A stretch of 64,000 bases of DNA from Chrysophaeum taylorii. Its lineage: Eukaryota > Sar > Pelagophyceae > Pelagomonadales > Pelagomonadaceae. Under the pieces are notes generated by a model. The model did no database searches and had not been told where the DNA came from. It saw only the letters and a program-made list of their open reading frames with translations. The position numbers were made by a program, and so were the translations under genes. This document shows positions 1 to 64,000 of the stretch, piece after piece (position 1 is the first letter of the stretch; each line of letters begins with the position of its first letter). The stretch spans positions 185,381 to 249,380 of the forward strand of contig JAQMWT010000555.1 in assembly GCA_029834535.1 (NCBI GenBank). The letters are read 5' to 3'.

Positions 1-34
1 TCGAAGTGAGCACAGCAGCAGTACTTTACGCGGT

Positions 35-338
35 ATGAAAGGGTTTCGCGCTGGAGACACCCGCTGTTCACACGAGAAGACGTGCTGCGGCAAGACCACG
101 ACAGCCGCCGCAGGACCACGCGGAAGTGGGGCCGGTTCCCCCAGAACGTCTGCGTGTAGTCCGGAGAATCGACGGCACTCACATCCGCCAACGACGCCCT
201 CGCGGCGGCGCGACAAGGAGCTCGAGGCGCCGAGGATCGGGACGTTGGTGGCGCGGAACGTCGCGAAGTGGAAGTGGACGCGCCGGCCGGCATGGTGCTC
301 GTTAGTGTCGCGAAGCCTGTTTCGTTCTTCTTTATTTT
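35..338. other. left-edge sequence with one unassigned ORF
   Basis: The segment left of hAT-like copy A is GC-rich. A plus-strand ORF of 110 codons (35-367) opens here and runs into the transposon end. It is Arg, Ser and Thr rich and has no motif I recognise. Its crossing of the element boundary argues against a real gene. I see nothing else in this stretch. Confidence 0.2.
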
Positions 339-976
339 CAGCGTTGGGAATTCACTTCAGCAAGTGAACGTGAACCACTATATTGGTCAAGTGATTTGAA
401 GTGAACACGTCGCCCTACGTGGTTAAAGTGAACCCTTGTGAAGTGAACACACACTTTTTTTCTTTTAACGCCAGTGCCGACGGTCCCTGTCGCGTCAGTT
501 TTTTCCGAGCCACCCGCGCGCTATTGCCTCCTAGGTCTGGTGCTCTTGGATTCATTCGCGTTTAATTCGGGGCGAAGGAGGAGTTACTACCGTGGATGGG
601 GTTCAGTGTTTCTTACTACTTTAGGCGACGTGAACGAACGAACAACCTCGGTATCTTCGTCTGGTTCTTCCTCATCATCCTCCATCTCCAAAGAGCCTTC
701 GGGGAAGGAATCATGGTGGTGTGTCCCGGCGTGTTTGAAAAACTCGGTCTCGTGTCCGAGGTCCCTCTACTTAATCCGGGCCGCCGCCGCCGCAATGAAG
801 AAATTCTTGTTGTTCATGCGCAGTATGCTGGCAACAACTTTGCCCGTCTCGTCTGCGCCGAGCATGACCGTGTTTCTTTCCCTCGGTCGTCAGGAGACAA
901 GATTTCCAATGCCCAGGCTGCGCTCACAGTAGTAGCTCTGCGCGCCATGTGTGTGTACTACCAATCAAAAAAACCC

Positions 977-3083
977 TTAGAGGAGGCTCTCGCCATGTCC
1001 GGAAGGAAAGAAGGAACCCATACTGCTCCTTGGTGAGCGGTCGATACAGCTTTCCAATGTCGAGCACAGCAGCCAGATCTGTGAAGCTGAGACTTCATCC
1101 TTCTTCTCAAGCTCGGGATAATGCTCTTTCCAGTTGAGCGATCTCGACAGCCTGATGGTCCATTGAGTGAAGACCTGTTCAAACTCCTCCACATTGAAAA
1201 AATCGGGCATCTGGTTCTCAGGCATAACAAAAGAAGGCACGTGGCCACTAATGTCGTCGTCCCAAGCGTCGTCGGGTGCGTCGAGTGCCGCCAAGAGACT
1301 GCGGGCAGGCGCAGACTCGGAGGGCAGCGCAGACTCGGAGGAGGAAGTATTTGCCTTTTCGCGGTGGTGGAATGCAGTCCGTGCGTAAATCACATATTCT
1401 TCCTTGAGCAAGCAACTTCCTGGCCCGAGCTTTCTGATTGGAGGACGACAGGTGCCGGCAGTTGATAGTCCGAAAGTCAAGAAGGAAGGCAATCAGCTCG
1501 CGATCGTTGAATAATTCGTAGTCGAAGTGACGCACGTAGTTGTTTTCATTATTCCCGCAACAAAAACGACGCTCACATTCGAGAATAGTAGCCCGCTCAA
1601 GACAGATTATGCCGGTCTCGCTGAGGTCGTCAACATCGACAGTCTTACGTGGCATGGATTTCGCAGTTATGTTCGGGAGATCAATGACTCTTCTAGCGTG
1701 CTCGCAGAGACTCGATCATGTTGTGCCTGATCAATGCGGCGCACGCCCCTTATGGTATAAGTGTTCGTGTTGCACGAAAACAACGGCCTCATTCGTTATA
1801 GCAATAAATCGCCTCGAACTCAGCCAACGCCACCCATTGCTCATCACTGATTGATTGTCCAGGGGAGTCCAATGTTGGTAGCCGTGTACAGTTTGAGCAC
1901 GTGGTGCATACGCAGCAAGGAACGAATAAGTTGGTATCGCGCCAGGAACCTCGTCTTATTGAGGTCGAGCTTGAGCTTCGGCGATTTATTTCCCCGGCTG
2001 TAATGGCAAAAGCGCATGCAGATCCTTCAAACGTGTGCCGTGAGAAGAAAAGTACGTGGCTCCACCGTGGCCACCACTGTTCAGCAGCTCCTGGCCTGCT
2101 GGGAATGGATTGATCACCTGCTTGCCTCTGGATCGTGTCAAGTCGCCGCATGCCGCTGCCGAGATTTTTGAAATATATCATGCACATGTCACACGCTTCG
2201 ACCTCAACAAAAAATTCTTCGGCGATGCGAATTACAGCCCGGTCTTGAACAATGGCTGCGGCCGCCAAATCGATATCGATTCTCGCACGCTCTGCGACCA
2301 CAGAACGGAGCAGAGAGGCCGTGCCGGAATCGGTTCCGTCGTCAGCTGGAACGAGGCCCACGCGGGAACACCGTCTCAACGCCACACTCCAATCGGGCCA
2401 GATGAAGGATAGGCCAATGGCCTGTCGCTTGAACTTCTTATCCTTGAGTGTCCCGCCGCCGTCATGCAGCACCCCCCTGGGCGAATGGATTGCCGAAAGC
2501 CGCTTCTTAACACTCCGTAACGACGTGCTTCAAGATTCGAACAACAAAGCTAAAATATTCCGCGTCCACCCATTCATCAAACAGCGCCTTTCGAGTCGTG
2601 AACGAGGGCGCTTGCCTTTCCCTTTGCCACCACCGCGGTAATAATACGCCGCCTCAATTATTTGGTTGCGATGATCTTCGTCGTCAGTCAAAGGTGCGCT
2701 TGGAAAAAAATCCGCTGCGACGTGCACACGTAGTGCCGAGCCGAGAACACCATCATCAGGGAAGAGTGCTTTGCCTGGCTGGGCATGGCCATGATGTATC
2801 TCGTAATATCGTCCGATTTACCCTTCGAGGCTGCTGCCACAACGCCCACGGCCGTCATAAAAAACGCCCTCTTTTTCTTGGTCTGTCTTCTGTTTCTTGG
2901 TGAGCTGTCAACACGTCCCAGCTCGTCGAATCCTCCTCCTCCGGATGCGCAGCCTTGAAGTGGGCCGGCCCCAAGAGGGCTTGGTCGTCTGCCTGCCATG
3001 TGCCCTTCTTGAAGTCTCTCGTCACCACCTTGAGGCGCTCCCAGCAGCACCGGATACACACACATGCGTCGTCGCCTTCCCAC
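977..3083 (-). pseudogene. transposase-like gene of copy A, frameshifted
   Basis: Minus-strand frames hold conserved blocks shared with copies B and C. In coding order they are: a possible BED/C2H2 finger near 3060-2900 (CIRC, then HFKAAH); a block with HDGGGTLKDKKFKRQ near 2470-2420, followed by a CDM motif; a block with VINPFPAG in copy B; a KLKLDLNKTR block; and an ORF (1655-1248) starting MPRKTVDVDDLSETG with a Cys-Gly-Asn-Asn-Glu-Asn segment. The last part (ENQMPDFFNVEEFEQVF) sits in another frame (ORF 1492-977), because copy A has one extra A near 1386 relative to copy C. The blocks are scattered over all three frames, so no complete protein can be made. Assignment as a hAT-like transposase is inference. 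Confidence 0.5.
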
Positions 3084-3197
3084 TGGTCAGTCAGTCAACG
3101 CGGTGGGTGGTCGGTCAGGATGATGCTCCTTCAGTCGACGCACGAAATGTCCCACCACCACCCCTTGGAAAAGAGAAACCTGGTTGTTGATCGTCCA

Positions 3198-4071
3198 GGC
3201 TTGGCGACAGCCGCATCCGAGGGGCGGGGGGGGCGCGAGAACAGCGTTTTGCTGGGCCGGGGGGGGGGCGCGCTAAAGATTTTGTGCAAGGGGGGGAGTC
3301 TGCGACCTCCCAGCACGAAAGTTTCGTGCTAGGGGGGTGTCTGACCTGACCACCGCGCACGCACTCTAGAAGAAGAGGCCTCGAATGCTTGCCGAGCGCC
3401 CAGGTGGTCAGCAGAGCTATAGAACTACGGACGGCCACGGACTGGGTGCCGGCGACTCGGCAGGGAGGGAGCACCTCTGCTAGCCTCGATCTCTTCGCGA
3501 GCATTAAAGGAGTTAAAAGAATCGGACAAGAGGAGGCGCAGCTGCAGGAAAATAAATCAGCTTAGCCATACGCGCGACTCCGAGCCAGAGTAAAACTTGT
3601 CGTCGGGATATTGTACGCGCTCTGTCCTCAAGACGACGATGATGACGACAACGAACCGCCCCCCGCGAACATGGCGAGGTCGACGAGCCCGCCGTCGATG
3701 AGGAGGATGATGAGAGCCCAGCTCCCGAGGAGAACCGAACCTCCGCGACTACCTCATGGACCTCGGAGATGCCACATTCTACCATGAGGCCGCCACAATT
3801 CATTCCTTGCGACGACCCATTCACCGTCGCCAAAACACCCCCTTTCGAAACCCAATTTTCCCTGCCTAACTACTGTAGCCTACACTGTAGAGCCACTACT
3901 CAGGTGCTGCGGTGGCCGTAGTCCTGGGGCGATCCCTCTGCGCTATAGGGGAGGCCTAGGGCAGGGGATACCGACCCCCCAGCGCTAAGCTTTCGTGCTG
4001 GGGGGGGGGTGTTCTTTTCGTGTTCTCGCCCCCCCCCCCCCTCCACCTCCGGATGCGGCTGTCGCCAAGCC
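3198..4071. mobile_element. nested 874-bp TIR element inside copy A
   Basis: Copies B and C read straight through GATCGTCCACTTTTGG at this position. Copy A is interrupted after GTCCA and resumes with CCACTTTT. The insert starts GGCTTGGCGACAGCCGCATC and ends in its exact complement; the inverted repeat is 22 bp and perfect. CCA is present on both sides, giving a 3-bp target duplication. Poly-G and poly-C tracts just inside the ends extend the pairing imperfectly. Three-base duplications are typical of PIF/Harbinger and CACTA elements, but the termini are not CACTA and no transposase is recognisable. It is probably non-autonomous. A 106-codon minus ORF (3833-3513) inside is Ser and Arg rich and unassigned. 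Confidence 0.85.
3309..3341. repeat. short palindrome CCCAGCACGAAA / TTTCGTGCTAGGG
   Basis: An inverted repeat with about 12-base arms lies inside the nested element. A related half, CTTTCGTGCTGGGG, recurs near 3990-4004 by the other end. It could form a hairpin and probably belongs to the imperfect inner terminal repeats. Confidence 0.6.
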
Positions 4072-4193
4072 CCACTTTTGGTGCCGGGTGTGTTTGTTCC
4101 ACGTCACAACATCGACGTCGCAATCGGCTCGTTCTCGCGAACTTCCTCCTTCTGTTAACACCGCGTTTAGTTTCCTCCTCATCATCAACATTA

Positions 4194-4223
4194 TATCCTC
4201 CTCCTCCTCCTCCTCCTCCTCCA
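4194..4223. repeat. (CCT)n microsatellite
   Basis: A run of CTC/CCT triplets lies near the right end of copy A. On the minus strand it encodes a poly-Glu stretch. Copies B and C have only short versions, so the run expanded in this copy. Confidence 0.85.
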
Positions 4224-4400
4224 GGTAGCGCGGCTCGACTTGGCTCATCAGCAGCAGACGGGGTCAGGGTCAGGCCGTCAGCCGAAGTGAATGAACGTGA
4301 AGTGAACGTTGGACTTCGGACGAAAAATTAATTTTTTGGGTGAACCAAAAAATTCAGCGAACCTAGTGAAGTGAGCCCGGTGTGAATATTCTCAACGCTG

Positions 4401-4985
4401 TTTTTTACTTTGTATACAAGTTGTAGTATTGTTGATTTCGTTGCCGCACAGGATTCCAGATCTTGGCCGTTTGACGGACGGCCGCTTCCAAGTTCGCGTA
4501 ACAATCCTTTTTTTTTTTCTTAGGAAGGGTTTGGAAATTTGGTGGTGAACGCGAAGGACACTCGGGATTGCAGCAGCGGGCTCGTCGCGACGAGAAGGAG
4601 GGCGACCCTACGTCGGAAGAATTCGGAAGCCAAAGTGGCCGAGCGGGATCAAGAAAAGGAATGCCTCGAGCGCGACGCTTTCGAGAACAGGAGAGGTCTT
4701 CTGGCTCGACGACCAACCGGGCGCCAACACGATGCAACGGGAAAGCTTGGTCGGGATTGCCGACCGATCGCTCGCGCCAAAGCTGCTGCAGCAGCCGTAA
4801 ATCATCATCGATCGATTTTCCCGCACCGACCGTCTCTGTGGCCGTTCGTTGGCCGCCTTCTTCCTCAAGCGGTGCAATTTCATCATCGAACTTTTGAAGT
4901 TCAACACCATTTATCCGACACTAGACCTTAGAGAGGGTTATTATAAAGCGAAGAATGAACTACCACAAATCATCAAAATCAAAGG
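4401..4985. other. intergenic, no supported gene
   Basis: The stretch between copy A and the secreted-protein gene has overlapping ORFs of 100-130 codons on both strands (4405-4737 minus, 4539-4931 plus, 4608-4910 minus). None shows a domain, and frames on both strands are equally open, as expected for GC-rich DNA by chance. The last 60 bases may hold the promoter of the next gene, but I see no clear motif. Confidence 0.3.
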
Positions 4986-5789
4986 ATGATACGCGGCGTG
5001 GTCTTGATCGTCGCGGCCGCCGTGGTCTTCGCCGCGAGCGTCGCGGTCATCGCGGTAGCACCAATGATGACGACGCTCGATATGGTGCGGGGTTCTCCGT
5101 GCCCCCAAACAACGAAAACAAACACTCCCCTTTAGGTTCCAGGTCCTAGCGACGACGTCATCCAATCTATGTACAACCATGCCCTCGACTGTTCATTCGT
5201 CGACGACGACAAGTTCGACTGGGGGACGAGGGTTTGTGCGCGCGGCGATAGCTACACTTGCGCGGAATATTCGCACCCAGCGAGAATCTGGGCCGCGTGC
5301 AACTCCACGTGTAATTCGTACGCGATGAAACGAATCGAAAGAGACATCGCCGAAGCCGACGACTACCACTGGGACAGCGAGCGTCACTTCAACGATAGCT
5401 GGTGGGTCGTGTGCGAGTGGGAAGCTATAAAACGCTTGCCGGAACTCTGCAACGGAACCTTCCATCCCTCGTTTCCGGAAAGTTCGCGGAACGTCGATCC
5501 CTCGGAGCACGAGAGGTACGAAATGGTCCTTCCAGATACCACCTGGGACAGCTGCAACAGCCACGCCTTCTGCACCGTCGGCCTCGAGGACGACGGCTCT
5601 CTGGCGACATACGTCCGCGCGGTCGTCGAACACTACTCCTGGGTCGCTTCCCCCGGCGTCGCCAAGGAAAACGTATTCAAATACTTTGACAAGTGGTGCG
5701 CGGCGGGCGTACTCGCGGCGATCGACGACGGCTCCTTCGACCCCACGGCGCAATCCAAGGACTGGCCCAAACTCTACCCTTCCTCCTAA
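4986..5789 (+). CDS. secreted or membrane-anchored Cys-rich protein, two exons
   Basis: Exon 1 (4986-5084) encodes 33 residues starting MIRGVVLIVAAAVVFAASVA, a classic signal peptide or signal anchor. A 51-bp GT-AG intron (5085-5135, GTGCGG to CTTTAG) joins in phase 0 to exon 2 (5136-5789), which starts VPGPSDDV. The predicted protein is 250 residues. The mature part has about ten Cys, several as spaced pairs (for example CNSTC and CNSHAFC), many Trp and Tyr, and N-glycosylation sequons at CNST, FNDS and CNGT. This fits an extracellular disulphide-bonded fold; I recognise no family. The intron was chosen because it removes an in-frame stop at 5133-5135 and restores a leader. Codon use is GC3-rich and the frame has no lesions, so I judge the gene real. 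Confidence 0.7.
5085..5135 (+). other. predicted 51-bp intron
   Basis: GTGCGG donor and CTTTAG acceptor, phase 0, between the leader exon and the Cys-rich exon of the gene at 4986-5789. The length fits the other short introns inferred in this window. Confidence 0.6.
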
Positions 5790-6624
5790 TTACGTACACT
5801 CTGGCGGCGGCGGCCATGGTCCGACCGAGAAAAAAAAAGGTTGATACCCAACAGGATCCTGCATCATTTACGGCACACGTCGTACGTACTCAAGCGATTG
5901 TGTAGTATAGTAAAAAAAAATTCCCTGATTTCTTTACTTTACCTGTTTTATATTACTTTACCATTGCTTTTTTGCTGTCGTGCCCAAAGCGATGGTGAAG
6001 CATAACTTTTACATTACCAAGTCTGTCCGGCACGTCGTCACCCAAGCTGGGCCACCAAGCCTGTAGACGATGTCTGCGTTACGGACCCCGCATGCGCCGG
6101 GTCCTGAAGCGGAGCAGTCGCAGTCGCCTCCGGGGGGTAGTATGGAGCGAAGTGTTGTTGGCTTACGGAACGTGCACATCGAGACGGCTCGAAATGATGG
6201 TGCGTACCTGGTGTGCGATGCACGCGCGTGGCGATCGGTGGCGTTGTCGAAAGAAAGCGAAATGCGAAGAAGAAAGGGGCGAAATGCGAGGACGGTGGCA
6301 ACTTGCGCGCGCGCGACCATAGGCGCGCCTATCACCAAGCGCATTCAGCTGTCGGCTTTCTAATCCGCGTCATCACCAGCCGTCTCAGAGTCTCCGTTTC
6401 CATCGCTGCCGGCGGTTGCAAGCAAAGCGATGCTTTTTTGCAAGTTCGCCGCAGAGGCATCAACAATCGTAGATTCTTCGCGCGTCGGAGTCCTGTCGAC
6501 TGGCCGCAGCAAGACCATCGGGCGTTGCGTCGTCATATCAGGAGAGTCGTCGACCGCGGCCGAGTCACCAGTTCCCACCCTCCAATGGGCCTCGGCAGGC
6601 GACGAGACAGCACCAGCAGCAGTC
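5790..6624. other. intergenic between two convergent genes
   Basis: The first 200 bases are AT-rich with poly-A tracts, consistent with the 3' end of the secreted-protein gene. From 6360 to 6764 a minus-strand frame of 134 codons stays open; it is Ser, Thr and Ala rich and ends in an acidic tail. It could be the true C-terminus of the TPR gene if a further intron or frame change exists. Otherwise nothing is supported. Confidence 0.35.
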
Positions 6625-8155
6625 TCAAATCGCGCCATCGTCACCACAATTTTGAGCTCCTGGACGTTGGCAGCAAGTTGCTGAGTATGTGGATGCACCG
6701 ATCCATGGGTTTGTTTGTTCGGAGATCGAGGCAGCTCGCTGCGCAAGTGGGAGTGCCTCGGCATATTTTCCCTGCTGAACGTCGCGGGAAGGTGGGCGCC
6801 GTTCCCGTGCGAATCAAAGAGTTGGGCACGCTTTTTCGAACGTACATACAGACAACCACATCAGACCTGATTGCTCATAAACGCAGCGAGGTTGCTGAGG
6901 TCCGTCGCAACCTCGGGGTGCGACGGCCCCAGCGTCTCCTCGTCGATCTCGAGAGCACGGCGCAACAGCGGCTCGGCCTCTTCGAGCTTGCCCTGCGTCG
7001 CGTCTCGGTCGTTCAAACTAGAACCTCGACAACCAACCTGGTCGTGCAACAACACCCCAAGGTTGTTAAGCCATGTTGCGAGGTCGGGGTGGTTCTCGCC
7101 GAGCGTGACCTTGCCAATTTCGATGGCGCGGCGATACAACGTCTCGGCCTCTTCGAGCTTGCCCTGCGCCGCGTCTCAGGGCCACCTGCAACCTCAACAA
7201 CTCACCTGGCTTTCCAGCACAGCAGCGAGGTGGTTGTTGAGAACTGTCGCGACATTTTCGTGTTCCGAACCGAACAGTTTCGTGTAAGCGTCTAGCGCAT
7301 CTTCCAAGAGACCACGAGCTTCGTCGTACATTGCCTGCCGGTTCACGCGTCATTTGTTCTCCACGGAAATCCGTCTACCAAAACGCAACTCTCACCGACC
7401 TGATCTCGCAGCAATAAGGCGAGCGAAACAATAAGGGGCGAAACCTCTCGCTCCCCGGGCGGAAGTCGGTCGAGGGCAGCCCGCCCGGTCTTCGCAAACC
7501 ATTCCCTCAACTGGCCGATGACGAGTTGATTCACCGTCCAAGAAACCAAAGCCGGATTGCCGGACGGTCTCGAAAATACGTACCTTGTCCTTTTCCTTTG
7601 TGGCGTTTTGCATGTCGATTTCGGACACGACCTTGAATTAAAATCTTCGACGAGGGACTTCTCGAAGTCTCGAGCCTCGGTGGGTGGCATGATCAACTCG
7701 AGCTTCTTCTCGCATCGCACCGTCAAGAAACATTCGTTGAGGCACCAGGCGCGGCCAAAAGCTGCCGGCTTCCTCCACGGCTCGGCCAACATCCACGCAG
7801 CGCCGCTCGTCCGGATGGGCCAACCCTCGTCCATTCGTTCGAGATCTTTCTTCTTCTTATATGGGCTCCAGGGACCAAATCGCGACATGTCGACCCAAAA
7901 GTAGGCATCCTCGGGCGGTTTTTGTTGAGTGACGGCCGCGAGAGTCGTCGATAAACTCGAGGTCCAAGTGTAACTCAAAAAGTGTGTCGTCGACCCAAAG
8001 TACGGCCGGCCGTTGGCGTCGTGCGTAAAGAACAGATCCCCGGTAACTTCTTCAACAAAGTCTCGACGAGGTTTACCGCAGTTCCGCCCGTCAGAAATCG
8101 GATCGACCACGGTGGAGATTTCGCGGACGGCTGCTTCACGAGAAGAGCGGATCAC
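6625..8155 (-). CDS. FLSYTW-domain plus kinesin-light-chain-type TPR protein, five or more exons
   Basis: The N-terminal part (8155-7400) carries THFLSYTW, DAYFWVDMSRFG and an AWCLNECF motif. This arrangement is seen in algal TPR proteins and resembles TIR/SEFIR-type signalling domains. Four phase-0 introns follow: 7335-7399, 7164-7205, 6993-7037 and 6772-6866. Each starts after CAG and all are GT-AG. The exons between them (7206-7334, 7038-7163, 6867-6992) are 43, 42 and 42 codons. The two 42-codon exons are each exactly one TPR beginning GKLEEAE, with LGxxHPxxATxLxNL motifs. A final exon starts GKYAEALPLAQRA and reaches a stop at 6625. Two compensating frame changes about 90 bp apart (near 7635 and 7540) interrupt the first exon, so it may be damaged. 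The true start is unclear: the frame stays open upstream to about 8260 without an ATG. Role inferred: cytosolic protein-protein interaction or signalling. Confidence 0.7.
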
Positions 8156-8227
8156 GCTCGAGCATCGCGCCGTGTCCCTCCAGTCAATTCTACATCTCGA
8201 AGCTTGTCGATGAGGCTCGCTTCGCGT

Positions 8228-8255
8228 CGATCTGATCTGATCTGATCTGATCTTC
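8228..8255. repeat. (GATCT)n microsatellite
   Basis: About five copies of GATCT lie just upstream of the TPR gene on its 5' side. The same pentamer array occurs at 47302-47322. Confidence 0.85.
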
Positions 8256-9561
8256 CGCGATTATTTAGGAAAATCGCGACACCAACCGCAGCGACGGATG
8301 CGGCGGCTAAGGGATGGCGACGAGGCGCACCGCGCGAGGAGCCTCCTCCGAAGGGCGTCGGGGACTCGGAACGCTCTCCCGGCGCGCATGGCTCGACACG
8401 CGCTCGACTAACTTCTCGCCACTGGTTTTTGACTGGGGCCGGCGGCCACTGTTTCGTGAAACGAAGGGGTTTGGGACAGAGACATGTAGGGTTTTGATAA
8501 GGCGACTCCTAAAAAAAGATCGGAATCAGTAACTTTCAGCTGCTGTGCTTTTTGGGACCAGAATGAATTAACCCCAACGGCGCGCCGCAACCCCCGCGCG
8601 TAGGACCCTGCCCTGGCTGCCGAAAACGACGTCCTGGGGTCTTCGTTGCCGTCGTGCCGGCGACGACGATTGGATGGGTCGTCCGAAGGCGGTCCGTTCG
8701 CAGCACAGCCAGGTGCCCGAAACCAGCGGGGGTGGAATATCATTTCGGCGTCCCAGTCGACGACGCACTTGGTGGTGGTGTGTCGTTGTCTTTGTCTTGT
8801 GATGCTCTGCGGTTGGGCAGTAGCGGGCACCGCGAGTCGGCGATGATTCGGAGGGCGAGGCCGGCTTTTATTGCGAGAAGGGGCTTCCGGCCGGCCGTCC
8901 TCTCAGCCGATGCCTGCGCTGCCGTAGCTGTCTGCGGCCGTCTGCTCGCTCTCGGCACTTTGGCTGCGGTTTCCCTAGCCCCTGGCGCCGCGCGACTGCC
9001 AAAGTAATTCGCCTCCGAGAGGCTAGCGGTGCTCGAAGTCGCCCCGTCTCGTCATCTGCGCCTGCGGAGCATCTTGTGTCTACTTTGTTCAGCACCATCT
9101 GCTGCTTATGGGCACGACGCATCCGCGGCTGCCAGGCTTTCCTCGCCCTTGCTTCCAACCAGGCCACCGATCCGCTCAAAACAGGTCGCCACAACATTAC
9201 CAAGCTTGACCAAAATCAGTTGGGGCCCAAGAGCATGTTCACACACAATAATAATATAGCTCTCACCACTGCTGGTGAATGATGTTGAGGTTGGCGCACG
9301 ATCCTCGAGGAGCGGTCAAAACTTCGGCGGTGTTCGTAACATCTTGCTGCCTTCATCTACCCGCATATTTGCACGCCGCGCAGGAAGCACGCACAAGAGC
9401 CCTTGGAGGACGGACGTCGCGCCCGGACGCTAAAGGAGGAAGAGGAACGGCATCAATTGGAGCGTCAGGCTCTCGAAGAATAAATCTCGAGCCAAAACCG
9501 CAGTCAAGAAGCCGTCGTCGAAGAAGGCACCCTCGTGCGCGTCGCGATCTGGGAAAATTCC
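8256..9561. other. no supported gene; minus-strand open frames
   Basis: Minus frames at 9203-8868 and 8830-8408 are open for 111 and 140 codons, and plus frames overlap them. A coding-like run near 8760-8700 (VVDWDAEMIFHPRWFRAPG) is followed by a frame change. It could be a decayed gene, but I cannot name it. Confidence 0.25.
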
Positions 9562-11016
9562 CTTGGGGGATAATGGTTTACGTCATTAGGGATAATAAAT
9601 AAATTTTGGGCATGGCACTATAAGAAGTCTTGAAGTCGTGACGTCACTCCTGATGCACACGACTAGAAAAATCAGCAATGTTCAGCATATGGCCGAGCGA
9701 CCGCGCTGCGACCACTCAACGAGATATTTGTGGCTGCTTTGAAAATGCTCGCTGGGAACGAGTGCGACGGAACGTCCTGTGTGCTCGAGATGGAGCAAAT
9801 TAGCGTCGTCGTCGTCACGATCGGCGGCGGTCTGTCTCGACAAGGTACTCCTGCGTCGTCGCTTCACCGACGAGTGGACCGAGAAGTGCCCCGCATTCAT
9901 CATCCAAGTCTCTGGTGCTCGTGGAGTCACGGTCTGGCGAAGTATGAGAAAAAAATTGCCGGCTGGATCTCGAACGGGTGCGCTCCCGGTACGCCGCGCG
10001 ACAACAACGGCAACAACGAATCCTGCAACAACCTCATCAAGGAGGATGGCACTGCCCGCGAGGTCGTCGGCGTAGTAGGTTCCAGCCTCTGGAGAAGCAT
10101 CGTCCGGTACCTCGAGACTCGGAGGAGCCAAAACGATGGCTATTTTTTTGCTCAGCACCCGCAGATAGAACAACGGCAGGGATTGGAAGAAGGAGGCGCA
10201 GGAGTACGTATATTCACGCGCCGGCAAAAGCTCATGATGGCGATTTCCTCAAGAAAGTCAAGTCCGACACCTTCGTCTTACTCTCGAGTCCGCCGGGCAC
10301 GAAGCAGCAGTCAAGGGGGGCATTTTTTACTGTCGAGGCGACCAAGCGCGAGCAGACCATTCGATTTCTCCGTGACTTTGTTGTCGTCATCGCAGAAAAC
10401 GGCGGCTTGTGTCGCACCACCCTGGACGGGAAGTCCCTGGACACGAGGCTCTGAGCATCGTCGGGGCGGCCCACGTCCTCAAAAAGGCTGGACCCGGGGA
10501 ACATCAATCGCATACACGTTCTACGCGTGCAGCTAGCTGCCTCAAATTCTGGCACTATTATTACAAGTGCAAGCACGTTCTCGCTCTCGCAATCCGCCTC
10601 AAGCAAGTCGGGGAAAACACGACTATCCTCTACCCTTCCGCAAGCGCGGCCGTGGTCGCGGTGCCAAAAAAAGCGCACGGCGGAGAGGCGCCGTTGAGCG
10701 CGAAGAAGCCTGCTCGACATCGCGGGAGATCGCGGCCGCAACTAAGCGCGCTGCCATTCCAGGCACGGCTGCCACCCCACCCCACACCACCTCTGTGCGC
10801 GTGCCTACACACCAAAAGCTTCAAGCACCCGCACCGCCACCACTGTGCACGTCCTCTTAGACCGGTTTCAAGCGACGAGTCAGGGTAGGGTTGCAGCCAC
10901 ATAGGACTGTTAAACACTTGATCCCAACTTTGACACTTCTTATAGTAGTGCAATATGGGGTTTTACCCAAAATTTATTTATTATCCCTGAATACGCACGT
11001 AAACCATTATCCCAAG
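9562..11016 (+). mobile_element. Mutator-like element (MULE) remnant with inverted ends
   Basis: The left end reads CTTGGGGGATAATGGTTTAC and continues through GGGATAATAAATAAATTTTG. The right end (10935-11016) is its imperfect complement, with pairing over about 70-85 bp ending at CTATAAGAAG. Long inverted repeats fit the Mutator superfamily, and the MULE-like coding inside supports it. I find no matching 8-11 bp target duplication (flanks GAAAATTCC and AGCGACCCG), so the exact ends may be off by several bases. Confidence 0.65.
9730..10650 (+). pseudogene. MULE transposase C-terminal part with SWIM-like finger
   Basis: The plus frame 9730-10536 contains GLAKYEKKIAGWISN, then APGTPRDNNGNNESCNNLIK. 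This matches the MULE pattern of PGxPxTNNxLExxN shortly after the catalytic domain. A second frame (9978-10454) continues with LKKVKSDTFVLLSS, and a third (10409-10888) carries CLKFWHYYYKCKHVLALAI, a SWIM-type CxH zinc finger used by MULE transposases. The parts lie in the right order but in three frames, so the gene is broken. The N-terminal catalytic region seems missing. A host gene is unlikely because inverted repeats flank it. Confidence 0.65.
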
Positions 11017-11479
11017 AGCGACCCGGTCCATCGCGATCTTGCAGGGCCAAGGAAGCGCTTCCTGTGACCGCCGCCGCCGCCGCCTAGAGCTGTCGTGAAA
11101 ATGCCAGCCGCCGAGATTGGTGGTCCCTCCGGAGAGGTGTCTTCGTCGGGGCGCGCGAAGATGATATCGACGGACGAGCTCAGAGTTTCGCGCGAACCAT
11201 TCGTGCGTAAAAAATCGAAAAACGAACGAACGAACGAACGAACGAACGACGGCGGTGCCATCATCAAAAACCAGGAAAACTCACGACTCGTCGATGATGC
11301 CCCTCCTTCTTTTCCCCACATTATTATTATCAATCCGTTGGATTACGCGAGGCGCCCAAGTGAGAATCCGTTGGATTCAACGGACCTAAAACAACAAACG
11401 CATCAAAAATCCGTTAGATTCAACGGACCTGAATACAACGTGTGGGTGGCAAATCGTAGCACCAATAAATAATAAATAA
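11017..11479. other. spacer with GAAC microsatellite
   Basis: The spacer contains (GAAC)n at 11222-11249, a CCG run near 11068-11083, and a short direct repeat AATCCGTTGGATT (11331-11380, with a related copy after it). No gene is supported. Confidence 0.4.
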
Positions 11480-12485
11480 CAAGTGCAGGCCAGTAAGTTC
11501 GCCAGTAAGTTCACCTGGTCCCAATCTCTAACCCCAGTAAGTTCACCTGGCCCCAGTAAGTTCACCTAGTCCCAATCTCTAACCCCAGTAAGTTCGGTGT
11601 AAGCCCACTCGTGCTCACGTCCACTCACCCCACTCTCCTTCGAGCTCGTCGCTCTCACCTCCGCCAATCTAAGCTGCTTTGATCCGTACACGCCGCTCGC
11701 CTTTGCGTTCACTCTAAAACCCCCTGTAAGTTCACTTGGTCTCAGTAAGTTCACCTGGTCACTAAGTTCACCTAGTCCCAATCTCAAACCCCAGTAAGTT
11801 CACCTGGTCCCAGTAAGTTCACCTACCGTGCGCGTGTAGACGCCGGGAGGGGGCTTATCGGTATTGCGCAGCACGTGTGGGGTAGGGTGGAGTCGTCGAC
11901 CCAGATGAGTATATCCTCGGAGATGCCGATCGACAGAGAGCCACGTAGAGCTGGACGTGGCAGAAGACGGGCTTGGGAAAGAGGACGCCGACCTCGCGGG
12001 GCGGGGCGTCTGGCCTTGGCTCTTGTTGATCGTTTGGCGTCGCCGGGCCTTAAGCGATACAGGTTGGAGGAGCCTCGGTGACAACGACACGATCGATCAT
12101 GTATCTGGTACCGTTGCAGTGGCCGTGCGACGGGTCGAGGTTGCGAAGACATTAAGCTCGCGATCAAAGTCAGCATGCCGTTGGTTGTCAGGGAGTTGAA
12201 AACTCGACTGTAAAGAGCGAGGCGTCGTCTTCCGACCCAACCTAGTCGGCCGAAAGGAACTCCGACGCCTCGTCTCCGGGAAAAAAAGGCCGCGGTCACG
12301 CGCGCGTTGTCAGCATCGACAACATCGTTTCGACGGGGCGTGAGAATGGCGCGCTGAAAGAGCCGCCGCGGGTCGTGGAAACAGTCTGCGAGGTCGCCGT
12401 AGACGGCTTGGAGGATCACTGTCTGGCTCGCGGGCCCACCTGATCCTTACTCTCGCGCCTACCTGATCCTTACCCTAAATCGAGG
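11480..12485 (-). mobile_element. Helitron-like fragment, copy 1, with AGTAAGTTCACC array
   Basis: It is homologous in the same orientation to 60618-61600. The part downstream of the helicase (11480-11830) is an irregular array of CAGTAAGTTCACCTGGTCCC and AATCTCTAACCCC units. The helicase remnant follows on the minus strand. Position and family suggest the array is the element's 3' region. I could not fix a CTRR end or a TC start, so the boundaries are those of the homology. Confidence 0.55.
11823..12419 (-). pseudogene. Pif1/Helitron-type helicase C-terminal remnant, copy 1
   Basis: On the minus strand one frame carries QRAILTPRRNDVVDADNARV, matching the RAILTPxNxxVxxxN helicase block. A second has FPGDEASEFLSAD and EDDASLFTVEF. 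A third has RRQTINKSQGQT (the TINKSQGQT helicase motif), and VGVLFPKPVFCHVQLYVAL follows (the FSHGQLYVALSR motif). The order is right for the C-terminal Pif1-like half of Helitron RepHel, but frameshifts and stops break it. Walker motifs are absent. It is inactive. Confidence 0.7.
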
Positions 12486-12520
12486 GACAAACAAACAAAC
12501 AGACAGACAGACAGACAAAC
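12486..12520. repeat. (CAGA)n / (AAAC)n microsatellite
   Basis: AAAC and CAGA tetramer repeats border the Helitron-like copy 1. Confidence 0.8.
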
Positions 12521-13290
12521 ATCTGTCGATTAGTAGTTAGGATATCTTGTCAACCACAACTCATCGTGAGTCTTCTTAACCAGCAGCTTTTGCCTTTCTT
12601 TCCTGCCAAAGGTGGCTGGCTGGCTAACTGCATGGCTGCGATGGTGGCCTTGCGCAGGGGTGGCACCTGTTCGTTCGCCTCCCGAGTGGGCCAGTTTTGG
12701 ACGCCGGGACGTTCGGAATGGGACATGGCCTGGGGACGCCGAAGGAAAAGTTATCGACGAGATGGCTACCAGTGAAAGTAGCAGCACGCGTTTTCTCGGC
12801 GAACTGAACGTCTCGCACCCTAGTGAGCTGGAATTCTATGGGTGTCGGATCCAATAGCCGTCGGCTGGTGTTCCTGCAAAGTTGGGGACTTGTGGTTGTC
12901 GTCGGCCACGATTGGTCGCGCTGCTCGTTGATCAGTTCGTCGTCGATCAAAAATATCGCCGCCTCGGGCAGGGTGCTTTGGATACCAAAAAGAAGCAGCG
13001 CTCGCCTCTTGAGATACCGCCCTTCTCCAGCAGCGTGGGACAGGTCACCATCTTCGTCCCGCTTCTTCCGACGATGCGGGAGGGTCTGGGGCGTCGTCGA
13101 TCACATCGAAGTACTCGAGACCGAGCTCTGCTGCTGCTGCTGCACCATTTTGCCGAGACTATGCCCTTCCTCGCGCTTTTCGCTGCATCGTCCTACGCTT
13201 GGTCTTTAACGCAGGATCCTCGAAACGATGGTGCTTCTTAGGCAGCCCGCCCGCCGCTGATTGCCTCTCGGCGCTTGATGGCAAGACCTG
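12521..13290. other. ambiguous region with opposing coding-like frames
   Basis: The minus frame 12950-12624 (108 codons) contains IEFQLTRVRDVQFAEKTRA, and an overlapping plus frame contains VDQFVVDQKYRRLGQGAL. Both look coding in places and they cannot both be genes. The part at 12660-12780 is homologous in inverted orientation to about 62830-62970, so at least that piece is repeat. I leave the rest unassigned. Confidence 0.3.
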
Positions 13291-14382
13291 TAGTTCGAGT
13301 CGTTCCTGCGGCTTGGATGATGGCGTCGAGATTCGTGGGATCGTGCACCCACAACAAGCAGTCCAGTAGTTGCGAAGCGCAGCTGAGATTCACAGACGCC
13401 CGTCAGTTTCGTTAACGAACGTGTCGGGGGCCAACGAGATGACCGAGTAAATCTTCTCGCGAAGAGCTAGGGGCCATTTAATAATTAAATCACCGTCGTC
13501 TTCGCTGACCACCCGACCTGTGTCACCAGATCCTCGTACGTAAAGTTGGTGTCAAGTCCAGTCACAAACACTTTTTGTTCGATCAAAATAAGCTCAGTTA
13601 TTAATTTTTGTTTGATTCCAAACTAGCATACTTTGATAAACTTAGTTTGATAGCACGCATCGAACTTTTGCCGTCTGGCAGCGACCAGTTGGTTGAAACT
13701 CTGGCTTGTTTCCTTGATGATGCGACGCACAACGGCGTCCGCAAGTTCGTCAGCCGGGCTTTTTATGTTCGTGTTGTTGTTGTTGTTGTGAAAATAAGTA
13801 CGAAAAACGCTGTTCTTTCGCGCGTTTAGAGCGCGCCGAAGGTGATCTTGGCTCGGTGTTTGTCGAGACGATGTCGTCGTCGGATTTCAGAGACGGGCGT
13901 CGAGCTGTAGAAGCGGAGTGAGCAGCACCCGGGTTGACAGTTACCCATTCTCTGGCCGCGATTATTCATATCCGTCGCCCGCTCGCGGTATTTCTCGCCG
14001 TCGCCCAGACTTGGAGCAGTTCTCTCTCGGCTGTGGTTGCCTACTGTCAACAATATGACATGCGGATTTCCGGCCGACAGAAAAAAATCTAAATAATTAC
14101 CCATTTTTCCGGGGGAGGAAACTGGAGAGGAGACTCCGGCGGGCTGAGGCAAAAATTGAGCTCAATAAAGACCCCACCGGCGCGGGGAAAGCGGTGGTAC
14201 GAAAGACGTTCTTTGGTTTTAATTATTCGTTTGACTTCGACCGCCAGCAGCGCGCGAGTCGTCGCAGCAGCGCTTAGCTGCGGAGGAGCCCCGTCAACGT
14301 CGGCACCTTGGAGACGAGACGGCCCGCGCGAAGAGACAGCATAGGCAGAATGTCTCTTCAGATAGCAACCAGCCTTAATCAC
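13290..14382 (-). pseudogene. decayed minus-strand gene of unknown function
   Basis: Coding-like runs appear in order on the minus strand but in several frames: ALLAVEVKRIIKTKERLS (14270-14210), DELADAVVRRIIKETSQSF (13755-13690), VFVTGLDTNFTYEDLVTQVG (13575-13515), LREKIYSVISLAPDTFVNE (13475-13415) and QLLDCLLWVHDPTNLDAII (13380-13310). Composition is less GC-rich than in neighbouring DNA. I recognise no family. Stops and frame changes between the runs mean it is either broken or has introns I could not place. Confidence 0.4.
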
Positions 14383-16081
14383 AAAGAGTATACGATCTCA
14401 AGGTTTGGCGAGCGAGTTGCGACGAACGGCCGACCCCTAGCCCGTAGCGCGCCGGCCGGCGAGAGGCGGCTGATAACGAAGGGGCGCCTCTGAGCCTTAT
14501 GTAGTGCATGCAGATCCGGAGAAGCCACCCCGAAGAGACCCGGTGTAGGCGGGTCGACACCAAAAATAACTCGTGTTGCAAGGGCCGTACGAGCGATGTG
14601 AGACGCTCGGGCGCACTCTCCTTTTGGAGAGACCTGGGGCACGCCCAGTTTAGCGTGTTAATCGTGGCTGGGGAAGCATTTCCCAACATTACCAGGCATA
14701 AGGAAGGGGGCGAGCCACGCAAAGTTTCGACGATCGAAACTCACGGAGTTTTGGTGGGCCGGGTGCTGGTTGGTTCGTGGCCGGATCTCGCGCTCGAATT
14801 CGGCGTCGCTGTCCTCCTCCTCATCTTCAGCGTTGACCACCCTGCCAAACCACGACGGTCGTCGTCGCGGTGTCCGAGCAGCAAAGCAAGACGTAGGGCG
14901 GGATCGTGGAAAGGAACTTCGACGAACCCGTCTTACTCAGCGACTTGTGTTACTTTACACGACGAACTGCCGTGTGCAGCGAGCCGTGGTCGGGGGCTTG
15001 CAGCAAGGTTGTCAGGGGGCTCAGTGCCACCCGTCGCTGAGCTGAGGAGGAGGGGGCGCGGTGAGCAAAGCGGCGAGCTGGTCGGCCTCGAATGAAAAGA
15101 TGCCAAGACTGTCTGACTTCTTCATTCTTTTACGCGGCGCGTTCTCTTCGTTGTGCCACCTATCGGTGCACTTGGCTCGACGCAGGGAGTCCCCCAGGAC
15201 AGCTGCAGCTTGATGGAAAAAAAACCTGTTCCTCGAGCTCGCGGAGTAGGACGGTCCTGGCTTCTTCGGCGTTGGTGTATCATCCTCGAGCGTCGTGGCA
15301 TGCTCGACCTTCGAGACGGCTGTCTCGATGCAGTTTACTTCCAAAACTCCGAATTTTTGCGGCACAGGCTCAAGGTTGGCAGGCGGCCAGCGGTGTTGGC
15401 GGCGGAGGCGTCGACTTCGACGTAAACGTCTACGACGTCGTCAACGCGGCGAACAAAATCGTGACGCCGTTGAGGTCGGTCGGTCGGTCGATAGCCCGGG
15501 CCCTGAAGCCGTCCGCGGCGTTCTGCTCCTTCTTGAGCTGGATCCAGTAGGGGGCCGTGGTGAAGGGGACGGACTTGCGGCAGGCCGTGGCGTTGTTACG
15601 GTTTTTCGAAGGTGCCACGCGAGGCATTCCAGCGTCGGGTCTCGCGAAGGGGACACGGCCGCCGGAGGACGGGATGATGCTGACCAGTCTTTGATGCTTG
15701 GCCTTGTAGAAGCCGACGTCCTTGTCGTTCTCGAGGCGCTGACAGGGGCGTACGCAGCACGAGCCGCCAGCCCTGCTCGCAGAGGAAGTCCAGAACCTCG
15801 ACAGTGAAATGCTCCGTGATTGCCGCCACCGCATCGTCAGACTCGCTGTTGCTTTTCGGTAAACGGCGCTGGGTGCGCGACCTCGGGTCGCTCCTCCAAT
15901 TCCCCCGTTGTTCCAAAGCACTGGAGAGAGAGGGAGAGAGAGAGAGAGAGAGAGACGACCCCCCCCGATCGCGATGCCGCACCGATGAGGAGGCCCTTCT
16001 CTCTCTTCCTTCGAGAGGGCCTCGCTCGGCGCATCGCGCTTCTCACAGGCGCTCGGTGGTGCCATCAGAAATTTCACGTAT
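14383..16081 (-). other. open minus-strand frames, unassigned
   Basis: Frames at 14722-14375, 15365-15021 and 16077-15430 are open for 115, 114 and 215 codons. The 15365 frame (NCIETAVSKVEHATTLEDD) and the 16077 frame (APYWIQLKKEQNAADGF) look coding, but no domain is recognisable. The (GA)n tract at 15922-15952 interrupts the longest frame. Possibly an old, damaged gene. Confidence 0.3.
15922..15952. repeat. (GA)n microsatellite
   Basis: GAGAGA run of about 30 bases. Confidence 0.85.
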
Positions 16082-16596
16082 TAGGGATCGGTCAAGTTTG
16101 GTCAACAAGTTTGGTGAATTGTTTTCATGTTTGCTCTATTATAATGTATGATTAAGGAAAAACTCACAAGTTTGGTCACTTTCCATAGAAGTTTGGTCAG
16201 TTAAGTTTGGTGTCACTCCTCCGAAGTTGCATTAAGTTTGATCAATCAGCCCTTCAAGTTTGATTAATTTCCTTGTAAGTTTGGTCAACAAGTTTTTATC
16301 ACTACTCCTCAAACTTCCACAGTATTGACCAAACTTCGGCTTTTTAAATCAAACTTAAGGAGGCTTTTTAAGGAAGCGCTTTTGGTTTTGCGAAAATAAT
16401 GCTTTAAACACGAGAGCTAGGTGCTGCAGCTACGCAGAATCAATCTACCGTGGCGTTACACGCGCGGCATGGGCAAACCCCCCCATGACCGCCCGCCTTA
16501 GAAGGAGGTCCGTCCTAAGACAGCGCGGCGGCGATACGCAAGGAGAGCGAGCAGCGACACGCGGCCCCGAGAGCAGATTCCCACGGCTTGGCGAAC

Positions 16597-17220
16597 TTAA
16601 GCTGGGCCCATTCTCGTACCTTCCATCGTTCGTAGAAGCCACCCAAACCGCGACTCACCACGGTGGTGTTGCCGTGGTCGTGCGTCATTCTTCAACAACA
16701 AGCGGACATCGGACACCAGACTTATTACATGGTCTGCGTGAGACGGATCACCCCATTCTGCATCCCAAAATCTCTCCGAGAGGGAGCGCGTCTTTGATAA
16801 TCGACTCGGGGTTAAGAACGCGAAACTCGACGACCTCGAGAAACTGCGCGAGCACCGCCCCAGAAGCACCCAAAGATTTTAGTCCCACACTTGTGCGGGG
16901 CCGTACAGGACCACGTTCGGGAGTTCCTCATCGTCGCGTACCCGATCCGGAGTTAGCTGTCCAGCTTGATCACGGGACGGCAACGCGAGCACGTGCCGTT
17001 ACGCCAGCATAAACAACTCGCACGACCATAAGTGAACACCTCCTTATCATCCTCCTCCTCGCGCATCTCGACAACCCCTCCCTGCCGCAAGATCTCCCCG
17101 GGAGCTGCTGCTGCACCGTCGAGCACTGTACGAGAAAGTCGGCAAATACAAGCTGCGGCGCGAAGGGATGTCAAGACGTCGACAGCCTCGCTCCGGAAGA
17201 GATCGCTGACACCACCCCTG
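16597..17220 (-). pseudogene. T2a coding fragments, downstream part
   Basis: The minus frame 17174-16953 carries TSLRAAACICRLSRTVLDG, an acidic stretch, and a CLCWRNGTCSRC segment that could bind metal, ending KLDS-stop. Another frame downstream (near 16869) reads LGASGAVLAQFLEVVEF, then a block that in copy b is FWDAEWVDPSYADRVSLV. These blocks are conserved in copy b, so they were once coding. Function unknown. Confidence 0.45.
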
Positions 17221-17561
17221 TCATTCTAACCCAGTCATCATCAGTACGAGTAGATATATGACAAGTTTGATGTGATTGTTCGAAATTTGATCACACCAAA
17301 TTGAATGCCACCAAGTTTGCCCATACAAACGCATCAACATGCGAATACTCACAGAACAACATCCACAAACAAGGCCTGCGTAAGACATCGCTGATACCAC
17401 GCTGTTTCGTCGTCGCCCAAGATTATTCGGATGCGCCTTATTAGTTCGATGTTTATGACAGACTACAGCGACCGATCCCGGTTCGTCATCTCGTGCCTTT
17501 AGCGGATGACATTGCTGCAGATGTCTATCAAACGCATATGCTGAGAAGAGCCGCCTGACTG

Positions 17562-17650
17562 ACGAACTAACTAACTAACTAACTTCAGACGTCTCCCGAG
17601 CATGGGAGCCAGGCCGGACCGGCAGGAGCCGGTACGGAATCACAGAGGAA
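17562..17650. repeat. shared module M (TAAC repeat plus CTCCCGAGCATGGGAGCC), instance 1
   Basis: (CTAA)n is followed by TTCAGACGTCTCCCGAGCAT and GGGAGCCAGGCCGGACCGGC. Related blocks lie at 30690-30765 (inverted), 55490-55545, 56210-56285 and 62680-62765, each in a different local context. Confidence 0.8.
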
Positions 17651-17652
17651 AA

Positions 17653-18454
17653 TCACGCAGTTGGGGCAGAGGCGAGGGACGAGGACGGACTTGTTGATGG
17701 TGGACCGCCACTGCGCGCGGTCTTGTGCGAGGTCGTGCAAAAGCGTCGCAGGCCGCGGACGTGTTGGTCCATGAACAATCGACCTGTCCGTCGCGTTCTG
17801 TCCAACCGAGCGAACCCCATCCCAGCGCGGACTTTCCGGGTGCTAACCGGCCAGCGAGCCGCCTGACTTGCCCTCCATAAAGCCCTTGATGAGGACCGAC
17901 ACGGCCTCAGAAGTGCTTCGCGCGATAGCTGGATCTTTGTCGGCAAGAAGGTCCCGAGAGCAGGTGTGCCTTTTACAACACACGTGACGGTATTGCCTAC
18001 TTGCACATCACAACGAGCAGCACGCACATAAAAGCTGCATCTTGCATGTAGCACTTGAACGACAGCGCTGTCGCGCTGTAGACCATGTTGTACGCGCCGT
18101 CCACTTGTGTGACTGCTGCAAGTCGGCCTCGAGAACACGCATGCTGAACTTGGCATCTTGGTTAGATCGAGTAAAGTGGTGCCTCGTATTTGCGCGCTCT
18201 GAGCTGCGACAGCGTAATCGGCGATCTCTCATAGTCGTTTACCACCTTCGTCTGGGCACGCGACTTCTTGTTTTCTTTCTCGGCGTCGTGGTCAACCGAC
18301 GTCGGCGTGTTACCACCACGCGACCTGAGCGACGACGAAACCCGCATCGATACCGTGTTCGTTTCGAAGTCGAAGGACGCTCCGGAGTCACCACAGCGCG
18401 ACGACATGCAGAACCGCTGAAAGCTTGATCACGAACAAGGCCTTGTTTTGTCAC
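17653..18454 (-). pseudogene. T2a coding fragments, upstream part
   Basis: The minus frame 18407-18162 carries TPTSVDHDAEKENKKSRAQT and ends LYSI-stop. Next come DAKFSMRVLEADLQQ, then a frame reading the RTGRLFMDQHVRGLRR block, and an NCVICLC-type Cys cluster conserved in copy b. Partial copy c (34832-35281) keeps much of this in one frame. The family is unknown. Confidence 0.45.
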
Positions 18455-18643
18455 GACGAACCGTATGTTTTTTGCTCTCTAAAAGTACAAGTTTAGTCAA
18501 CCAAGAGACGGCTTGACTGTAAACTTAAGTGACCACCAAACTTGTTGTTGAGGGTTTTCGGTGACCAAACATATATGGTGGTTGGAAACTTGACTTTTCG
18601 GTGACCAAACTTATATGGTGGTTGGAAACTTGACTTTTCCCTA

Positions 18644-19420
18644 AAAGAATTTTTTTCCAAATCAAAGAAGAAACGATTGACAACAAAAACAATATCATAA
18701 ACCAATTTTTTGTGGTGAGAGCACGCCCCCTGCCTAGCGCCGCCGGTGTGTCTAGGCGCACACCCCTGAGCCAGCTCAGGCTCCGTTTCTTGGAGGCGGC
18801 GTCTTTCTCAAAACGGGGTCGGCTCTGTGAGAGTCCCAACCCCGTGTAGTGAAAACTGCATGGTCAATCAGGCTAGAAGCCACCCATCTTTTTTTTTCTG
18901 CTATACCGCTCGGCTCCTAGTGCTTCGACGGAACCCTAAACACCAGCGGCAGGCAATTAATTGGCCGCAGTTAGATCACGACAGACGTACCATTAAGGGG
19001 ACTAAGTCGTGAGCGACGTCGACAGGAGCATCGCGAAAGTTGTGGTGCTCGTCGTTCACGAGCAGCAGCTTCCACCCGCAGCTTTACTTCTTGCCGGGCG
19101 GCTAGGTTCTTCGCCACCGGATGGGGCGGCTGGCATCGCAAGCCGCTGACGCACCCATCCTTGCGTCGCAGAGTTGGTCCCTCGCCTTTGCGCCCCATTT
19201 CCTTCCCCCAAGACGTTCGACAGACTCGACGATGGCCCTTGCGGAGTCCTTCGACGTCAAAACGAGCTTGTTGTTGCCGACCCAGTTTCGGCGAATTCTC
19301 CACCGTCAGCAGCAGCGACTGGTCCGGACAGCAGCTCAACGAACGACGCTTGCAGATAATGGTTCTTCGAGATGCACTCTTGCTGCTTCTGTGTCGCCGG
19401 GTCCGTGCTTATGCTCGACC
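18644..19420. other. spacer right of T2a
   Basis: AT-rich up to about 18720, then GC-rich. A minus frame (19339-18971, 122 codons) is open but shows no domain. No gene is supported. Confidence 0.3.
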
Positions 19421-20521
19421 CTAACTTCCGTCCGTCGCCGCCGAAAATCCGTTCACAATCCCCTCTTCAATTCTAGATAAACAAAAAAGTAAAAAACGAG
19501 AGAGAGAGAGAGAGAGGGGAGAGTTTTTTTGTTTGCTCCTCGATCCAGAGGCAGGAGCCTTGTTCTCGCTCGCCGTCGAGAGCATCCCACTCTCATAGAA
19601 GGACGGAATGGGGACAGCAACCGAACCAAACCGCCGCAACAGTCGAGACTTGAAGCGCCGTTCACAGTTCTCGCTCCCTCGAGGTAGTCCGATGGCCCCT
19701 CGACTTCGACCGACCGCTTGATGTGTCAGCCGCGTCGAGGGACAATCCTTCTCCCGTCGCCCGCCGGTTCGAAGACGTGCGGCGTCCAGGCAACTCGGCC
19801 CAGCGCGGTCGCAACGTCCAAGCTGGGACGGCGTCGGATCCCAACACTGATACGCCGCCTCGAGCACCTGCTGGTGATTTGCGAGCTACGGTCGGGCCAT
19901 TCGAGGCGAAAATTGAAGAGAAACAAGATAGAACTGCGACAGGCCGCGATCATCCAGATGGGTGACAGCGATGCGGGCGAGATCGGAAAAAAGGATCAGG
20001 GTTATTTTTCCAGTCCACGCATGCCCCACGCGGTCTTTTGTCCTGCGAATTCAACTCGCCGAGCCGCGAAAGAGCCGCGCCGGCGATCACCGCCGCGAAG
20101 AGTTGAGGTGCCTCGAGGCCCGTCGCGAAGGCCCGCGTTGGAAAGGTTTGAAGTCGTCGAGTCGATTTAAAGCCGCGTCGGCGATCACCGCGAAAAGTTT
20201 CGCGGCCTCCAAGGTTGCGCGCCAAATTCCGACCGTCGAAGTCGGCGAAAACTTCGAATCGTTTTCGGTTCTGTTGCCACGCCCTTGGGCGATGGCTCTG
20301 TTGTGGCTCTCGACGCTGCTGGCCGGAACCGACGGTTCCTGCAGTTCCTTGCCCCGCGCTGCCTCCAGCTCGCGCGTCGCCTCGAATCTCCGAGGACGGC
20401 CGTCATCGCTGCCCCGCGGCTTCTTTACTTGTGCGGGCGCTTCTCGGGGGGCAAAGAGAGTTTGATTTTCACGCCAAACTGTGTGTCTATGAGGGCAATC
20501 TTGCCCCGAACTTGCGAGCAT
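19421..20521 (-). pseudogene. OPR/RAP-domain protein gene, copy 1, broken
   Basis: In coding order on the minus strand: ATLEAAKLFAVIADAALNRL (about 20210-20150), then GLEAPQLFAAVIAGAALSRL with GELNSQD (about 20140-20050), ACVDWKNNPDPFF (about 20030), and near the end ERRFKSRLLRRFGSVAVPI (about 19670-19610), the core of a RAP domain. The repeats match the FNxQxLANTAWAFA plus LFAAIA family of algal octotricopeptide-like proteins, which bind organellar RNA. The blocks lie in several frames with stops. Copy 2 at 32900-34263 aligns with it. A GA microsatellite (19499-19517) follows the RAP region. Confidence 0.6.
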
Positions 20522-21115
20522 CTACCAGCAGGGACTCTGCAACTTTTGTGACTCCTCGATACTCTTCTCGACTACCTTGCTTTGCGGCCATTCGAACCAG
20601 GTTTGCTGGAAGGGTCACTATGAAAGGGTTAGGGTCACTAACTAAGGGTTTAGGAGTAAACTCTAAGGTTAGCGCTGAGCACCTTAGATTGGCGGCGCGT
20701 GGGGACGGCAAGGCGCTAGCCTCACCGTCCGGGCGCCGGTGTTTTCCAGGGAACTGGCGGCGGCCGAGTGAGTGACAGACAGACAGACAGGCAGACAGGC
20801 AGACGTAGGGGCACCAAGTTGGCGACATACTGGAGGCCCGCTAGAAGGAGACTTGCACGCTCACGGTGGTGCGCCGTGATGGAGAGACGCCATCGTAGAG
20901 GCGCGTTGTCCGAGCCGCCGTGGCTGCCGCGAGGGACCTCCTCGAGGCCAGTGTTGATGCCAATTTGACGGGCAACACGATGGAGATGGCCACCACGTAG
21001 GTTGTCACTACCCTCCGCGAAATTACCAACAACAAACCCCAGCACGCACTCGGGGTCCAAACTCCGAGAGGCGGTCCCGGAACGGACCCCGCGAGGCTGG
21101 CTACCCGCAGAATTT
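20522..21115. other. spacer with CAGACAG repeat and a segment shared with 40.8 kb
   Basis: CAGACAGACAGGCAGA repeats lie at 20776-20803. Bases 20866-20935 match 40805-40870 closely (CCGTGATGGAGAGACGCC and GAGCCGCCGTGGCTGCCGCG). Telomere-like GGGTTAGGG occurs only singly near 20630. No gene is supported. Confidence 0.4.
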
Positions 21116-21896
21116 CATTTCATGTCGGCGTAGGCAGCGTGCGTATTCGCGTTGGATGTCGTTGGATGTCGCTGCTTGTCGACCGGGCTCGGGGTGCTGC
21201 CATAATTCGCAGCGGCGGCGATCGACGTTAGTGGTCGGATACCAAGACGATCGTTTTTTTGCCCTCGGCGGAGAAGAAGACCGCCCGGAGTAGGCGTTCC
21301 CGGTGGGTCCGCGATAGAAAAGCTAGGAACGAACCTCGACGTGGACTCGAAGGAACGGAAAGCACGGAGGGGTGGGCAACGCAATTCCAGAACAACAAGC
21401 CCGAAGGCTCGACCGCGCGCCGGACGTTGTCCGCGAGCAAGACGTTGCCGTACGGGTCGTCGAGAACCGGCTGGGTGTCTGTCGCCAAGAATGCCCCGGA
21501 CACAGCGGTACGCAGGCGACGGCAGCCCGAAGAGGAAGTTGCCACAACGAAACGACTTCCGGTGGGAGGTCGCTGCTAGAGAATGCCAGATATCGCGAGG
21601 AAGCCACCCAGGCGGTGGAGAGCTAGTTTGTCGTCGGCGCATAGGAAGGACACCACCTTGCGGTCGTCGCGCGCGGGGAGAGCAACGAAGGTCAAGGCGA
21701 TCGACGCGAAGAGCCTCGCGTCGTCTCGACAGCAAACCCGCTGCACCTTCCCGTGCTCCGGCCGATGTGTCAATGCATTGTACTGGCGCGGCCAACGGCC
21801 CCCCCCGTCAGGCATCCCGGCGTCCGCCTCGGCTCTGAGCGCCAGTAAAAGAAAAGAAAAGAAGAGAAGAGAATTTTGTGGAGGGTTTTGACTCAA
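21115..21896 (-). pseudogene. minus-strand coding remnant, family shared with 40.7-41.6 kb
   Basis: The frame 21896-21576 (106 codons) carries ASIALTFVALPARDDRKVVS, then FLCADDKLALHRLGGFLAIS. A second frame (21545-21228) carries VLDDPYGNVLLADNVRRAVE and ends before SAEGKKTIVLVSDH. Related pieces occur at 40.7-41.5 kb (APYGNKYV, and the shared GACGATCGTTTTGCCC DNA). It may be a decayed repeated gene or element. I cannot assign a function. Confidence 0.35.
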
Positions 21897-21927
21897 GGGT
21901 TAGGATTATGGCTCTGGAAGTTTTGTG

Positions 21928-23106
21928 ATGATGATGGAGCTGTTCGACATCCTGTGGCCTCAGGTGTGGCTCCTCCAGGTCGCGAAGGAGCGAAAGCCGT
22001 GGCTCGCTGTTTTGGTGTTGCTGCCGCGGCCTCTTCTCGCGGCCTCGGGTCTTGTGTATCTTCTTTTGTTCGGCAGCAGTTCGAATCACGTCGTGCTTCA
22101 ATGCATTGTGTGTTTGGCGGTTTTGGAATGCAAATTCCGCCGCTCCTCGTTCGCAACGGCCGCACGCAAGATAGTTGGGGCCTTGTACTTCGTGACGGCC
22201 GTCGCCAAATGCAACGACGGTTTTGTTTCGGAAGAAAGTTGTGTCAAGATTTTTGCCGGCGCGTCGATATTGTCTCCTCTGCCGCCGATTTTCGGAATTC
22301 TTGGGGAATTCTGGTTGGCGTTCGAATTCTGGTTTCGACATGGGAATCTTTTTGCTGGCGCGATATTTCATATTCTACTAGCAGCCCCCCGGCCGCCGCA
22401 TTCCGCGTATCCTTTTTCGATGTTGATGGCCGCGCTCTACTCGGCGGCGATGCCCGGAACCGACTATCGTCTTTGGCCCCTCCTTTTTGTTCCGTTCTTT
22501 CGGAGTGATGGGGGCTTCGAATACCCTCCCTACGGATCCTACCGGATCGGGTTTGCCTGGACCATCGCAGCCTTCGCGACGCTCCCCGCGAAAAGGAGGA
22601 AATCGAGCGGTAGTGGCGCTCCTTTCGCCACTAGTTTAATGTTTCTCATCGGTGCCCTCCCTTACCTCGGCATCCGAACGCATCCCTGCTTCATCATGTT
22701 CTCCAACCTCCACAACAACCACTGGTTCCTCCCGATGCGTCAGCCAGCTTCTCTCGTCGTCGTCCTCGAAACCGACCTCCCGGTCCACGTCGATCTCGGA
22801 GCCTGGAGTCCGTCGAACCAAAAATTCTTTATCACGCCACCTCCCGGGGCCTTCCGACCCTCGACCCCCCCGAATCGCCCCTATCTCCCCCCCTTCCGCA
22901 TCCCAGCATCCGAGCTTCGACGCCACGTCGCGGCCGCGGTGGCTTCGGACGCGGACTTCCGCGTCCGCCTCGAAGACGGCCGCACTCTCGAACAAACCAA
23001 CGGCACTCTCTCCGGCGCCACCGACCTCTCGATTCCCCCGCCCTGGCCCTTCCTCTTCCGCTTCCACACCATCGACCTCCATTCCCCCGCCTCCTGCCAC
23101 CACTAG
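21928..23106 (+). CDS. multi-pass membrane protein with YLGIRTxxxFxMFSNL motif
   Basis: An uninterrupted 392-residue frame starts at the first ATG (MMMELFDIL). The N-terminal two thirds hold about seven hydrophobic segments (roughly residues 25-48, 55-70, 80-95, 105-130, 135-155, 165-190 and 205-245). Next comes PYLGIRTHPCFIMFSNLHNN, closely resembling the YLGLRTxxSFTMFSNL motif of bacterial membrane proteins that I recall, some related to HTTM/vitamin-K-carboxylase-like proteins. The soluble tail contains IPASELRRHV and FRVRLEDGRTL, as in those proteins. No intron is seen and codon use is GC3-rich, so the gene looks functional. The reaction is unknown. Bacterial origin is possible but unproven. 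The frame opens at a GTG three bases earlier, which I do not use. Confidence 0.75.
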   Translation: MMMELFDILWPQVWLLQVAKERKPWLAVLVLLPRPLLAASGLVYLLLFGSSSNHVVLQCIVCLAVLECKFRRSSFATAARKIVGALYFVTAVAKCNDGFVSEESCVKIFAGASILSPLPPIFGILGEFWLAFEFWFRHGNLFAGAIFHILLAAPRPPHSAYPFSMLMAALYSAAMPGTDYRLWPLLFVPFFRSDGGFEYPPYGSYRIGFAWTIAAFATLPAKRRKSSGSGAPFATSLMFLIGALPYLGIRTHPCFIMFSNLHNNHWFLPMRQPASLVVVLETDLPVHVDLGAWSPSNQKFFITPPPGAFRPSTPPNRPYLPPFRIPASELRRHVAAAVASDADFRVRLEDGRTLEQTNGTLSGATDLSIPPPWPFLFRFHTIDLHSPASCHH

Positions 23107-23332
23107 CTTGCCTCTCCGCGCGCGAACGAGTCGCGTATCGTATATAGGGCGACCTTCTGGTTGCGCCGCCGCCTACCACGCCGGCCGTCCCGGAGTGAGA
23201 CATAGGTAGGTGCTTGCTCGCCGGAACCTCCTGCGCTGGGAATCATGCTCGGTTGGGCAGAATCCTCGAACTTCGCGGTCCGCGACGAGTTCTGTTCGCG
23301 CGGGCTTCGGCAGCGGAGGGACATCTATCTAT
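23107..23332. other. short spacer
   Basis: Follows the membrane gene; it contains an (ATCT)n run at 23324-23338 and no supported gene. Confidence 0.3.
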
Positions 23333-23955
23333 CTATCTTCTTCGCGCAACCACGTCGCAGGAGACACGGCTGGCTACCTCGGTGTTTGTTCCGGTTTGGC
23401 ATCCTGTCCCCGCGCCAGCCAGCCAAGGCGTGGTGCTGTCCCCTGCCACGCGAAAGGCGGTTATCCGCGAACGAGTCATTGCGCTGCGACTCGACGTCCA
23501 GCATGACGACGATCGAGACCTCGAAGTAAGTGGGATCTTCGACGACATTGCTTCGATAGCGGACGACATCCTTCGGACCTCTCGGACCGACGGACGGACA
23601 TTACTGGCCGCTTCAAGTAGGCTCGGTCCGACGACTGCCGCGACGACTCGGACGCGCGGATCACGAAGCCGTTTTTCTCAGGCCTTCGCGGGACTGCATC
23701 TTCGCATCGAAGTCAGTTTCTGGTCGCGCCAAGCCGCGCGCAGATCGAATTCGTCGGAGATAGTTCGGCCCGTCTTGTCGAGCGCGAGCTCGCTGACGCG
23801 CCTATCGCCTCGAGCCGCTCGAACAGCCTTGCGCAGTAACTTACGCCCAACTCCTTGGTCTTGTCGTCGGCCGTAACGTCCGCAAAGTCCTTCGAGTCGT
23901 TGATGAATGAGTTTCCCGAGCAGATAAAGCCAAAAACTTTAAGCGTTGCACACAT
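23333..23955 (-). pseudogene. decayed minus-strand gene of unknown function
   Basis: The first frame reads MCATLKVFGFICSGNSFIND, then KDFADVTADDKTKELGVSYC and ARLFERLEAIGAS. One frame change later it continues ELALDKTGRTISDEFDLRAA, VVGPSLLEAASNVRPSVREV and RRMSSAIEAMSSKIP to about 23500. The composition looks like real protein over about 140 residues. No family is recognised. A single indel near 23780 separates the frames. Confidence 0.4.
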
Positions 23956-23959
23956 TTAC

Positions 23960-24166
23960 TACGCCGTCCCAGTGAACTCACTTCACTAAGTCTAGTGAAG
24001 TAAACACCTACGTGGCGAAAGTGAAGTGATGTGAACACTTTTCTTTTAAACGCCGCCGGTCCCTGTCACTTCCTGTCACTTCGCGTGCTCGCTGCTGCTC
24101 AAGCCTCGTACTCTTAGTTTCATTCGCGTTTTTTTTGGGGGCGAAGGAGGTGTGAGGGGTATTTCT
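23960..24166. mobile_element. truncated hAT-like left end
   Basis: GTGAAGTGA subterminal repeats and the following AACGCCGCCGGTCCCTGTC to GGGGGCGAAGGAGG stretch match the left end of copies A-C. The fragment stops where copy B begins, so copy B probably inserted into or beside an older relative. Confidence 0.65.
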
Positions 24167-27100
24167 CAGCGTTGGGGCGTGATCTGAAGTGAACACGTCG
24201 CCCTACGTGGTTAAAGGGAACCTTTGTGAAGTGAACACACACTTTTTTTTTAACGCCACCGCCGACGGTGGTCCCTGTCGCGCCCCGCGCGCTATTGCCT
24301 CCTAGGTCTGGTACTCTTAGATTCATTCGCGTTAAATTTCGGGGCGAAGGAGGAGTTACTACCGTGGATGGGGTTCAGTGTTTCTTCTTACTTTAGGCGA
24401 TGTGAACGAACGAACGAACGAACAACCTCGGTATCTTCGTCTGGTTCTTCCTCATCAACCTCCATCTCCGAAAAGTCTTCGGGGGGGAATATGAGGTGGT
24501 GTGTCCCGGCGTGTTTGAAAAACTCGGTCTCGCGTCACACGAGGTCCCTGTACTACTTAATCCGGGCCGCCGCCGCCGCCGCAATGAAGAAATTCTTGTT
24601 GTTCATGCGCAGTATGCTGGCAACAACTTTGCCCGTCTCGTCTGCGCCGAGCATGACCGTGTTTCTTTCCCTCGGTCAGTCAGGAGACAAGATTTCCAAT
24701 GCCCAGGCTGCGCTCACAGTAGTAGCTCTGCGCGCCATGTGTGTGTACTACCAATTGAAAAAACCCTTAGAGGAGGAGTCGAGCACAGCAGCCAGATCTG
24801 TGAAGCTGAGACTTCATCCTTCTTCTCAAGCTCGGGATAATGCTCTTTCCAGTTGAGCGATCTCGACAGCCTGATGATCCATAGAGCGAAGACCTGTTCA
24901 AACTCCTCCACATTGAAAAAATCGGGCATCTGGTTCTCAGGCATAGCAAAAGAAGGCACGTGGCCACTAATGTCGTCGTCCAAAGCGTCGTCGGGTGCGT
25001 CGAGTGCCGCCAAGAGACTGCGGGCAGGCGCAGACTCGGAGGGCAGCGCAGACTCGGAGGAGGAAGTATTTGCCTTTTCGCGGTGGTGGAATGCAGTCCG
25101 TGCGTAAATCACATATTCTTCCTTGAGCAAGCAACTTCCTGGCCCGAGCTTTCTGATTGGAGGACGACAGGTGCCGGCAGTTGATAGTCCGAAAGTCAAG
25201 AAGGAAGGCAATCAGCTCGCGATCGTTGAATAATTCGTAGTCGAAGTGACGCACGTAGTTGTTTTCATTATTCCCGCAACAAAAACGACGCTCACATTCG
25301 AGAATAATAGCCCGCTCAAGACAGATTATGCCGGTCTCGCTGAGGTCGTCAACATCGACAGTCTTACGTGGCATGGATTTCGCAGTTATGTTCGGGAGAT
25401 CAATGACTTCTAGCGTGCTTTGCAGAGACTCGAATATGTTGTGCCTGATCAATGCGGCGCACGCCCCGAGGTATAAGTGTTCATGTTGCACCAAAACAAC
25501 GGCCGCATCGGCTATAGCAATAAATCGCCTCGAATTCAGCCAACATTGCTCATCACTGATTGATTGTCCAGGGGAGTCCGATGTTGGTAGCCGTGTACAG
25601 TTTGAGCACGTGGTGCATACGCAGCAAGGAACGAATAAGTTGGTATCGCGCCAGGAACCTCGTCTTATTGAGGTCGAGCTTGAGCTTCGGCGATTTATTT
25701 CCCCGGCTGTAATGGCAAAAGCGCATGCAGATCCTTTAAAACGTGTGCCGTGAGAAGAAAAGTACGTGGCTCCATCGTGGCCACCACTGTTCAGCAGCTC
25801 CTGGCCAGCTGGGAATGGATTGATCACCTGCTTGCCTCTGGATCGTGTCAAGTCGCCGCATGCCGCTGCCGAGAGTTTTGAGATATATCATGCATGTCAC
25901 ACGCTTCGACCTCAACAAAAAAATCTTCGGCGACGCCAATTTTGGAGCCCGGTCTCTTGAACAATGGTTGCGGCCGCCAAATCGATATCGATTCCCGCAC
26001 GCTCCGCGACCACAGAACGGAGCAGAGAAGCCGTGCTGGAATCGGTTCCGTCGTCAGCTGGAACGAGGCCCTACGCACACCGTCTCAACGCCACACTCCA
26101 ATCGGGCCAGATGAAGGATAGGCCAATGGCCTGTCGCTTGAACTTCTTATCCTTGAGTGTCCCGCAGCCGTCATGTAGCACCCCCCTGGGCGAATGGATT
26201 GCCGAAAGCCGCCGCTTCATAAATAACACTCCGTAACGACGTGCTTCAAGATTCGAACAACAAAACAACAATATTCAGCGTCCACCCATTCGAACGGCGC
26301 CTTTCGAGTCATGAACGAGGGCGCTTGCTTTTCCCTTTGCCACCACCGCGGTAATAATACGCCGCCTCAATTAGGTTGCGATGATCTTCGTCGTCAGTCA
26401 AAGGTGCGCTTGGAAAAAATCCGCTGCGACGTGTACACGTAGTGCCGAGCTGAGAACGCCATCAGGGAAGAGTGCTTTGCCTGGCTGGGCATGGCCATGA
26501 AGTATCTCGTAATATTCGATTTACCCTTCGAGGCTGCTGCCACAACGCCCACGGCCGTCATAAAAAACGCCCTCCTTTTCTTGGTCTGTCTTCTGTTTCT
26601 TGGTGAGCTGTCAACACGTCCCAGCTCGTTGAATCCTCCTCCTCCGGATGCGCAGCCTTGAAGTGGGCCGGCCCCAAGAGGGCTTGGTCGTCTGTCTGCC
26701 ATGTGCTTTTCTTGAAGTCTCTCGTCACCACCTTGAGGCGCTCCCAGCACTTCCGGATACACACACATGCGTCGTCGCCTTCCCACTGGTCAGTCAGTCA
26801 ACGCGGTGGGTGGTCAGGATGATGTTCCTTCAGTCGACGCACGCAGTCCCACCACCACACCTTGGAAAAGAGAAACCTGGTTGTTGATCGTCCACTTTTG
26901 GTGCCGGGTGTGTTTGTTCCACGTCACAACAACATCGACGTCGCAATCGGCTCGTTCTTGTGAACTTCCTCCTTCTGTTCACACCGCGTTTGAATTCCTC
27001 CTCATCATCAACGTTATCCTCTCCACCTCCAGGTAGCGCGGCTCGACTTGGCTCATCAGACTTGGCCGTCAGCCAAAGTGAATGAACGCGAAGTGAACAT

Positions 27101-27181
27101 TGGACTTCGGACGAAAATTTTCTGTGAAGTGAAGTGAAGTGAACCAAATTCCGTGAACCTAGTGAAGTGAGCCCAACGCTG
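24167..27181 (-). mobile_element. hAT-like DNA transposon, copy B
   Basis: It begins CAGCGTTGGG and ends CCAACGCTG, about 3015 bp long. The sequence is close to copy C throughout and lacks the nested element of copy A. The 8-bp flanks (gtatttct and gttgtttt) agree at 5 of 8 bases. Subterminal GTGAAGTGAAC repeats mark both ends. Confidence 0.75.
24714..26786 (-). pseudogene. transposase-like gene of copy B, frameshifted
   Basis: The minus ORF 25851-24967 (294 codons) is the longest open part. It starts near KQVINPFPAGQELL, passes a KLKLDLN block in another frame, then reads MPRKTVDVDDLSETG, RRFCCGNNENNYVRHFDYEL and FNDRELIAFLLDFRTIN. The downstream domain (EENQMPDFFNVEEF type) is in a second frame (25211-24714), as in copy A, because of the same extra A. 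The possible finger is near 26764-26640 (CIRKC, HFKAAH). Confidence 0.5.
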
Positions 27182-27400
27182 GTTGTTTTTGCGGCGTAAA
27201 TGTCCGGGTCACGACTTGAACGACGGCGCGCTGATACGAGCGACTACTCCGAATCGACGAGGGCCGCACGGCCGGCATCGCTTTAGCGCTAAAGCGTCTT
27301 CGTCGTTGTCGAATCGCGGCGATCACCGCATTGGGTGCGTTTGACCGTGAGAACGAACCGCTTTGGGCAGTCGGGGCCCAAGGTTCGTGCGTCGCGTAGT
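27182..27400. other. short spacer
   Basis: No gene is supported between copy B and the Harbinger remnant. Confidence 0.3.
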
Positions 27401-28000
27401 AAAGAGTGGTATCATCGCGTGCGGACAGAGGAGGGTCCACGAAAATTGAATTTCGGCGAATGTATCGCATGGAGGTCGAGCATTTCAACAACGAGGAGTT
27501 GGTGCGGAGGGAGATACGGAAGACGCGAGACATCGAGAGAGCCCTGCGTTCTTCGAGGTATGCGCCGAGGTCCGACTTGCGATCAGCATACGCTACCTTG
27601 CTGGGGGGGAGCTACCTCTGGTTATCTGCTCTAACTCTGGGGAGTGTCTCCGGCGGGGTTTTTTGGAGACGTGTTGACGCCATCAACACCACGATGTTAC
27701 CTATAGACTGCTTTTTCCGCTGGACGACGAGACGGAACTCGAGAAACTGGAGGCGGGCTGGGCTCGCAAGTCACGCCGCGCGGTCCTTCTTCGAGGCGTG
27801 GTGGGTGCCATCGACGGTTGCTGCGTTTGGCAGCGGTAAAGCGTCGTCGTCGAATCGCGCGGCGAAAGGTCCAGTTCCACCCCGCGCACTATGCTTGAGG
27901 CGCTCTCTCTCTCCTTCCTCCGCGAGGAGGGGAGGGGCTTCTTTTCTTTTTTTTTTGCGCCCTCGGCAGCGCCAAGTAAAACGAGCTTCGTAACGGAGGC
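27400..28000 (+). pseudogene. PIF/Harbinger (DDE_Tnp_4-type) transposase fragment
   Basis: The plus frame 27406-27993 contains ATLLGGSYLWLSALTLGSVS and FWRRVDAINTTMLPID, matching the GGSYLDL...VDAxN block of this family. One frame over, at 27716-27840, is PLDDETELEKLEAGW, then RGVVGAIDGCCVWQR with the conserved GAIDG that holds the first catalytic Asp, ending in a stop. The downstream catalytic residues are not visible. One or two indels and a missing C-terminus mean a dead copy. No terminal repeats were located. Confidence 0.65.
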
Positions 28001-28440
28001 GGTTGGTGGTTTGGGCGGACCGGCCGCCGGAGGGGGTTGAGGTGCCGAGGTGTGTGGTGTCAAGAAGGAAGTGTAGGTTCCTGACGAGCACGTCAGGATC
28101 GGGGGCACGCAGGATATCGTCCACTGCTGAATCGTTCGATTTGCAGACCTCGGCTCCCAGTGCACGCAGGGGCTCCTCGAGTATTTTGCCAAGATGGCGC
28201 CATGTCCCGCAAGAGGTGGTCGCGTCTTAACGATGGACATGACCATCCGCGATCGGATCCTTCGATGAGTGAAGCGTCGAACGGCGGCGAACGAACTTCA
28301 CGAAGCACGTTGATCCAGCTCGGGGACACAGCCTCAGTGTTGCGACCGAATACGCTGCGCCGACGGATGCAAGTCTCCGCCGACTCGGCCGAGGCGATCA
28401 GTTTCAAGGCCGTCCCCAATCTTTAACAAAAAAAATAAAG
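28000..28440. other. unassigned open frames
   Basis: The plus frame 28160-28426 and minus frame 28419-28093 overlap. The minus one reads GTALKLIASAESAETC near its start and could be coding. No domain is seen. Confidence 0.25.
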
Positions 28441-28905
28441 CCACCAGTTCCAGCCCTTTCACTCGGCGGAGTTAAGGTGGATGGTGTTCAGTCTTTCTTA
28501 CTTTAGGCGATGTGAACGAACGAACGACCGACCTCGGTATCTTCGTCTCGTTCTTCCTTCTTCTCATCAGAGTCGTGTCGTCGGGGTTAGTGCTTCCGGC
28601 ATTTTTGAAAAACTCGAGATCGCCGAGCTTGATTCGCCCATGAACCTCTTGTTCGTGCGCAGCAGCAGCAGCAGCAGGGCAACTTTGTCCGTCTCATCTG
28701 CGCCGAGCAAGGTGTTTCTTTCCCTCGGTGTCAGTACGAGATTTTTTCCCGCAGCGCTCACAGAAGAAGAAAAAACTCGGGGCGCTATGGGTACCAATCA
28801 AAGCGTCGTCGACATCATCCTCCGCCTCTTTACTGCGGGTCCACCACTTTTCTCACAAAGTACAGGACAATCGTCGGACGCCCCGGCCTCGGTGACGTGA
28901 ATTAG
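28440..28905. mobile_element. diverged hAT-like fragment
   Basis: It matches positions 590-960 of copy A at lower identity: GTTCAGTCTTTCTTACTTTA, then GGCGATGTGAACGAAC, TTTTTGAAAAACTC, and TCATCTGCGCCGAGCA followed by GGTGTTTCTTTCCCTCGG. It is an older relative, truncated at both ends. Confidence 0.65.
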
Positions 28906-29028
28906 TGATTGCTTATTAGTGAATAAAAAAACTTGCCACTAAAGATCCATTTTTATTTCCGGAACAAGCCAGTCCTTAGGTTGGCGACCAGACCAGACGC
29001 TCCCTTGCGGCGTCGAAATTAAAGACGC

Positions 29029-29319
29029 CTAATCTTCGAAGAAGGTAGGCCCCGGCTCGAGGACGGGTTTCCTCGCCGCCGCCTGAATCGCTTCGCGCCA
29101 CTCTTCGACGCTCGGGTGACCGGGACAGGCGCGAAGGTGGTAAGTCTTAGCGCCGTCCGATATCCGCAGCTCGCCGTTAGCCACGACGACCGACACGATT
29201 TTGTCAGTACGAATAGCGGCCACGCGCGTATCCTCGTAGACGAGATATCGCGTGCCGAGGTCAAAAGCTCGCGCGCGCCACTCGCCGCTCGCGCTCCGTT
29301 TTTCGAGGATGCCGCGCAT
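29029..29319 (-). CDS. 96-residue PH-domain protein
   Basis: The frame starts MRGILEKRSASGEWRARAFD and continues through YLVYEDTRVAAIRTDKIVSV, then TYHLRACPG and EEWREAIQAA. This is the pleckstrin-homology pattern: an N-terminal G-x-LEKRS strand, a basic WRxRxF strand and a C-terminal helix with Trp. The whole protein is essentially one PH domain, usually a phosphoinositide or protein-binding module at membranes. It starts with ATG, has no lesions and lies between transposon fragments. A stand-alone PH protein this small is unusual, so further exons are possible. Lipid binding is inferred from the family. Confidence 0.65.
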   Translation of the reverse strand: MRGILEKRSASGEWRARAFDLGTRYLVYEDTRVAAIRTDKIVSVVVANGELRISDGAKTYHLRACPGHPSVEEWREAIQAAARKPVLEPGPTFFED

Positions 29320-29340
29320 TTAACCCTTACCCCTCGTGGG

Positions 29341-29721
29341 GGTGTAAGGCTTTGTGAAGAGAACGGACGGACGCAAGAAGAAAGAAGAAGAAGTACATTG
29401 ATCACACTCAAACCCCCCAAGACGGACAAGGACGTTGCCGGCTCCAGGCTCGGTCGCTCACCGCTCGTTCAAGCTCCCAACACTGCGAGAGGCCGTAACG
29501 CTCTCAAACGCCTCATCTAAACGAAGTTGTTTGGGGCTGTCCACTGGCAGAGCTCCACTCGAGTTCCGGCGTCGGAGGGTGTGGGAAAACAAAATTAAAA
29601 AAATTTATGGAAACTTCCACCAATTTCGGACCGGCGGACGACCGCCGCCGCTCGACCCCGTTATTATGAGGCGTCTCAAACTCGAGGCGACCTACTATCC
29701 TTGTTGCTCACACATAAAAAA
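29341..29721. repeat. segment homologous to 55400-55815
   Basis: The blocks GACGGACAAGGACGTTGCCG, GAGTTCCGGCGTCGGAGG and CCAATTTCGGACCGG recur at 55.4-55.8 kb in the same order, with changes. Poly-A-like tracts separate it from T2b. It may be a transposon flank or part of a larger composite repeat. Confidence 0.55.
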
Positions 29722-29883
29722 AAGGGAAAAGTCAAGTTTCCAACCACCATATAAGTTTGGTCACCGTAAACCTTCAACAAGTTTGGTCACTTAAGTTTGG
29801 TCAAGCCGTCTCTTGGTTGACTAAACTTGTACTCTTAGAGAGCAAAAAACATTCGGTTCGTCGTGACAAAACAAGGCCCGCCG

Positions 29884-30690
29884 TGATCAAGCTTTCAGCG
29901 GTTCTGCACGTCGCGCTGTGCCTCCGGATCGTCCTTCGACTTCGAAACGAACACGGTATCGATGCGGGCTTCGCTCAGGTCGAGCGGGAGCGTGGTGGTA
30001 ACACGCCGACGTCGGTCGACCACGACGCCGAGAAAGAAAACAAGAAGTCGCGTGCCCAGACGAAGGTAAACGACTGTGAGAGATCGCCGAGTACGCTGTC
30101 GCAGCTCGGAGCGCGCAAAAAATACGAGGCTCCACTTTACTCGATCTGACCAAGATGCCAAGTTCAGCAGGTGTGTTCTCGAGGCCGACTTGCAGCAGAT
30201 GATGTTCGACACGGGCAGCAAGTTGACGGCGCGTACAACATCATGGTCTACAGCGCGACAGCGCTGTCGTTCAAGTGCTATATGTAAGATGCAGCGTTTA
30301 TGTGCGTGCTGGTCGTTGTGATGTGCAAGTAGACAATACCGTCACATGTGTTGTAAAAGGCACACCTGCTCTCGGGACCTTCTTGCCGACAAAGATCCAG
30401 CTATCGCGCGAAGCACACTTCTGCGAGGCCGTGTCGGTCCTCATCAAGGGCTTTATGGAGGGCAAGTCGTCAGGCGGCTCGCTGGCCGGTTAGCACCCGG
30501 AAAGTCCGTGTTGGGATGGGGTTCGCTCGGTTGGGCAGAGCGCGACGGACAGGTCGATTGTTCGTGGACCAACACGTCCGCGGCCTGCGACGCACGACCT
30601 CGCACAAGACCGCGCAGTGGCGGTCCACCATCAACGAGTCCGTCCTCGTCCCTCGCCTCTGCCCCACAACTGCGTGATTTGCCTCTGTGA
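29884..30690 (+). pseudogene. T2b coding fragments, upstream part
   Basis: Fragments include TPTSVDHDAEKENKKSRAQT, ending LYSI, then DAKFSRCVLEADLQQMMFD, and later HNCVICLCDSAPAPAG with a closing PCSGEV. The Cys spacing C-x2-C-x-C could start a RING-like or other zinc site, but the partner residues are missing. Frames change three times. Confidence 0.45.
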
Positions 30691-31002
30691 TTCCGCACCG
30701 GCTCCTGCCGGTCCGGCCTGGCTCCCATGCTCGGGAGAGGTCTGAAGTTAGTTAGTTAGTTATTCAGTCTGTCAGGCGGCTCTTCTCGGCATATGCGTTT
30801 GATAGACATCTGCAACAGTGTCATCCGCTAAAGGCACGAGATGACGAACCGGGATCGTTCGCTGTAGTCTGTCATAAACATCGAACTAATAAGGCGCATC
30901 CGAATAGTCTTGGGCGACGAAACAGCGTGGTATCAGCGTTGTCTTGCGCAGGCCTTGTTTGTATGTGTTGTTCTGCGAGTGTTCGCATGTTGATGCGCGT
31001 GT

Positions 31003-31365
31003 ATGGTCAAACTTGGAGGCATTCAATTTGGTGTGATCAAATTTCGAACAATCACATCAAACTTGTCATATTTTACTGATGATGACTGGGTAAGAATGAC
31101 AGGGGTGGTGTCGGCGATCTTCCGGAACGAGGCTGTCGACGTCTTGACATCCCTTCGCGCCGCAGCTTGTATTTGCCGACTTTCTCGTACAGTGCTCGAC
31201 GGTGCAGCAGCAGCTCCCGGGGAGATCTTGCGGCAGGGCGGGGTTGTCGAGATGCGCGAGGAGGAGGAGGATAAGGAGGTGTTCACTTACGGTCGTGCGA
31301 GTTGTTTATGCTGGCGTAACGGCACGTGCTCGCGTTGCCGTCCCATGATCAAGCTGGACAGCTAA
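31003..31365 (+). CDS. T2b ORF, 120 residues, unknown function
   Basis: The frame reads from VKLGGIQFGVIKFRTITSN (inside a sub-repeat) through TDDDWVRMTGVVSAIFRNEA and TSLRAAACICRLSRTVLDG to CLCWRNGTCSRCRP, then a stop. The stretch from TSLRAA onward is conserved in copy a with only a couple of residue changes, so selection acted at some time. The start is a GTG, so it is probably an exon. It may be a DNA- or metal-binding piece of the element's protein. Confidence 0.4.
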   Translation: MVKLGGIQFGVIKFRTITSNLSYFTDDDWVRMTGVVSAIFRNEAVDVLTSLRAAACICRLSRTVLDGAAAAPGEILRQGGVVEMREEEEDKEVFTYGRASCLCWRNGTCSRCRPMIKLDS

Positions 31366-31429
31366 CTCCGGATCGGGTACGCGACGATGAGGAACTCCTG
31401 AACGTGGTCCTGTACGGCCCCGCACGAGT

Positions 31430-31714
31430 GTGAGACTACAATCTTTGGGTGCTCCTGGGGCGGTGCTCGCGCAGTTTCTCGAGGTCGTCGAGTTTCGCGT
31501 TCTCGACCCCGAGTCGATTATCAAAGACGCGCTCCCTCTCGAGTTTTGGGATGCAGAATGGGTTGATCCTTCTTACGCAGACCGTGTAAGTCTGGTGTCC
31601 GATGTCCGTTTGTTGTTGAAGAATGACGCACGACCACGGCAACACCACCGTGGTGAGTCGCGGTTTGGGTGGCTTCTACGAACGATGGAAGGTACGAGAA
31701 TGGGCCCAGCTTAA
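31430..31714 (+). pseudogene. T2b coding fragment, downstream part
   Basis: The frame reads LGAPGAVLAQFLEVVEFRVL, DPESIIKDALPLEFWDAEW and SLVSDVRLLLKNDARP. It matches the corresponding frame of copy a. No family is recognised. Confidence 0.4.
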
Positions 31715-32212
31715 GTACGCCAAGCCGTGGGAATCTGCTCTCGGGGCCGCGTGTCGCTGCCCGCTCTCCTTGCGTATCGCCGTGCTGTCTTAGGACTGAC
31801 CTCCTTCTAAGGCGGTCATGGGGGGGTGTCCATGCCGCGCGTGTAACGCCACGGTAGATTCTGCGTAGGTGCAGCACCTAGCTCTCGTTTTTAAAGCATT
31901 TTCGCACCAAAAGCGCTCACGCGCCCCCTTAAAAAGCCTCCTTAAGTTTGATTTAAAAAGCCGAAGTTTGGTCAATACTGTGGAAGTTTGAGGAGTAGTG
32001 ATCAAACTTGTTGACCAAACTTACAAGGAAATTAATCAAACTTGAAGGGTTGATTGATCAAACTTAATGCAACTTCGGAGTGACCAAACTTAACTGACCT
32101 AACTTCTATGAAAAGTGACCACACATGTGAGTTTTTCCTTAATCATACATCAAAATCGAGAAAACATGAAAGAAATTCACCAAACTTTTTGACCAAACTT
32201 GACGGATCCCTA

Positions 32213-32900
32213 AAAAAAACCACTTCATTCTCGGCTTGAATGGATTTCGGCCCCAACGAAGAATCTCGCACCTCATCAAAAATACCTCCTTTTATTGGGG
32301 GGATCCGTGGACCAATCAGGCCTTGTAATAATGATCCGCGCGGTACGTGCCCCGACAACACTTCACTTCCTTGAAGACAGAGATGGCGCGGCGGGCTAAA
32401 ATTCATTCATTCATTCATTCATTCATTCATTCATTCATTCTCGGAAAGGAAGCGCCGCGCGCCTCGAATTCCGGTTTAAAAAAAAACTGGCAGGCATTGG
32501 TTGACGAGGCATGTAAATCACCGAGGACGACGACTGGAACCAAGCCGCGGCACCGTACACGGGACCAGCTGCTGCCAGCTCGACGCGAACCTCTCTCTTC
32601 CATAGCAAGAAGACGGCCAAAAACTCCGAGGATATCACCCCGTTCCCCAGCCCCATGTGCCACCACGATCAAGAAAAAGTTTGCCTGCGCGCCCACATAT
32701 ATGCGCCCGCTTGACCTCTGAACTCTGTCTACGCCGCGGCGGCCCGAACCTCATCCCAATCCACGAGCGCGACGACGTTTCACAACAGCGTAAGACAGCC
32801 TCGAGCAATCTTTTTTCCGCTCGCCGTCACCACTTGCGCGCTTCAGGGACTTAGAAGATTTGAGCACTTTTCCCCTGTACTAGGCTGTGCGCCACAAAAC
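32213..32900. other. spacer with ATTC microsatellite
   Basis: (ATTC)n spans 32402-32440. A minus frame (32696-32427) reads GVFGRLLAMEERGSRR and may be coding, but no domain is recognised. Nothing else is supported. Confidence 0.3.
32402..32440. repeat. (ATTC)n microsatellite
   Basis: About nine or ten tandem ATTC units. Confidence 0.9.
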
Positions 32901-34263
32901 GGACGTGGCAAAAAATTTTCCAACTCCTAGAGAAAGCGCCTTATTACATCCGCGCACTTTGAGAAAGTTGCCTTCCGCCAAAGTTGATTTTTTACGCATG
33001 CGCCGTTGCGAACATTGGGAGCCGGAAATAACACTCCTGTTCTTGCTCGCCGTCGAGAACGTCCCACTCGAAAAATGGAATGTGGGCAACGTTCCAGCCA
33101 AGCCTCCGCAACAGTCGTGACTTGAAGCGCCGTTCTCGACCCTCGTTTTTTTTGAAATAGTAGGGCCCGTCGACACTTCGATCGCGCGCTTGGTGTCCGT
33201 CCGGTTGACAGCGACAATCCCTCTGCTTTCGCGTGCTCAAAGATTTGCGGTCCGTCGACCACGGTCGCAATATCGCGCTGGAGTTCGGACGGCGATGGGT
33301 CCTGGCGTTGAAACGCTGCCAGGAGTATCTGCTGGTGGTTTGACAGTGGGACGCTCCGGTCAGGCCACTCGAGGTGAAAGTGCAACGAGACAAGGTGGAG
33401 CTGCGACAAATCGCGATCATCGAGGCCGTCGTCGAGATCAGCAACGAGGCGAGCTCGGCGAAAAATTCGGGCTCCTCTTTCCAGTCGACGCAGGCAAATG
33501 CCCATGCCGTGTTGGCGAGGTTCTGCGGATTGAACTCCCCCAGCCGCGAAGGAACCGCGCCGGCGAGATCGCCGCGAAGAGCTGCTGAGGTGCCTCCTCG
33601 ATGCCTGCAGTCGCGAACGCCCGCGCCGTGTTGGCGAGGTTCTGCGGATCGAAGTCGCGAACACGACGCTCACAAGCGTCCGCGAGGGCCATCACACGGC
33701 GATCGCGGACGCTTGTCGCGGTTCCGACGACCGCCAAACTTGGCAACGCAACGTGCGAGGCAGTCGCCAAATTCCGAGCGCTGAATTCGGAGAGAATCGT
33801 CACGGGATTAGCGTCGCGGCCCGTCATCTGCTAACCCCACCGTATCTGCTGCCATCGCGGTGCCTCGGCACCACTACTGTTGCGAGCAACGTGTTACCTC
33901 CTTGTGGCGCAGGCGAACGAGAACAAGTCTTGACCGTCGTCGTCGAGTTTTGCTCGCGTCGCACAGTCGTCGCGGCGACCGGTGCGCCAAGTCCCGACCG
34001 CGAGTCGCATTGGAGACTGGCGTCGGTTTCGATCGTCTTGCCCCTGGTGGTCTTCGTACCACCACCCCGATCGGTTTTGCGGTGGACGGCAAGTCGTCAA
34101 AGATCTCTCCTCGTGTATCAACGGGGCGACGGTTTGCGGCGAGGCGATGGCTCGTCGACGCCAATCTGTTGGCGGCGAGGCGATGGCTCGTCGACGCGCC
34201 GGTTCCCGTCTTTTCCGGCGACGTTGAGACTTTCATCGTTGAAGCCAATTCCTCACCTGCCAA
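32900..34263 (-). pseudogene. OPR/RAP-domain protein gene, copy 2, broken
   Basis: In minus order: an N-terminal frame (34263-33874) starting MAGEELASTMKVSTS with an internal duplication (STSHRLAANR twice); an OPR-type repeat RDFDPQNLANTARAFATAG with QQLFAAISPARFLRG (about 33660-33550); a frame-shifted second repeat with FNPQNLANTAWAFA, then CVDWKEEPEFFAELASL (about 33510-33440); and a RAP core VDGPYYFKKN with RRFKSRLLRRLGWNVAHIPF (about 33165-33080). RAP and OPR proteins act in chloroplast or mitochondrial RNA processing. At least two frame changes are needed, so the gene is probably dead, unless introns explain them. Confidence 0.6.
34140..34200. repeat. duplicated GGCGAGGCGATGGCTCGTCG unit
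   Basis: Two copies about 33-36 bp apart produce the STSHRLAANR duplication in the N-terminal frame of OPR/RAP copy 2. Confidence 0.75.
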
Positions 34264-34831
34264 CTGGCTACCAGATTCACGAACTCTCGTGGCAAGTCAC
34301 ATAGCGTATACTATGTCAGCACGCGACGAGGATTTATTCCTTGCTTTGCGCCAAACTCTTCTGTGCACCTCCCTTTGCAGTTACGTCTCTGCGCCACTCT
34401 CTCATCTTTTTCTTCTGCTTTTGAAGACCCTTCCGCGTTTCTTTCCAGGGTTGCTCTTTGCGCCACCCGCTCTTTTTCTCTGACCTCATCCATCCTGGCT
34501 CTTTGGGTTTCCATAATAATAATAATAAGGAAAAGTTTGCAACCACCACGTAAGTTTGATCACCGCAAACCCGCAATAAGTTTGATCGCTCAATTTTGAT
34601 CAATCCAGATCTGGATTGACCAAACTTGTACTCTTAGAGACCAAACATAAGGTTCGTCGTGACAAAAAAAAACAAGGGCCGCCGGCAACTTGATCATGCT
34701 TTCAGCGGCTCTGTTCATGTCGTCGCGCTGTGACTGACTGACTGACTGACTGACTCCGGAGCGTCCTTCGACTTGGAAACGAACGACGAGGAGGACGGTA
34801 TCGATGCGGGTTTCGTCGTCGCTCGGGTCGC

Positions 34832-35281
34832 GTGGTGTTGGTGTTAAACACGCCGACGTCGGTTGACCACGACGCCGAGAAAGAAAACAACAAGTCTAAG
34901 CGTGTCCAGACGAAGATGGTAAACGACTACGAGAGATCTCCGCGTAAAACGTTGTGTCGCAGCTCAGAGCGTGAAAACAAACAAACAAACAAACAAACAA
35001 ACACGAGGCTAGTCCACTTTGCTCGAGCTAACCAAGATGCCAAGTTCAGCATGTGTGTTCTCGAGGCCGACTTGCAGCAGCATCTGATGTTCGACACGGG
35101 CGGCAAGTTTTTAGACGGCGCGTACAGCAACAACATGGTTAACAACAACAGCGCGACAGCGTTGTCGTTTAAGCGCAAGATACTACAAGGCTGCAGCTTC
35201 TATGTGCCTGCTGCTCATCAAGGGCTCCGTGGAAGGCAAGTCGGCTCTACTCGGCATATGCGTTCGACATCCGCATCATGA
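34832..35281 (+). pseudogene. T2c coding frame, best-preserved upstream part
   Basis: One open frame joins TPTSVDHDAEKENN, an expanded poly-NKQT stretch, NQDAKFSMCVLEADLQQHLM, FDTGGKFLDGAYSNNMVN and SATALSFKRKILQGCSFYV. In copies a and b the same pieces are split by frameshifts. The start here is GTG, so the true N-terminus is uncertain. No known fold is recognised. Confidence 0.45.
34974..35002. repeat. (AAAC)n microsatellite within T2c
   Basis: AAACAAACA repeat that inserts an NKQT-rich stretch into the T2c reading frame. Confidence 0.85.
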
Positions 35282-35295
35282 CGCGACGCGTCTCC

Positions 35296-35327
35296 TGGTT
35301 GGTTTGGTTTGGTTTGGTTTGGTTTGA
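35296..35327. repeat. (TTGGT)n microsatellite
   Basis: TTGGTTTGGT tandem units at the broken end of T2c. Confidence 0.85.
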
Positions 35328-35493
35328 TTCACTCCTTGGCCAAAGCACGCTTATTTGGTTGGTTTGTTTTGAGTCACCAATGATCTTATTTTTCTCTTTT
35401 ATTTTGTCGTGGCGCTGGGAGTAGCCTACGCCCCATGCATTGGGCTGGCCTCGCCTCTAGTTAGTTCGTCTCTTCGCCGACGCATTCCTCACC

Positions 35494-35601
35494 ATGGACG
35501 ACACAGCTCGAGCTGCGCGTCGGGCGGAGTTGAAGGACCTGTTCGACGAGAAGTTGCTGACCCAGCAGACGTACGACGCTGCAGCCCGACCGCTGGATTG
35601 A
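35494..35601 (+). CDS. 35-residue ORF with SHOCT-like pattern
   Basis: ATG-initiated and preceded by CTCACC. It reads MDDTARAARRAELKDLFDEK, then LLTQQTYDAAARPLD. The LKDLFDEKLLTQQTYD pattern resembles the short SHOCT helix-turn motif (L-x2-L-x4-L-I-T-x2-E-Y). It is either a micro-ORF or the first exon of a larger gene. Function unknown. Confidence 0.3.
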   Translation: MDDTARAARRAELKDLFDEKLLTQQTYDAAARPLD

Positions 35602-35652
35602 CTCCAGTGCCGCAAGTGGCGTCCAGTAGCGAGTTCGTGATTCTGTTCGGTT

Positions 35653-36343
35653 TTAGAAGCAGTGCCTCCTGATCTCCGGCAGACCATCGAGACCACAAAT
35701 TCTCGATGGCACCCTCTTTCTGCGCCGCGAAAGCCGTGGAATCTCCCGAGTATGAGTCGTTACGAAATTCCACGCGCGAGCCGTCCTCGCGCTTTGTTGT
35801 GACTCCTTGTTAGCAGCCAATGGTGCTCGCCACCAGCTCGAGGCCCTCCGCCTTTGAGTCTGATCCAAAACGAACGCCGTGCTCACCCAGCCCACGGCTC
35901 CACAGTCCGAACCAACGCTTTTTCCACAGTTCCAGCACCCGAGCACGCTCGAACCAACCCCAAGCTCTCCCACAAGGTCGCGGCTTTTTTCGAGCTTGAT
36001 GATCTTGCCGCATTTTGTCGCGGCTCCCAAGCTCGACGCAGCCGGCACTCTCGGCGCCTCGAGAGCTGGGATCGCCCTCTAATCTAGGACCGTGCGTTTT
36101 CTCTGGTGGAGCAAAAAGACATGAAATCGCGAGAGCCTGAAAGAAGAGAGGAGTAGCGAGCACCATCATGGAGCTGGAGACGTGGTGATACCTCCTCCGT
36201 TTCGCCAGTTTTACTCTTTTGAAAACCCGCGGAACTCCCCTCCACGTTTGTTTGTTTGCGTTAGTTATCAAAGCAGAAACATTTCTGGAGCTGTGGAGCG
36301 AAAGTGAGATTCTGAGGTGATGACTGGTGGTGGGCCCCAGCAC
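35653..36343 (-). pseudogene. possible PH-domain gene remnant
   Basis: The frame 36343-35810 (177 codons) contains ERARVLELWKKRWFGLWSRG, with the WKKRWF signature of the second PH strand, followed by VRFGSDSKAEGLELV. It then stops. In an adjoining frame (35773-35489) AFAAQKEGAIENLWSRW could be the closing helix. A missing intron or an indel separates them. Weak evidence only. Confidence 0.3.
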
Positions 36344-36602
36344 TGATATACCACTTGATGATCACGCGAGCTACCTTTTGTGGCAAAAAACTTGGGGTAG
36401 AGGTGCAAGGCTCGACAAAACTGAGATTCCAAGAGAAAAGAAGTAGTGTCGTAGGGAGACGGCGCGCGCTTTACAAAGAAAGAACTTGGTCTCGACAGTT
36501 GCAAAAAAAAGGGTCCGTCAGTCATGAGCCAGCTACGCCAGTGGTGAGGCGGACACATGGGCCCCTGATCTTAGCTGAGTGTTTTGTCAAGTCAAAGCCT
36601 TT
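36344..36602. other. spacer left of copy C
   Basis: Minus and plus frames under 110 codons overlap; no gene is supported. Confidence 0.3.
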
Positions 36603-39600
36603 CAGCGTTGGGAATTCACTTCAGCAAGTGAACGTGAACCACTTCACGAGCCACGCAATATTGGTCAAGTGATTCGAAGTGAACACGTCACCCTACGTGG
36701 TTAAAGTGAACCTTTGTGAAGTGAACGCCACTTTTTTTTTTAACGCCAGCGCCGACGGTCCCTGCCGCGCCCCGTCAGTTTTTTCCGTGCCCTCCGCGCG
36801 CTATTGGCTCCTAGGTCTGGTACTCTTAGATTCATTCGCGTTCAATTTCGGGGCGAAGGAGGAGTTACTACCGTGGATGGGTTCAGTGTTTCTTCTTACT
36901 TTAGGCGATGTGAACGAAACGACGACCTCGGTATCTTCGTCCGGTTCTTCCTCATCAACCTCCATCTCCGAAGAGTCTTCGGGGGGGAATCATGGTGGTG
37001 TGTCCCGGCGTGTTTGAAAAACTCGGTCTCGCGTCACACGAGGTCCCTGTACTACTTAATCCGGGCCGCCGCCGCCGCCGCAATGAAGAAATTCTTGTTG
37101 TTCATGCGCAGTATGCTGGCAACAACTTTGCCCGTCTCGTCCGCGCCGAGCATGACCGTGTTTCTTTCCCTCGGTCAGTCAGGAGACAAGATTTCCAATG
37201 CCCAGGCTGCGCTCACAGTAGTAGCTCTGCGCGCCATGTGTGTGTACTACCAATTGAAAAAACCCATAGAGGAGGAGTCGAGCACAGCAGCCAGATCTGT
37301 GAAGCTGAGACTTCATCCTTCTTCTCAAGCTCAGGATAATGCTCTTTCCAGTTGAGCGATCTCGACAGCCTGATGATCCATAGAGCGAAGACCTGTTCAA
37401 ACTCCTCCACATTGAAAAAATCGGGCATCTTGTTCTCAGGCATAGCAAAAGAAGGCACGTGGCCACTAATGTCGTCGTCCCAAGCGTCGTCGGGTGCGTC
37501 GAGTGCCGCCAAGAGACTGCGGGCAGGCGCAGACTCGGAGGGCAGCGCAGACTCGGAGGAGGAAGTATTTGCCTTTTCGTGATGGGATGCAGTTCGTGCG
37601 TAATCACATATTCTTCCTTGAGCAAGCAACTTCCTGGCCTGAGCTCTCTGATTGGAGGACGACAGGTGCCGGCAGTTGATAGTCCGAAATTCAAGAAGGA
37701 AGGCAATCAGCTCGCGATCGTTGAATAATTCGTAGTCGAAGTGACGCACGTAGTTGTTTTCATTATTCCCGCAACAAAAACGACGCTCACATTCGAGAAT
37801 AATAGCCCGTTCTAGACAGATTTTGCCGGTCTCGCTGAGGTCGTCAACATCGACAGTCTTACGTGGCATGGATTTCGCAGTTATGTTCGGGAGATCAATG
37901 ACTTCTAGCGTGCTCGCAGAGACTCGATCATGTTGTGCCTGATCAATGCGGCGCACGCCCCCAGGTATAAGTGTTCATGTTGCACCAAAACAACAGCCGC
38001 ATCCGTTATAGCAAAAATCGCCTCGAATTCAGCCAACATTGCTCATCACTGATTGTCCAGGGGAGTTCAATGTTGGTAGCCGTGTACAGTTTGAGCACGT
38101 GGTGCATACGCAGCAAGGAACGAATAAGTTGGTATCGCGCCCGGAACCTCGTCTTATTGAGGTCGAGCTTGAACTTCGGCGATTTATTTCCCCGGCTGTA
38201 ATGGCAAAAGCGCATGCAGTTCCTTCAAGCGTGTGCCGTAAAAAAAGTACTTGGCTCCATCGTGGCCACCACTGTTCAGCAGCTCCTGGCCAGCTGGGAA
38301 TGGATTGATCACCTGCTTGCCTCTGGATCGTGTCAAGTCGCCACATGCCGCTGCCGAGATTTTTGAGATATATCATGTCACACACACGCTTCGACCTCAA
38401 CAAAAAATTCTTCGGCGACGTCAATTGCAGCCCGGTCTTGAACCAAATCTATATCGATTCCCTCACGCTCCGCGACCACAGAACGGAGCAGAGAAGCCGT
38501 GCTGGAATCGGTTCCGTCGTCAGCTGGAACAAGGCCCTACGCACACCGTCTCAACGCCACTCCAATCGGGCCAGATGAAGGATAGGCCAATGGCCTGTCG
38601 CTTGAACTTCTTATCCTTGAGTGTCCCGCAGCCGTCATGTAGCACCCCTCTGGGCGAATGGATTGCCGAAAGCCGCCGCTTCATAAATAACACTCCGTAA
38701 CGACGTGCTTCAAGATTCGAACAACAAAACAACAATATTCAGCGTCCACCCATTCGAACGGCGCCTTTCGAGTCATGAACGAGGGCGCTTGCCTTTCCCT
38801 TTGCCACCACCGCGGTAATAATACGCCGCCTCAATTAGGTTGCGATGATCTTCGTCGTCAGTCAAAGGTGCGCTTGGAAAAAAATCCGCTGCGACGTGTA
38901 CACGTAGTGCCGAGCCGAGAACGCCATCATCAGGGAAGAGTGCTTTGCCTGGCTGGGCATGGCCATGAAGTATCTCGTAATATCGTCCGATTTACCCTTC
39001 GAGGCTGCTGCCACAACGCCCACGGCCGTCATAAAAAACGCCCTCCTTTTCGTGGTCTGTCTTCTGTTTCTTGGTGAGCTGTCAACACGTCCCAGCTCGT
39101 CGAATCGAATCCTCCTCCTCTGGATGCGCAGCCTTGAAGTGGGCCGGCCCCAAGAGGGCTTGGTCGTCTGTCTGCCACGTGCCCTTCTTGAAGTCTCTCG
39201 TCACCACCTTCAGGCGCTCCCAGCAGCACCGGATACGCACATGCTCCCTTCCCACTGGTCGGTCAGTCAACGCGGTGGGTGGTCAGGATGATGTTCCTTC
39301 AGTCGACGCACGCAGTCCCACCACCACACCTTGGAAAAGAGAAACCTGGTTGTTGATCGTCCACTTTTGGTGCCGGGCGTGTTTGTTCCACGTCACAACA
39401 ACATCGACGTCGCAATCGGCTCGTTCTCGTGAAGTTCCTCCTTCAGTTAACACCGCGTTTGAATTCCTCCTCATCATCAACATTATCCTCCACCTCCAGG
39501 TAGCGCGGCTCGACTTGGCTCATCAGAGACTTGGCCGTCAGCCAAAGCGAATGAACGTGAAGTGAACATTGGACTTCGGACGAAACTTTTCAGTGAAGTG

Positions 39601-39614
39601 AATTCTCAACGCTG
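36603..39614 (-). mobile_element. hAT-like DNA transposon, copy C
   Basis: It spans 3012 bp from CAGCGTTGGGAATTCACTTC to GTGAATTCTCAACGCTG, the best-preserved inverted ends of the three. Flanks aagccttt and aaacctat agree at 6 of 8 bases, consistent with an aged 8-bp target duplication. It lacks the nested element of copy A. Confidence 0.8.
37179..39291 (-). pseudogene. transposase-like gene of copy C, least disrupted
   Basis: The 247-codon minus frame 37956-37213 joins two blocks that are split in copies A and B: PRKTVDVDDLSETGKICLER through FNDRELIAFLLEFRTIN, and SARSLLAAL-type through ENKMPDFFNVEEFEQVF and LNWKEHYPELEKKDEVSAS. Upstream, 38215-38006 has the KFKLDLNKTRFRARYQLI block, 38735-38520 has LHDGCGTLKDKKFKRQAIGL, and 39270-39082 has the HFKAAH end of the putative finger. 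The first Cys of that finger reads Arg here. Three frames are still needed, so the copy is inactive or intron-containing. Confidence 0.5.
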
Positions 39615-40690
39615 AAACCTATTACCAACAAGCAGCGATTCGAAAAATAAAGAGGTCCTCTGCGAAAATAAAATGATGGAAATTCCTCGAGCGCGGCCGA
39701 TTTCCGCCAGGGCTTTGGGAGTTGCGTAAGACGCGAATCGTGCTCAATGCAAGCGCCTCAGTGACACTAATAACTGCTCCGTCGCACTCCAAAAAAAAGG
39801 AAAAAGATAACCACCGAAGAAGACAACACCAAGGCCGACGAGAATGGCAGGGGTACAGGCGAGGGCAAACAAGAGTTAAGGCTTTAAGACTGGCAACGAG
39901 GACGATGATTTGGAGGGCGGCGACAGCCATGCTTACACCCAGCTTGGATTCATTTGGCACCGACGACGACGACGACGACGATGATGATGACATTGATGAC
40001 GCAGAAAAATTACGGGGAAAGTACTCGAAGGCCAAAGGTGCTACATTCGAATTAATGGAAAGGCAAGTAATAATGTGTCCTTTTTTTTTGTGGCAAAACG
40101 CTCGGCGTGCCGTACCGGACTATACACTTACTGGAGTCATCGTCCGAAGGTGCGGATTGAACGAAGAGTTCTGCATGCCCGGCCGATATATACGAGCAGG
40201 AGTACCTAGCTTGAAGGGACGTGTGGCTAAGACTCCGGCGGTACAATGCAACCCGATACCAAAAAAAAGACTTTTTTGTTACGACGCCGGATGGCGATGC
40301 TCGGCATCGAAGGTGTGGTAAAACACCCGGGAGCGTAGGAGATACTAGTCTCGTTCTACTCGGCGCCGTCGCCAGCAGCAAGAGCATCGCGCTCCTTTTT
40401 TCGTTTTCTCTTCAAGCAGGCTTGCGGCTTGATGTCAGGCCGCTCGCCTCGCAGGCGGCGACACCACCCTCGGGCAGGTCCTCGCAGCCGCGTCCTTCTC
40501 CTTCCGCGTCTGGTTCCGGCGCACTGTAGTTTCTCGGGGTCCGCCCGAGCAGTCTCTCGCTCTAGGACGCCCGGGAGTTCGACCGAAACGTGGCCGTCGT
40601 TGACGCGAGAGATGTCCTTCTTCCGCGTCGCGCCGACGGCGCCTTCATGCTCCCTTGGAACTCGCGGTGTTTTTTGGTATGCCTTGGAGT
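39615..40690 (+). other. unassigned plus-strand frames
   Basis: The frame 39722-40321 (199 codons) contains a poly-Asp run from (GAC)n at 39960-39984 and later GVIVRRCGLNEEFCMPGRYI. The frame 40429-40809 is Arg and Ser rich. Neither shows a domain. One could be an exon of a host gene. Confidence 0.25.
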
Positions 40691-41600
40691 CACATTTAAT
40701 TCATCGTTCTGACGCACGCGCGCGTGGACAGACATCCTGCGCAGTCGCGAGGTGGCATATGAAAGGACGGTTTGGGGACCACGCGGCGGCCGTTGGCTTT
40801 ATTCTGTAAGCGCACCGTGATGGAGAGACGCCGCGTTGTCTGAGCCGCCGTGGCTGCCGCGAGGGAAGGTGCACCCAATGTTGATGGAACGGGCATCGAC
40901 CCCGCAGAATTTCCAGTATCGGACAGTATCGATGCCCTACCGCGTCGTGCAGATGACGATCGTTTTGCCCGCTCGGAGTATTAGTCAGTAGAACGCGCCT
41001 CGACTCTCGTAGACCTGAAGCAAGGAAAAACACACGGGGCGATAGACACACAATTGCCGCGTTGTGTATAAACGTTGATGTTGCAGTAGAGAGCGCGCGC
41101 CGAGGAGAGGAAGTAAGCATCGCGATGGCCGTCGAGCCGCCCGCGCGGTGGTCGGCGCACAGGAAGGGCGCCTTGCGGACGGAGAGTACAAAGGTCCGGC
41201 GCGAAGGGCCTCGGGTTGTCTCGTCACGTACTTGTTTCCGTACGGCGCTCCGCGTACCATCGTCAGGCCTCCCTGGCAAATGCCACAGAAAGAAAAGGGC
41301 GGCCCATCAAAGAGTCGCGAAGCAAGAGTTGCGGCCCAAGCGGCTCGCAGAAGCCGCGCACGGGAAGACATCACGAGCTGTCCAAAGTCGCATCGGCGCC
41401 ATCACCACGAATGATTCTCGGGTGGCGGACAGGCGGCGTTGCCCAAATTGGTCAGCAGCAGCCAGGCGCAATGTCGCCGGCAGGGCCCGCGTAATAATCG
41501 CGGCGTCAAAACGGACGAGTTCTGGACAACATGGTCTGTCTGTCTGTCTGTCTGTCTGTCTGCAAGAGTGGTAGGTCACCAACTATTGCACTTTTTTTTC
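40691..41600 (-). pseudogene. minus-strand remnant related to 20.8-21.9 kb
   Basis: Frames 41374-40985 and 41279-40701 carry LFDGPPFSFCGICQGGLTMV with RGAPYGNKYV, and ITVRLQNKANGRRVVPKPSF. DNA at 40805-40870 and near 40953-40980 matches the 20.87-kb and 21.24-kb regions. It is probably the same repeated sequence family. Function unknown. Confidence 0.35.
41533..41562. repeat. (CTGT)n microsatellite
   Basis: About seven CTGT units. Confidence 0.9.
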
Positions 41601-42357
41601 GTGTCAGCGCGCAGCCGTCTAATGCTCTTGTCTTCCGTAAGAGTTTCGACGGACTGTGGCTTGACGGTCCGAAACACAAAAAATAACGCGACGCGTGATA
41701 TTTTAGAGCACGGCGGACGCGCCACCAGATCGAGAGAGGTGTGGTGGGAGCAAGGAAGTCGACAGGAGCAGAAAAATCGAGGCGATCGACTTAGGGCACC
41801 ATTTGGCCCGTCGTCGCCGCCGCCGTCGTCGTCATCAGCGGCAGCACCATCTGCAGCGGTCGCCTCGCGGTCCTTCGCGCACTTCTTCCTCTTGCAGGGT
41901 CGCTTCTTCTTCAGGTCGCCGCCGCCGCTAGTGTCGTCGCACCGGATGTCGGCTAGCATCGTGCTCTCGAAGCCAATCAATCCTCGTAGACACAGCCATC
42001 CATGCATCGATACCGGGCGGTCTGACCTCCGCGTTGGGTTGGTCCCTCGCTCTGGGGACCGCTCCTCCGCGTGCTGGCGCTCGGGTTTCCTGATCTCGGG
42101 CGCGAAGACTGGGACTACGACGGCCTGGGATTGCTCGAGGGCGGGCTTCGTAGTAGTAGTCGACACCTTCGCGGGGGACGCGATTGTCGGGTCGAAAAAT
42201 CTCGCGCTTCTTGCCGACCCGGCGAATGCATCTCACGAACTTGAATTCTCCTCGACCTCCGTCGGCAGCGACTGGTCCCGACGCACCTCGACGTCCTCGT
42301 CGAACGACGCTTCCCTCCGATCGTCGAGCTGCCGCCGCCGCGGCGAGATCCATTCAC
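41600..42357 (-). CDS. hypothetical protein, possibly multi-exon
   Basis: The frame 42353-41928 (141 codons) starts MDLAAAAAARRSEGS and contains EFKFVRCIRRVGKKREIFRP. A second frame (42166-41576) has MHGWLCLRGLIGFESTMLAD, then Lys-rich and Asp-rich tracts. A splice or frameshift near 42000 could join them. No domain is recognised. The poly-Ala start and the GAC/GTC repeat at 42386-42412 make chance openness possible. Confidence 0.3.
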
Positions 42358-42727
42358 AGGGTTCTTCCTTCGACAAGCACTTTTCCGACGACGACGACGA
42401 CGACGACGCTTAGTATTATTATTTCGACAACAAAGACTTCGTCGAAACTTTGGCAGCAGGCAACGGTGTCCGCCGCCACGTTTTTGGCGCGTCCTTCGGC
42501 GCTCGACTTTTGTTTCGCCAGGTTGACCCGCGTGTCGTCGACCCCTTGATGTATTTTTGGTGACGAGCCGCCCGTATCGTTGTTGTCAACATTGTTTTTT
42601 TTCTCTCTCTCTCTCGGTCGCCTCTCGCCGACCAAAGGACGTCACAAAAGAGCTAGGTCCCACACAAATAAAGTCAAACCCTCAGGCAGGGTAAGTGTTA
42701 TATCAGAAACTTTCGGCGGCGTGACGT
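42358..42727. other. promoter-side spacer of the J-domain gene
   Basis: It contains (GAC)n at 42386-42412 and a CT-rich run at 42598-42618. No distinct promoter motif is seen. Confidence 0.3.
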
Positions 42728-43210
42728 ATGCGTCGGACTGGAGTGGTTTTCGACCACTACCGCGTGCTCGGGCTTCGGCTCGGCGCGACGCGCGAGGAGA
42801 TCCGCGCCGCCTTCTTGACCCTCGCCAAGGCCCACCACCCCGATGCCTGCCCGGGGGACCCGACGGCGGGCGCGCGTTTTCAACGGATATCCGAAGCGCA
42901 CAAGGCCTTGATGAAGACCGTCAAGGCTATCCCGGCGACACCGCAGCGCATTAACATCCAGGAGAACATCAGGGAATGGGAAGCCTGGCACTACGGTGCG
43001 CACGCGCGCGAAGCGACCGAGCAAATTCGACGACAGCAGACGTCTCACGAAGCCTTCCACGCGCGACGCGCCCAACGGACCTCCGAAGACAGGCGCGAGT
43101 CCCAGGAATTTCACGGCATGCACCGCGCGAAGGACGACATCGTCCAGCGCCTCAAGCACCGCCGCGCTACGAGATCCCGCGAACCTAAACCCTCCTGTCT
43201 CGTCTCCTAG
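42728..43210 (+). CDS. J-domain (DnaJ-like) protein, 160 residues
   Basis: ATG-initiated and intronless. Residues 8-65 form a J-domain: DHYRVLGLRLGATREEIRAA for helices I-II, then LAKAHHPDACPGD with the HPD tripeptide needed to stimulate Hsp70 ATPase, and FQRISEAHKAL for helix III. The remaining 95 residues are charged and probably helical (Arg/Glu/Gln-rich), without the Gly/Phe or zinc-finger regions of class A or B, so this is a class C J-protein. No signal peptide; cytosolic or nuclear location is inferred. No lesions and GC3-rich codons support a live gene. Confidence 0.75.
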   Translation: MRRTGVVFDHYRVLGLRLGATREEIRAAFLTLAKAHHPDACPGDPTAGARFQRISEAHKALMKTVKAIPATPQRINIQENIREWEAWHYGAHAREATEQIRRQQTSHEAFHARRAQRTSEDRRESQEFHGMHRAKDDIVQRLKHRRATRSREPKPSCLVS

Positions 43211-43329
43211 GTTTGTGCTTTTCGTTCGACGACGCGATGTGTGTGTTTCTTTATTTATTTAAACTCCGTGCTCGAGGGATTTTTTCAGCCTGGCTCTCGA
43301 GCGGCCGTCGCAAACTAGGGTTAGAATCA

Positions 43330-43870
43330 TCGCTCAACGGGTGGTGTTTCGGATGGCCGCGCGCGCGCTCGATCTGGCGGTACGCGTCCTCGACGACCTG
43401 TCTGCGACTCGACCTGTTTGCGGCGTGTCATCGACAGCAGCCACGACGACGACCGAGCGATCTCGCCGGTTGCGCGGCGACGCCAGCGCACGCAACCCTT
43501 CATCGCGCGCGTCGGCCACCGCCAGACCCCGTGAAGCTAGGTCAACGGCTCGTATCGGTTGTGCCAAACTTGAGAGTGTCGGCCACTCGGGTGTGAGTGA
43601 CAAGGTCGGCCGCTAGGTCGTGCGCCGCACCAGCGGCCAGATCGAGCGCGTCGGCCGCCAGGTTGTGGACGTCCTCACCTGCTAGGTCGTGCGCGTCAGC
43701 CGCCATTTCGACATGCATCGCGGCTGTCGGGCACGACCGGGTGCGTGGTGTCTGCTACCGGGTCGCCAGAGCAAGCGTGCAAGGTAGCGCACGTCGCGGC
43801 CGTCGGCTCGCGTATCAGCAATCACTGTCGTGCGCTCAGGCCTGCAGGTCGCCAGATCCTCCTGCACGCC
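43330..43870 (-). CDS. repeat-rich hypothetical coding region
   Basis: The minus strand reads HVEMAADAHDLAGEDVHNLA, then ADALDLAAGAAHDLAADLV, an imperfect repeat of about 11 residues rich in Ala, Asp and Leu, suited to amphipathic helices. Flanking frames (43603-43334 and 43867-43682) show similar composition. A stop near 43555 and frame changes divide it. No family is recognised. Confidence 0.3.
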
Positions 43871-44160
43871 AGGTCTTTGCTCTGAGACCTGGCTGCCAAC
43901 ACGTAGTAGTCATCAGTGCTGGGTACCGAATAGTCGTTGTCAGCGCTCTGCAAATTGGTACGTCCTATCCGAAATCCAAGCGCGCGCGCGGTTTGGCGCG
44001 GTTATCTAACAAAACATAATATCGCGACTTGGAAGCAACGCTCTGCCGAGGATGGGGGGACGTCGGCGGAGCTCGTTCTTTCGTCCACGTTTATCTATTG
44101 ATATGTTTAGATCCGACTATAGTCTCTCGGATCTTGTGAGGGCATTTTATTTTTTCCGAG
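43870..44160. other. boundary between GC-rich and AT-richer DNA
   Basis: No gene is supported. Composition drops in GC here as the Copia remnant begins. Confidence 0.35.
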
Positions 44161-44162
44161 AT

Positions 44163-44558
44163 TTATATAAGTTGGTTTATGTTGTCAGTGGGGGCGGCCA
44201 CATCAGCTGGAGCATCATTATCAGGGGCGTCTTCAGAATGATTTACAAACAAGTGCGACAAGGCAGCAGATAGTGAAGGGAGACACAGCACGCGCGGAAG
44301 GTGGTGGATGCTTATATCTCTTCTTGAGGACAGCAGAATGATTTGTTGGGAGGTAGGGTCCAACGGGGTGGACTTTATGTCGACAACTAAGCGATGGTAT
44401 ATAGTAGAGGGGCAACGCGTTGCTCCGTAAATGACAACAACAACAAAGATCTTTCCTTCGAGAGAGCAAAAGAAGGATTCTTGAGATAATAAGCTCAGGT
44501 CGTCGAGTAGGAGCTTGCCGTTACGCGGGTCTAACAGAACAGTAGTTAGTGCAAGCAT
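44163..44558 (-). pseudogene. possible Copia integrase C-terminal tail
   Basis: The frame begins MLALTTVLLDPRNGKLLLDD, with LSLLSQESFF. This pattern (VxDxxxGKxxxxxDxxFxE) resembles the end of Copia integrase cores. The rest is a Ser/Leu-rich linker. Weak evidence that depends on the gag upstream. Confidence 0.3.
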
Positions 44559-46699
44559 ATCGAAAGAATCTCAGACCCGAACTCGCGATCGCTGCCGACG
44601 TGGTGATCTTCCAGACGTGCACCTTTTGTCGTCCGTCGCGAGGAGAGTCGTAGGTGGCGCAATCTGGCGGTATGGTAAAGACAGTAGATTTTTTATGGCA
44701 GGTCAAAGGACGTTGCCTACCTGGGGATAGGTTTTGGACAATCCACAAAGGTCTATAGAACCCCGTAGGTAGAACCATATAATTGGTCGGATTGTAGTTA
44801 GTTAGTTCCGAAAGTCGTAGCATTGGGAGAGTTTAGTAGTCTGGAGGAGAAAAACAGTATAGAGCGCGATGAACACTTTCGATTGGATGAGTCAACATGA
44901 ATAGGTTCGTTGGATGTTGTTCTCTTGAAGCACAGATGATGGTACACTCGGTGTGCGCACTGCTCGATAGACTGCTGCGAGCGAAGAACAAGGGATTTAA
45001 AGTTTATAATTCACTCATCATATGGTTAGCCCCTGCGAGAGAAGCAAAGGTGGTGGATGATACAACAGGAGGAGTCCTTAGCTTGGGGTAGTAGATAGGA
45101 AATCTGTCGACCACATCGCGATAATAGAGCTGTTGAGTGTGAGCGTGGATGAGATTTGCCCTGCTCGTGCGGAGGGGTCATCCATCAGAGGACGAGATGA
45201 CAGCGAGCATACTCTCAAGTATTCTTTAACAGATTATAAGCGGTGAGTGCACTATGTAATTTCTATAATGTCACAATATAATTTGTGTCTCTCGTGCTTA
45301 GGGACGGAGTCGAAGTGGTTGATTAAGTAATTGAAAGATGATTAACACATTCAGGGAAGCGCCTACGTAACATCTGCTGTATCATCGGACTCGACAGCAA
45401 CTTTAACGTTGATGTTCAAGGCCAAGTCATTATTGGCTTGTGACAAGAATGCAGGGGTTGACAAGCCGAAACAACGTAAAAAAACAGTTGGTGGTGGTGG
45501 GTTTGCCATATTCAACAACAACAACGTTGGTCGAGGATGTAGTCAGGTAGTAGGTGGTCGAGCATGTCCGCGAACGTATTCGTTGCGCTGACGGATATAT
45601 TGAGAGCAATAAAGGGCGAAAGTAGGCAATTTCTTCTTCTCAGAGGCAAGTATGTAGTAATGTCACGATTGTAGCGTTGTTGAGAGGAAATGCTAGAGAT
45701 CATATTTCCACGTTCCCGTCGCAATAGTGTGAGGTAATGCCGGAAATAAGGTCGTGATCGACGAAATAGATAGGCACCAATATAAGACTGGTAAGCTTAA
45801 AAAGTCTCGGCTGTTTTCTGCCATTGTGTGAGTCGACCTTATATTCCATTCGGGCCCGGTTTGTTTGGGGCATAGTCCATTTTTTTGACGTATCCAATAC
45901 TGGAAGAGGAGAAACTGTTTTTCTTTATTATCATGGGACTTGGCGGTCTGAAGAACGGGAGCACGCTTTGGGATTCCAGTGGTATGATGTGATTAGGTAG
46001 TGCAAAATCATCAAAGGTAACCAATGAGGGAAATTGATGCACGAGAGTCCAAGTACACTAAGAATTAGACGTAGTTAAAAATGCATACGCTGGTAGAAGA
46101 AGAAATGCTGCGTAGAGATTACATGTTGAGCTTTTTTTTCGGTAGAAGAGTTCTCGGGCTGTCCTGTATAGGTTGATCGGGGAAGCCTTGCGACAGTAGC
46201 AGCCGTGACTTGGGAAGAAGGTAATTAAGAGAAAGCTGTGAAATGGGTGTCTCAGAGAAATAGTTGTAGGATGCAGACGGTGTATGTTGGTCTGGTCCAT
46301 AGTTTAAGGACGTAAAAAGCGGTCGAAAGCAGATAGGTATGTCAACAACACGCGTCATACATAATGTCTTTGGCGTACTGAAGCTGTTGATCGTTGATGC
46401 GAAGAATGTCGTCATGATCATCTGTAGTGGCGACGATGATATCTGCTGACTGCAATAATGTTGTTGTTTCAAAGAGCTTGTTGATGTTATCCTGTCGTTG
46501 TGCTTTGCGATTTATGTTTGGAAAGTTCTTTGCATTGATCTTTGCATAGCATGCTTATTAGTGCGATCTAGTAATTTCATATCGGAGCGAGCAGATCTGT
46601 TAGTCGAAAGCACGTGGGTATACGCAGGTCGGTCATTAGATTGACCGAAGCCGCGAGTAATATAGGAGTCGCCAGAACGGTGGTAATAGCTATGGCATC

Positions 46700-47667
46700 C
46701 TTACGAGTTACGACGAAGACGTCTAGCGTTGAGTCGTGTTGACGACGTGTCCAGTGGCGGTAGTCGCGGGGGATGAGAACACATGCGCAGTGTGGTACTA
46801 GTGTCAGCAGTGTCCAACAACTAGGAGTTTTTTGATGCCTTCCACATAGCTGACAGGAGGCGCCTTTTAATAATAATTATCGGCGAGAGAGTTGTTGTTC
46901 GCGAAAGAATTGAGGAGACAATCCAAAACCAGGATGTGTGAAGGGTGACATAGCCTTTCCGCATCGGGGTGGGCTCTGGCAGCGGTGCGTGTCAACCCAG
47001 CCTCGATCATACCGCTTACTGTTGTTCGCAAAGTCTTGGTACCTTCATCAAACTGTCTCATTAAGTAGTAGTTGAAAAACGAGAGGCGCCTAAAGGACAT
47101 ACCAATTAGAATTATACGCGCAACAGCGTGACATCGTTAGATGACACAGTTTTTTCATCGTGGCTAAAAACTACAAGCACCCTAGTCTTTCTTATTGGGC
47201 AAGTACTGCTTACTATACAAAGTATTGATGGCTGGCCAGGCCGCAAGCGCTGGTTTTCCCAGGTATTATAGGAAGGTAGCATACGTAGGTGTGGCATTCC
47301 TGATCTGATCTGATCTGATCTTCAGGAGGCAAGTCTTCAACAGATCTGAGGTTCAGTGCCAACACTCTATCTTCTTGAAGACAGTATCGAGGAGGATCCG
47401 TGTGCACAAGACATTATCTGCAGGGCAGGACCTCGTATACGCTTCATAGGAATCGTACTCGAAGAGAGCATCGGCATGATGGAATCTAATAAGCATTTTG
47501 CCGTAATAAATGTCGTAGTAGCGACATCGTTCGGCTTTGTAACTGGAAGCGATTCCCCTCGTCGAGGGGTATACTCGACTCGACTAGAGGAGCCTCGCGA
47601 GCAGCTTCGTGATGTCTGCACCCGTGACTGCCTTGGGTGCAGCTCGAGCTGCTTGTTCTGCCGCCAT
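46700..47667 (-). pseudogene. Copia gag remnant with zinc knuckle
   Basis: It starts MAAEQAARAAPKAVTGADIT at 47667 and stops after 27 residues. Another frame continues with SSIPLDEGN, then a Trp-lacking equivalent of the usual gag opening. Near 47270-47190 a frame reads INTLYSKQYLPNKKD, typical of the gag middle. Near 46850-46805 is CQLCGRHQKTPSCW, a CCHC knuckle with altered spacing (C-x2-C-x2-H-x5-C). Identification rests on order and the knuckle. Confidence 0.5.
47302..47322. repeat. (TGATC)n microsatellite
   Basis: CTGATCTGATCT pentamers, the same unit as at 8228-8255. Confidence 0.85.
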
Positions 47668-47789
47668 GAGAACAGGGACGTGTGGGTTCGGTCAAAGCAG
47701 TGACTCCTACTAGACTTTCTAGGGGGCTCTGTCTAGCGTTGTCTGCGTACACTCATCAGCAGGCAAAAAAAACAATGGAAATTGCCTAT

Positions 47790-47816
47790 GTGGGTGGGTG
47801 GGTGGGTGGGTGGGTG
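47790..47816. repeat. (GTGG)n microsatellite
   Basis: GGGTGGGTGGGT run just upstream of the Copia 1 gag on its strand. Confidence 0.9.
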
Positions 47817-49043
47817 GCAACAACTACTGTACAGACTGTGGTTCCAGTCAGTCGATTTAGGGTGAGTTATTGTTGAGCGTCCACGTACCCAAAATATTCC
47901 ATGGCACGCGTGCATTCAGTGCTCTGCTCAAGGTGAACACATAAACAGGTACGCAGTATTGATTAATTAATAAATAAACGTGTTGCGGTGTAACTACCCG
48001 TGTTATGCGTATATAATAAACGAGCGTAGATGCTAGACTGGCGCGGTAACAGTCCAATACCCAACGCGGTACGTGCATGCAAACGCATGATTTTTCAGGG
48101 CCCCAATGGGCCCATAACCCGCAGAGTATTCTTTCCGCAAGGCAGTGGTATAAATCCACCATCCCGTCTCTGACATCGTCTGGCAAGAAGAAACTGTAGG
48201 TTCAGGGACCGAAAACGGTAATATGGTCTGTCTCTTAACGACAGCGGCGTAGAACACCACCACCAAAAAACGACGGGGTATTCTACATACCTACGGGACG
48301 CGCTTGACCACAAAAAATCAGAGGACGAATTGTGGTGGTGGCTGAGGGGAATAGAAGTAGTACCAGCGAAAAGTCATTATTTCGAGAAGAAGAAGCCGAT
48401 TTTGTGTTTTTTGGGCAGAATTTTCCTCGGGATCGATTCGAAGCGATTGAATATTAGAAGGCGGTTGTCTTCGCTTCGGCTGCGATGGCTCAACGGGTGC
48501 CGACCTTGCGTTCGTCAACCTCTGGTCAACGCGCTTTCTCCCCGGGAAACGCATCGCCTTTTATTCACTGCTGAAAGTGCCCGCCCGGCGGCGCGGCGTG
48601 GTCGAGGTGAAGTACGATGGTGCGTGACGTCCGAACAAACGCAAGACGGCGAAAATATGGATTGCACCAGCGTCTGACTGATCCCGGGTATCCTAGAGCA
48701 GCTCGTGCCGGCGTTGAGGGCGCACCGCGCTAGGAACTGCGCCTTCAAGCTCAAGATGACCCAGGATGGCACCGGCCCAGAACCTAAAACCTCGCCCAGC
48801 TCAACAAGATGGCACCTCTCTCCTGCCTTGCCAAGTGTTCTTGTTTGCCCAACTCCATTGGGCCTGGCGATTTAGGAAGGTCTCGCCTTGGAGAGGAAGG
48901 CCAGAGCCGTCGCCAATAGCAGAACGGACGCGACGGACCCCGCTTTCCTAGCTTCGCCGAAGCCCGCTTGATGGACTTGGTACTGTAGTACTGGCCGCTC
49001 TCAACAGGCGACCAGTACAGTGGTGGTTCAGCGAGCGACGTCG
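47817..49043. other. unassigned; possible Copia 1 flank
   Basis: The first 450 bases are AT-richer and may include the element's leader or LTR, but no repeat partner is visible. From 48330 a plus frame (115 codons) and minus frames overlap. A weak inverted repeat (GTACTGTAGTACTGG with CCAGTACAG) lies near 48980-49020. No gene is supported. Confidence 0.3.
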
Positions 49044-49268
49044 TCAGCGATATACAAGAAAGCCGCGAGATACTTGGTGTCGTCGCTCGCTGACGGGCGG
49101 CGCGAAGAACTTGCCGGAAGCCTCCTTGAAGAGCTCGAGCGCGCTGGCATCGTCGTAGCTAGGGACGGTGACATACTTGGAGAAGAGTTCGTCGCGCATG
49201 CCGTGATTGAAACAGTCCAAGGCGCCGGCTTCTGCGCCGTCGCGCTCGAACTTGGTGTGTGCCATCAC
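49044..49268 (-). CDS. 74-residue ORF, unknown
   Basis: It reads MAHTKFERDGAEAGALDCFN, then HGMRDELFSKYVTVPSYDDA and SALELFKEASGKFFAPP. Composition looks like real protein. The usable ATG is the second codon. It lies just downstream of the ankyrin remnant on the same strand and could be an exon of it or of another gene. No family is recognised. Confidence 0.35.
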   Translation of the reverse strand: MMAHTKFERDGAEAGALDCFNHGMRDELFSKYVTVPSYDDASALELFKEASGKFFAPPVSERRHQVSRGFLVYR

Positions 49269-49870
49269 GAAGAACCACGACGCCTCGAGCGCGCAACATC
49301 AAGGACGGCCCCAAAACAGTACTGTTCGATACAATTGATTGACTCAACCAGGGGGACGCGAGATCGACGAGGACTGCGCGATCGGCCCCGCGCTCCACTC
49401 CTACCGGAGCACGGTGCCGACGACTGCAGCGCGAACACTTTTTGGTCGTTCGGTTCTCTTCCAGAACCAAAACCTGAATGTTATGATCCTCTATGAGAGT
49501 GAGAAACGACATCGCGATCCATATCGACCGGCATCTTGCCTCGTCTGCATCCACGCGGCGGGCGTCGGCGCCATACCAACAACCGAACCACGTCGACGCG
49601 GAGCTCGCGAAATGAAGCGCAGCCGGCGCTATCGGCGCCTTGCTTGGGCGAAACGCCGTTGTTGGCGTTCGAGTTGACGTCGGCGGCGCGTGATGTCTCG
49701 AGCAGAAGCCTCCGCCGCGGCCGTTCAGGCTCGCGACGCGAAGAAGAGCGTAAAAGTCGACCTCGACGGTTGACGCGATCTCCGCGTGGCTCGCCGCTTC
49801 GAGGGGGGACGAACACCTGTCTTGAATCCTCGACCTCCACGCAGCCTTCAGCATCTTGGCTTTTTTTCGG
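49269..49870 (-). pseudogene. ankyrin-repeat gene remnant 1
   Basis: In minus order: MLKAA (the start shared with the other two ankyrin genes), ADVNSNANNGVSP, ALHFASSAST, DVVRLLV, then YGADARRVDAD, ending EENRTTKKCSRCSRRHRAP. These pieces match the last repeats and the tail of the intact gene at 59481-60554 but lie in different frames. Most central repeats are deleted. It is a dead paralogue. Confidence 0.6.
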
Positions 49871-50155
49871 GTAAGTGTTATCGGATCCGTCGCAAGTCTA
49901 GTTGTGGCGGGTAGACTAGCGATAATGACGTAGGGATACGTGGTGCAGGGGTAAGTCTTCCTCACACAGGTGCTGGAAAAGAAAGAAAAAGAAAAAGGGG
50001 TAAGTGAGGTGTGAAAAAGACGTCATGAGAGGCATTGTGGCATAATAAGACAGGAGATGCCATGCGAAGTCACGAGGTGAGGTAACGAGCACCAAGCCGA
50101 AGGAAGGGAGGAGTTTCCGAACTACGGGTGAAGAAGATATCGCCGAGATTGATTG

Positions 50156-51530
50156 TCAAGGCGGGGAAATGTGTTGGAGATCAATGATGTGATGGCAATG
50201 ATATTCGGCAGTGCTGTAAAATCGAATGTCAATGTGGCGGGTGCGCCGCGTCATACACTGGAGACGGACTTGGGTGACGGTGGTGCGGTTATCGACATAC
50301 ATAGGTACCGTGTGACGAGGGAGATCAAGGTCATCAAAAAGTTTGAGAAGCCAAGTGCGCTCGGGAGTAGCGGCGGCGTAAAGAGCGAGCTATTCGGCGG
50401 CTTCAAAAGATGAGCGGGCGGGGAGGTACGGCGAGCGGGAGGAGTAGGAAAGCATAGAGCCACCAAGCAGAAAACAATAGCCAGTGGTGGAGTGGCGGTC
50501 ATCAGGGTCGTCGTCGGCCCAGCTGGAGGCGGAATAACCACAGAGACGAAGGGGAGAATCGCGACCAAGAACAAGGGCAAGATCATCTTGAGTACCATTG
50601 AGATAACGGAGGGTATGGGATAAGGCGCGTGCCAGTAGGGTTTACCAGGAATGTCTGTAAAACGCGCACACTGATTGACGGTCCAAGTGATATCATCAGG
50701 GCGATTCATAACAGAAATAAACAAGACACAACCGACAATACGTCGAAAAAAAAGGGATGCGTGCCATGAAGACGTGAGCAGGGGAGCCAGGTGCAGGACA
50801 ATCAGACGCAGAAAGATGAAGACCTTTGGGAGCGGGAGTCAACTCTGGTTTACTGTTGATGAAGCGATGTTCGGTGAGGATTTCACGGATAGCATGGGAT
50901 TGGTCGATAGCGAGCGTGCGACGTGCGCGATCACGCGAAATGCGGAGACCAACGGAAGTGTGAAGGCTTTGAAAAAAAAAGCAAAAAGGAAAGCGTGGTA
51001 ATGAATCGCGGACAAAGCTACAATCATTGACAAGGAAGCGTTCTAAGTAAAGCCACCAGTGGGGACGTGCTTGCGGGCAACCGTACCAAGAGCGACAGAG
51101 TTTGGAAACGAGTTTGGAGGTATCTTTGGGTTGTTGGCTGGGAGCATAGCCTTCGGGTGGCCAGACAGGGGCTTGTATGAAAGCAGAGATAACATCCAGC
51201 TTATGCAAATCCCAGTCATGAACGGCAACGCCAGAGAGGGGCTTGTATGAAAGCAGAGATGACATCTACAGGACTGTACGTGTCGTGGTAAGCAATGCCG
51301 CGAACCTGGGTGTAACCGCGGACAACGAGACGAGCTTTGTACGATTTGAAGCGGCCAGTTGCAGAGGACCCACTTCAAAGTGCAGATGTTGCCAGAAAAA
51401 GTAGAAGGAACGCGAACAACATCCGAGCAACCGAGCTGACCGAGGGAATGATATTCTTAGGCAATGGCTTGTAACCGACGTGCAGGATTTGGATGGGCCA
51501 GAGCTTCGCGCAAATGAGTGGAAGTGATAG
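50156..51530 (-). pseudogene. Copia reverse transcriptase and RNase H, frameshifted
   Basis: The RT start is REALAHPNPARRLQAIA near 51510-51460. The middle is DWDLHKLDVISAFIQAPVWP with SKLCRSWYGCPQARPHWW (about 51220-51060). The RT end is LRISRDRARRTLAIDQSHAI (about 50940-50880). RNase H shows NQCARFTDIPGKPYWHA, then in other frames HTLRYLNGTQDDLAL, DDDPDDRHSTTGYCFLLGG and, last, MYVDNRTTV with RTRHIDIRFYSTAEYH before the stop at 50156. The order and motifs are canonical Ty1/Copia; the YVDD-type catalytic box is not visible. Several frame changes make it dead. Confidence 0.75.
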
Positions 51531-52974
51531 CGCCGTCATCAATGTAAGCTTCGACGACACAGAGGGGAAGGAAGACATAATTAAGTAACAAACGAAAGCT
51601 AGCATAATTAACATGCAGGGATTGACATGATAATACAGAATCGACAGTGCGTTGTGGACAAACGCAAGAATTGGGGTTCGTACTTTCGCGAGCAGGTTCT
51701 GTTTTTGCATAATGTGCGCTTTTGGCGACTGTGCGCGGTCGGCTCTGTTTGGCTCGACTTTGTTTTGCATGCTTTTTTTTTGTCGGCTCGACTTTGTTGT
51801 GCACTTTTTGTTTGTTTTCTCTCTTTGGTCCGTCGGAGTTCATGAGCTTGTAGAATGGTCGGTTCACGGGATGGGGTGATCAGTCCCAGTGGCGCATTCT
51901 CGTCAAACACAGGGGACAAGGGGGTAACAGCGGAAGAACAGGTGACAATCGGGCAACAGCAGGAACAGGTGACAATGGGGCAACAGTAGACGAGAGCTTG
52001 GAAGCGTGATTCGAGAAAGTCGGAACAACGTTGAAGTTCCTTCGGTGGTTGACATTGCAGGAAATCTGATAAACGAAACAGCAAAATCGATGTCTGAAGA
52101 ACAATAGCGACAAAGGTGCCTGGGACGACTTGCGTTAAGCGATTGTTGCCACTGAGAATCGCAGCGGGGTAAAGATATCGGGAACACAGGCTGGTATATA
52201 TGATGGCGGTGTATCAGACGTCTGATGAGAACGTGGCCTTTGGGCAGATATGGTGCATGGTGACCAGGTTATGACTGACGATGGTCGGAGTCGACAGAAT
52301 CAAAAACAGGCGTAAACAGGGTTGATGCGAACGTGGGTGTTTGGTTGTTGTGGCGCGACCAAGTTGCCATGGGCACGACCGCGTCCTGTACGCGAAGATG
52401 GAAGACTTCTGACGCGCCAGCGTTGTAAGGAACGAACACGGGTAGACCAGGCTGCTGTATGCCAGCCTGCTGTGGCAGATAAGAAAGTGGCCCGCCCGTT
52501 TTCGCATTCGCAAACGAACGAAGTTGCCATATGGGCCAACGTTGGAGGAGCAAGCGGCGATCTTTGCTCGTCATACTCGAATAGACTGCGGTAGAAGTTG
52601 GCGATAGTGGCAAAACAGTGGTGGCACGTAAGAACGTTGCAGATAGCGTCGCAGTGACACGTAAGAACATTGCAGATAGCGTCGCGGGTGCGGAGGACGG
52701 AATTCACTTCGATAGCAAAACCGAATTTTAAAGGTCAAAAAAGCGGCGAAAAGGCGATAGTGCGCGAAGGAGGAGAACCATAACATTGTGTTGATACCGT
52801 AGACGAAGAAGCCGAATAACACAGCAAAGAAGCGTCGGTCCAGGATCCCGAAGATGAGCGATCCAACACATAGGAAGCACGAAAGTTGCGCACGCGAAAA
52901 ATTGACAGGCACAGCTTTAGTTGGGGCGGGTGAAATGCGCGATAGAACGTGATTCGCTGGTTTTACCAAAACCG

Positions 52975-53168
52975 ACAAGCACAACGGGGAGTGGATCAAC
53001 GAATAGGTGAAAATGCACAACGGGGAGTGGATCAACGAATAGGCGAAATACAGAACGAGGAGGGGAACAACGATTAGAGGAAATACAGAACGAGGAGGGG
53101 AGGCAACGATTAGAGGAAAATACAGAACGAGGGGCTGAGCAACGAATAGCGGAAAATACAGAACGAAG
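52975..53168. repeat. imperfect minisatellite, unit about 38 bp
   Basis: Five to six units with the core AACGAGGAGGGGA...CAACGATTAGAGGAAATACAG. On the element's coding strand it gives repeated LYFPLIV and SVFPLIV runs. It is an expansion inside the Copia 2 body. Confidence 0.7.
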
Positions 53169-53519
53169 GGCACCCGTGCAATGGGAGCTAAAAACAAAAA
53201 CGAGGGGCTTCCGTGTGGGATGGGGTTGTTTGTTGATGTGCTTGCGTCAGACAATCGGCGGTACACACGTTGACTTGGAATTATCGTGATTGGCAGAAAG
53301 GTGCAAATATGATGAGACAGAGTAGCGGGAGGGGGATGTGAGACGTTGGGTGTTGCCGTTTAAGGCGGTGAAGGGGGTGTGGTAGGTGGTGGTATTATGA
53401 AATGCGGCGGAGTGGGACTTTGGTGGGTTGGTGTTGTTGTGTATTTTTGGAGTCATTGGAAGTGTTGCGCTGTTGAGAAGAACGGCGATGGTGGGGAGGG
53501 CGTTGTCGTGGAATAGCTA

Positions 53520-54396
53520 GGAACTTCGAAACTTGCGGCAGTCCCTCTTAAAGTGATGATCCTTGCAGCAGCCGCCAAAAGGACATTGGGTCGTGCGTCG
53601 GAATCGAGGAGAGCCAGGGTGTTGGGAAAGGGGAGCGTCTAGGGTAGGTCAGTTGGAAGAGTCTGAAGTCGTGGCTGACGACGCGGCGGATAGCGCGACG
53701 GTAGTGGTTGTGCATGCCCTCTAAATTGTTTGTTGTTGAACTTCTCAAGGGTACAACCACAGTCGTCGGTACGAAACGCGAGACGATAAAACAAAGCCAG
53801 TAAGAGGCTTGAAGCACGATGCACGTAGTCAAATGCGAGGGCACACTCGAGGGTGCGGCGGATCAGGTACAATGCCGAGCAACTTGTATACTCCGATGAT
53901 GAATGTGTTGAGGAAGTTCGCAAGATCATCAATATGGTTGCACAAACCAAGGAATGCAATGAAGCAATAGCGGATGGAGCTACGCGGTTCCCGTGGCCCA
54001 TGTAGATATCGGTAGTGCGCTCATAAAGTCGCGTGAAGTTCATGTCGCGGTTTTCATGGATATCAACGTTGTTGTTGCTAAAATCTCTTCTTCAGAGCAG
54101 CGAGATGCTGAGATGCTAGTCCAAGTATCGTTGGTCGAGATAACGTGATCGCCGGTAGAAAAGATCATGTTCTCAAGACGACGTCGTGTCCATTGGTGGG
54201 GAACAAAAAAAAAAAAATGTCGCTCACCGCTGAAGGCATCAAGTTTTTTTTGGCGAAAGTTTGCAAGCTTGAATTTCGATCGAGGACATGATAGACGACA
54301 ACGAACCGAACACGGAACAAAAAACTGAAGCCGATGAGGAGGAGTCGCCACGAAGTCAAGCACACAGGCTTGACCGTAGCGAACACCTGCTGCCAT
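53520..54396 (-). pseudogene. Copia 2 gag remnant with zinc knuckle
   Basis: The frame near 54260-54220 reads KLDAFSGERHFFFFVP, then pieces such as MIFSTGDHVISTNDTW. Further on (54043-53639) is a Leu/Ser-rich frame ending EKFNNKQFRG. Near 53590-53540 is CPFGGCCKDHHFKRDC, a zinc knuckle of the C-x4-C-x4-H-x4-C type. Frames vary; not functional. Confidence 0.5.
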
Positions 54397-54481
54397 GTGA
54401 CAACTGGAATGGGGATGTGAGAACTATAATGGGGATGCAGGGGTAATAGCTTCCTCACAGGATTACTTGCACATTAGATGA

Positions 54482-54545
54482 TGTATAAGGCCTCGGTGTC
54501 TTCTTCATCCTCAACCTCCATCTCATCATTTCGTTAGTGGTTTCG
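54482..54545. mobile_element. tiny hAT-like fragment
   Basis: GGCCTCGGTGTCTTCTTCAT and CCTCAACCTCCATCTC match copies A-C near 640-690. It abuts the truncated Copia 2 LTR. Confidence 0.5.
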
Positions 54546-55440
54546 CAAAAACCCCGCGCTGGGAATCATGGGGTTCGGCAGAACGCGACGGGAGTCAATT
54601 CTTCGTAGACCAACACGTCCGCGGCCTGCGACGCTTTTGCACGACCTCGCAGAAGACCGCGGTCCGCCATCAACACTCCTCGCCCCTCCAACTGCGAGAT
54701 TTTGTTTCCTCTGTGATTCCGCACCGGCTCCTGAGGGGCCACAACAAGCCCTTTCACCCAGCCCAAACCGCGGGTGATACCACCACCGACGCTCCCCGAT
54801 CTCAGAGCGTAAACACTCGCGCCATCTCCAAAGCGCCAGAGACAGAGCCTATACCCATCGTCCGCAAGTCTCAGCTCGGCCGCGATGCCGCCATCCGAGT
54901 CATAGAGCTTGGTGGAGGCATGAAGACCGCAGGCCGAAAAAAATCGCGGCGTGGTTGGACGTCAGCTAAACAGCGGTCGCAAAAAAAGGATGTCGGGGCC
55001 GAGGAGATAATCAAGGCGCACGCGCCGCCGCCAAGGCCGCCGCCGGAGTTTCCGCGCAAGGAGGCCTTCCTTGCTGCCCAACGGGGGAAATGAATTTGAG
55101 AAGAAGATCATGGACGAGTGCAACAAGAAGTGGGTGGAAAACTCGGTCAGGCATACGACGAGAGGAAGCTTCTTCGTACCTCGAGCAGGCTGTCAGCAAC
55201 GTCGAGGGCTACTCAGTCGAGAAGATCAAGCAGATGCTCGAGACCCAGAATCTCGGACCGTTCACCACCCGGGACGAACGCCGGAAAGATCATCACCTCA
55301 GTACGGTAGTTCAAGATCCAACTCGCCTGGCTCCCCGAGAGCCTTAAGTTCGCACCCGGTGATGAGAAGAGAACGCCTGCACGCCGCCACCACCCAAGAA
55401 CAAGAAGAAGAAAGTTGACGATGTATTCAGACTCAACCCC
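54546..55440 (+). pseudogene. T2-related sequence with Lys-rich coding frames
   Basis: 54560-54740 matches the T2 region that encodes the DQHVRGLRR block and the CDSAPAPxGP block. The frame then continues into non-T2 coding (54713-55093): RKSQLGRDAAIRVIELGGG, KKSRRGWTSAKQRSQKKDVG. Another frame (55090-55347) has YLEQAVSNVEGYSVEKIKQM and LETQNLGPFTTRDER. These may be the missing part of the T2 protein, or a captured gene. A basic, Pro-rich linker separates the two parts. No family is recognised. Confidence 0.4.
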
Positions 55441-55489
55441 CCCAGACGGGCAAGGACGTTGCCGGCTCCTGGCTCGCCTCGGTCGCTCA

Positions 55490-55545
55490 TCTAACTAACT
55501 AACTAACTAACTAACTTCAGACCTCTCCCGAGCATGGTCGCTCAT
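55490..55545. repeat. module M, instance 3
   Basis: (TAAC)n, then TTCAGACCTCTCCCGAGCAT, followed by unrelated GGTCGCTCATCGGG. Confidence 0.75.
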
Positions 55546-55870
55546 CGGGTACCGCTTTCCCTCATTCAAGCTGCCAACACTACCTCAAGCCCGTGAGAGC
55601 CATAGCACTCAAACACCTCATCTAAACTATAAGGTGTTTGGGCTGTCCAGCATGTCCACCCGGAAGCATAGCAGAGCTCCACAGAAGTTCCGGTGTCGGG
55701 GGTACGCTTCAAAAACCGGAAAATCTCACTTGAAAGGGACCAATTTCGGACCGGTCAAATCGGACGATCGACCCCGCCGCTCAACCCCATATCTTCAGGG
55801 CTTTAAGAAAGGCAAGTTTTTGTTGTTGTTTTTTCGGCCCGTTAGTTAACGGCCCCGCTAATGCGGCCAG
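55546..55870. repeat. segment homologous to 29400-29690
   Basis: It shares GAGCTCCAC with GTTCCGG, CCAATTTCGGACCGG and CGACC-CCGCCGCTC blocks. A plus frame (55634-55849) reads MSTRKHSRAPQKFRCRGYAS but is not preserved at 29 kb, so coding is doubtful. Confidence 0.5.
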
Positions 55871-56078
55871 GGTGATTTATTTATTTTCCGCCTGACGTCT
55901 GTTCCTCCATCGACATCGTCCTCCGCCTCTATATACCGTGGCTCCTCCACCACCTCGTAGATGGAAAAGAGGGCCGTAGATTTCTGACCTCGGTGAGTTG
56001 AATGTGCCGTGGATACCAAGTTGCTTGACGACTAAACTGAAGAAAAGGATTATTGAGTGAATACGGAACGCTGGATGT
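55871..56078. mobile_element. hAT-like right-end fragment
   Basis: CCATCGACATCGTCCTCCGC, CTCCTCCACCACCTCG and GGTGAGTTGAATGTG resemble the right-end remnant at 59260-59345. It is short and diverged. Confidence 0.4.
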
Positions 56079-56610
56079 TTACGGCTGGGGTTGGACGTCG
56101 GTCATCTCGATGGCCTCGTCTACAGTTGCGTCGGCAGCATGATTTGGGACATCGACGGGCTCTGGCGCAGGACGCGAGGACTCGGCCTGCGCCGCGCGAC
56201 CGACGAGCAGCGATCTAACTACGTAACTAACTTCCGACCGCTCCCGAGCACGGGAGCCAGGCCGGTCCAGAATCACGGAGGTGTGTACCGTAGAGTGATC
56301 GTCAGGCTTGTCGGCACGCGACGCGGAGACTCGAGTCTCCGCGATGTGACTGACAAACCAACTCATCGCTAAGGTAGTAACAGTCTTTCTCAAATCGCAG
56401 GTATCCATACCAAAAAGGGACTGTAGCATTGTCATCGCGAATCATCACCGAAGTCGGTTGCACCACGATGATCTGAGTCAACCGAAGAAGAGAGACGTCG
56501 TGAAGAAGCTGCTCGCGGAGAGGTGTCTGGGCGCTCGCGGGCATCGATGCAGATGGCGTCTGGGGACGCGAGGACGTTGAAGTACCAGGCGTAGCGCGCG
56601 CGGGGGTCTA
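56079..56610 (-). pseudogene. unassigned minus-strand coding frames next to module M
   Basis: The frame 56544-56302 reads LLHDVSLLRLTQIIVVQPTS, then FWYGYLRFEKDCYYLSDELV. The frame 56435-56079 runs through module M (RPGSRARERSEVS) to an acidic tail. The VSHIAE piece is shared with 62.85 kb. It may be a decayed T2-related protein. Confidence 0.3.
56210..56285. repeat. module M, instance 4
   Basis: TAACTACGTAACTAACTTCC, then GCTCCCGAGCACGGGAGCC and AGGCCGG. The flank on the right (GTCAGGCTTGTCGGCACGCG, GATGTGACTGACAA) is shared with instance 5. Confidence 0.75.
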
Positions 56611-56699
56611 GGCTCCGTGCTGTGGGGTACCAGCACCAAGCATTGGGGTTGCCTCCGTCTGCCTACCGCTTCGGATGTTCCGGCTGTCGACTCCAGGAG

Positions 56700-57830
56700 G
56701 GCGGACGTCACCCAGTTCGGTTCGGGCGTCGACGACCGCAGCGCGGACACTTCTTGGTCGTACGGTTTTCTTCCCGAATCAACAAAACCCAAAAAAAATA
56801 TTCTCTCCGACGAGCTCGTCGAGAGGAGATGGGGTCAGCAGGGCAACGACACCTCGATGGCCGCGGTCGCGTGCCAAGTCGACGGGCATGTTCGCGTCCG
56901 CGCGGCGGGCGTCGGCACCGTACCGAATCAATAACCAAACCACATCGACATGACCATAGTAGCTAGCAAAAACGAAGCGGCGAGTGGTCGTTTCGAGCAG
57001 TCTGATTCACGTCTGCGCCGCGTTTCAGCAACAAGAGTCGGACGAGCGAAACGCGGCAGCTAGTGCACGCGAGCCAAAGCGGCGAGAGACCGTTGATGTT
57101 GGACGTCGGCACCAACGTCCGCGAGCAACAACCGATCCACGTGGCCGTTCATGCTCGCGACGCGAAGAGACGATAAACCGTCGACGAATAAAACGCGGTC
57201 GACGTCAGCGCCGTTCGCGAGCAATAATCAAACCACTTCAGCTCGGCCGTACCGGCTCGCGAGGTGAAGAGACGACAAACCGTCGTCGTCGATGGCGTGC
57301 TTGACGTCGGCACCATTCGCGAGCAATAACCGAACCACATCGACGTGGCCCTTGACGCTCGCCAGCCACAAAGGCGAGGTTCCTTCGCCGACGGCTTTGT
57401 TGGCGTCGGCGCCGAAAGTTGCAATCGGAGGACGACTCTGTGGCAGGCCGCGCGCAGAGCGGCGTGGCACCATCGTTCGTGGCGCGGTCGACGTCGACGC
57501 CGCTCGTCTCGAGCAGCAGGGCAACCACTTCGACGCGGCCGCGATGCCTCGTAAAGAGCCGAGAACCCGTTCATGCTTGTCCGGTTGACGTCGGCGCGAG
57601 CAGTAACCGCGCGAGAGTAAGATACGGGCGACAGCGAGGTGGCCGCCGAGGTTCGCCGCTATGAGGGGCGAGTCACCATCATCATCATCGACCTCGTTCA
57701 CGTCGTCGACGGCGCAAGAAGAAGAAGAAGAAGAAGAAGAATCGAGCAGCAGCCGCACGGCACCGACGTCGCCAGCCAAGCACGCAGCCTTCAGCATGGT
57801 GTTATCCTTCCAGAAAGATCTACTCTTTGT
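56700..57830 (-). pseudogene. ankyrin-repeat gene remnant 2
   Basis: From ATG near 57800: MLKAACLAGDVGAVRLLLDS, a poly-Ser stretch from (GAA)n at 57718-57741, then DDGDSPLIAANLGGHLAVAR. A frameshift follows; later GTSPLWLASVKGHVDVVRLL with NGADVKHAIDDDGLSSLHLA. The tail EENRTTKKCPRCGRRRPNRTG is at 56770-56708. At least three frame changes are required. It is a paralogue of the intact gene at 59481-60554 and more complete than remnant 1. Confidence 0.65.
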
Positions 57831-57880
57831 ACATGCATAATAATCCTCGCGCGAAATAATAAATAATCCTGTTGATGGAA

Positions 57881-57975
57881 TCAACAGCTACGAATATATA
57901 ACAATAAATAATATATAATATAAAGCAAATCAACAGCTACGAATATATAACAATAAATAATATATAATATAAATA
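57881..57975. repeat. 49-bp tandem duplication, AT-rich
   Basis: TCAACAGCTACGAATATATA followed by an AATAATATATAATATAAA tract occurs twice, starting at 57881 and 57930. It lies upstream of ankyrin remnant 2 on its strand. Confidence 0.9.
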
Positions 57976-58099
57976 AAATCGAATAATTCGTCCGACCGTC
58001 CACCCAACATATAGAAAAATTAAATTGTCATCCGACCGTCCGACCGGTATAGAAAAATAAAATACTCGTGTTGGGTTGAAGCTTAAACTACTATCTTGC

Positions 58100-58535
58100 C
58101 GATCTTAACATATCTTGCGTGCGTGCTTGCCATAGAGAAATGATGACGACGCCTCCTGGGACGAGCCGCGGCGTCTCGTGCCTAAAGAGCGCCGCGACAC
58201 CGAGGGACGCGCGCGGCTTGCGCGGCACCGCCCGAACGAAGCTCAGAAGCAGCAGAAGCAGCGGAAGCACCGCGACCTCGACGCGGACCAAGACCGACAT
58301 CGCGTGGGAGCGTGCGGCAAGACTAGGAAAAGGAGCGCGACCGAGCGCGAGAGCCTCGTGCTACCGCGCGGCCGCAACACGAGGAAGAGCAACGCGACCG
58401 ACCGCGAGAGCGTCGTGCTACCGGGCAGCCGCAACGGTAGGAAAAGGACCGCGAGCGCGCGCGACAGCGTCGTGCTACCGCGCCGTCGCAACACTATTGA
58501 AAGCAGCTCCCGCGCGGGCCCAACACTCTTGAAAT
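58100..58535 (+). repeat. coding-like region with 57-bp tandem repeats
   Basis: Three units of 57 bp (58320-58495) share GTGCTACCG with GCCGCAAC. One plus frame reads RESLVLPRGRNTRKSNATD with RESVVLPGSRNGRKRT; the other reads ASCYRAAAT repeats. The first frame also has KERRDTEGRARLARHRPNE upstream. The 19-residue period suggests a low-complexity protein or a minisatellite. No ATG opens the favoured frame. Confidence 0.5.
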
Positions 58536-58576
58536 GGAACCTTCCACACCGTCCGTCTACTATTGTCGGAGTATGA

Positions 58577-58732
58577 AATGGAACCCCCCCGCCGGCATAT
58601 CACACGTTGGTGCACGGCTTCAATCCCGACGACAAGACGTACTGGGCCATATCAAAGCCGAAGAAATCCGCACCCTTTCTCGAAGACGCCGGAATCTTCC
58701 TCGAAAAAACCAACATCCAGCCCATCTCCTAA
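58577..58732 (+). CDS. short exon-like ORF
   Basis: The frame reads PPPAYHTLVHGFNPDDKTYW, then AISKPKKSAPFLEDAGIFLE and KTNIQPIS-stop. It looks like the last exon of a gene, because no ATG opens it and it follows a stop at 58574. No family is recognised. Confidence 0.3.
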   Translation, partial: NGTPPPAYHTLVHGFNPDDKTYWAISKPKKSAPFLEDAGIFLEKTNIQPIS

Positions 58733-58919
58733 CCAGCATATCACCTCTCGAACACAAACCAACACACCTTCGCAAAACCCTCATCGCATTATTCATTACA
58801 ACCCCCAGCATTTGCCCTACGTCACGTCACATTCGGCAACGCACTTATTAAACGGATAGTGACCCATCAACAACCCCATCGTTTAGCCCTCCTTACTTAA
58901 AATTAGTCAGCAGCATGTT

Positions 58920-59395
58920 TGTTCACTTTACCCTTCTTCCAGAAGAGATGGTGGTCTCGGCGGCGTTTTTGGACTCACGGCTTCCTTTTCTTCGTCGCCC
59001 CCCTTGGTGAGCTGTTGACGGTCCAGCTCCGGATGCTTATCCTTGCGGCCGGGTCATCTCTATCTGGCTGCACTCGGCGTCTCTCGCCCCTTTTTGGGTC
59101 TCTCGCTCTCAGCACAGGGTACACACATGCGCTGCCTGCGGCCAGGATAATTTGATTTTCAGCCAGACGCTGTCTGTCCCACGCCTTATTAGATAGACCT
59201 AGGTGCACGTCCAAGCGAGCTGCCCCAGCCGGCTCGTTCTCGCGCTCCACCTAGTGTTCCGCCTCTTCCTCCTCATCATCATCCTCCGCATCTCGAGGTA
59301 CTACTACTACTGCGGCTCCACCACCACCTCGCTTCGAGTTGAATGTGAAGTGAATACGACGTAGGTGCCGAAGTGAAAAGAAGCATTTTTTAGTG
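58920..59395. mobile_element. truncated hAT-like right half
   Basis: It matches 2830-4290 of copy A with deletions: CTTGGTGAGCTGTTG, GGATACACACA-like GGTACACACATGCG, CGGCTCGTTCTCGCG, CCTCCTCATCATCATCCTCC and a terminal GTGAAGTGAA. It is older than copies A-C. Confidence 0.6.
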
Positions 59396-59480
59396 ACCAG
59401 CGTTTAGGCCCCGCGTCGGCGGCTGCAGCAGCAGCAGCAGCACGATATTTGGGTCGTCGACGACGGGCTTTGGACCCGGC

Positions 59481-60554
59481 CTACACGCGTCGACGACGAC
59501 TGCAGCGCGGACACTTCTTGGTCGTGCGGTTTTCTTCCCGAACCAACACAAACCGAAAACCAATATCCTCTCCGACGAGCTCGTCGAGAGGAGATCGGGT
59601 CAGCGCGGCAACGACACCTCGATGGCCGCGAATTCGCGCGAGGTCGACGGGCGTGTTGCCATTCACATCCACGCGGCGGGCGTCGGCACCGTACCCAATC
59701 AACAACCGAACCACGTCGACGCGGCCGGCGCAGCTAGCATAATGAAGCGCCGTGGCACCGTTGTTGTCCCTGGCACGGTCGACGTCGGCGCCCTTTTCGA
59801 GCAGCAACCGAACCACTTTGACCTCGCCCGTTAGCGCGGCGAGATGAAGTGGCGTGTCGCCGACGTCCATGGCGCGGTTGACGTCTGCTCCGCCTTTTTC
59901 GAGCAACGACCGAACCACTTCCGAGTGACCGTTCCGGCTCGCCGCACACAGCGCCGAACGACCGCCGCTAGCGGTCCTGTTGGCGTCGGCGCCGTGCGAG
60001 AGTAACAACCCGACGATGGCGACAAAGCCTTTATCGGCGGCCGCGCAGAGCGGAGTAACGCCGTCGTTCGTGGCGCGGTTCGCGTCGACGGTCGGCTCCC
60101 GCAAAAGCGCCGATACAATTTTCGCGTGGCCGTGCTGGCTCGCGACGTACAACGCCGTGTACCCGTCGTTGCTTCTTCCGTTAACGTCGGCGCCGTTCGC
60201 GAGCAACAACTGAGTAACAGAAAGGTTGCCGTGCGAGCTAGCGACGTACAACGACGAGAATCCCTCGTTGCTCGTCTCGTTCACGTCAGCGCCCTTCGCG
60301 ACCAACAGGCGCGCGACCTCGACGTGGCCGCGCGCGCTCGCGGCATAGAGCGCGGAACAACCGTCATCAGCGGTCTGGTTCACTTCGGCGCCGCGGGAGA
60401 TTAATAATCGGACGAGATCGACATACCCATGCATGCTCGCCACCATGAGAGGCGAAACGTTATCATCAGTGATAGCGTCGGAACAACCACAACCAGAAGA
60501 ATCAAGCAGCCGCCGCACTGCGCGCACATCTCCGCTCAAGCACGCGTCCAGCAT
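59481..60554 (-). CDS. ankyrin-repeat protein, 357 residues, with CxxC tail
   Basis: The start is the ATG in MLDACLSGDVRAVRRLLDSS; the frame opens 18 bases earlier at a TTG. About ten ankyrin repeats of roughly 33 residues follow, with clear SPLMVASMHGYVDLVRLLIS and TPLHLAALTGEVKVVRLLLE consensus and GADVN loops. The last repeat leads into ENRTTKKCPRCSRRRRV, a basic tail with one CxxC that is conserved in the two broken paralogues. Ankyrin arrays bind proteins; the tail could bind metal if another exon supplies more Cys, but I see none downstream. Intronless, no lesions. The role is probably a scaffold or interaction protein; target unknown. Confidence 0.8.
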   Translation of the reverse strand: MLDACLSGDVRAVRRLLDSSGCGCSDAITDDNVSPLMVASMHGYVDLVRLLISRGAEVNQTADDGCSALYAASARGHVEVARLLVAKGADVNETSNEGFSSLYVASSHGNLSVTQLLLANGADVNGRSNDGYTALYVASQHGHAKIVSALLREPTVDANRATNDGVTPLCAAADKGFVAIVGLLLSHGADANRTASGGRSALCAASRNGHSEVVRSLLEKGGADVNRAMDVGDTPLHLAALTGEVKVVRLLLEKGADVDRARDNNGATALHYASCAGRVDVVRLLIGYGADARRVDVNGNTPVDLARIRGHRGVVAALTRSPLDELVGEDIGFRFVLVREENRTTKKCPRCSRRRRV

Positions 60555-60617
60555 TCTTTCTTTCTTACACAACGCTGCTGTTGCCTGTTGGCGACGCCTC
60601 TCTCTACCCTAGCCCCA

Positions 60618-61600
60618 ATCTCTCTCTAACCCTAGTAAGTTCAGTCTGGCCAGTAAGTTCAGTCTGGCCAGTAAGTTCACCTAGTCCAAATCTCTAACCC
60701 TAGTAAGAGTTCGGCGTAACGACTGCTCACACCCACTCCTTCGAGAGCTCGTCGCTCTCCCCTCCGCCAATCTAAGCTCCTATGATCCGCACACGCCGCT
60801 AACCTTTGAGTTTACTCTAAAACCCCCAGTAAGTTCGCGCACTTGGTCTCCGTAAGTTCACCTGGTCTCCGTAAGTTCACCTAGTCCCAATCTCAAACCC
60901 CAGCAAGTAACTTCACCTGGTCCCAGTAAGTTCACCTACAGTGCGCGTGTAGACGCCGGGAGGGGGCTTATCGGTCGATATTGCGCAGCACGCGTGGGGT
61001 AGGGTGGAGTCGTCGACTCAGAAGAGCATATCCTCGGGGTTGCCGACTCGACAGAGAGCCACGTAGAGCAGCTGGACGTGGTGGCAGAAGACGGGCAAGA
61101 GGACGCCAACTTCGCGGGGCGTCTGTCTGCCTCTGGCTCTTGTTGATCGTTTGGCGTCGGCGGGCCTTAAGGGATACAGATTGGAGGAGCCTCGGCGACA
61201 ACGACACGATCAATGATGTATCTGGTACCGATGCAGTGGCCGTGCGACGGGTCTAGGTTGCGAAGACTTTAAGCTCGCGATCAAAATCAGCATGCCGTTG
61301 GCTGTCAGGGAGTTGAAAAAAAACTCGACTGTAAAGAGCGAGGCGTCGTCTTCCGACCCAACCTAGTCGGCCGAAAAGAACTCCGACGCCTCGTCTCCGG
61401 GAAAAAAAGGCCGCGGTCATTCATGCGCGCGTTGTCAGCATCGACAACATCGTTTCGACGGGGCGTGAGAATGGCGCGCTGGCTAAAAGAGCCGCCGCGG
61501 GTCGTGGAAACAGTCTGCGAGGTCGCCGTAGACGGCTTGGAGGATCAATGTCTGGCTCTCGCGCCTACCTGATCCTTACCCTAAATCGGGGGCGATGACC
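60618..61600 (-). mobile_element. Helitron-like fragment, copy 2, with AGTAAGTTCACC array
   Basis: Homologous to 11480-12485 in order and orientation. The array (60630-60945) has GTAAGTTCACCTGGTCTCC and CCAGTAAGTTC units in a different arrangement from copy 1. The rest covers the helicase remnant. It ends near CCTGATCCTTACCCTAAATC, shared by both copies. Confidence 0.55.
60950..61560 (-). pseudogene. Pif1/Helitron-type helicase C-terminal remnant, copy 2
   Basis: The minus strand carries RRQTINKSQRQT and VGVLLPVFCHHVQLLYVALC with RVGNPEDMLF. Upstream, the EFLSAD-type block and EDDASLFTVEF are shared with copy 1. It contains different small indels from copy 1, so the two decayed independently. 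Confidence 0.65.
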
Positions 61601-61640
61601 CCGACTAGGTCCCGCGTACTTATCTCCGCTCGTCAGGCAC

Positions 61641-61905
61641 ATCCCTCATACCCCACAAACCCACCCACATCCTTCATGCTCCCCCCACACACCCCCCTCT
61701 TAGCAGTCGACATTTAAAGACAAACAAACACCCCACAAACCCACCCACATCCTTCATGCTCCCCGCACACACCCCCCTCTTAGCAGTCGACATTTAAAGA
61801 CAAACAAACACCCACACACCCCCCTCTTAGCAGTCGACATTTAAAGACAAACAAACAAACATCCCTCCTACCCCACAAAACCACCCACATCCTTCATGCC
61901 CCCCA
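61641..61905. repeat. 80-bp tandem array
   Basis: Units of CCCACAAACCCACCCACATC, CTTCATGCTCCCC, CACACACCCCCCTCTTAGCA and GTCGACATTTAAAGACAAAC start at 61651 and 61731. A partial third unit follows, then a diverged fourth. Confidence 0.85.
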
Positions 61906-62679
61906 CACACAGCCCCTGTGGCAGTAACGCCCATTTCCCCCACTTGCCTGCCTGCCACCTGACTTACCCTGATTGTTGCCCTGGTATTGACCTTGCATTT
62001 ATGGGGGGGTGTCATCTCGACACCTTCACCTGCGCTTCCACTGGACCCAATGTACCGGGCATTTGTATTACTTTCTTGATGTCTTCTTGATATTACCCTG
62101 TTTTGATTGTCCGATTTCGTGATGGCGTGAGGTATTACGCTGAGATCGGGCGTGTGGTGGTTTCTCCCGCGGTTCGGGTTGGGAGGAAGGGTTGTTGAGG
62201 CCCCCGGTCCGGCCAGGAGGGGCGGGTATCTGAGAAAACCACTACAGTGGTCTCAGAAACGGGAATCGATAGTCCAACTCCCGGACTATCGATCTCCTGT
62301 TTTTCGGCGGCGAGTCGGTTCGTAACGGTCGAGTGAGTGCGAAGCCGACGCATTTGTGGGTGAAGATCCAGAGGATCACGGGTACCGCGGCGAGGTTCAT
62401 TTTACGTGATTCGGATCGAACGGGGAGCGGAGTCACTACGACTCATTTAGGCAAACATCGTAAGACCTACGAGGCAAAAGAAGAGTAAGCCCTAACCTAG
62501 CTCGCGCGAGGCAGACCACCACCTCCCTGACGGCGAGCGACAACACCGGGAAGGCCGTCCATATTCTTCACGCGCAAGGCAAGTGCTTCCGTAAGACCAG
62601 CGCACCGGTACAGCGCGCAGTAGTCAGACGGATGCCGGCAATTGTCGTCTGACGAAAAGAATACAACAAGTGAGTTGTG
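61906..62679. other. possible 5' LTR or leader of the right-edge retroelement
   Basis: No gene is supported. The palindromic GATAGTCC-AACTCCCGGACTATC lies at 62267-62292, which could be a hairpin in an LTR or leader. LTR limits cannot be set without the second copy, which is outside the window. Confidence 0.3.
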
Positions 62680-62970
62680 AACTAACTAACTAACTAACTT
62701 CAGACCTCTCCCGAGCATGGGAGCCAGGCCGGACCGACAGGAGCCAGCCCGGAATCACGGGCCTGTAGACGAGGAGCGCCGAAAGGTCGGTCGGCGGAGA
62801 GTGACCATCAAGCTTGTCGCCATGCGACGAGGAGACCGCGATGTGACTGACAACCAACTCGTCGATAACCTTCCGTCTTCTCCCCCCCGTCATACCCCGT
62901 CCCACTGCGAACGTTCCGGCTGCCAACCGGCCCGCCCGGGAGGCGATTAGGTGCCAACCTACGCTGGGAG
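62680..62970. repeat. module M, instance 5, with flank shared with 56.3 and 12.7 kb
   Basis: (TAAC)n, TTCAGACCTCTCCCGAGCAT, GGGAGCCAGGCCGGACCGAC. Then comes a segment like 56290-56370, and at 62830-62970 the complement of 12660-12780 (GGTTATCGACGAG, CGCCTCCCGxGxGGGCC). It sits between the putative LTR region and gag. Confidence 0.7.
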
Positions 62971-63072
62971 GGCGGATGCCCTCGCAAGGCTCATGATTCA
63001 TGAGGCACCGTCCTCCATCGCAACCTCAGTCGGCGATCCGGAACAAACCTATTATCCGGGCAAATCGCGATC

Positions 63073-64000
63073 ATGGCAGAGAGGCCAATGACAGAACGAT
63101 CGCAGTGGTTTCGGGACGCACAGGAGCGTCTGCAACGATTCAGTGCAGGGACTCCATTTGCGTCTATTGGAAGAACACCATTCAGTACGCCCTTTCGACG
63201 GCCGGAAGCCGAGGAAAGTGGCATTGGAAGAGAGGCAAGATCATCTGATAGCCTCGACAGCCCCCCAAGCGTGGTCATCCTTCCGGATCCACGCGGCGGC
63301 GAAGGGGGAGCTACGGTTGCGCCAGACGCAACTTCAAGACCGGGTGACCCGACGTTCCCGTACGCACGACCCTACGAACGTGCGATGAATGCTACGGAGT
63401 CATCTCGAGCGGAACCCGGACCGTTTACGGCGATGCGTGGACCAGAGGAGAGTGCACCTCCTAGGCCACCATCTGCGAATACGAGAGCGACAGATTTTCG
63501 CGTGGATGTCGACCCCGAGGTTCTGCAGACCATCAACGAACGATTCGAGATGTACCAGTCGCAGATGGAGCAAGTCATACGTGAACTTGAGAACACCCGC
63601 CGCGACACTCAACAACAACGCTCAGAAGTGGAGCGACAGCGGATCGAAAACGATCGACTTCGGCGAATGATGGAGGAATCCATGCGAGCGCATGCTCGAG
63701 AGGCACGGCCAACCTCTCCGAATGCTACGCGTGTTACGCCCGACGACGATGATGACGCTGTATCGGCACTGACCGACGATCAGCCACCGCGAAGTCGACC
63801 GGGGCCTACCCCGCACCATCATACTGATCCCGGTTCGGCGCATCGTCGTGACGAAGAAGAGATACTTGATGTCAAGAAGGGAGCTGCTGGTATGACACGT
63901 ATCACGTTTTCGAATCTCACGGGGCAAATTACTAAGGACCGTGATGAGGTGGACGCGTGGTGGATGCAATTGCGGCGTATGATGGAAGGCAAGATTGATA
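63073..64000 (+). CDS. gag-like protein of an LTR retroelement, 5' part (runs off the window)
   Basis: The frame is open from ATG at 63073 (MAERPMTERSQWFRDAQERL) to the window edge, 309 codons without a stop. Residues about 45-145 are Pro/Ser/Asp/Glu-rich and disordered. Residues about 148-210 form a predicted coiled coil (VLQTINERFEMYQSQMEQVI, then RRDTQQQRSEVERQRIENDR). An acidic DDDDD stretch follows, then ITFSNLTGQITKDRDEVDAW near the edge, resembling the start of a gypsy-type gag domain (G-x-x-VxxW). Leader-like DNA lies upstream. A host coiled-coil protein is the alternative. The uninterrupted frame suggests a young element. Confidence 0.55.
   Translation, partial: MAERPMTERSQWFRDAQERLQRFSAGTPFASIGRTPFSTPFRRPEAEESGIGREARSSDSLDSPPSVVILPDPRGGEGGATVAPDATSRPGDPTFPYARPYERAMNATESSRAEPGPFTAMRGPEESAPPRPPSANTRATDFRVDVDPEVLQTINERFEMYQSQMEQVIRELENTRRDTQQQRSEVERQRIENDRLRRMMEESMRAHAREARPTSPNATRVTPDDDDDAVSALTDDQPPRSRPGPTPHHHTDPGSAHRRDEEEILDVKKGAAGMTRITFSNLTGQITKDRDEVDAWWMQLRRMMEGKID

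Follow-up and report, generated by a model that had tools for sequence, protein, structure and literature searches.

T2, a repeat with three copies in the window analysed here (the whole 64-kb stretch C555:185381-249380), is very probably a non-autonomous, internally deleted Mutator-like element (MULE), a relative of a 4.8-4.9 kb family in the same genome. Most of its insertions are flanked by exact 9-bp duplications. Its tips and subterminal DNA are shared with the long elements and no transposase core is found within it, as in a non-autonomous derivative. By the features tested T2 belongs to the MULEs, as a family that is new but of a type already known. No description of the family was found in a search of open-access papers for algal and stramenopile MULEs and for TTA/TAA targeting.

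Structure of T2 and Its Copies in the Window

An earlier note on this DNA had described T2 as a DNA transposon family with AAGTTTGG-rich ends. This is borne out, the ends being precise and the subterminal repeats rich in AAGTTTGG. All three related copies that the note had named were recovered, copy a on the forward strand and copies b and c on the reverse strand, with c partial and diverged (Table 1). T2 runs from GGGATCCGTCAAGTTT to AAACTTGACTTTTCCC, and the consensus ends, as read from the aligned copies, are GGGATCCGTCAAGTTTGG... and ...AACTTGACTTTTCCC. Terminal inverted repeats are present, with 13 of the 16 tip bases in inverted repeat; they are short for a TIR-MULE. The termini had been read as TAGGG. 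The real termini are GGG...CCC, and the TA or AA that precedes the GGG closes a 9-bp target-site duplication. As had been observed, AAGTTTGGTCA units lie in both orientations close to both ends of copies a and b. Allowing at most one mismatch, the window holds 24 matches to AAGTTTGGTCA where 1.14 are expected, and none of 100 shuffled windows reached that number.

Copy a is an outlier among the T2 copies in its identity to the consensus. Its right tip is duplicated (a 40-bp duplication), and no 9-bp target-site duplication was found at its flanks. Copy c has a degraded left tip, has lost its right end, lacks the SINE-like insert described below and is preceded by a (TAA)n tract.

TABLE 1. Coordinates of T2 features in the window and of the frames of the long element L059.
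Sequence	Feature	Position	Strand	Remarks
Window	T2 copy a	16084-18641	+	Older, diverged copy; 92-93% to T2 consensus; consensus alignment
Window	T2 copy b	29724-32210	-	97% to T2 consensus; ends located, consensus alignment
Window	Copy c	about 34533-35267	-	Old, truncated relative; 34533-35216 is 74% identical to the T2 consensus
Window	Left 9-bp target-site duplication of copy b, TAAAAAAAA	29715-29723		Exact
Window	Right 9-bp target-site duplication of copy b, TAAAAAAAA	32211-32219		Exact
Window	Left terminal inverted repeat of copy a (GGGATCGGTCAAGTTT)	16084-16099	+	
Window	Right terminal inverted repeat of copy a (GGGAAAAGTCAAGTTT on - strand)	18626-18641	-	
Window	Left subterminal AAGTTTGGTCA repeats of copy a	16094-16336		Six +, one -
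Window	Right subterminal AAGTTTGGTCA repeats of copy a	18489-18612		One +, two -
Window	Subterminal repeats of copy b, element's right end	29753-29828		
Window	Subterminal repeats of copy b, element's left end	31964-32200		
Window	Nested SINE-like insert in copy a	17561-17855		Missing from L043-L046, where the site is uninterrupted
Window	Nested SINE-like insert in copy b	30481-30770		
Window	Putative transposase N-terminal remnant in copy a (VDHDAEKENKKSRAQT region)	18030-18407	-	tblastn with L059 pieces, E 2e-11, 4e-6
Window	Putative transposase N-terminal remnant in copy b	29958-30490	+	E 2e-14, 2e-10; stops, frame changes
Window	Putative transposase N-terminal remnant in copy c	34752-35221	+	E 5e-8, 6e-4
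Window	ORF2 remnant in copy a	16443-16825	-	E 8e-18
Window	ORF2 remnant in copy b, joins LAQFLEVVEFRVL	31493-31865	+	E 1e-23
L059	N-terminal open frames	189-539; 364-801 (different frame)	+	
L059	Core frame	1281-1841	+	
L059	Second frame	1909-2394	+	
L059	Third frame	2587-3798	+	
L059	ORF2	3786-4505	+	

Target Sites and Insertion Preference

Target sites were counted for 34 insertions, one of two stretches with identical flanks (L009, a duplicate of L010) being left out. Exact 9-bp repeats flank 23 of the 34; in 13 the repeat is TTATTATTA or TAATAATAA, and in the other ten it is non-satellite and varied in sequence, for example TTAAATCAA, TAAGAAAAA and TAAATGCAT. The remaining 11, copy a among them, have no exact 9-bp repeat. 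At other lengths exact flank matches were few (none at 7 bp, one at 8 bp, none at 10 bp, one at 11 bp), apart from 6 bp, the length at which the (TTA)3 register repeats, where 13 of the 34 matched, none of them in the non-satellite set. When the right flanks of the 15 non-satellite insertions were reshuffled, 1000 rounds gave no exact pair. MULE target-site duplications are 8-11 bp in length, usually 9 bp, and those of T2 are of this kind. The TA target duplications that had been suggested earlier are refuted by the exact 9-bp duplications, ten of which lie outside (TTA)n.

The right-hand 9-mer starts with T in 32 of the 34 insertions and ends with A in 30. At least three TTA/TAA units occur at the junction in 21/34 insertions, as against 42 of the 63,986 14-mers of the window, the two samples being not strictly matched, with two 14-mers taken per insertion. 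T2 favours (TTA)n or (TAA)n tracts. In four of 40 stretches (L023, L028, L031 and L034), only a TTA tract separates a T2 copy from related sequence. The flanks of L010, L020, L030 and L033 contain, next to the T2 insertion, a different repeat (GGCCAGTAAGTTC... or the reverse complement of this), perhaps from a second family that targets microsatellites and forms mixed arrays with T2.

Some insertions lie beside start codons. In the 3' flank of L021 (C531) a T2 copy stands directly upstream of an ORF whose first 40 residues resemble gamma-tubulin (PDB, E 1.7e-13) and whose ATG overlaps the target-site duplication. An ATG falls within the first 24 bases of 23 of 74 flanks from 37 insertions, a count made with a looser end pattern than that of the target sites and with the L009/L010 duplicate kept. 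In eight of the 23 the ATG starts an ORF of 100 codons or more (flanks concerned: L011, L021, L025, L039, L043, L045 and L047), compared with 10.8% of 1520 window ATGs; the sample is small and the ORF lengths are limited by the flank end. These counts suggest insertion of T2 near gene starts.

Copy Number and a Nested Insertion

The genome searched comprises 70.8 Mb in 697 contigs. With 16082-18643 as the query, at least 52 stretches matched, and at least 37 of these were near full length, a number that includes copies a and b and two stretches in which one end is missing; the copies are the best 40 of 1502 candidates scored, so the numbers are lower bounds and biased to the copies most like a. 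A 521-base internal piece of T2 was found in at least 40 places (40 of 241 candidates scored), 23 of them in T2 copies already found and 17 further, among which a longer parent with this middle may lie. From 40 stretches, 41 matches of more than 1 kb were obtained, of which 35 with both ends were aligned and the other six dropped. Identity to the consensus is at least 98.6% in 17 of the 35 aligned copies and at least 97.5% in 23, with that of L042 measured over 2278 bases only. The 17, chosen as the closest to the consensus, differ pairwise by a median of 1.2%. An identity of 98.6% or more in 17/35 copies indicates a recent burst, and T2 is a recently multiplied family.

About 295 bp of the near-full copies is missing from L043-L046. 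On both sides of the insert stands the 12-bp repeat GAGCCGCCTGAC, which is single in L043, L044 and L046 and single with one difference in L045. One side of the insert carries (TAAC)n. Parts of the insert match the window at 54572-54733, 55494-55537, 56216-56268 and 62678-62758. These features fit a SINE-like retroposon, a class assigned from the sequence. With this insertion the events can be ordered as MULE deletion, retroposon insertion and burst.

The window contains other repeats and ORFs. A larger repeat has three copies at about 390-3110, 24180-27020 and 36670-39500, which are 63-100% alike by block, and 80-bp units (ACCCCACAAACCCACCC...), 63-99% alike, are repeated at 61650-61949. Two ORFs on the reverse strand (49162-49965 and 59484-60572) have in common the motif EENRTTKKCxRCSRR, which resembles the TnpB/Fanzor zinc finger. 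On the first of these ORFs Pfam Cas12f1-like_TNB gave only 0.045, and it was not listed for the second, in which the motif follows ankyrin repeats (PF12796, 5.7e-76).

The Long Relatives and Their Transposase

With at most one mismatch, the tip pattern occurs at 226 forward and 224 reverse sites of the genome, whereas its reversed form, used as a control, occurs at 14 and 14. Among the tip pairs listed, some are about 4.8-4.9 kb apart, and spacings near 2.5, 3.5 and 7 kb also occur. The long elements examined in full, five in number (L057-L061), measure 4.82-4.90 kb, have the same tips as T2 and are 97.4-98.8% identical to L059. Their 9-bp flanking repeats are exact in L057, L059 and L060 and have one mismatch in L058 and L061. 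The T2 consensus aligns with all five at 1-715 (85-89% identity), 1237-1445 (71-72%) and 1741-2475 (73-74%), the left 715 bp and the right 735 bp being common to T2 and the long elements, and 521 bp of the T2 middle had no DNA match in the five. Because the right end is only 73-74% identical and the 521-bp middle is unmatched, T2 is not a direct deletion of these five copies. The alignments argue for kinship with the 4.8-4.9 kb family and not for direct descent from the copies examined. The true parent may be an unseen subfamily, and T2 probably derives by deletion from a subfamily that is sister to the long elements.

The long elements are predicted to encode a MULE-type transposase that is split over several frames and whose core is homologous to PF10551 ORFs. 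The frames of L059 are presumably exons of one gene, plus ORF2. Among 77 genomic matches listed for the L059 core piece, 33 span 1-187 at 94% identity or more, 31 of these 33 without a stop, and the most remote listed have 25-30% identity. A search of the genome with the Pfam profile PF10551 (MULE) gave eight loci (L049-L056), of which four exceed the cut-off; two whole ORFs of these loci score 27.5 and 25.8 against the Pfam cut-off of 27.6. In tblastn against a small set of subjects, the long-element core matched five of the eight (E 3e-6 to 2e-5). A profile built from L059 and L068-L070 for the core family was run on 1897 partly redundant ORFs and matched only its own family and all eight MULE loci; the reverse profile likewise recovered only ORFs of both MULE groups, in both directions up to E 10. 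E-values between the groups were 6e-8 to 1e-4. In hhalign the core and the PF10551 loci aligned with a probability of 86.5%, and their identity is about 24%.

Pfam found no MULE match on the L059 core and no MULE or SWIM match on the more distant relatives L068-L070, NCBIfam gave nothing significant on the long-element pieces, and a PDB sequence search with one core piece gave no significant match. In tblastn the second core frame and the SWIM (third) frame did not match the PF10551 loci, and no significant Pfam or NCBIfam family was obtained for the N-terminal pieces or ORF2. A MULE-type DDE core is predicted in the long relative, and not in T2, only through the homology to PF10551. Candidate acidic residues in L059 are those of FIDG, of VQD 63 residues on and of NNPAE in the next frame, which by comparison with MULE motifs would be the catalytic D, D and E. 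The third frame additionally has a SWIM-like CxC...PCxC motif (CSCG...LPCVC), in which L068 keeps the four cysteines and L070 lacks the first; the Pfam SWIM score on the long element is sub-threshold (E 0.019, 15.0 bits against a cut-off of 19.6). At the end of this frame (L059 3500-3740), the stretch VPGTVTYARNKFAVTYDNGDDTERYDA is Tudor-like by eye and had no such Pfam match.

The PF10551 loci share the homologous core with the long elements. Unlike T2, they contain neither AAGTTTGG nor CCAAACTT within the 3.2 kb around each match, which together with the identity of about 24% indicates another family than T2. As a source of T2's transposase they were rejected, since none of the eight has AAGTTTGG repeats within that distance.

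Remnants of Coding Sequence in T2

It had been noted that T2 has no recognizable transposase, and no transposase core was matched in T2 itself: tblastn with the core and the third frame of the long element, at a limit of E 0.01, matched nothing there. Matches were obtained with the N-terminal part (E 2e-15) and with ORF2 (E 1e-24), with stops and frame changes. The opinion that the conserved blocks of T2 fit no transposase family did not survive, because elements with the same tips are predicted to encode a MULE-type transposase. Of the four blocks thought to be without known relatives, VDHDAEKENKKSRAQT and LEADLQQ align to the transposase N-terminal part and LAQFLEVVEFRVL runs into the ORF2 match. 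Only TSLRAAACICRLSRTVLDG is still unmatched; it belongs to the T2 middle, for which the five long elements gave no DNA match. The earlier note had named as a refutation of its proposal a match to a known superfamily, and such a match was found through the long relative and not through T2's own letters.

The conserved frames had also been read as a sign of former selection. This does not follow for T2, because the copies have a recent common ancestor. In the shared ORF2 block, the T2 consensus and L059 differ at 19/121, 21/120 and 16/121 of codon positions 1, 2 and 3, respectively (one block, with 23 gap columns). These roughly equal differences leave no trace of coding constraint in the block tested.

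Origin of T2 and Alternative Explanations

If T2 is a deleted MULE, the long elements or their close kin would provide a MULE transposase in trans. This protein would bind both the GGG tips and the subterminal AAGTTTGGTCA repeats, move T2 and join it to the target at 9-bp staggered cuts in AT-rich DNA. The SINE-like insertion would have occurred in one T2 ancestor and been carried along in the later burst.

Alternatively, T2 could represent a new DNA-transposon superfamily that encodes its transposase in the conserved blocks, the long elements having only borrowed its ends. The N-terminal pieces and ORF2 without a significant Pfam or NCBIfam match, the right end at only 73-74% identity to the long elements, the unmatched middle and the one unexplained block of four (TSLRAAACICRLSRTVLDG) would all be in keeping with this. 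However, the blocks are broken by stops and frame changes and align either side of the MULE-like core of the long element, and a MULE-type core between the blocks of same-tip elements would not be expected of such a superfamily. Moreover, the 9-bp duplications and GGG tips fit MULEs, and an excess of differences at the third codon position was not found in the block tested. A new superfamily is very improbable.

The flanks bear on two further explanations. Many insertions read TTAGGG...CCCTTA or AAGGG...CCCTAA, as might a TA-targeting Tc1/mariner-like or a piggyBac/PIF-like element, but ten non-satellite exact 9-bp duplications of varied sequence refute these classes, to which we assign practically no likelihood, and some duplications end in AA or AT before the GGG (TTAAATCAA, TAAATGCAT). 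A Tc1/mariner or other TA-duplicating element was rejected as a candidate, as TA duplication was not found. Spread by microsatellite recombination or segmental duplication, without a transposase, would agree with the three or more TTA/TAA units at 21 of 34 junctions and with SaTar elements, many of whose microsatellite flanks are reported to be inconsistent with cut-and-paste (PMC5907723). The identical flanks of L009 and L010 do mark that pair as a duplicate. The same ten non-satellite insertions with exact 9-bp duplications stand against this mode of spread, and it is extremely improbable. The assignment of T2 to the MULEs removes a supposed new superfamily and leaves a clear annotation family with exact ends, a recent burst, candidate mobilising elements and a nested insertion that can be ordered.

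Comparison with Known MULEs

MuTAnT/AutoMuTAnT are MULEs of Medicago truncatula (PMC4486113). Like T2, MuTAnT has G-run tips (GGGG/CCCC), 9-nt target-site duplications and a strong microsatellite preference, and short non-autonomous copies accompany a 4873-bp, five-exon transposase element much as T2 accompanies its long relatives (PMC4486113). In contrast, MuTAnT targets (TA)n and T2 (TTA)n/(TAA)n, and the MuTAnT TIRs average 47 bp, with 90% of copies of 200-300 bp (PMC4486113), whereas the T2 tips are about 16 bp and its copies about 2.5 kb. A further difference is that the transposase of the long relatives is too diverged for a direct Pfam match. The SaTar/AgS-MULE elements of guayule and rice are non-autonomous MULEs that target microsatellites and stand end to end, SaTar elements forming unbroken arrays (PMC5907723), a layout similar to that of T2 in 4/40 stretches. 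They differ from T2 in their varied microsatellites and, in guayule, in 10-bp duplications and longer TIRs (PMC5907723). The (TTA)n bias of T2 is a further case of microsatellite targeting by MULEs and could be used to probe target recognition.

VANDALs are also MULEs. Those of Arabidopsis resemble T2 in having degenerate TIRs (those of T2 are short) and clustered short motifs in noncoding parts, and they resemble the long elements in having further ORFs besides the transposase (PMC10398659). In VANDALs the motif clusters are bound by the anti-silencing protein VANC (PMC10398659), whereas ORF2 of the long relatives matches no Pfam or NCBIfam family. By analogy, the VANC-bound clusters are a possible model for the AAGTTTGGTCA arrays. 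An unlikely but more far-reaching reading is that T2 and its relatives form a diverged MULE lineage that, apart from MuTAnT and SaTar, might have evolved both (TTA)n targeting, often beside start codons, and a AAGTTTGGTCA array read by ORF2 in the manner of VANDAL and VANC.
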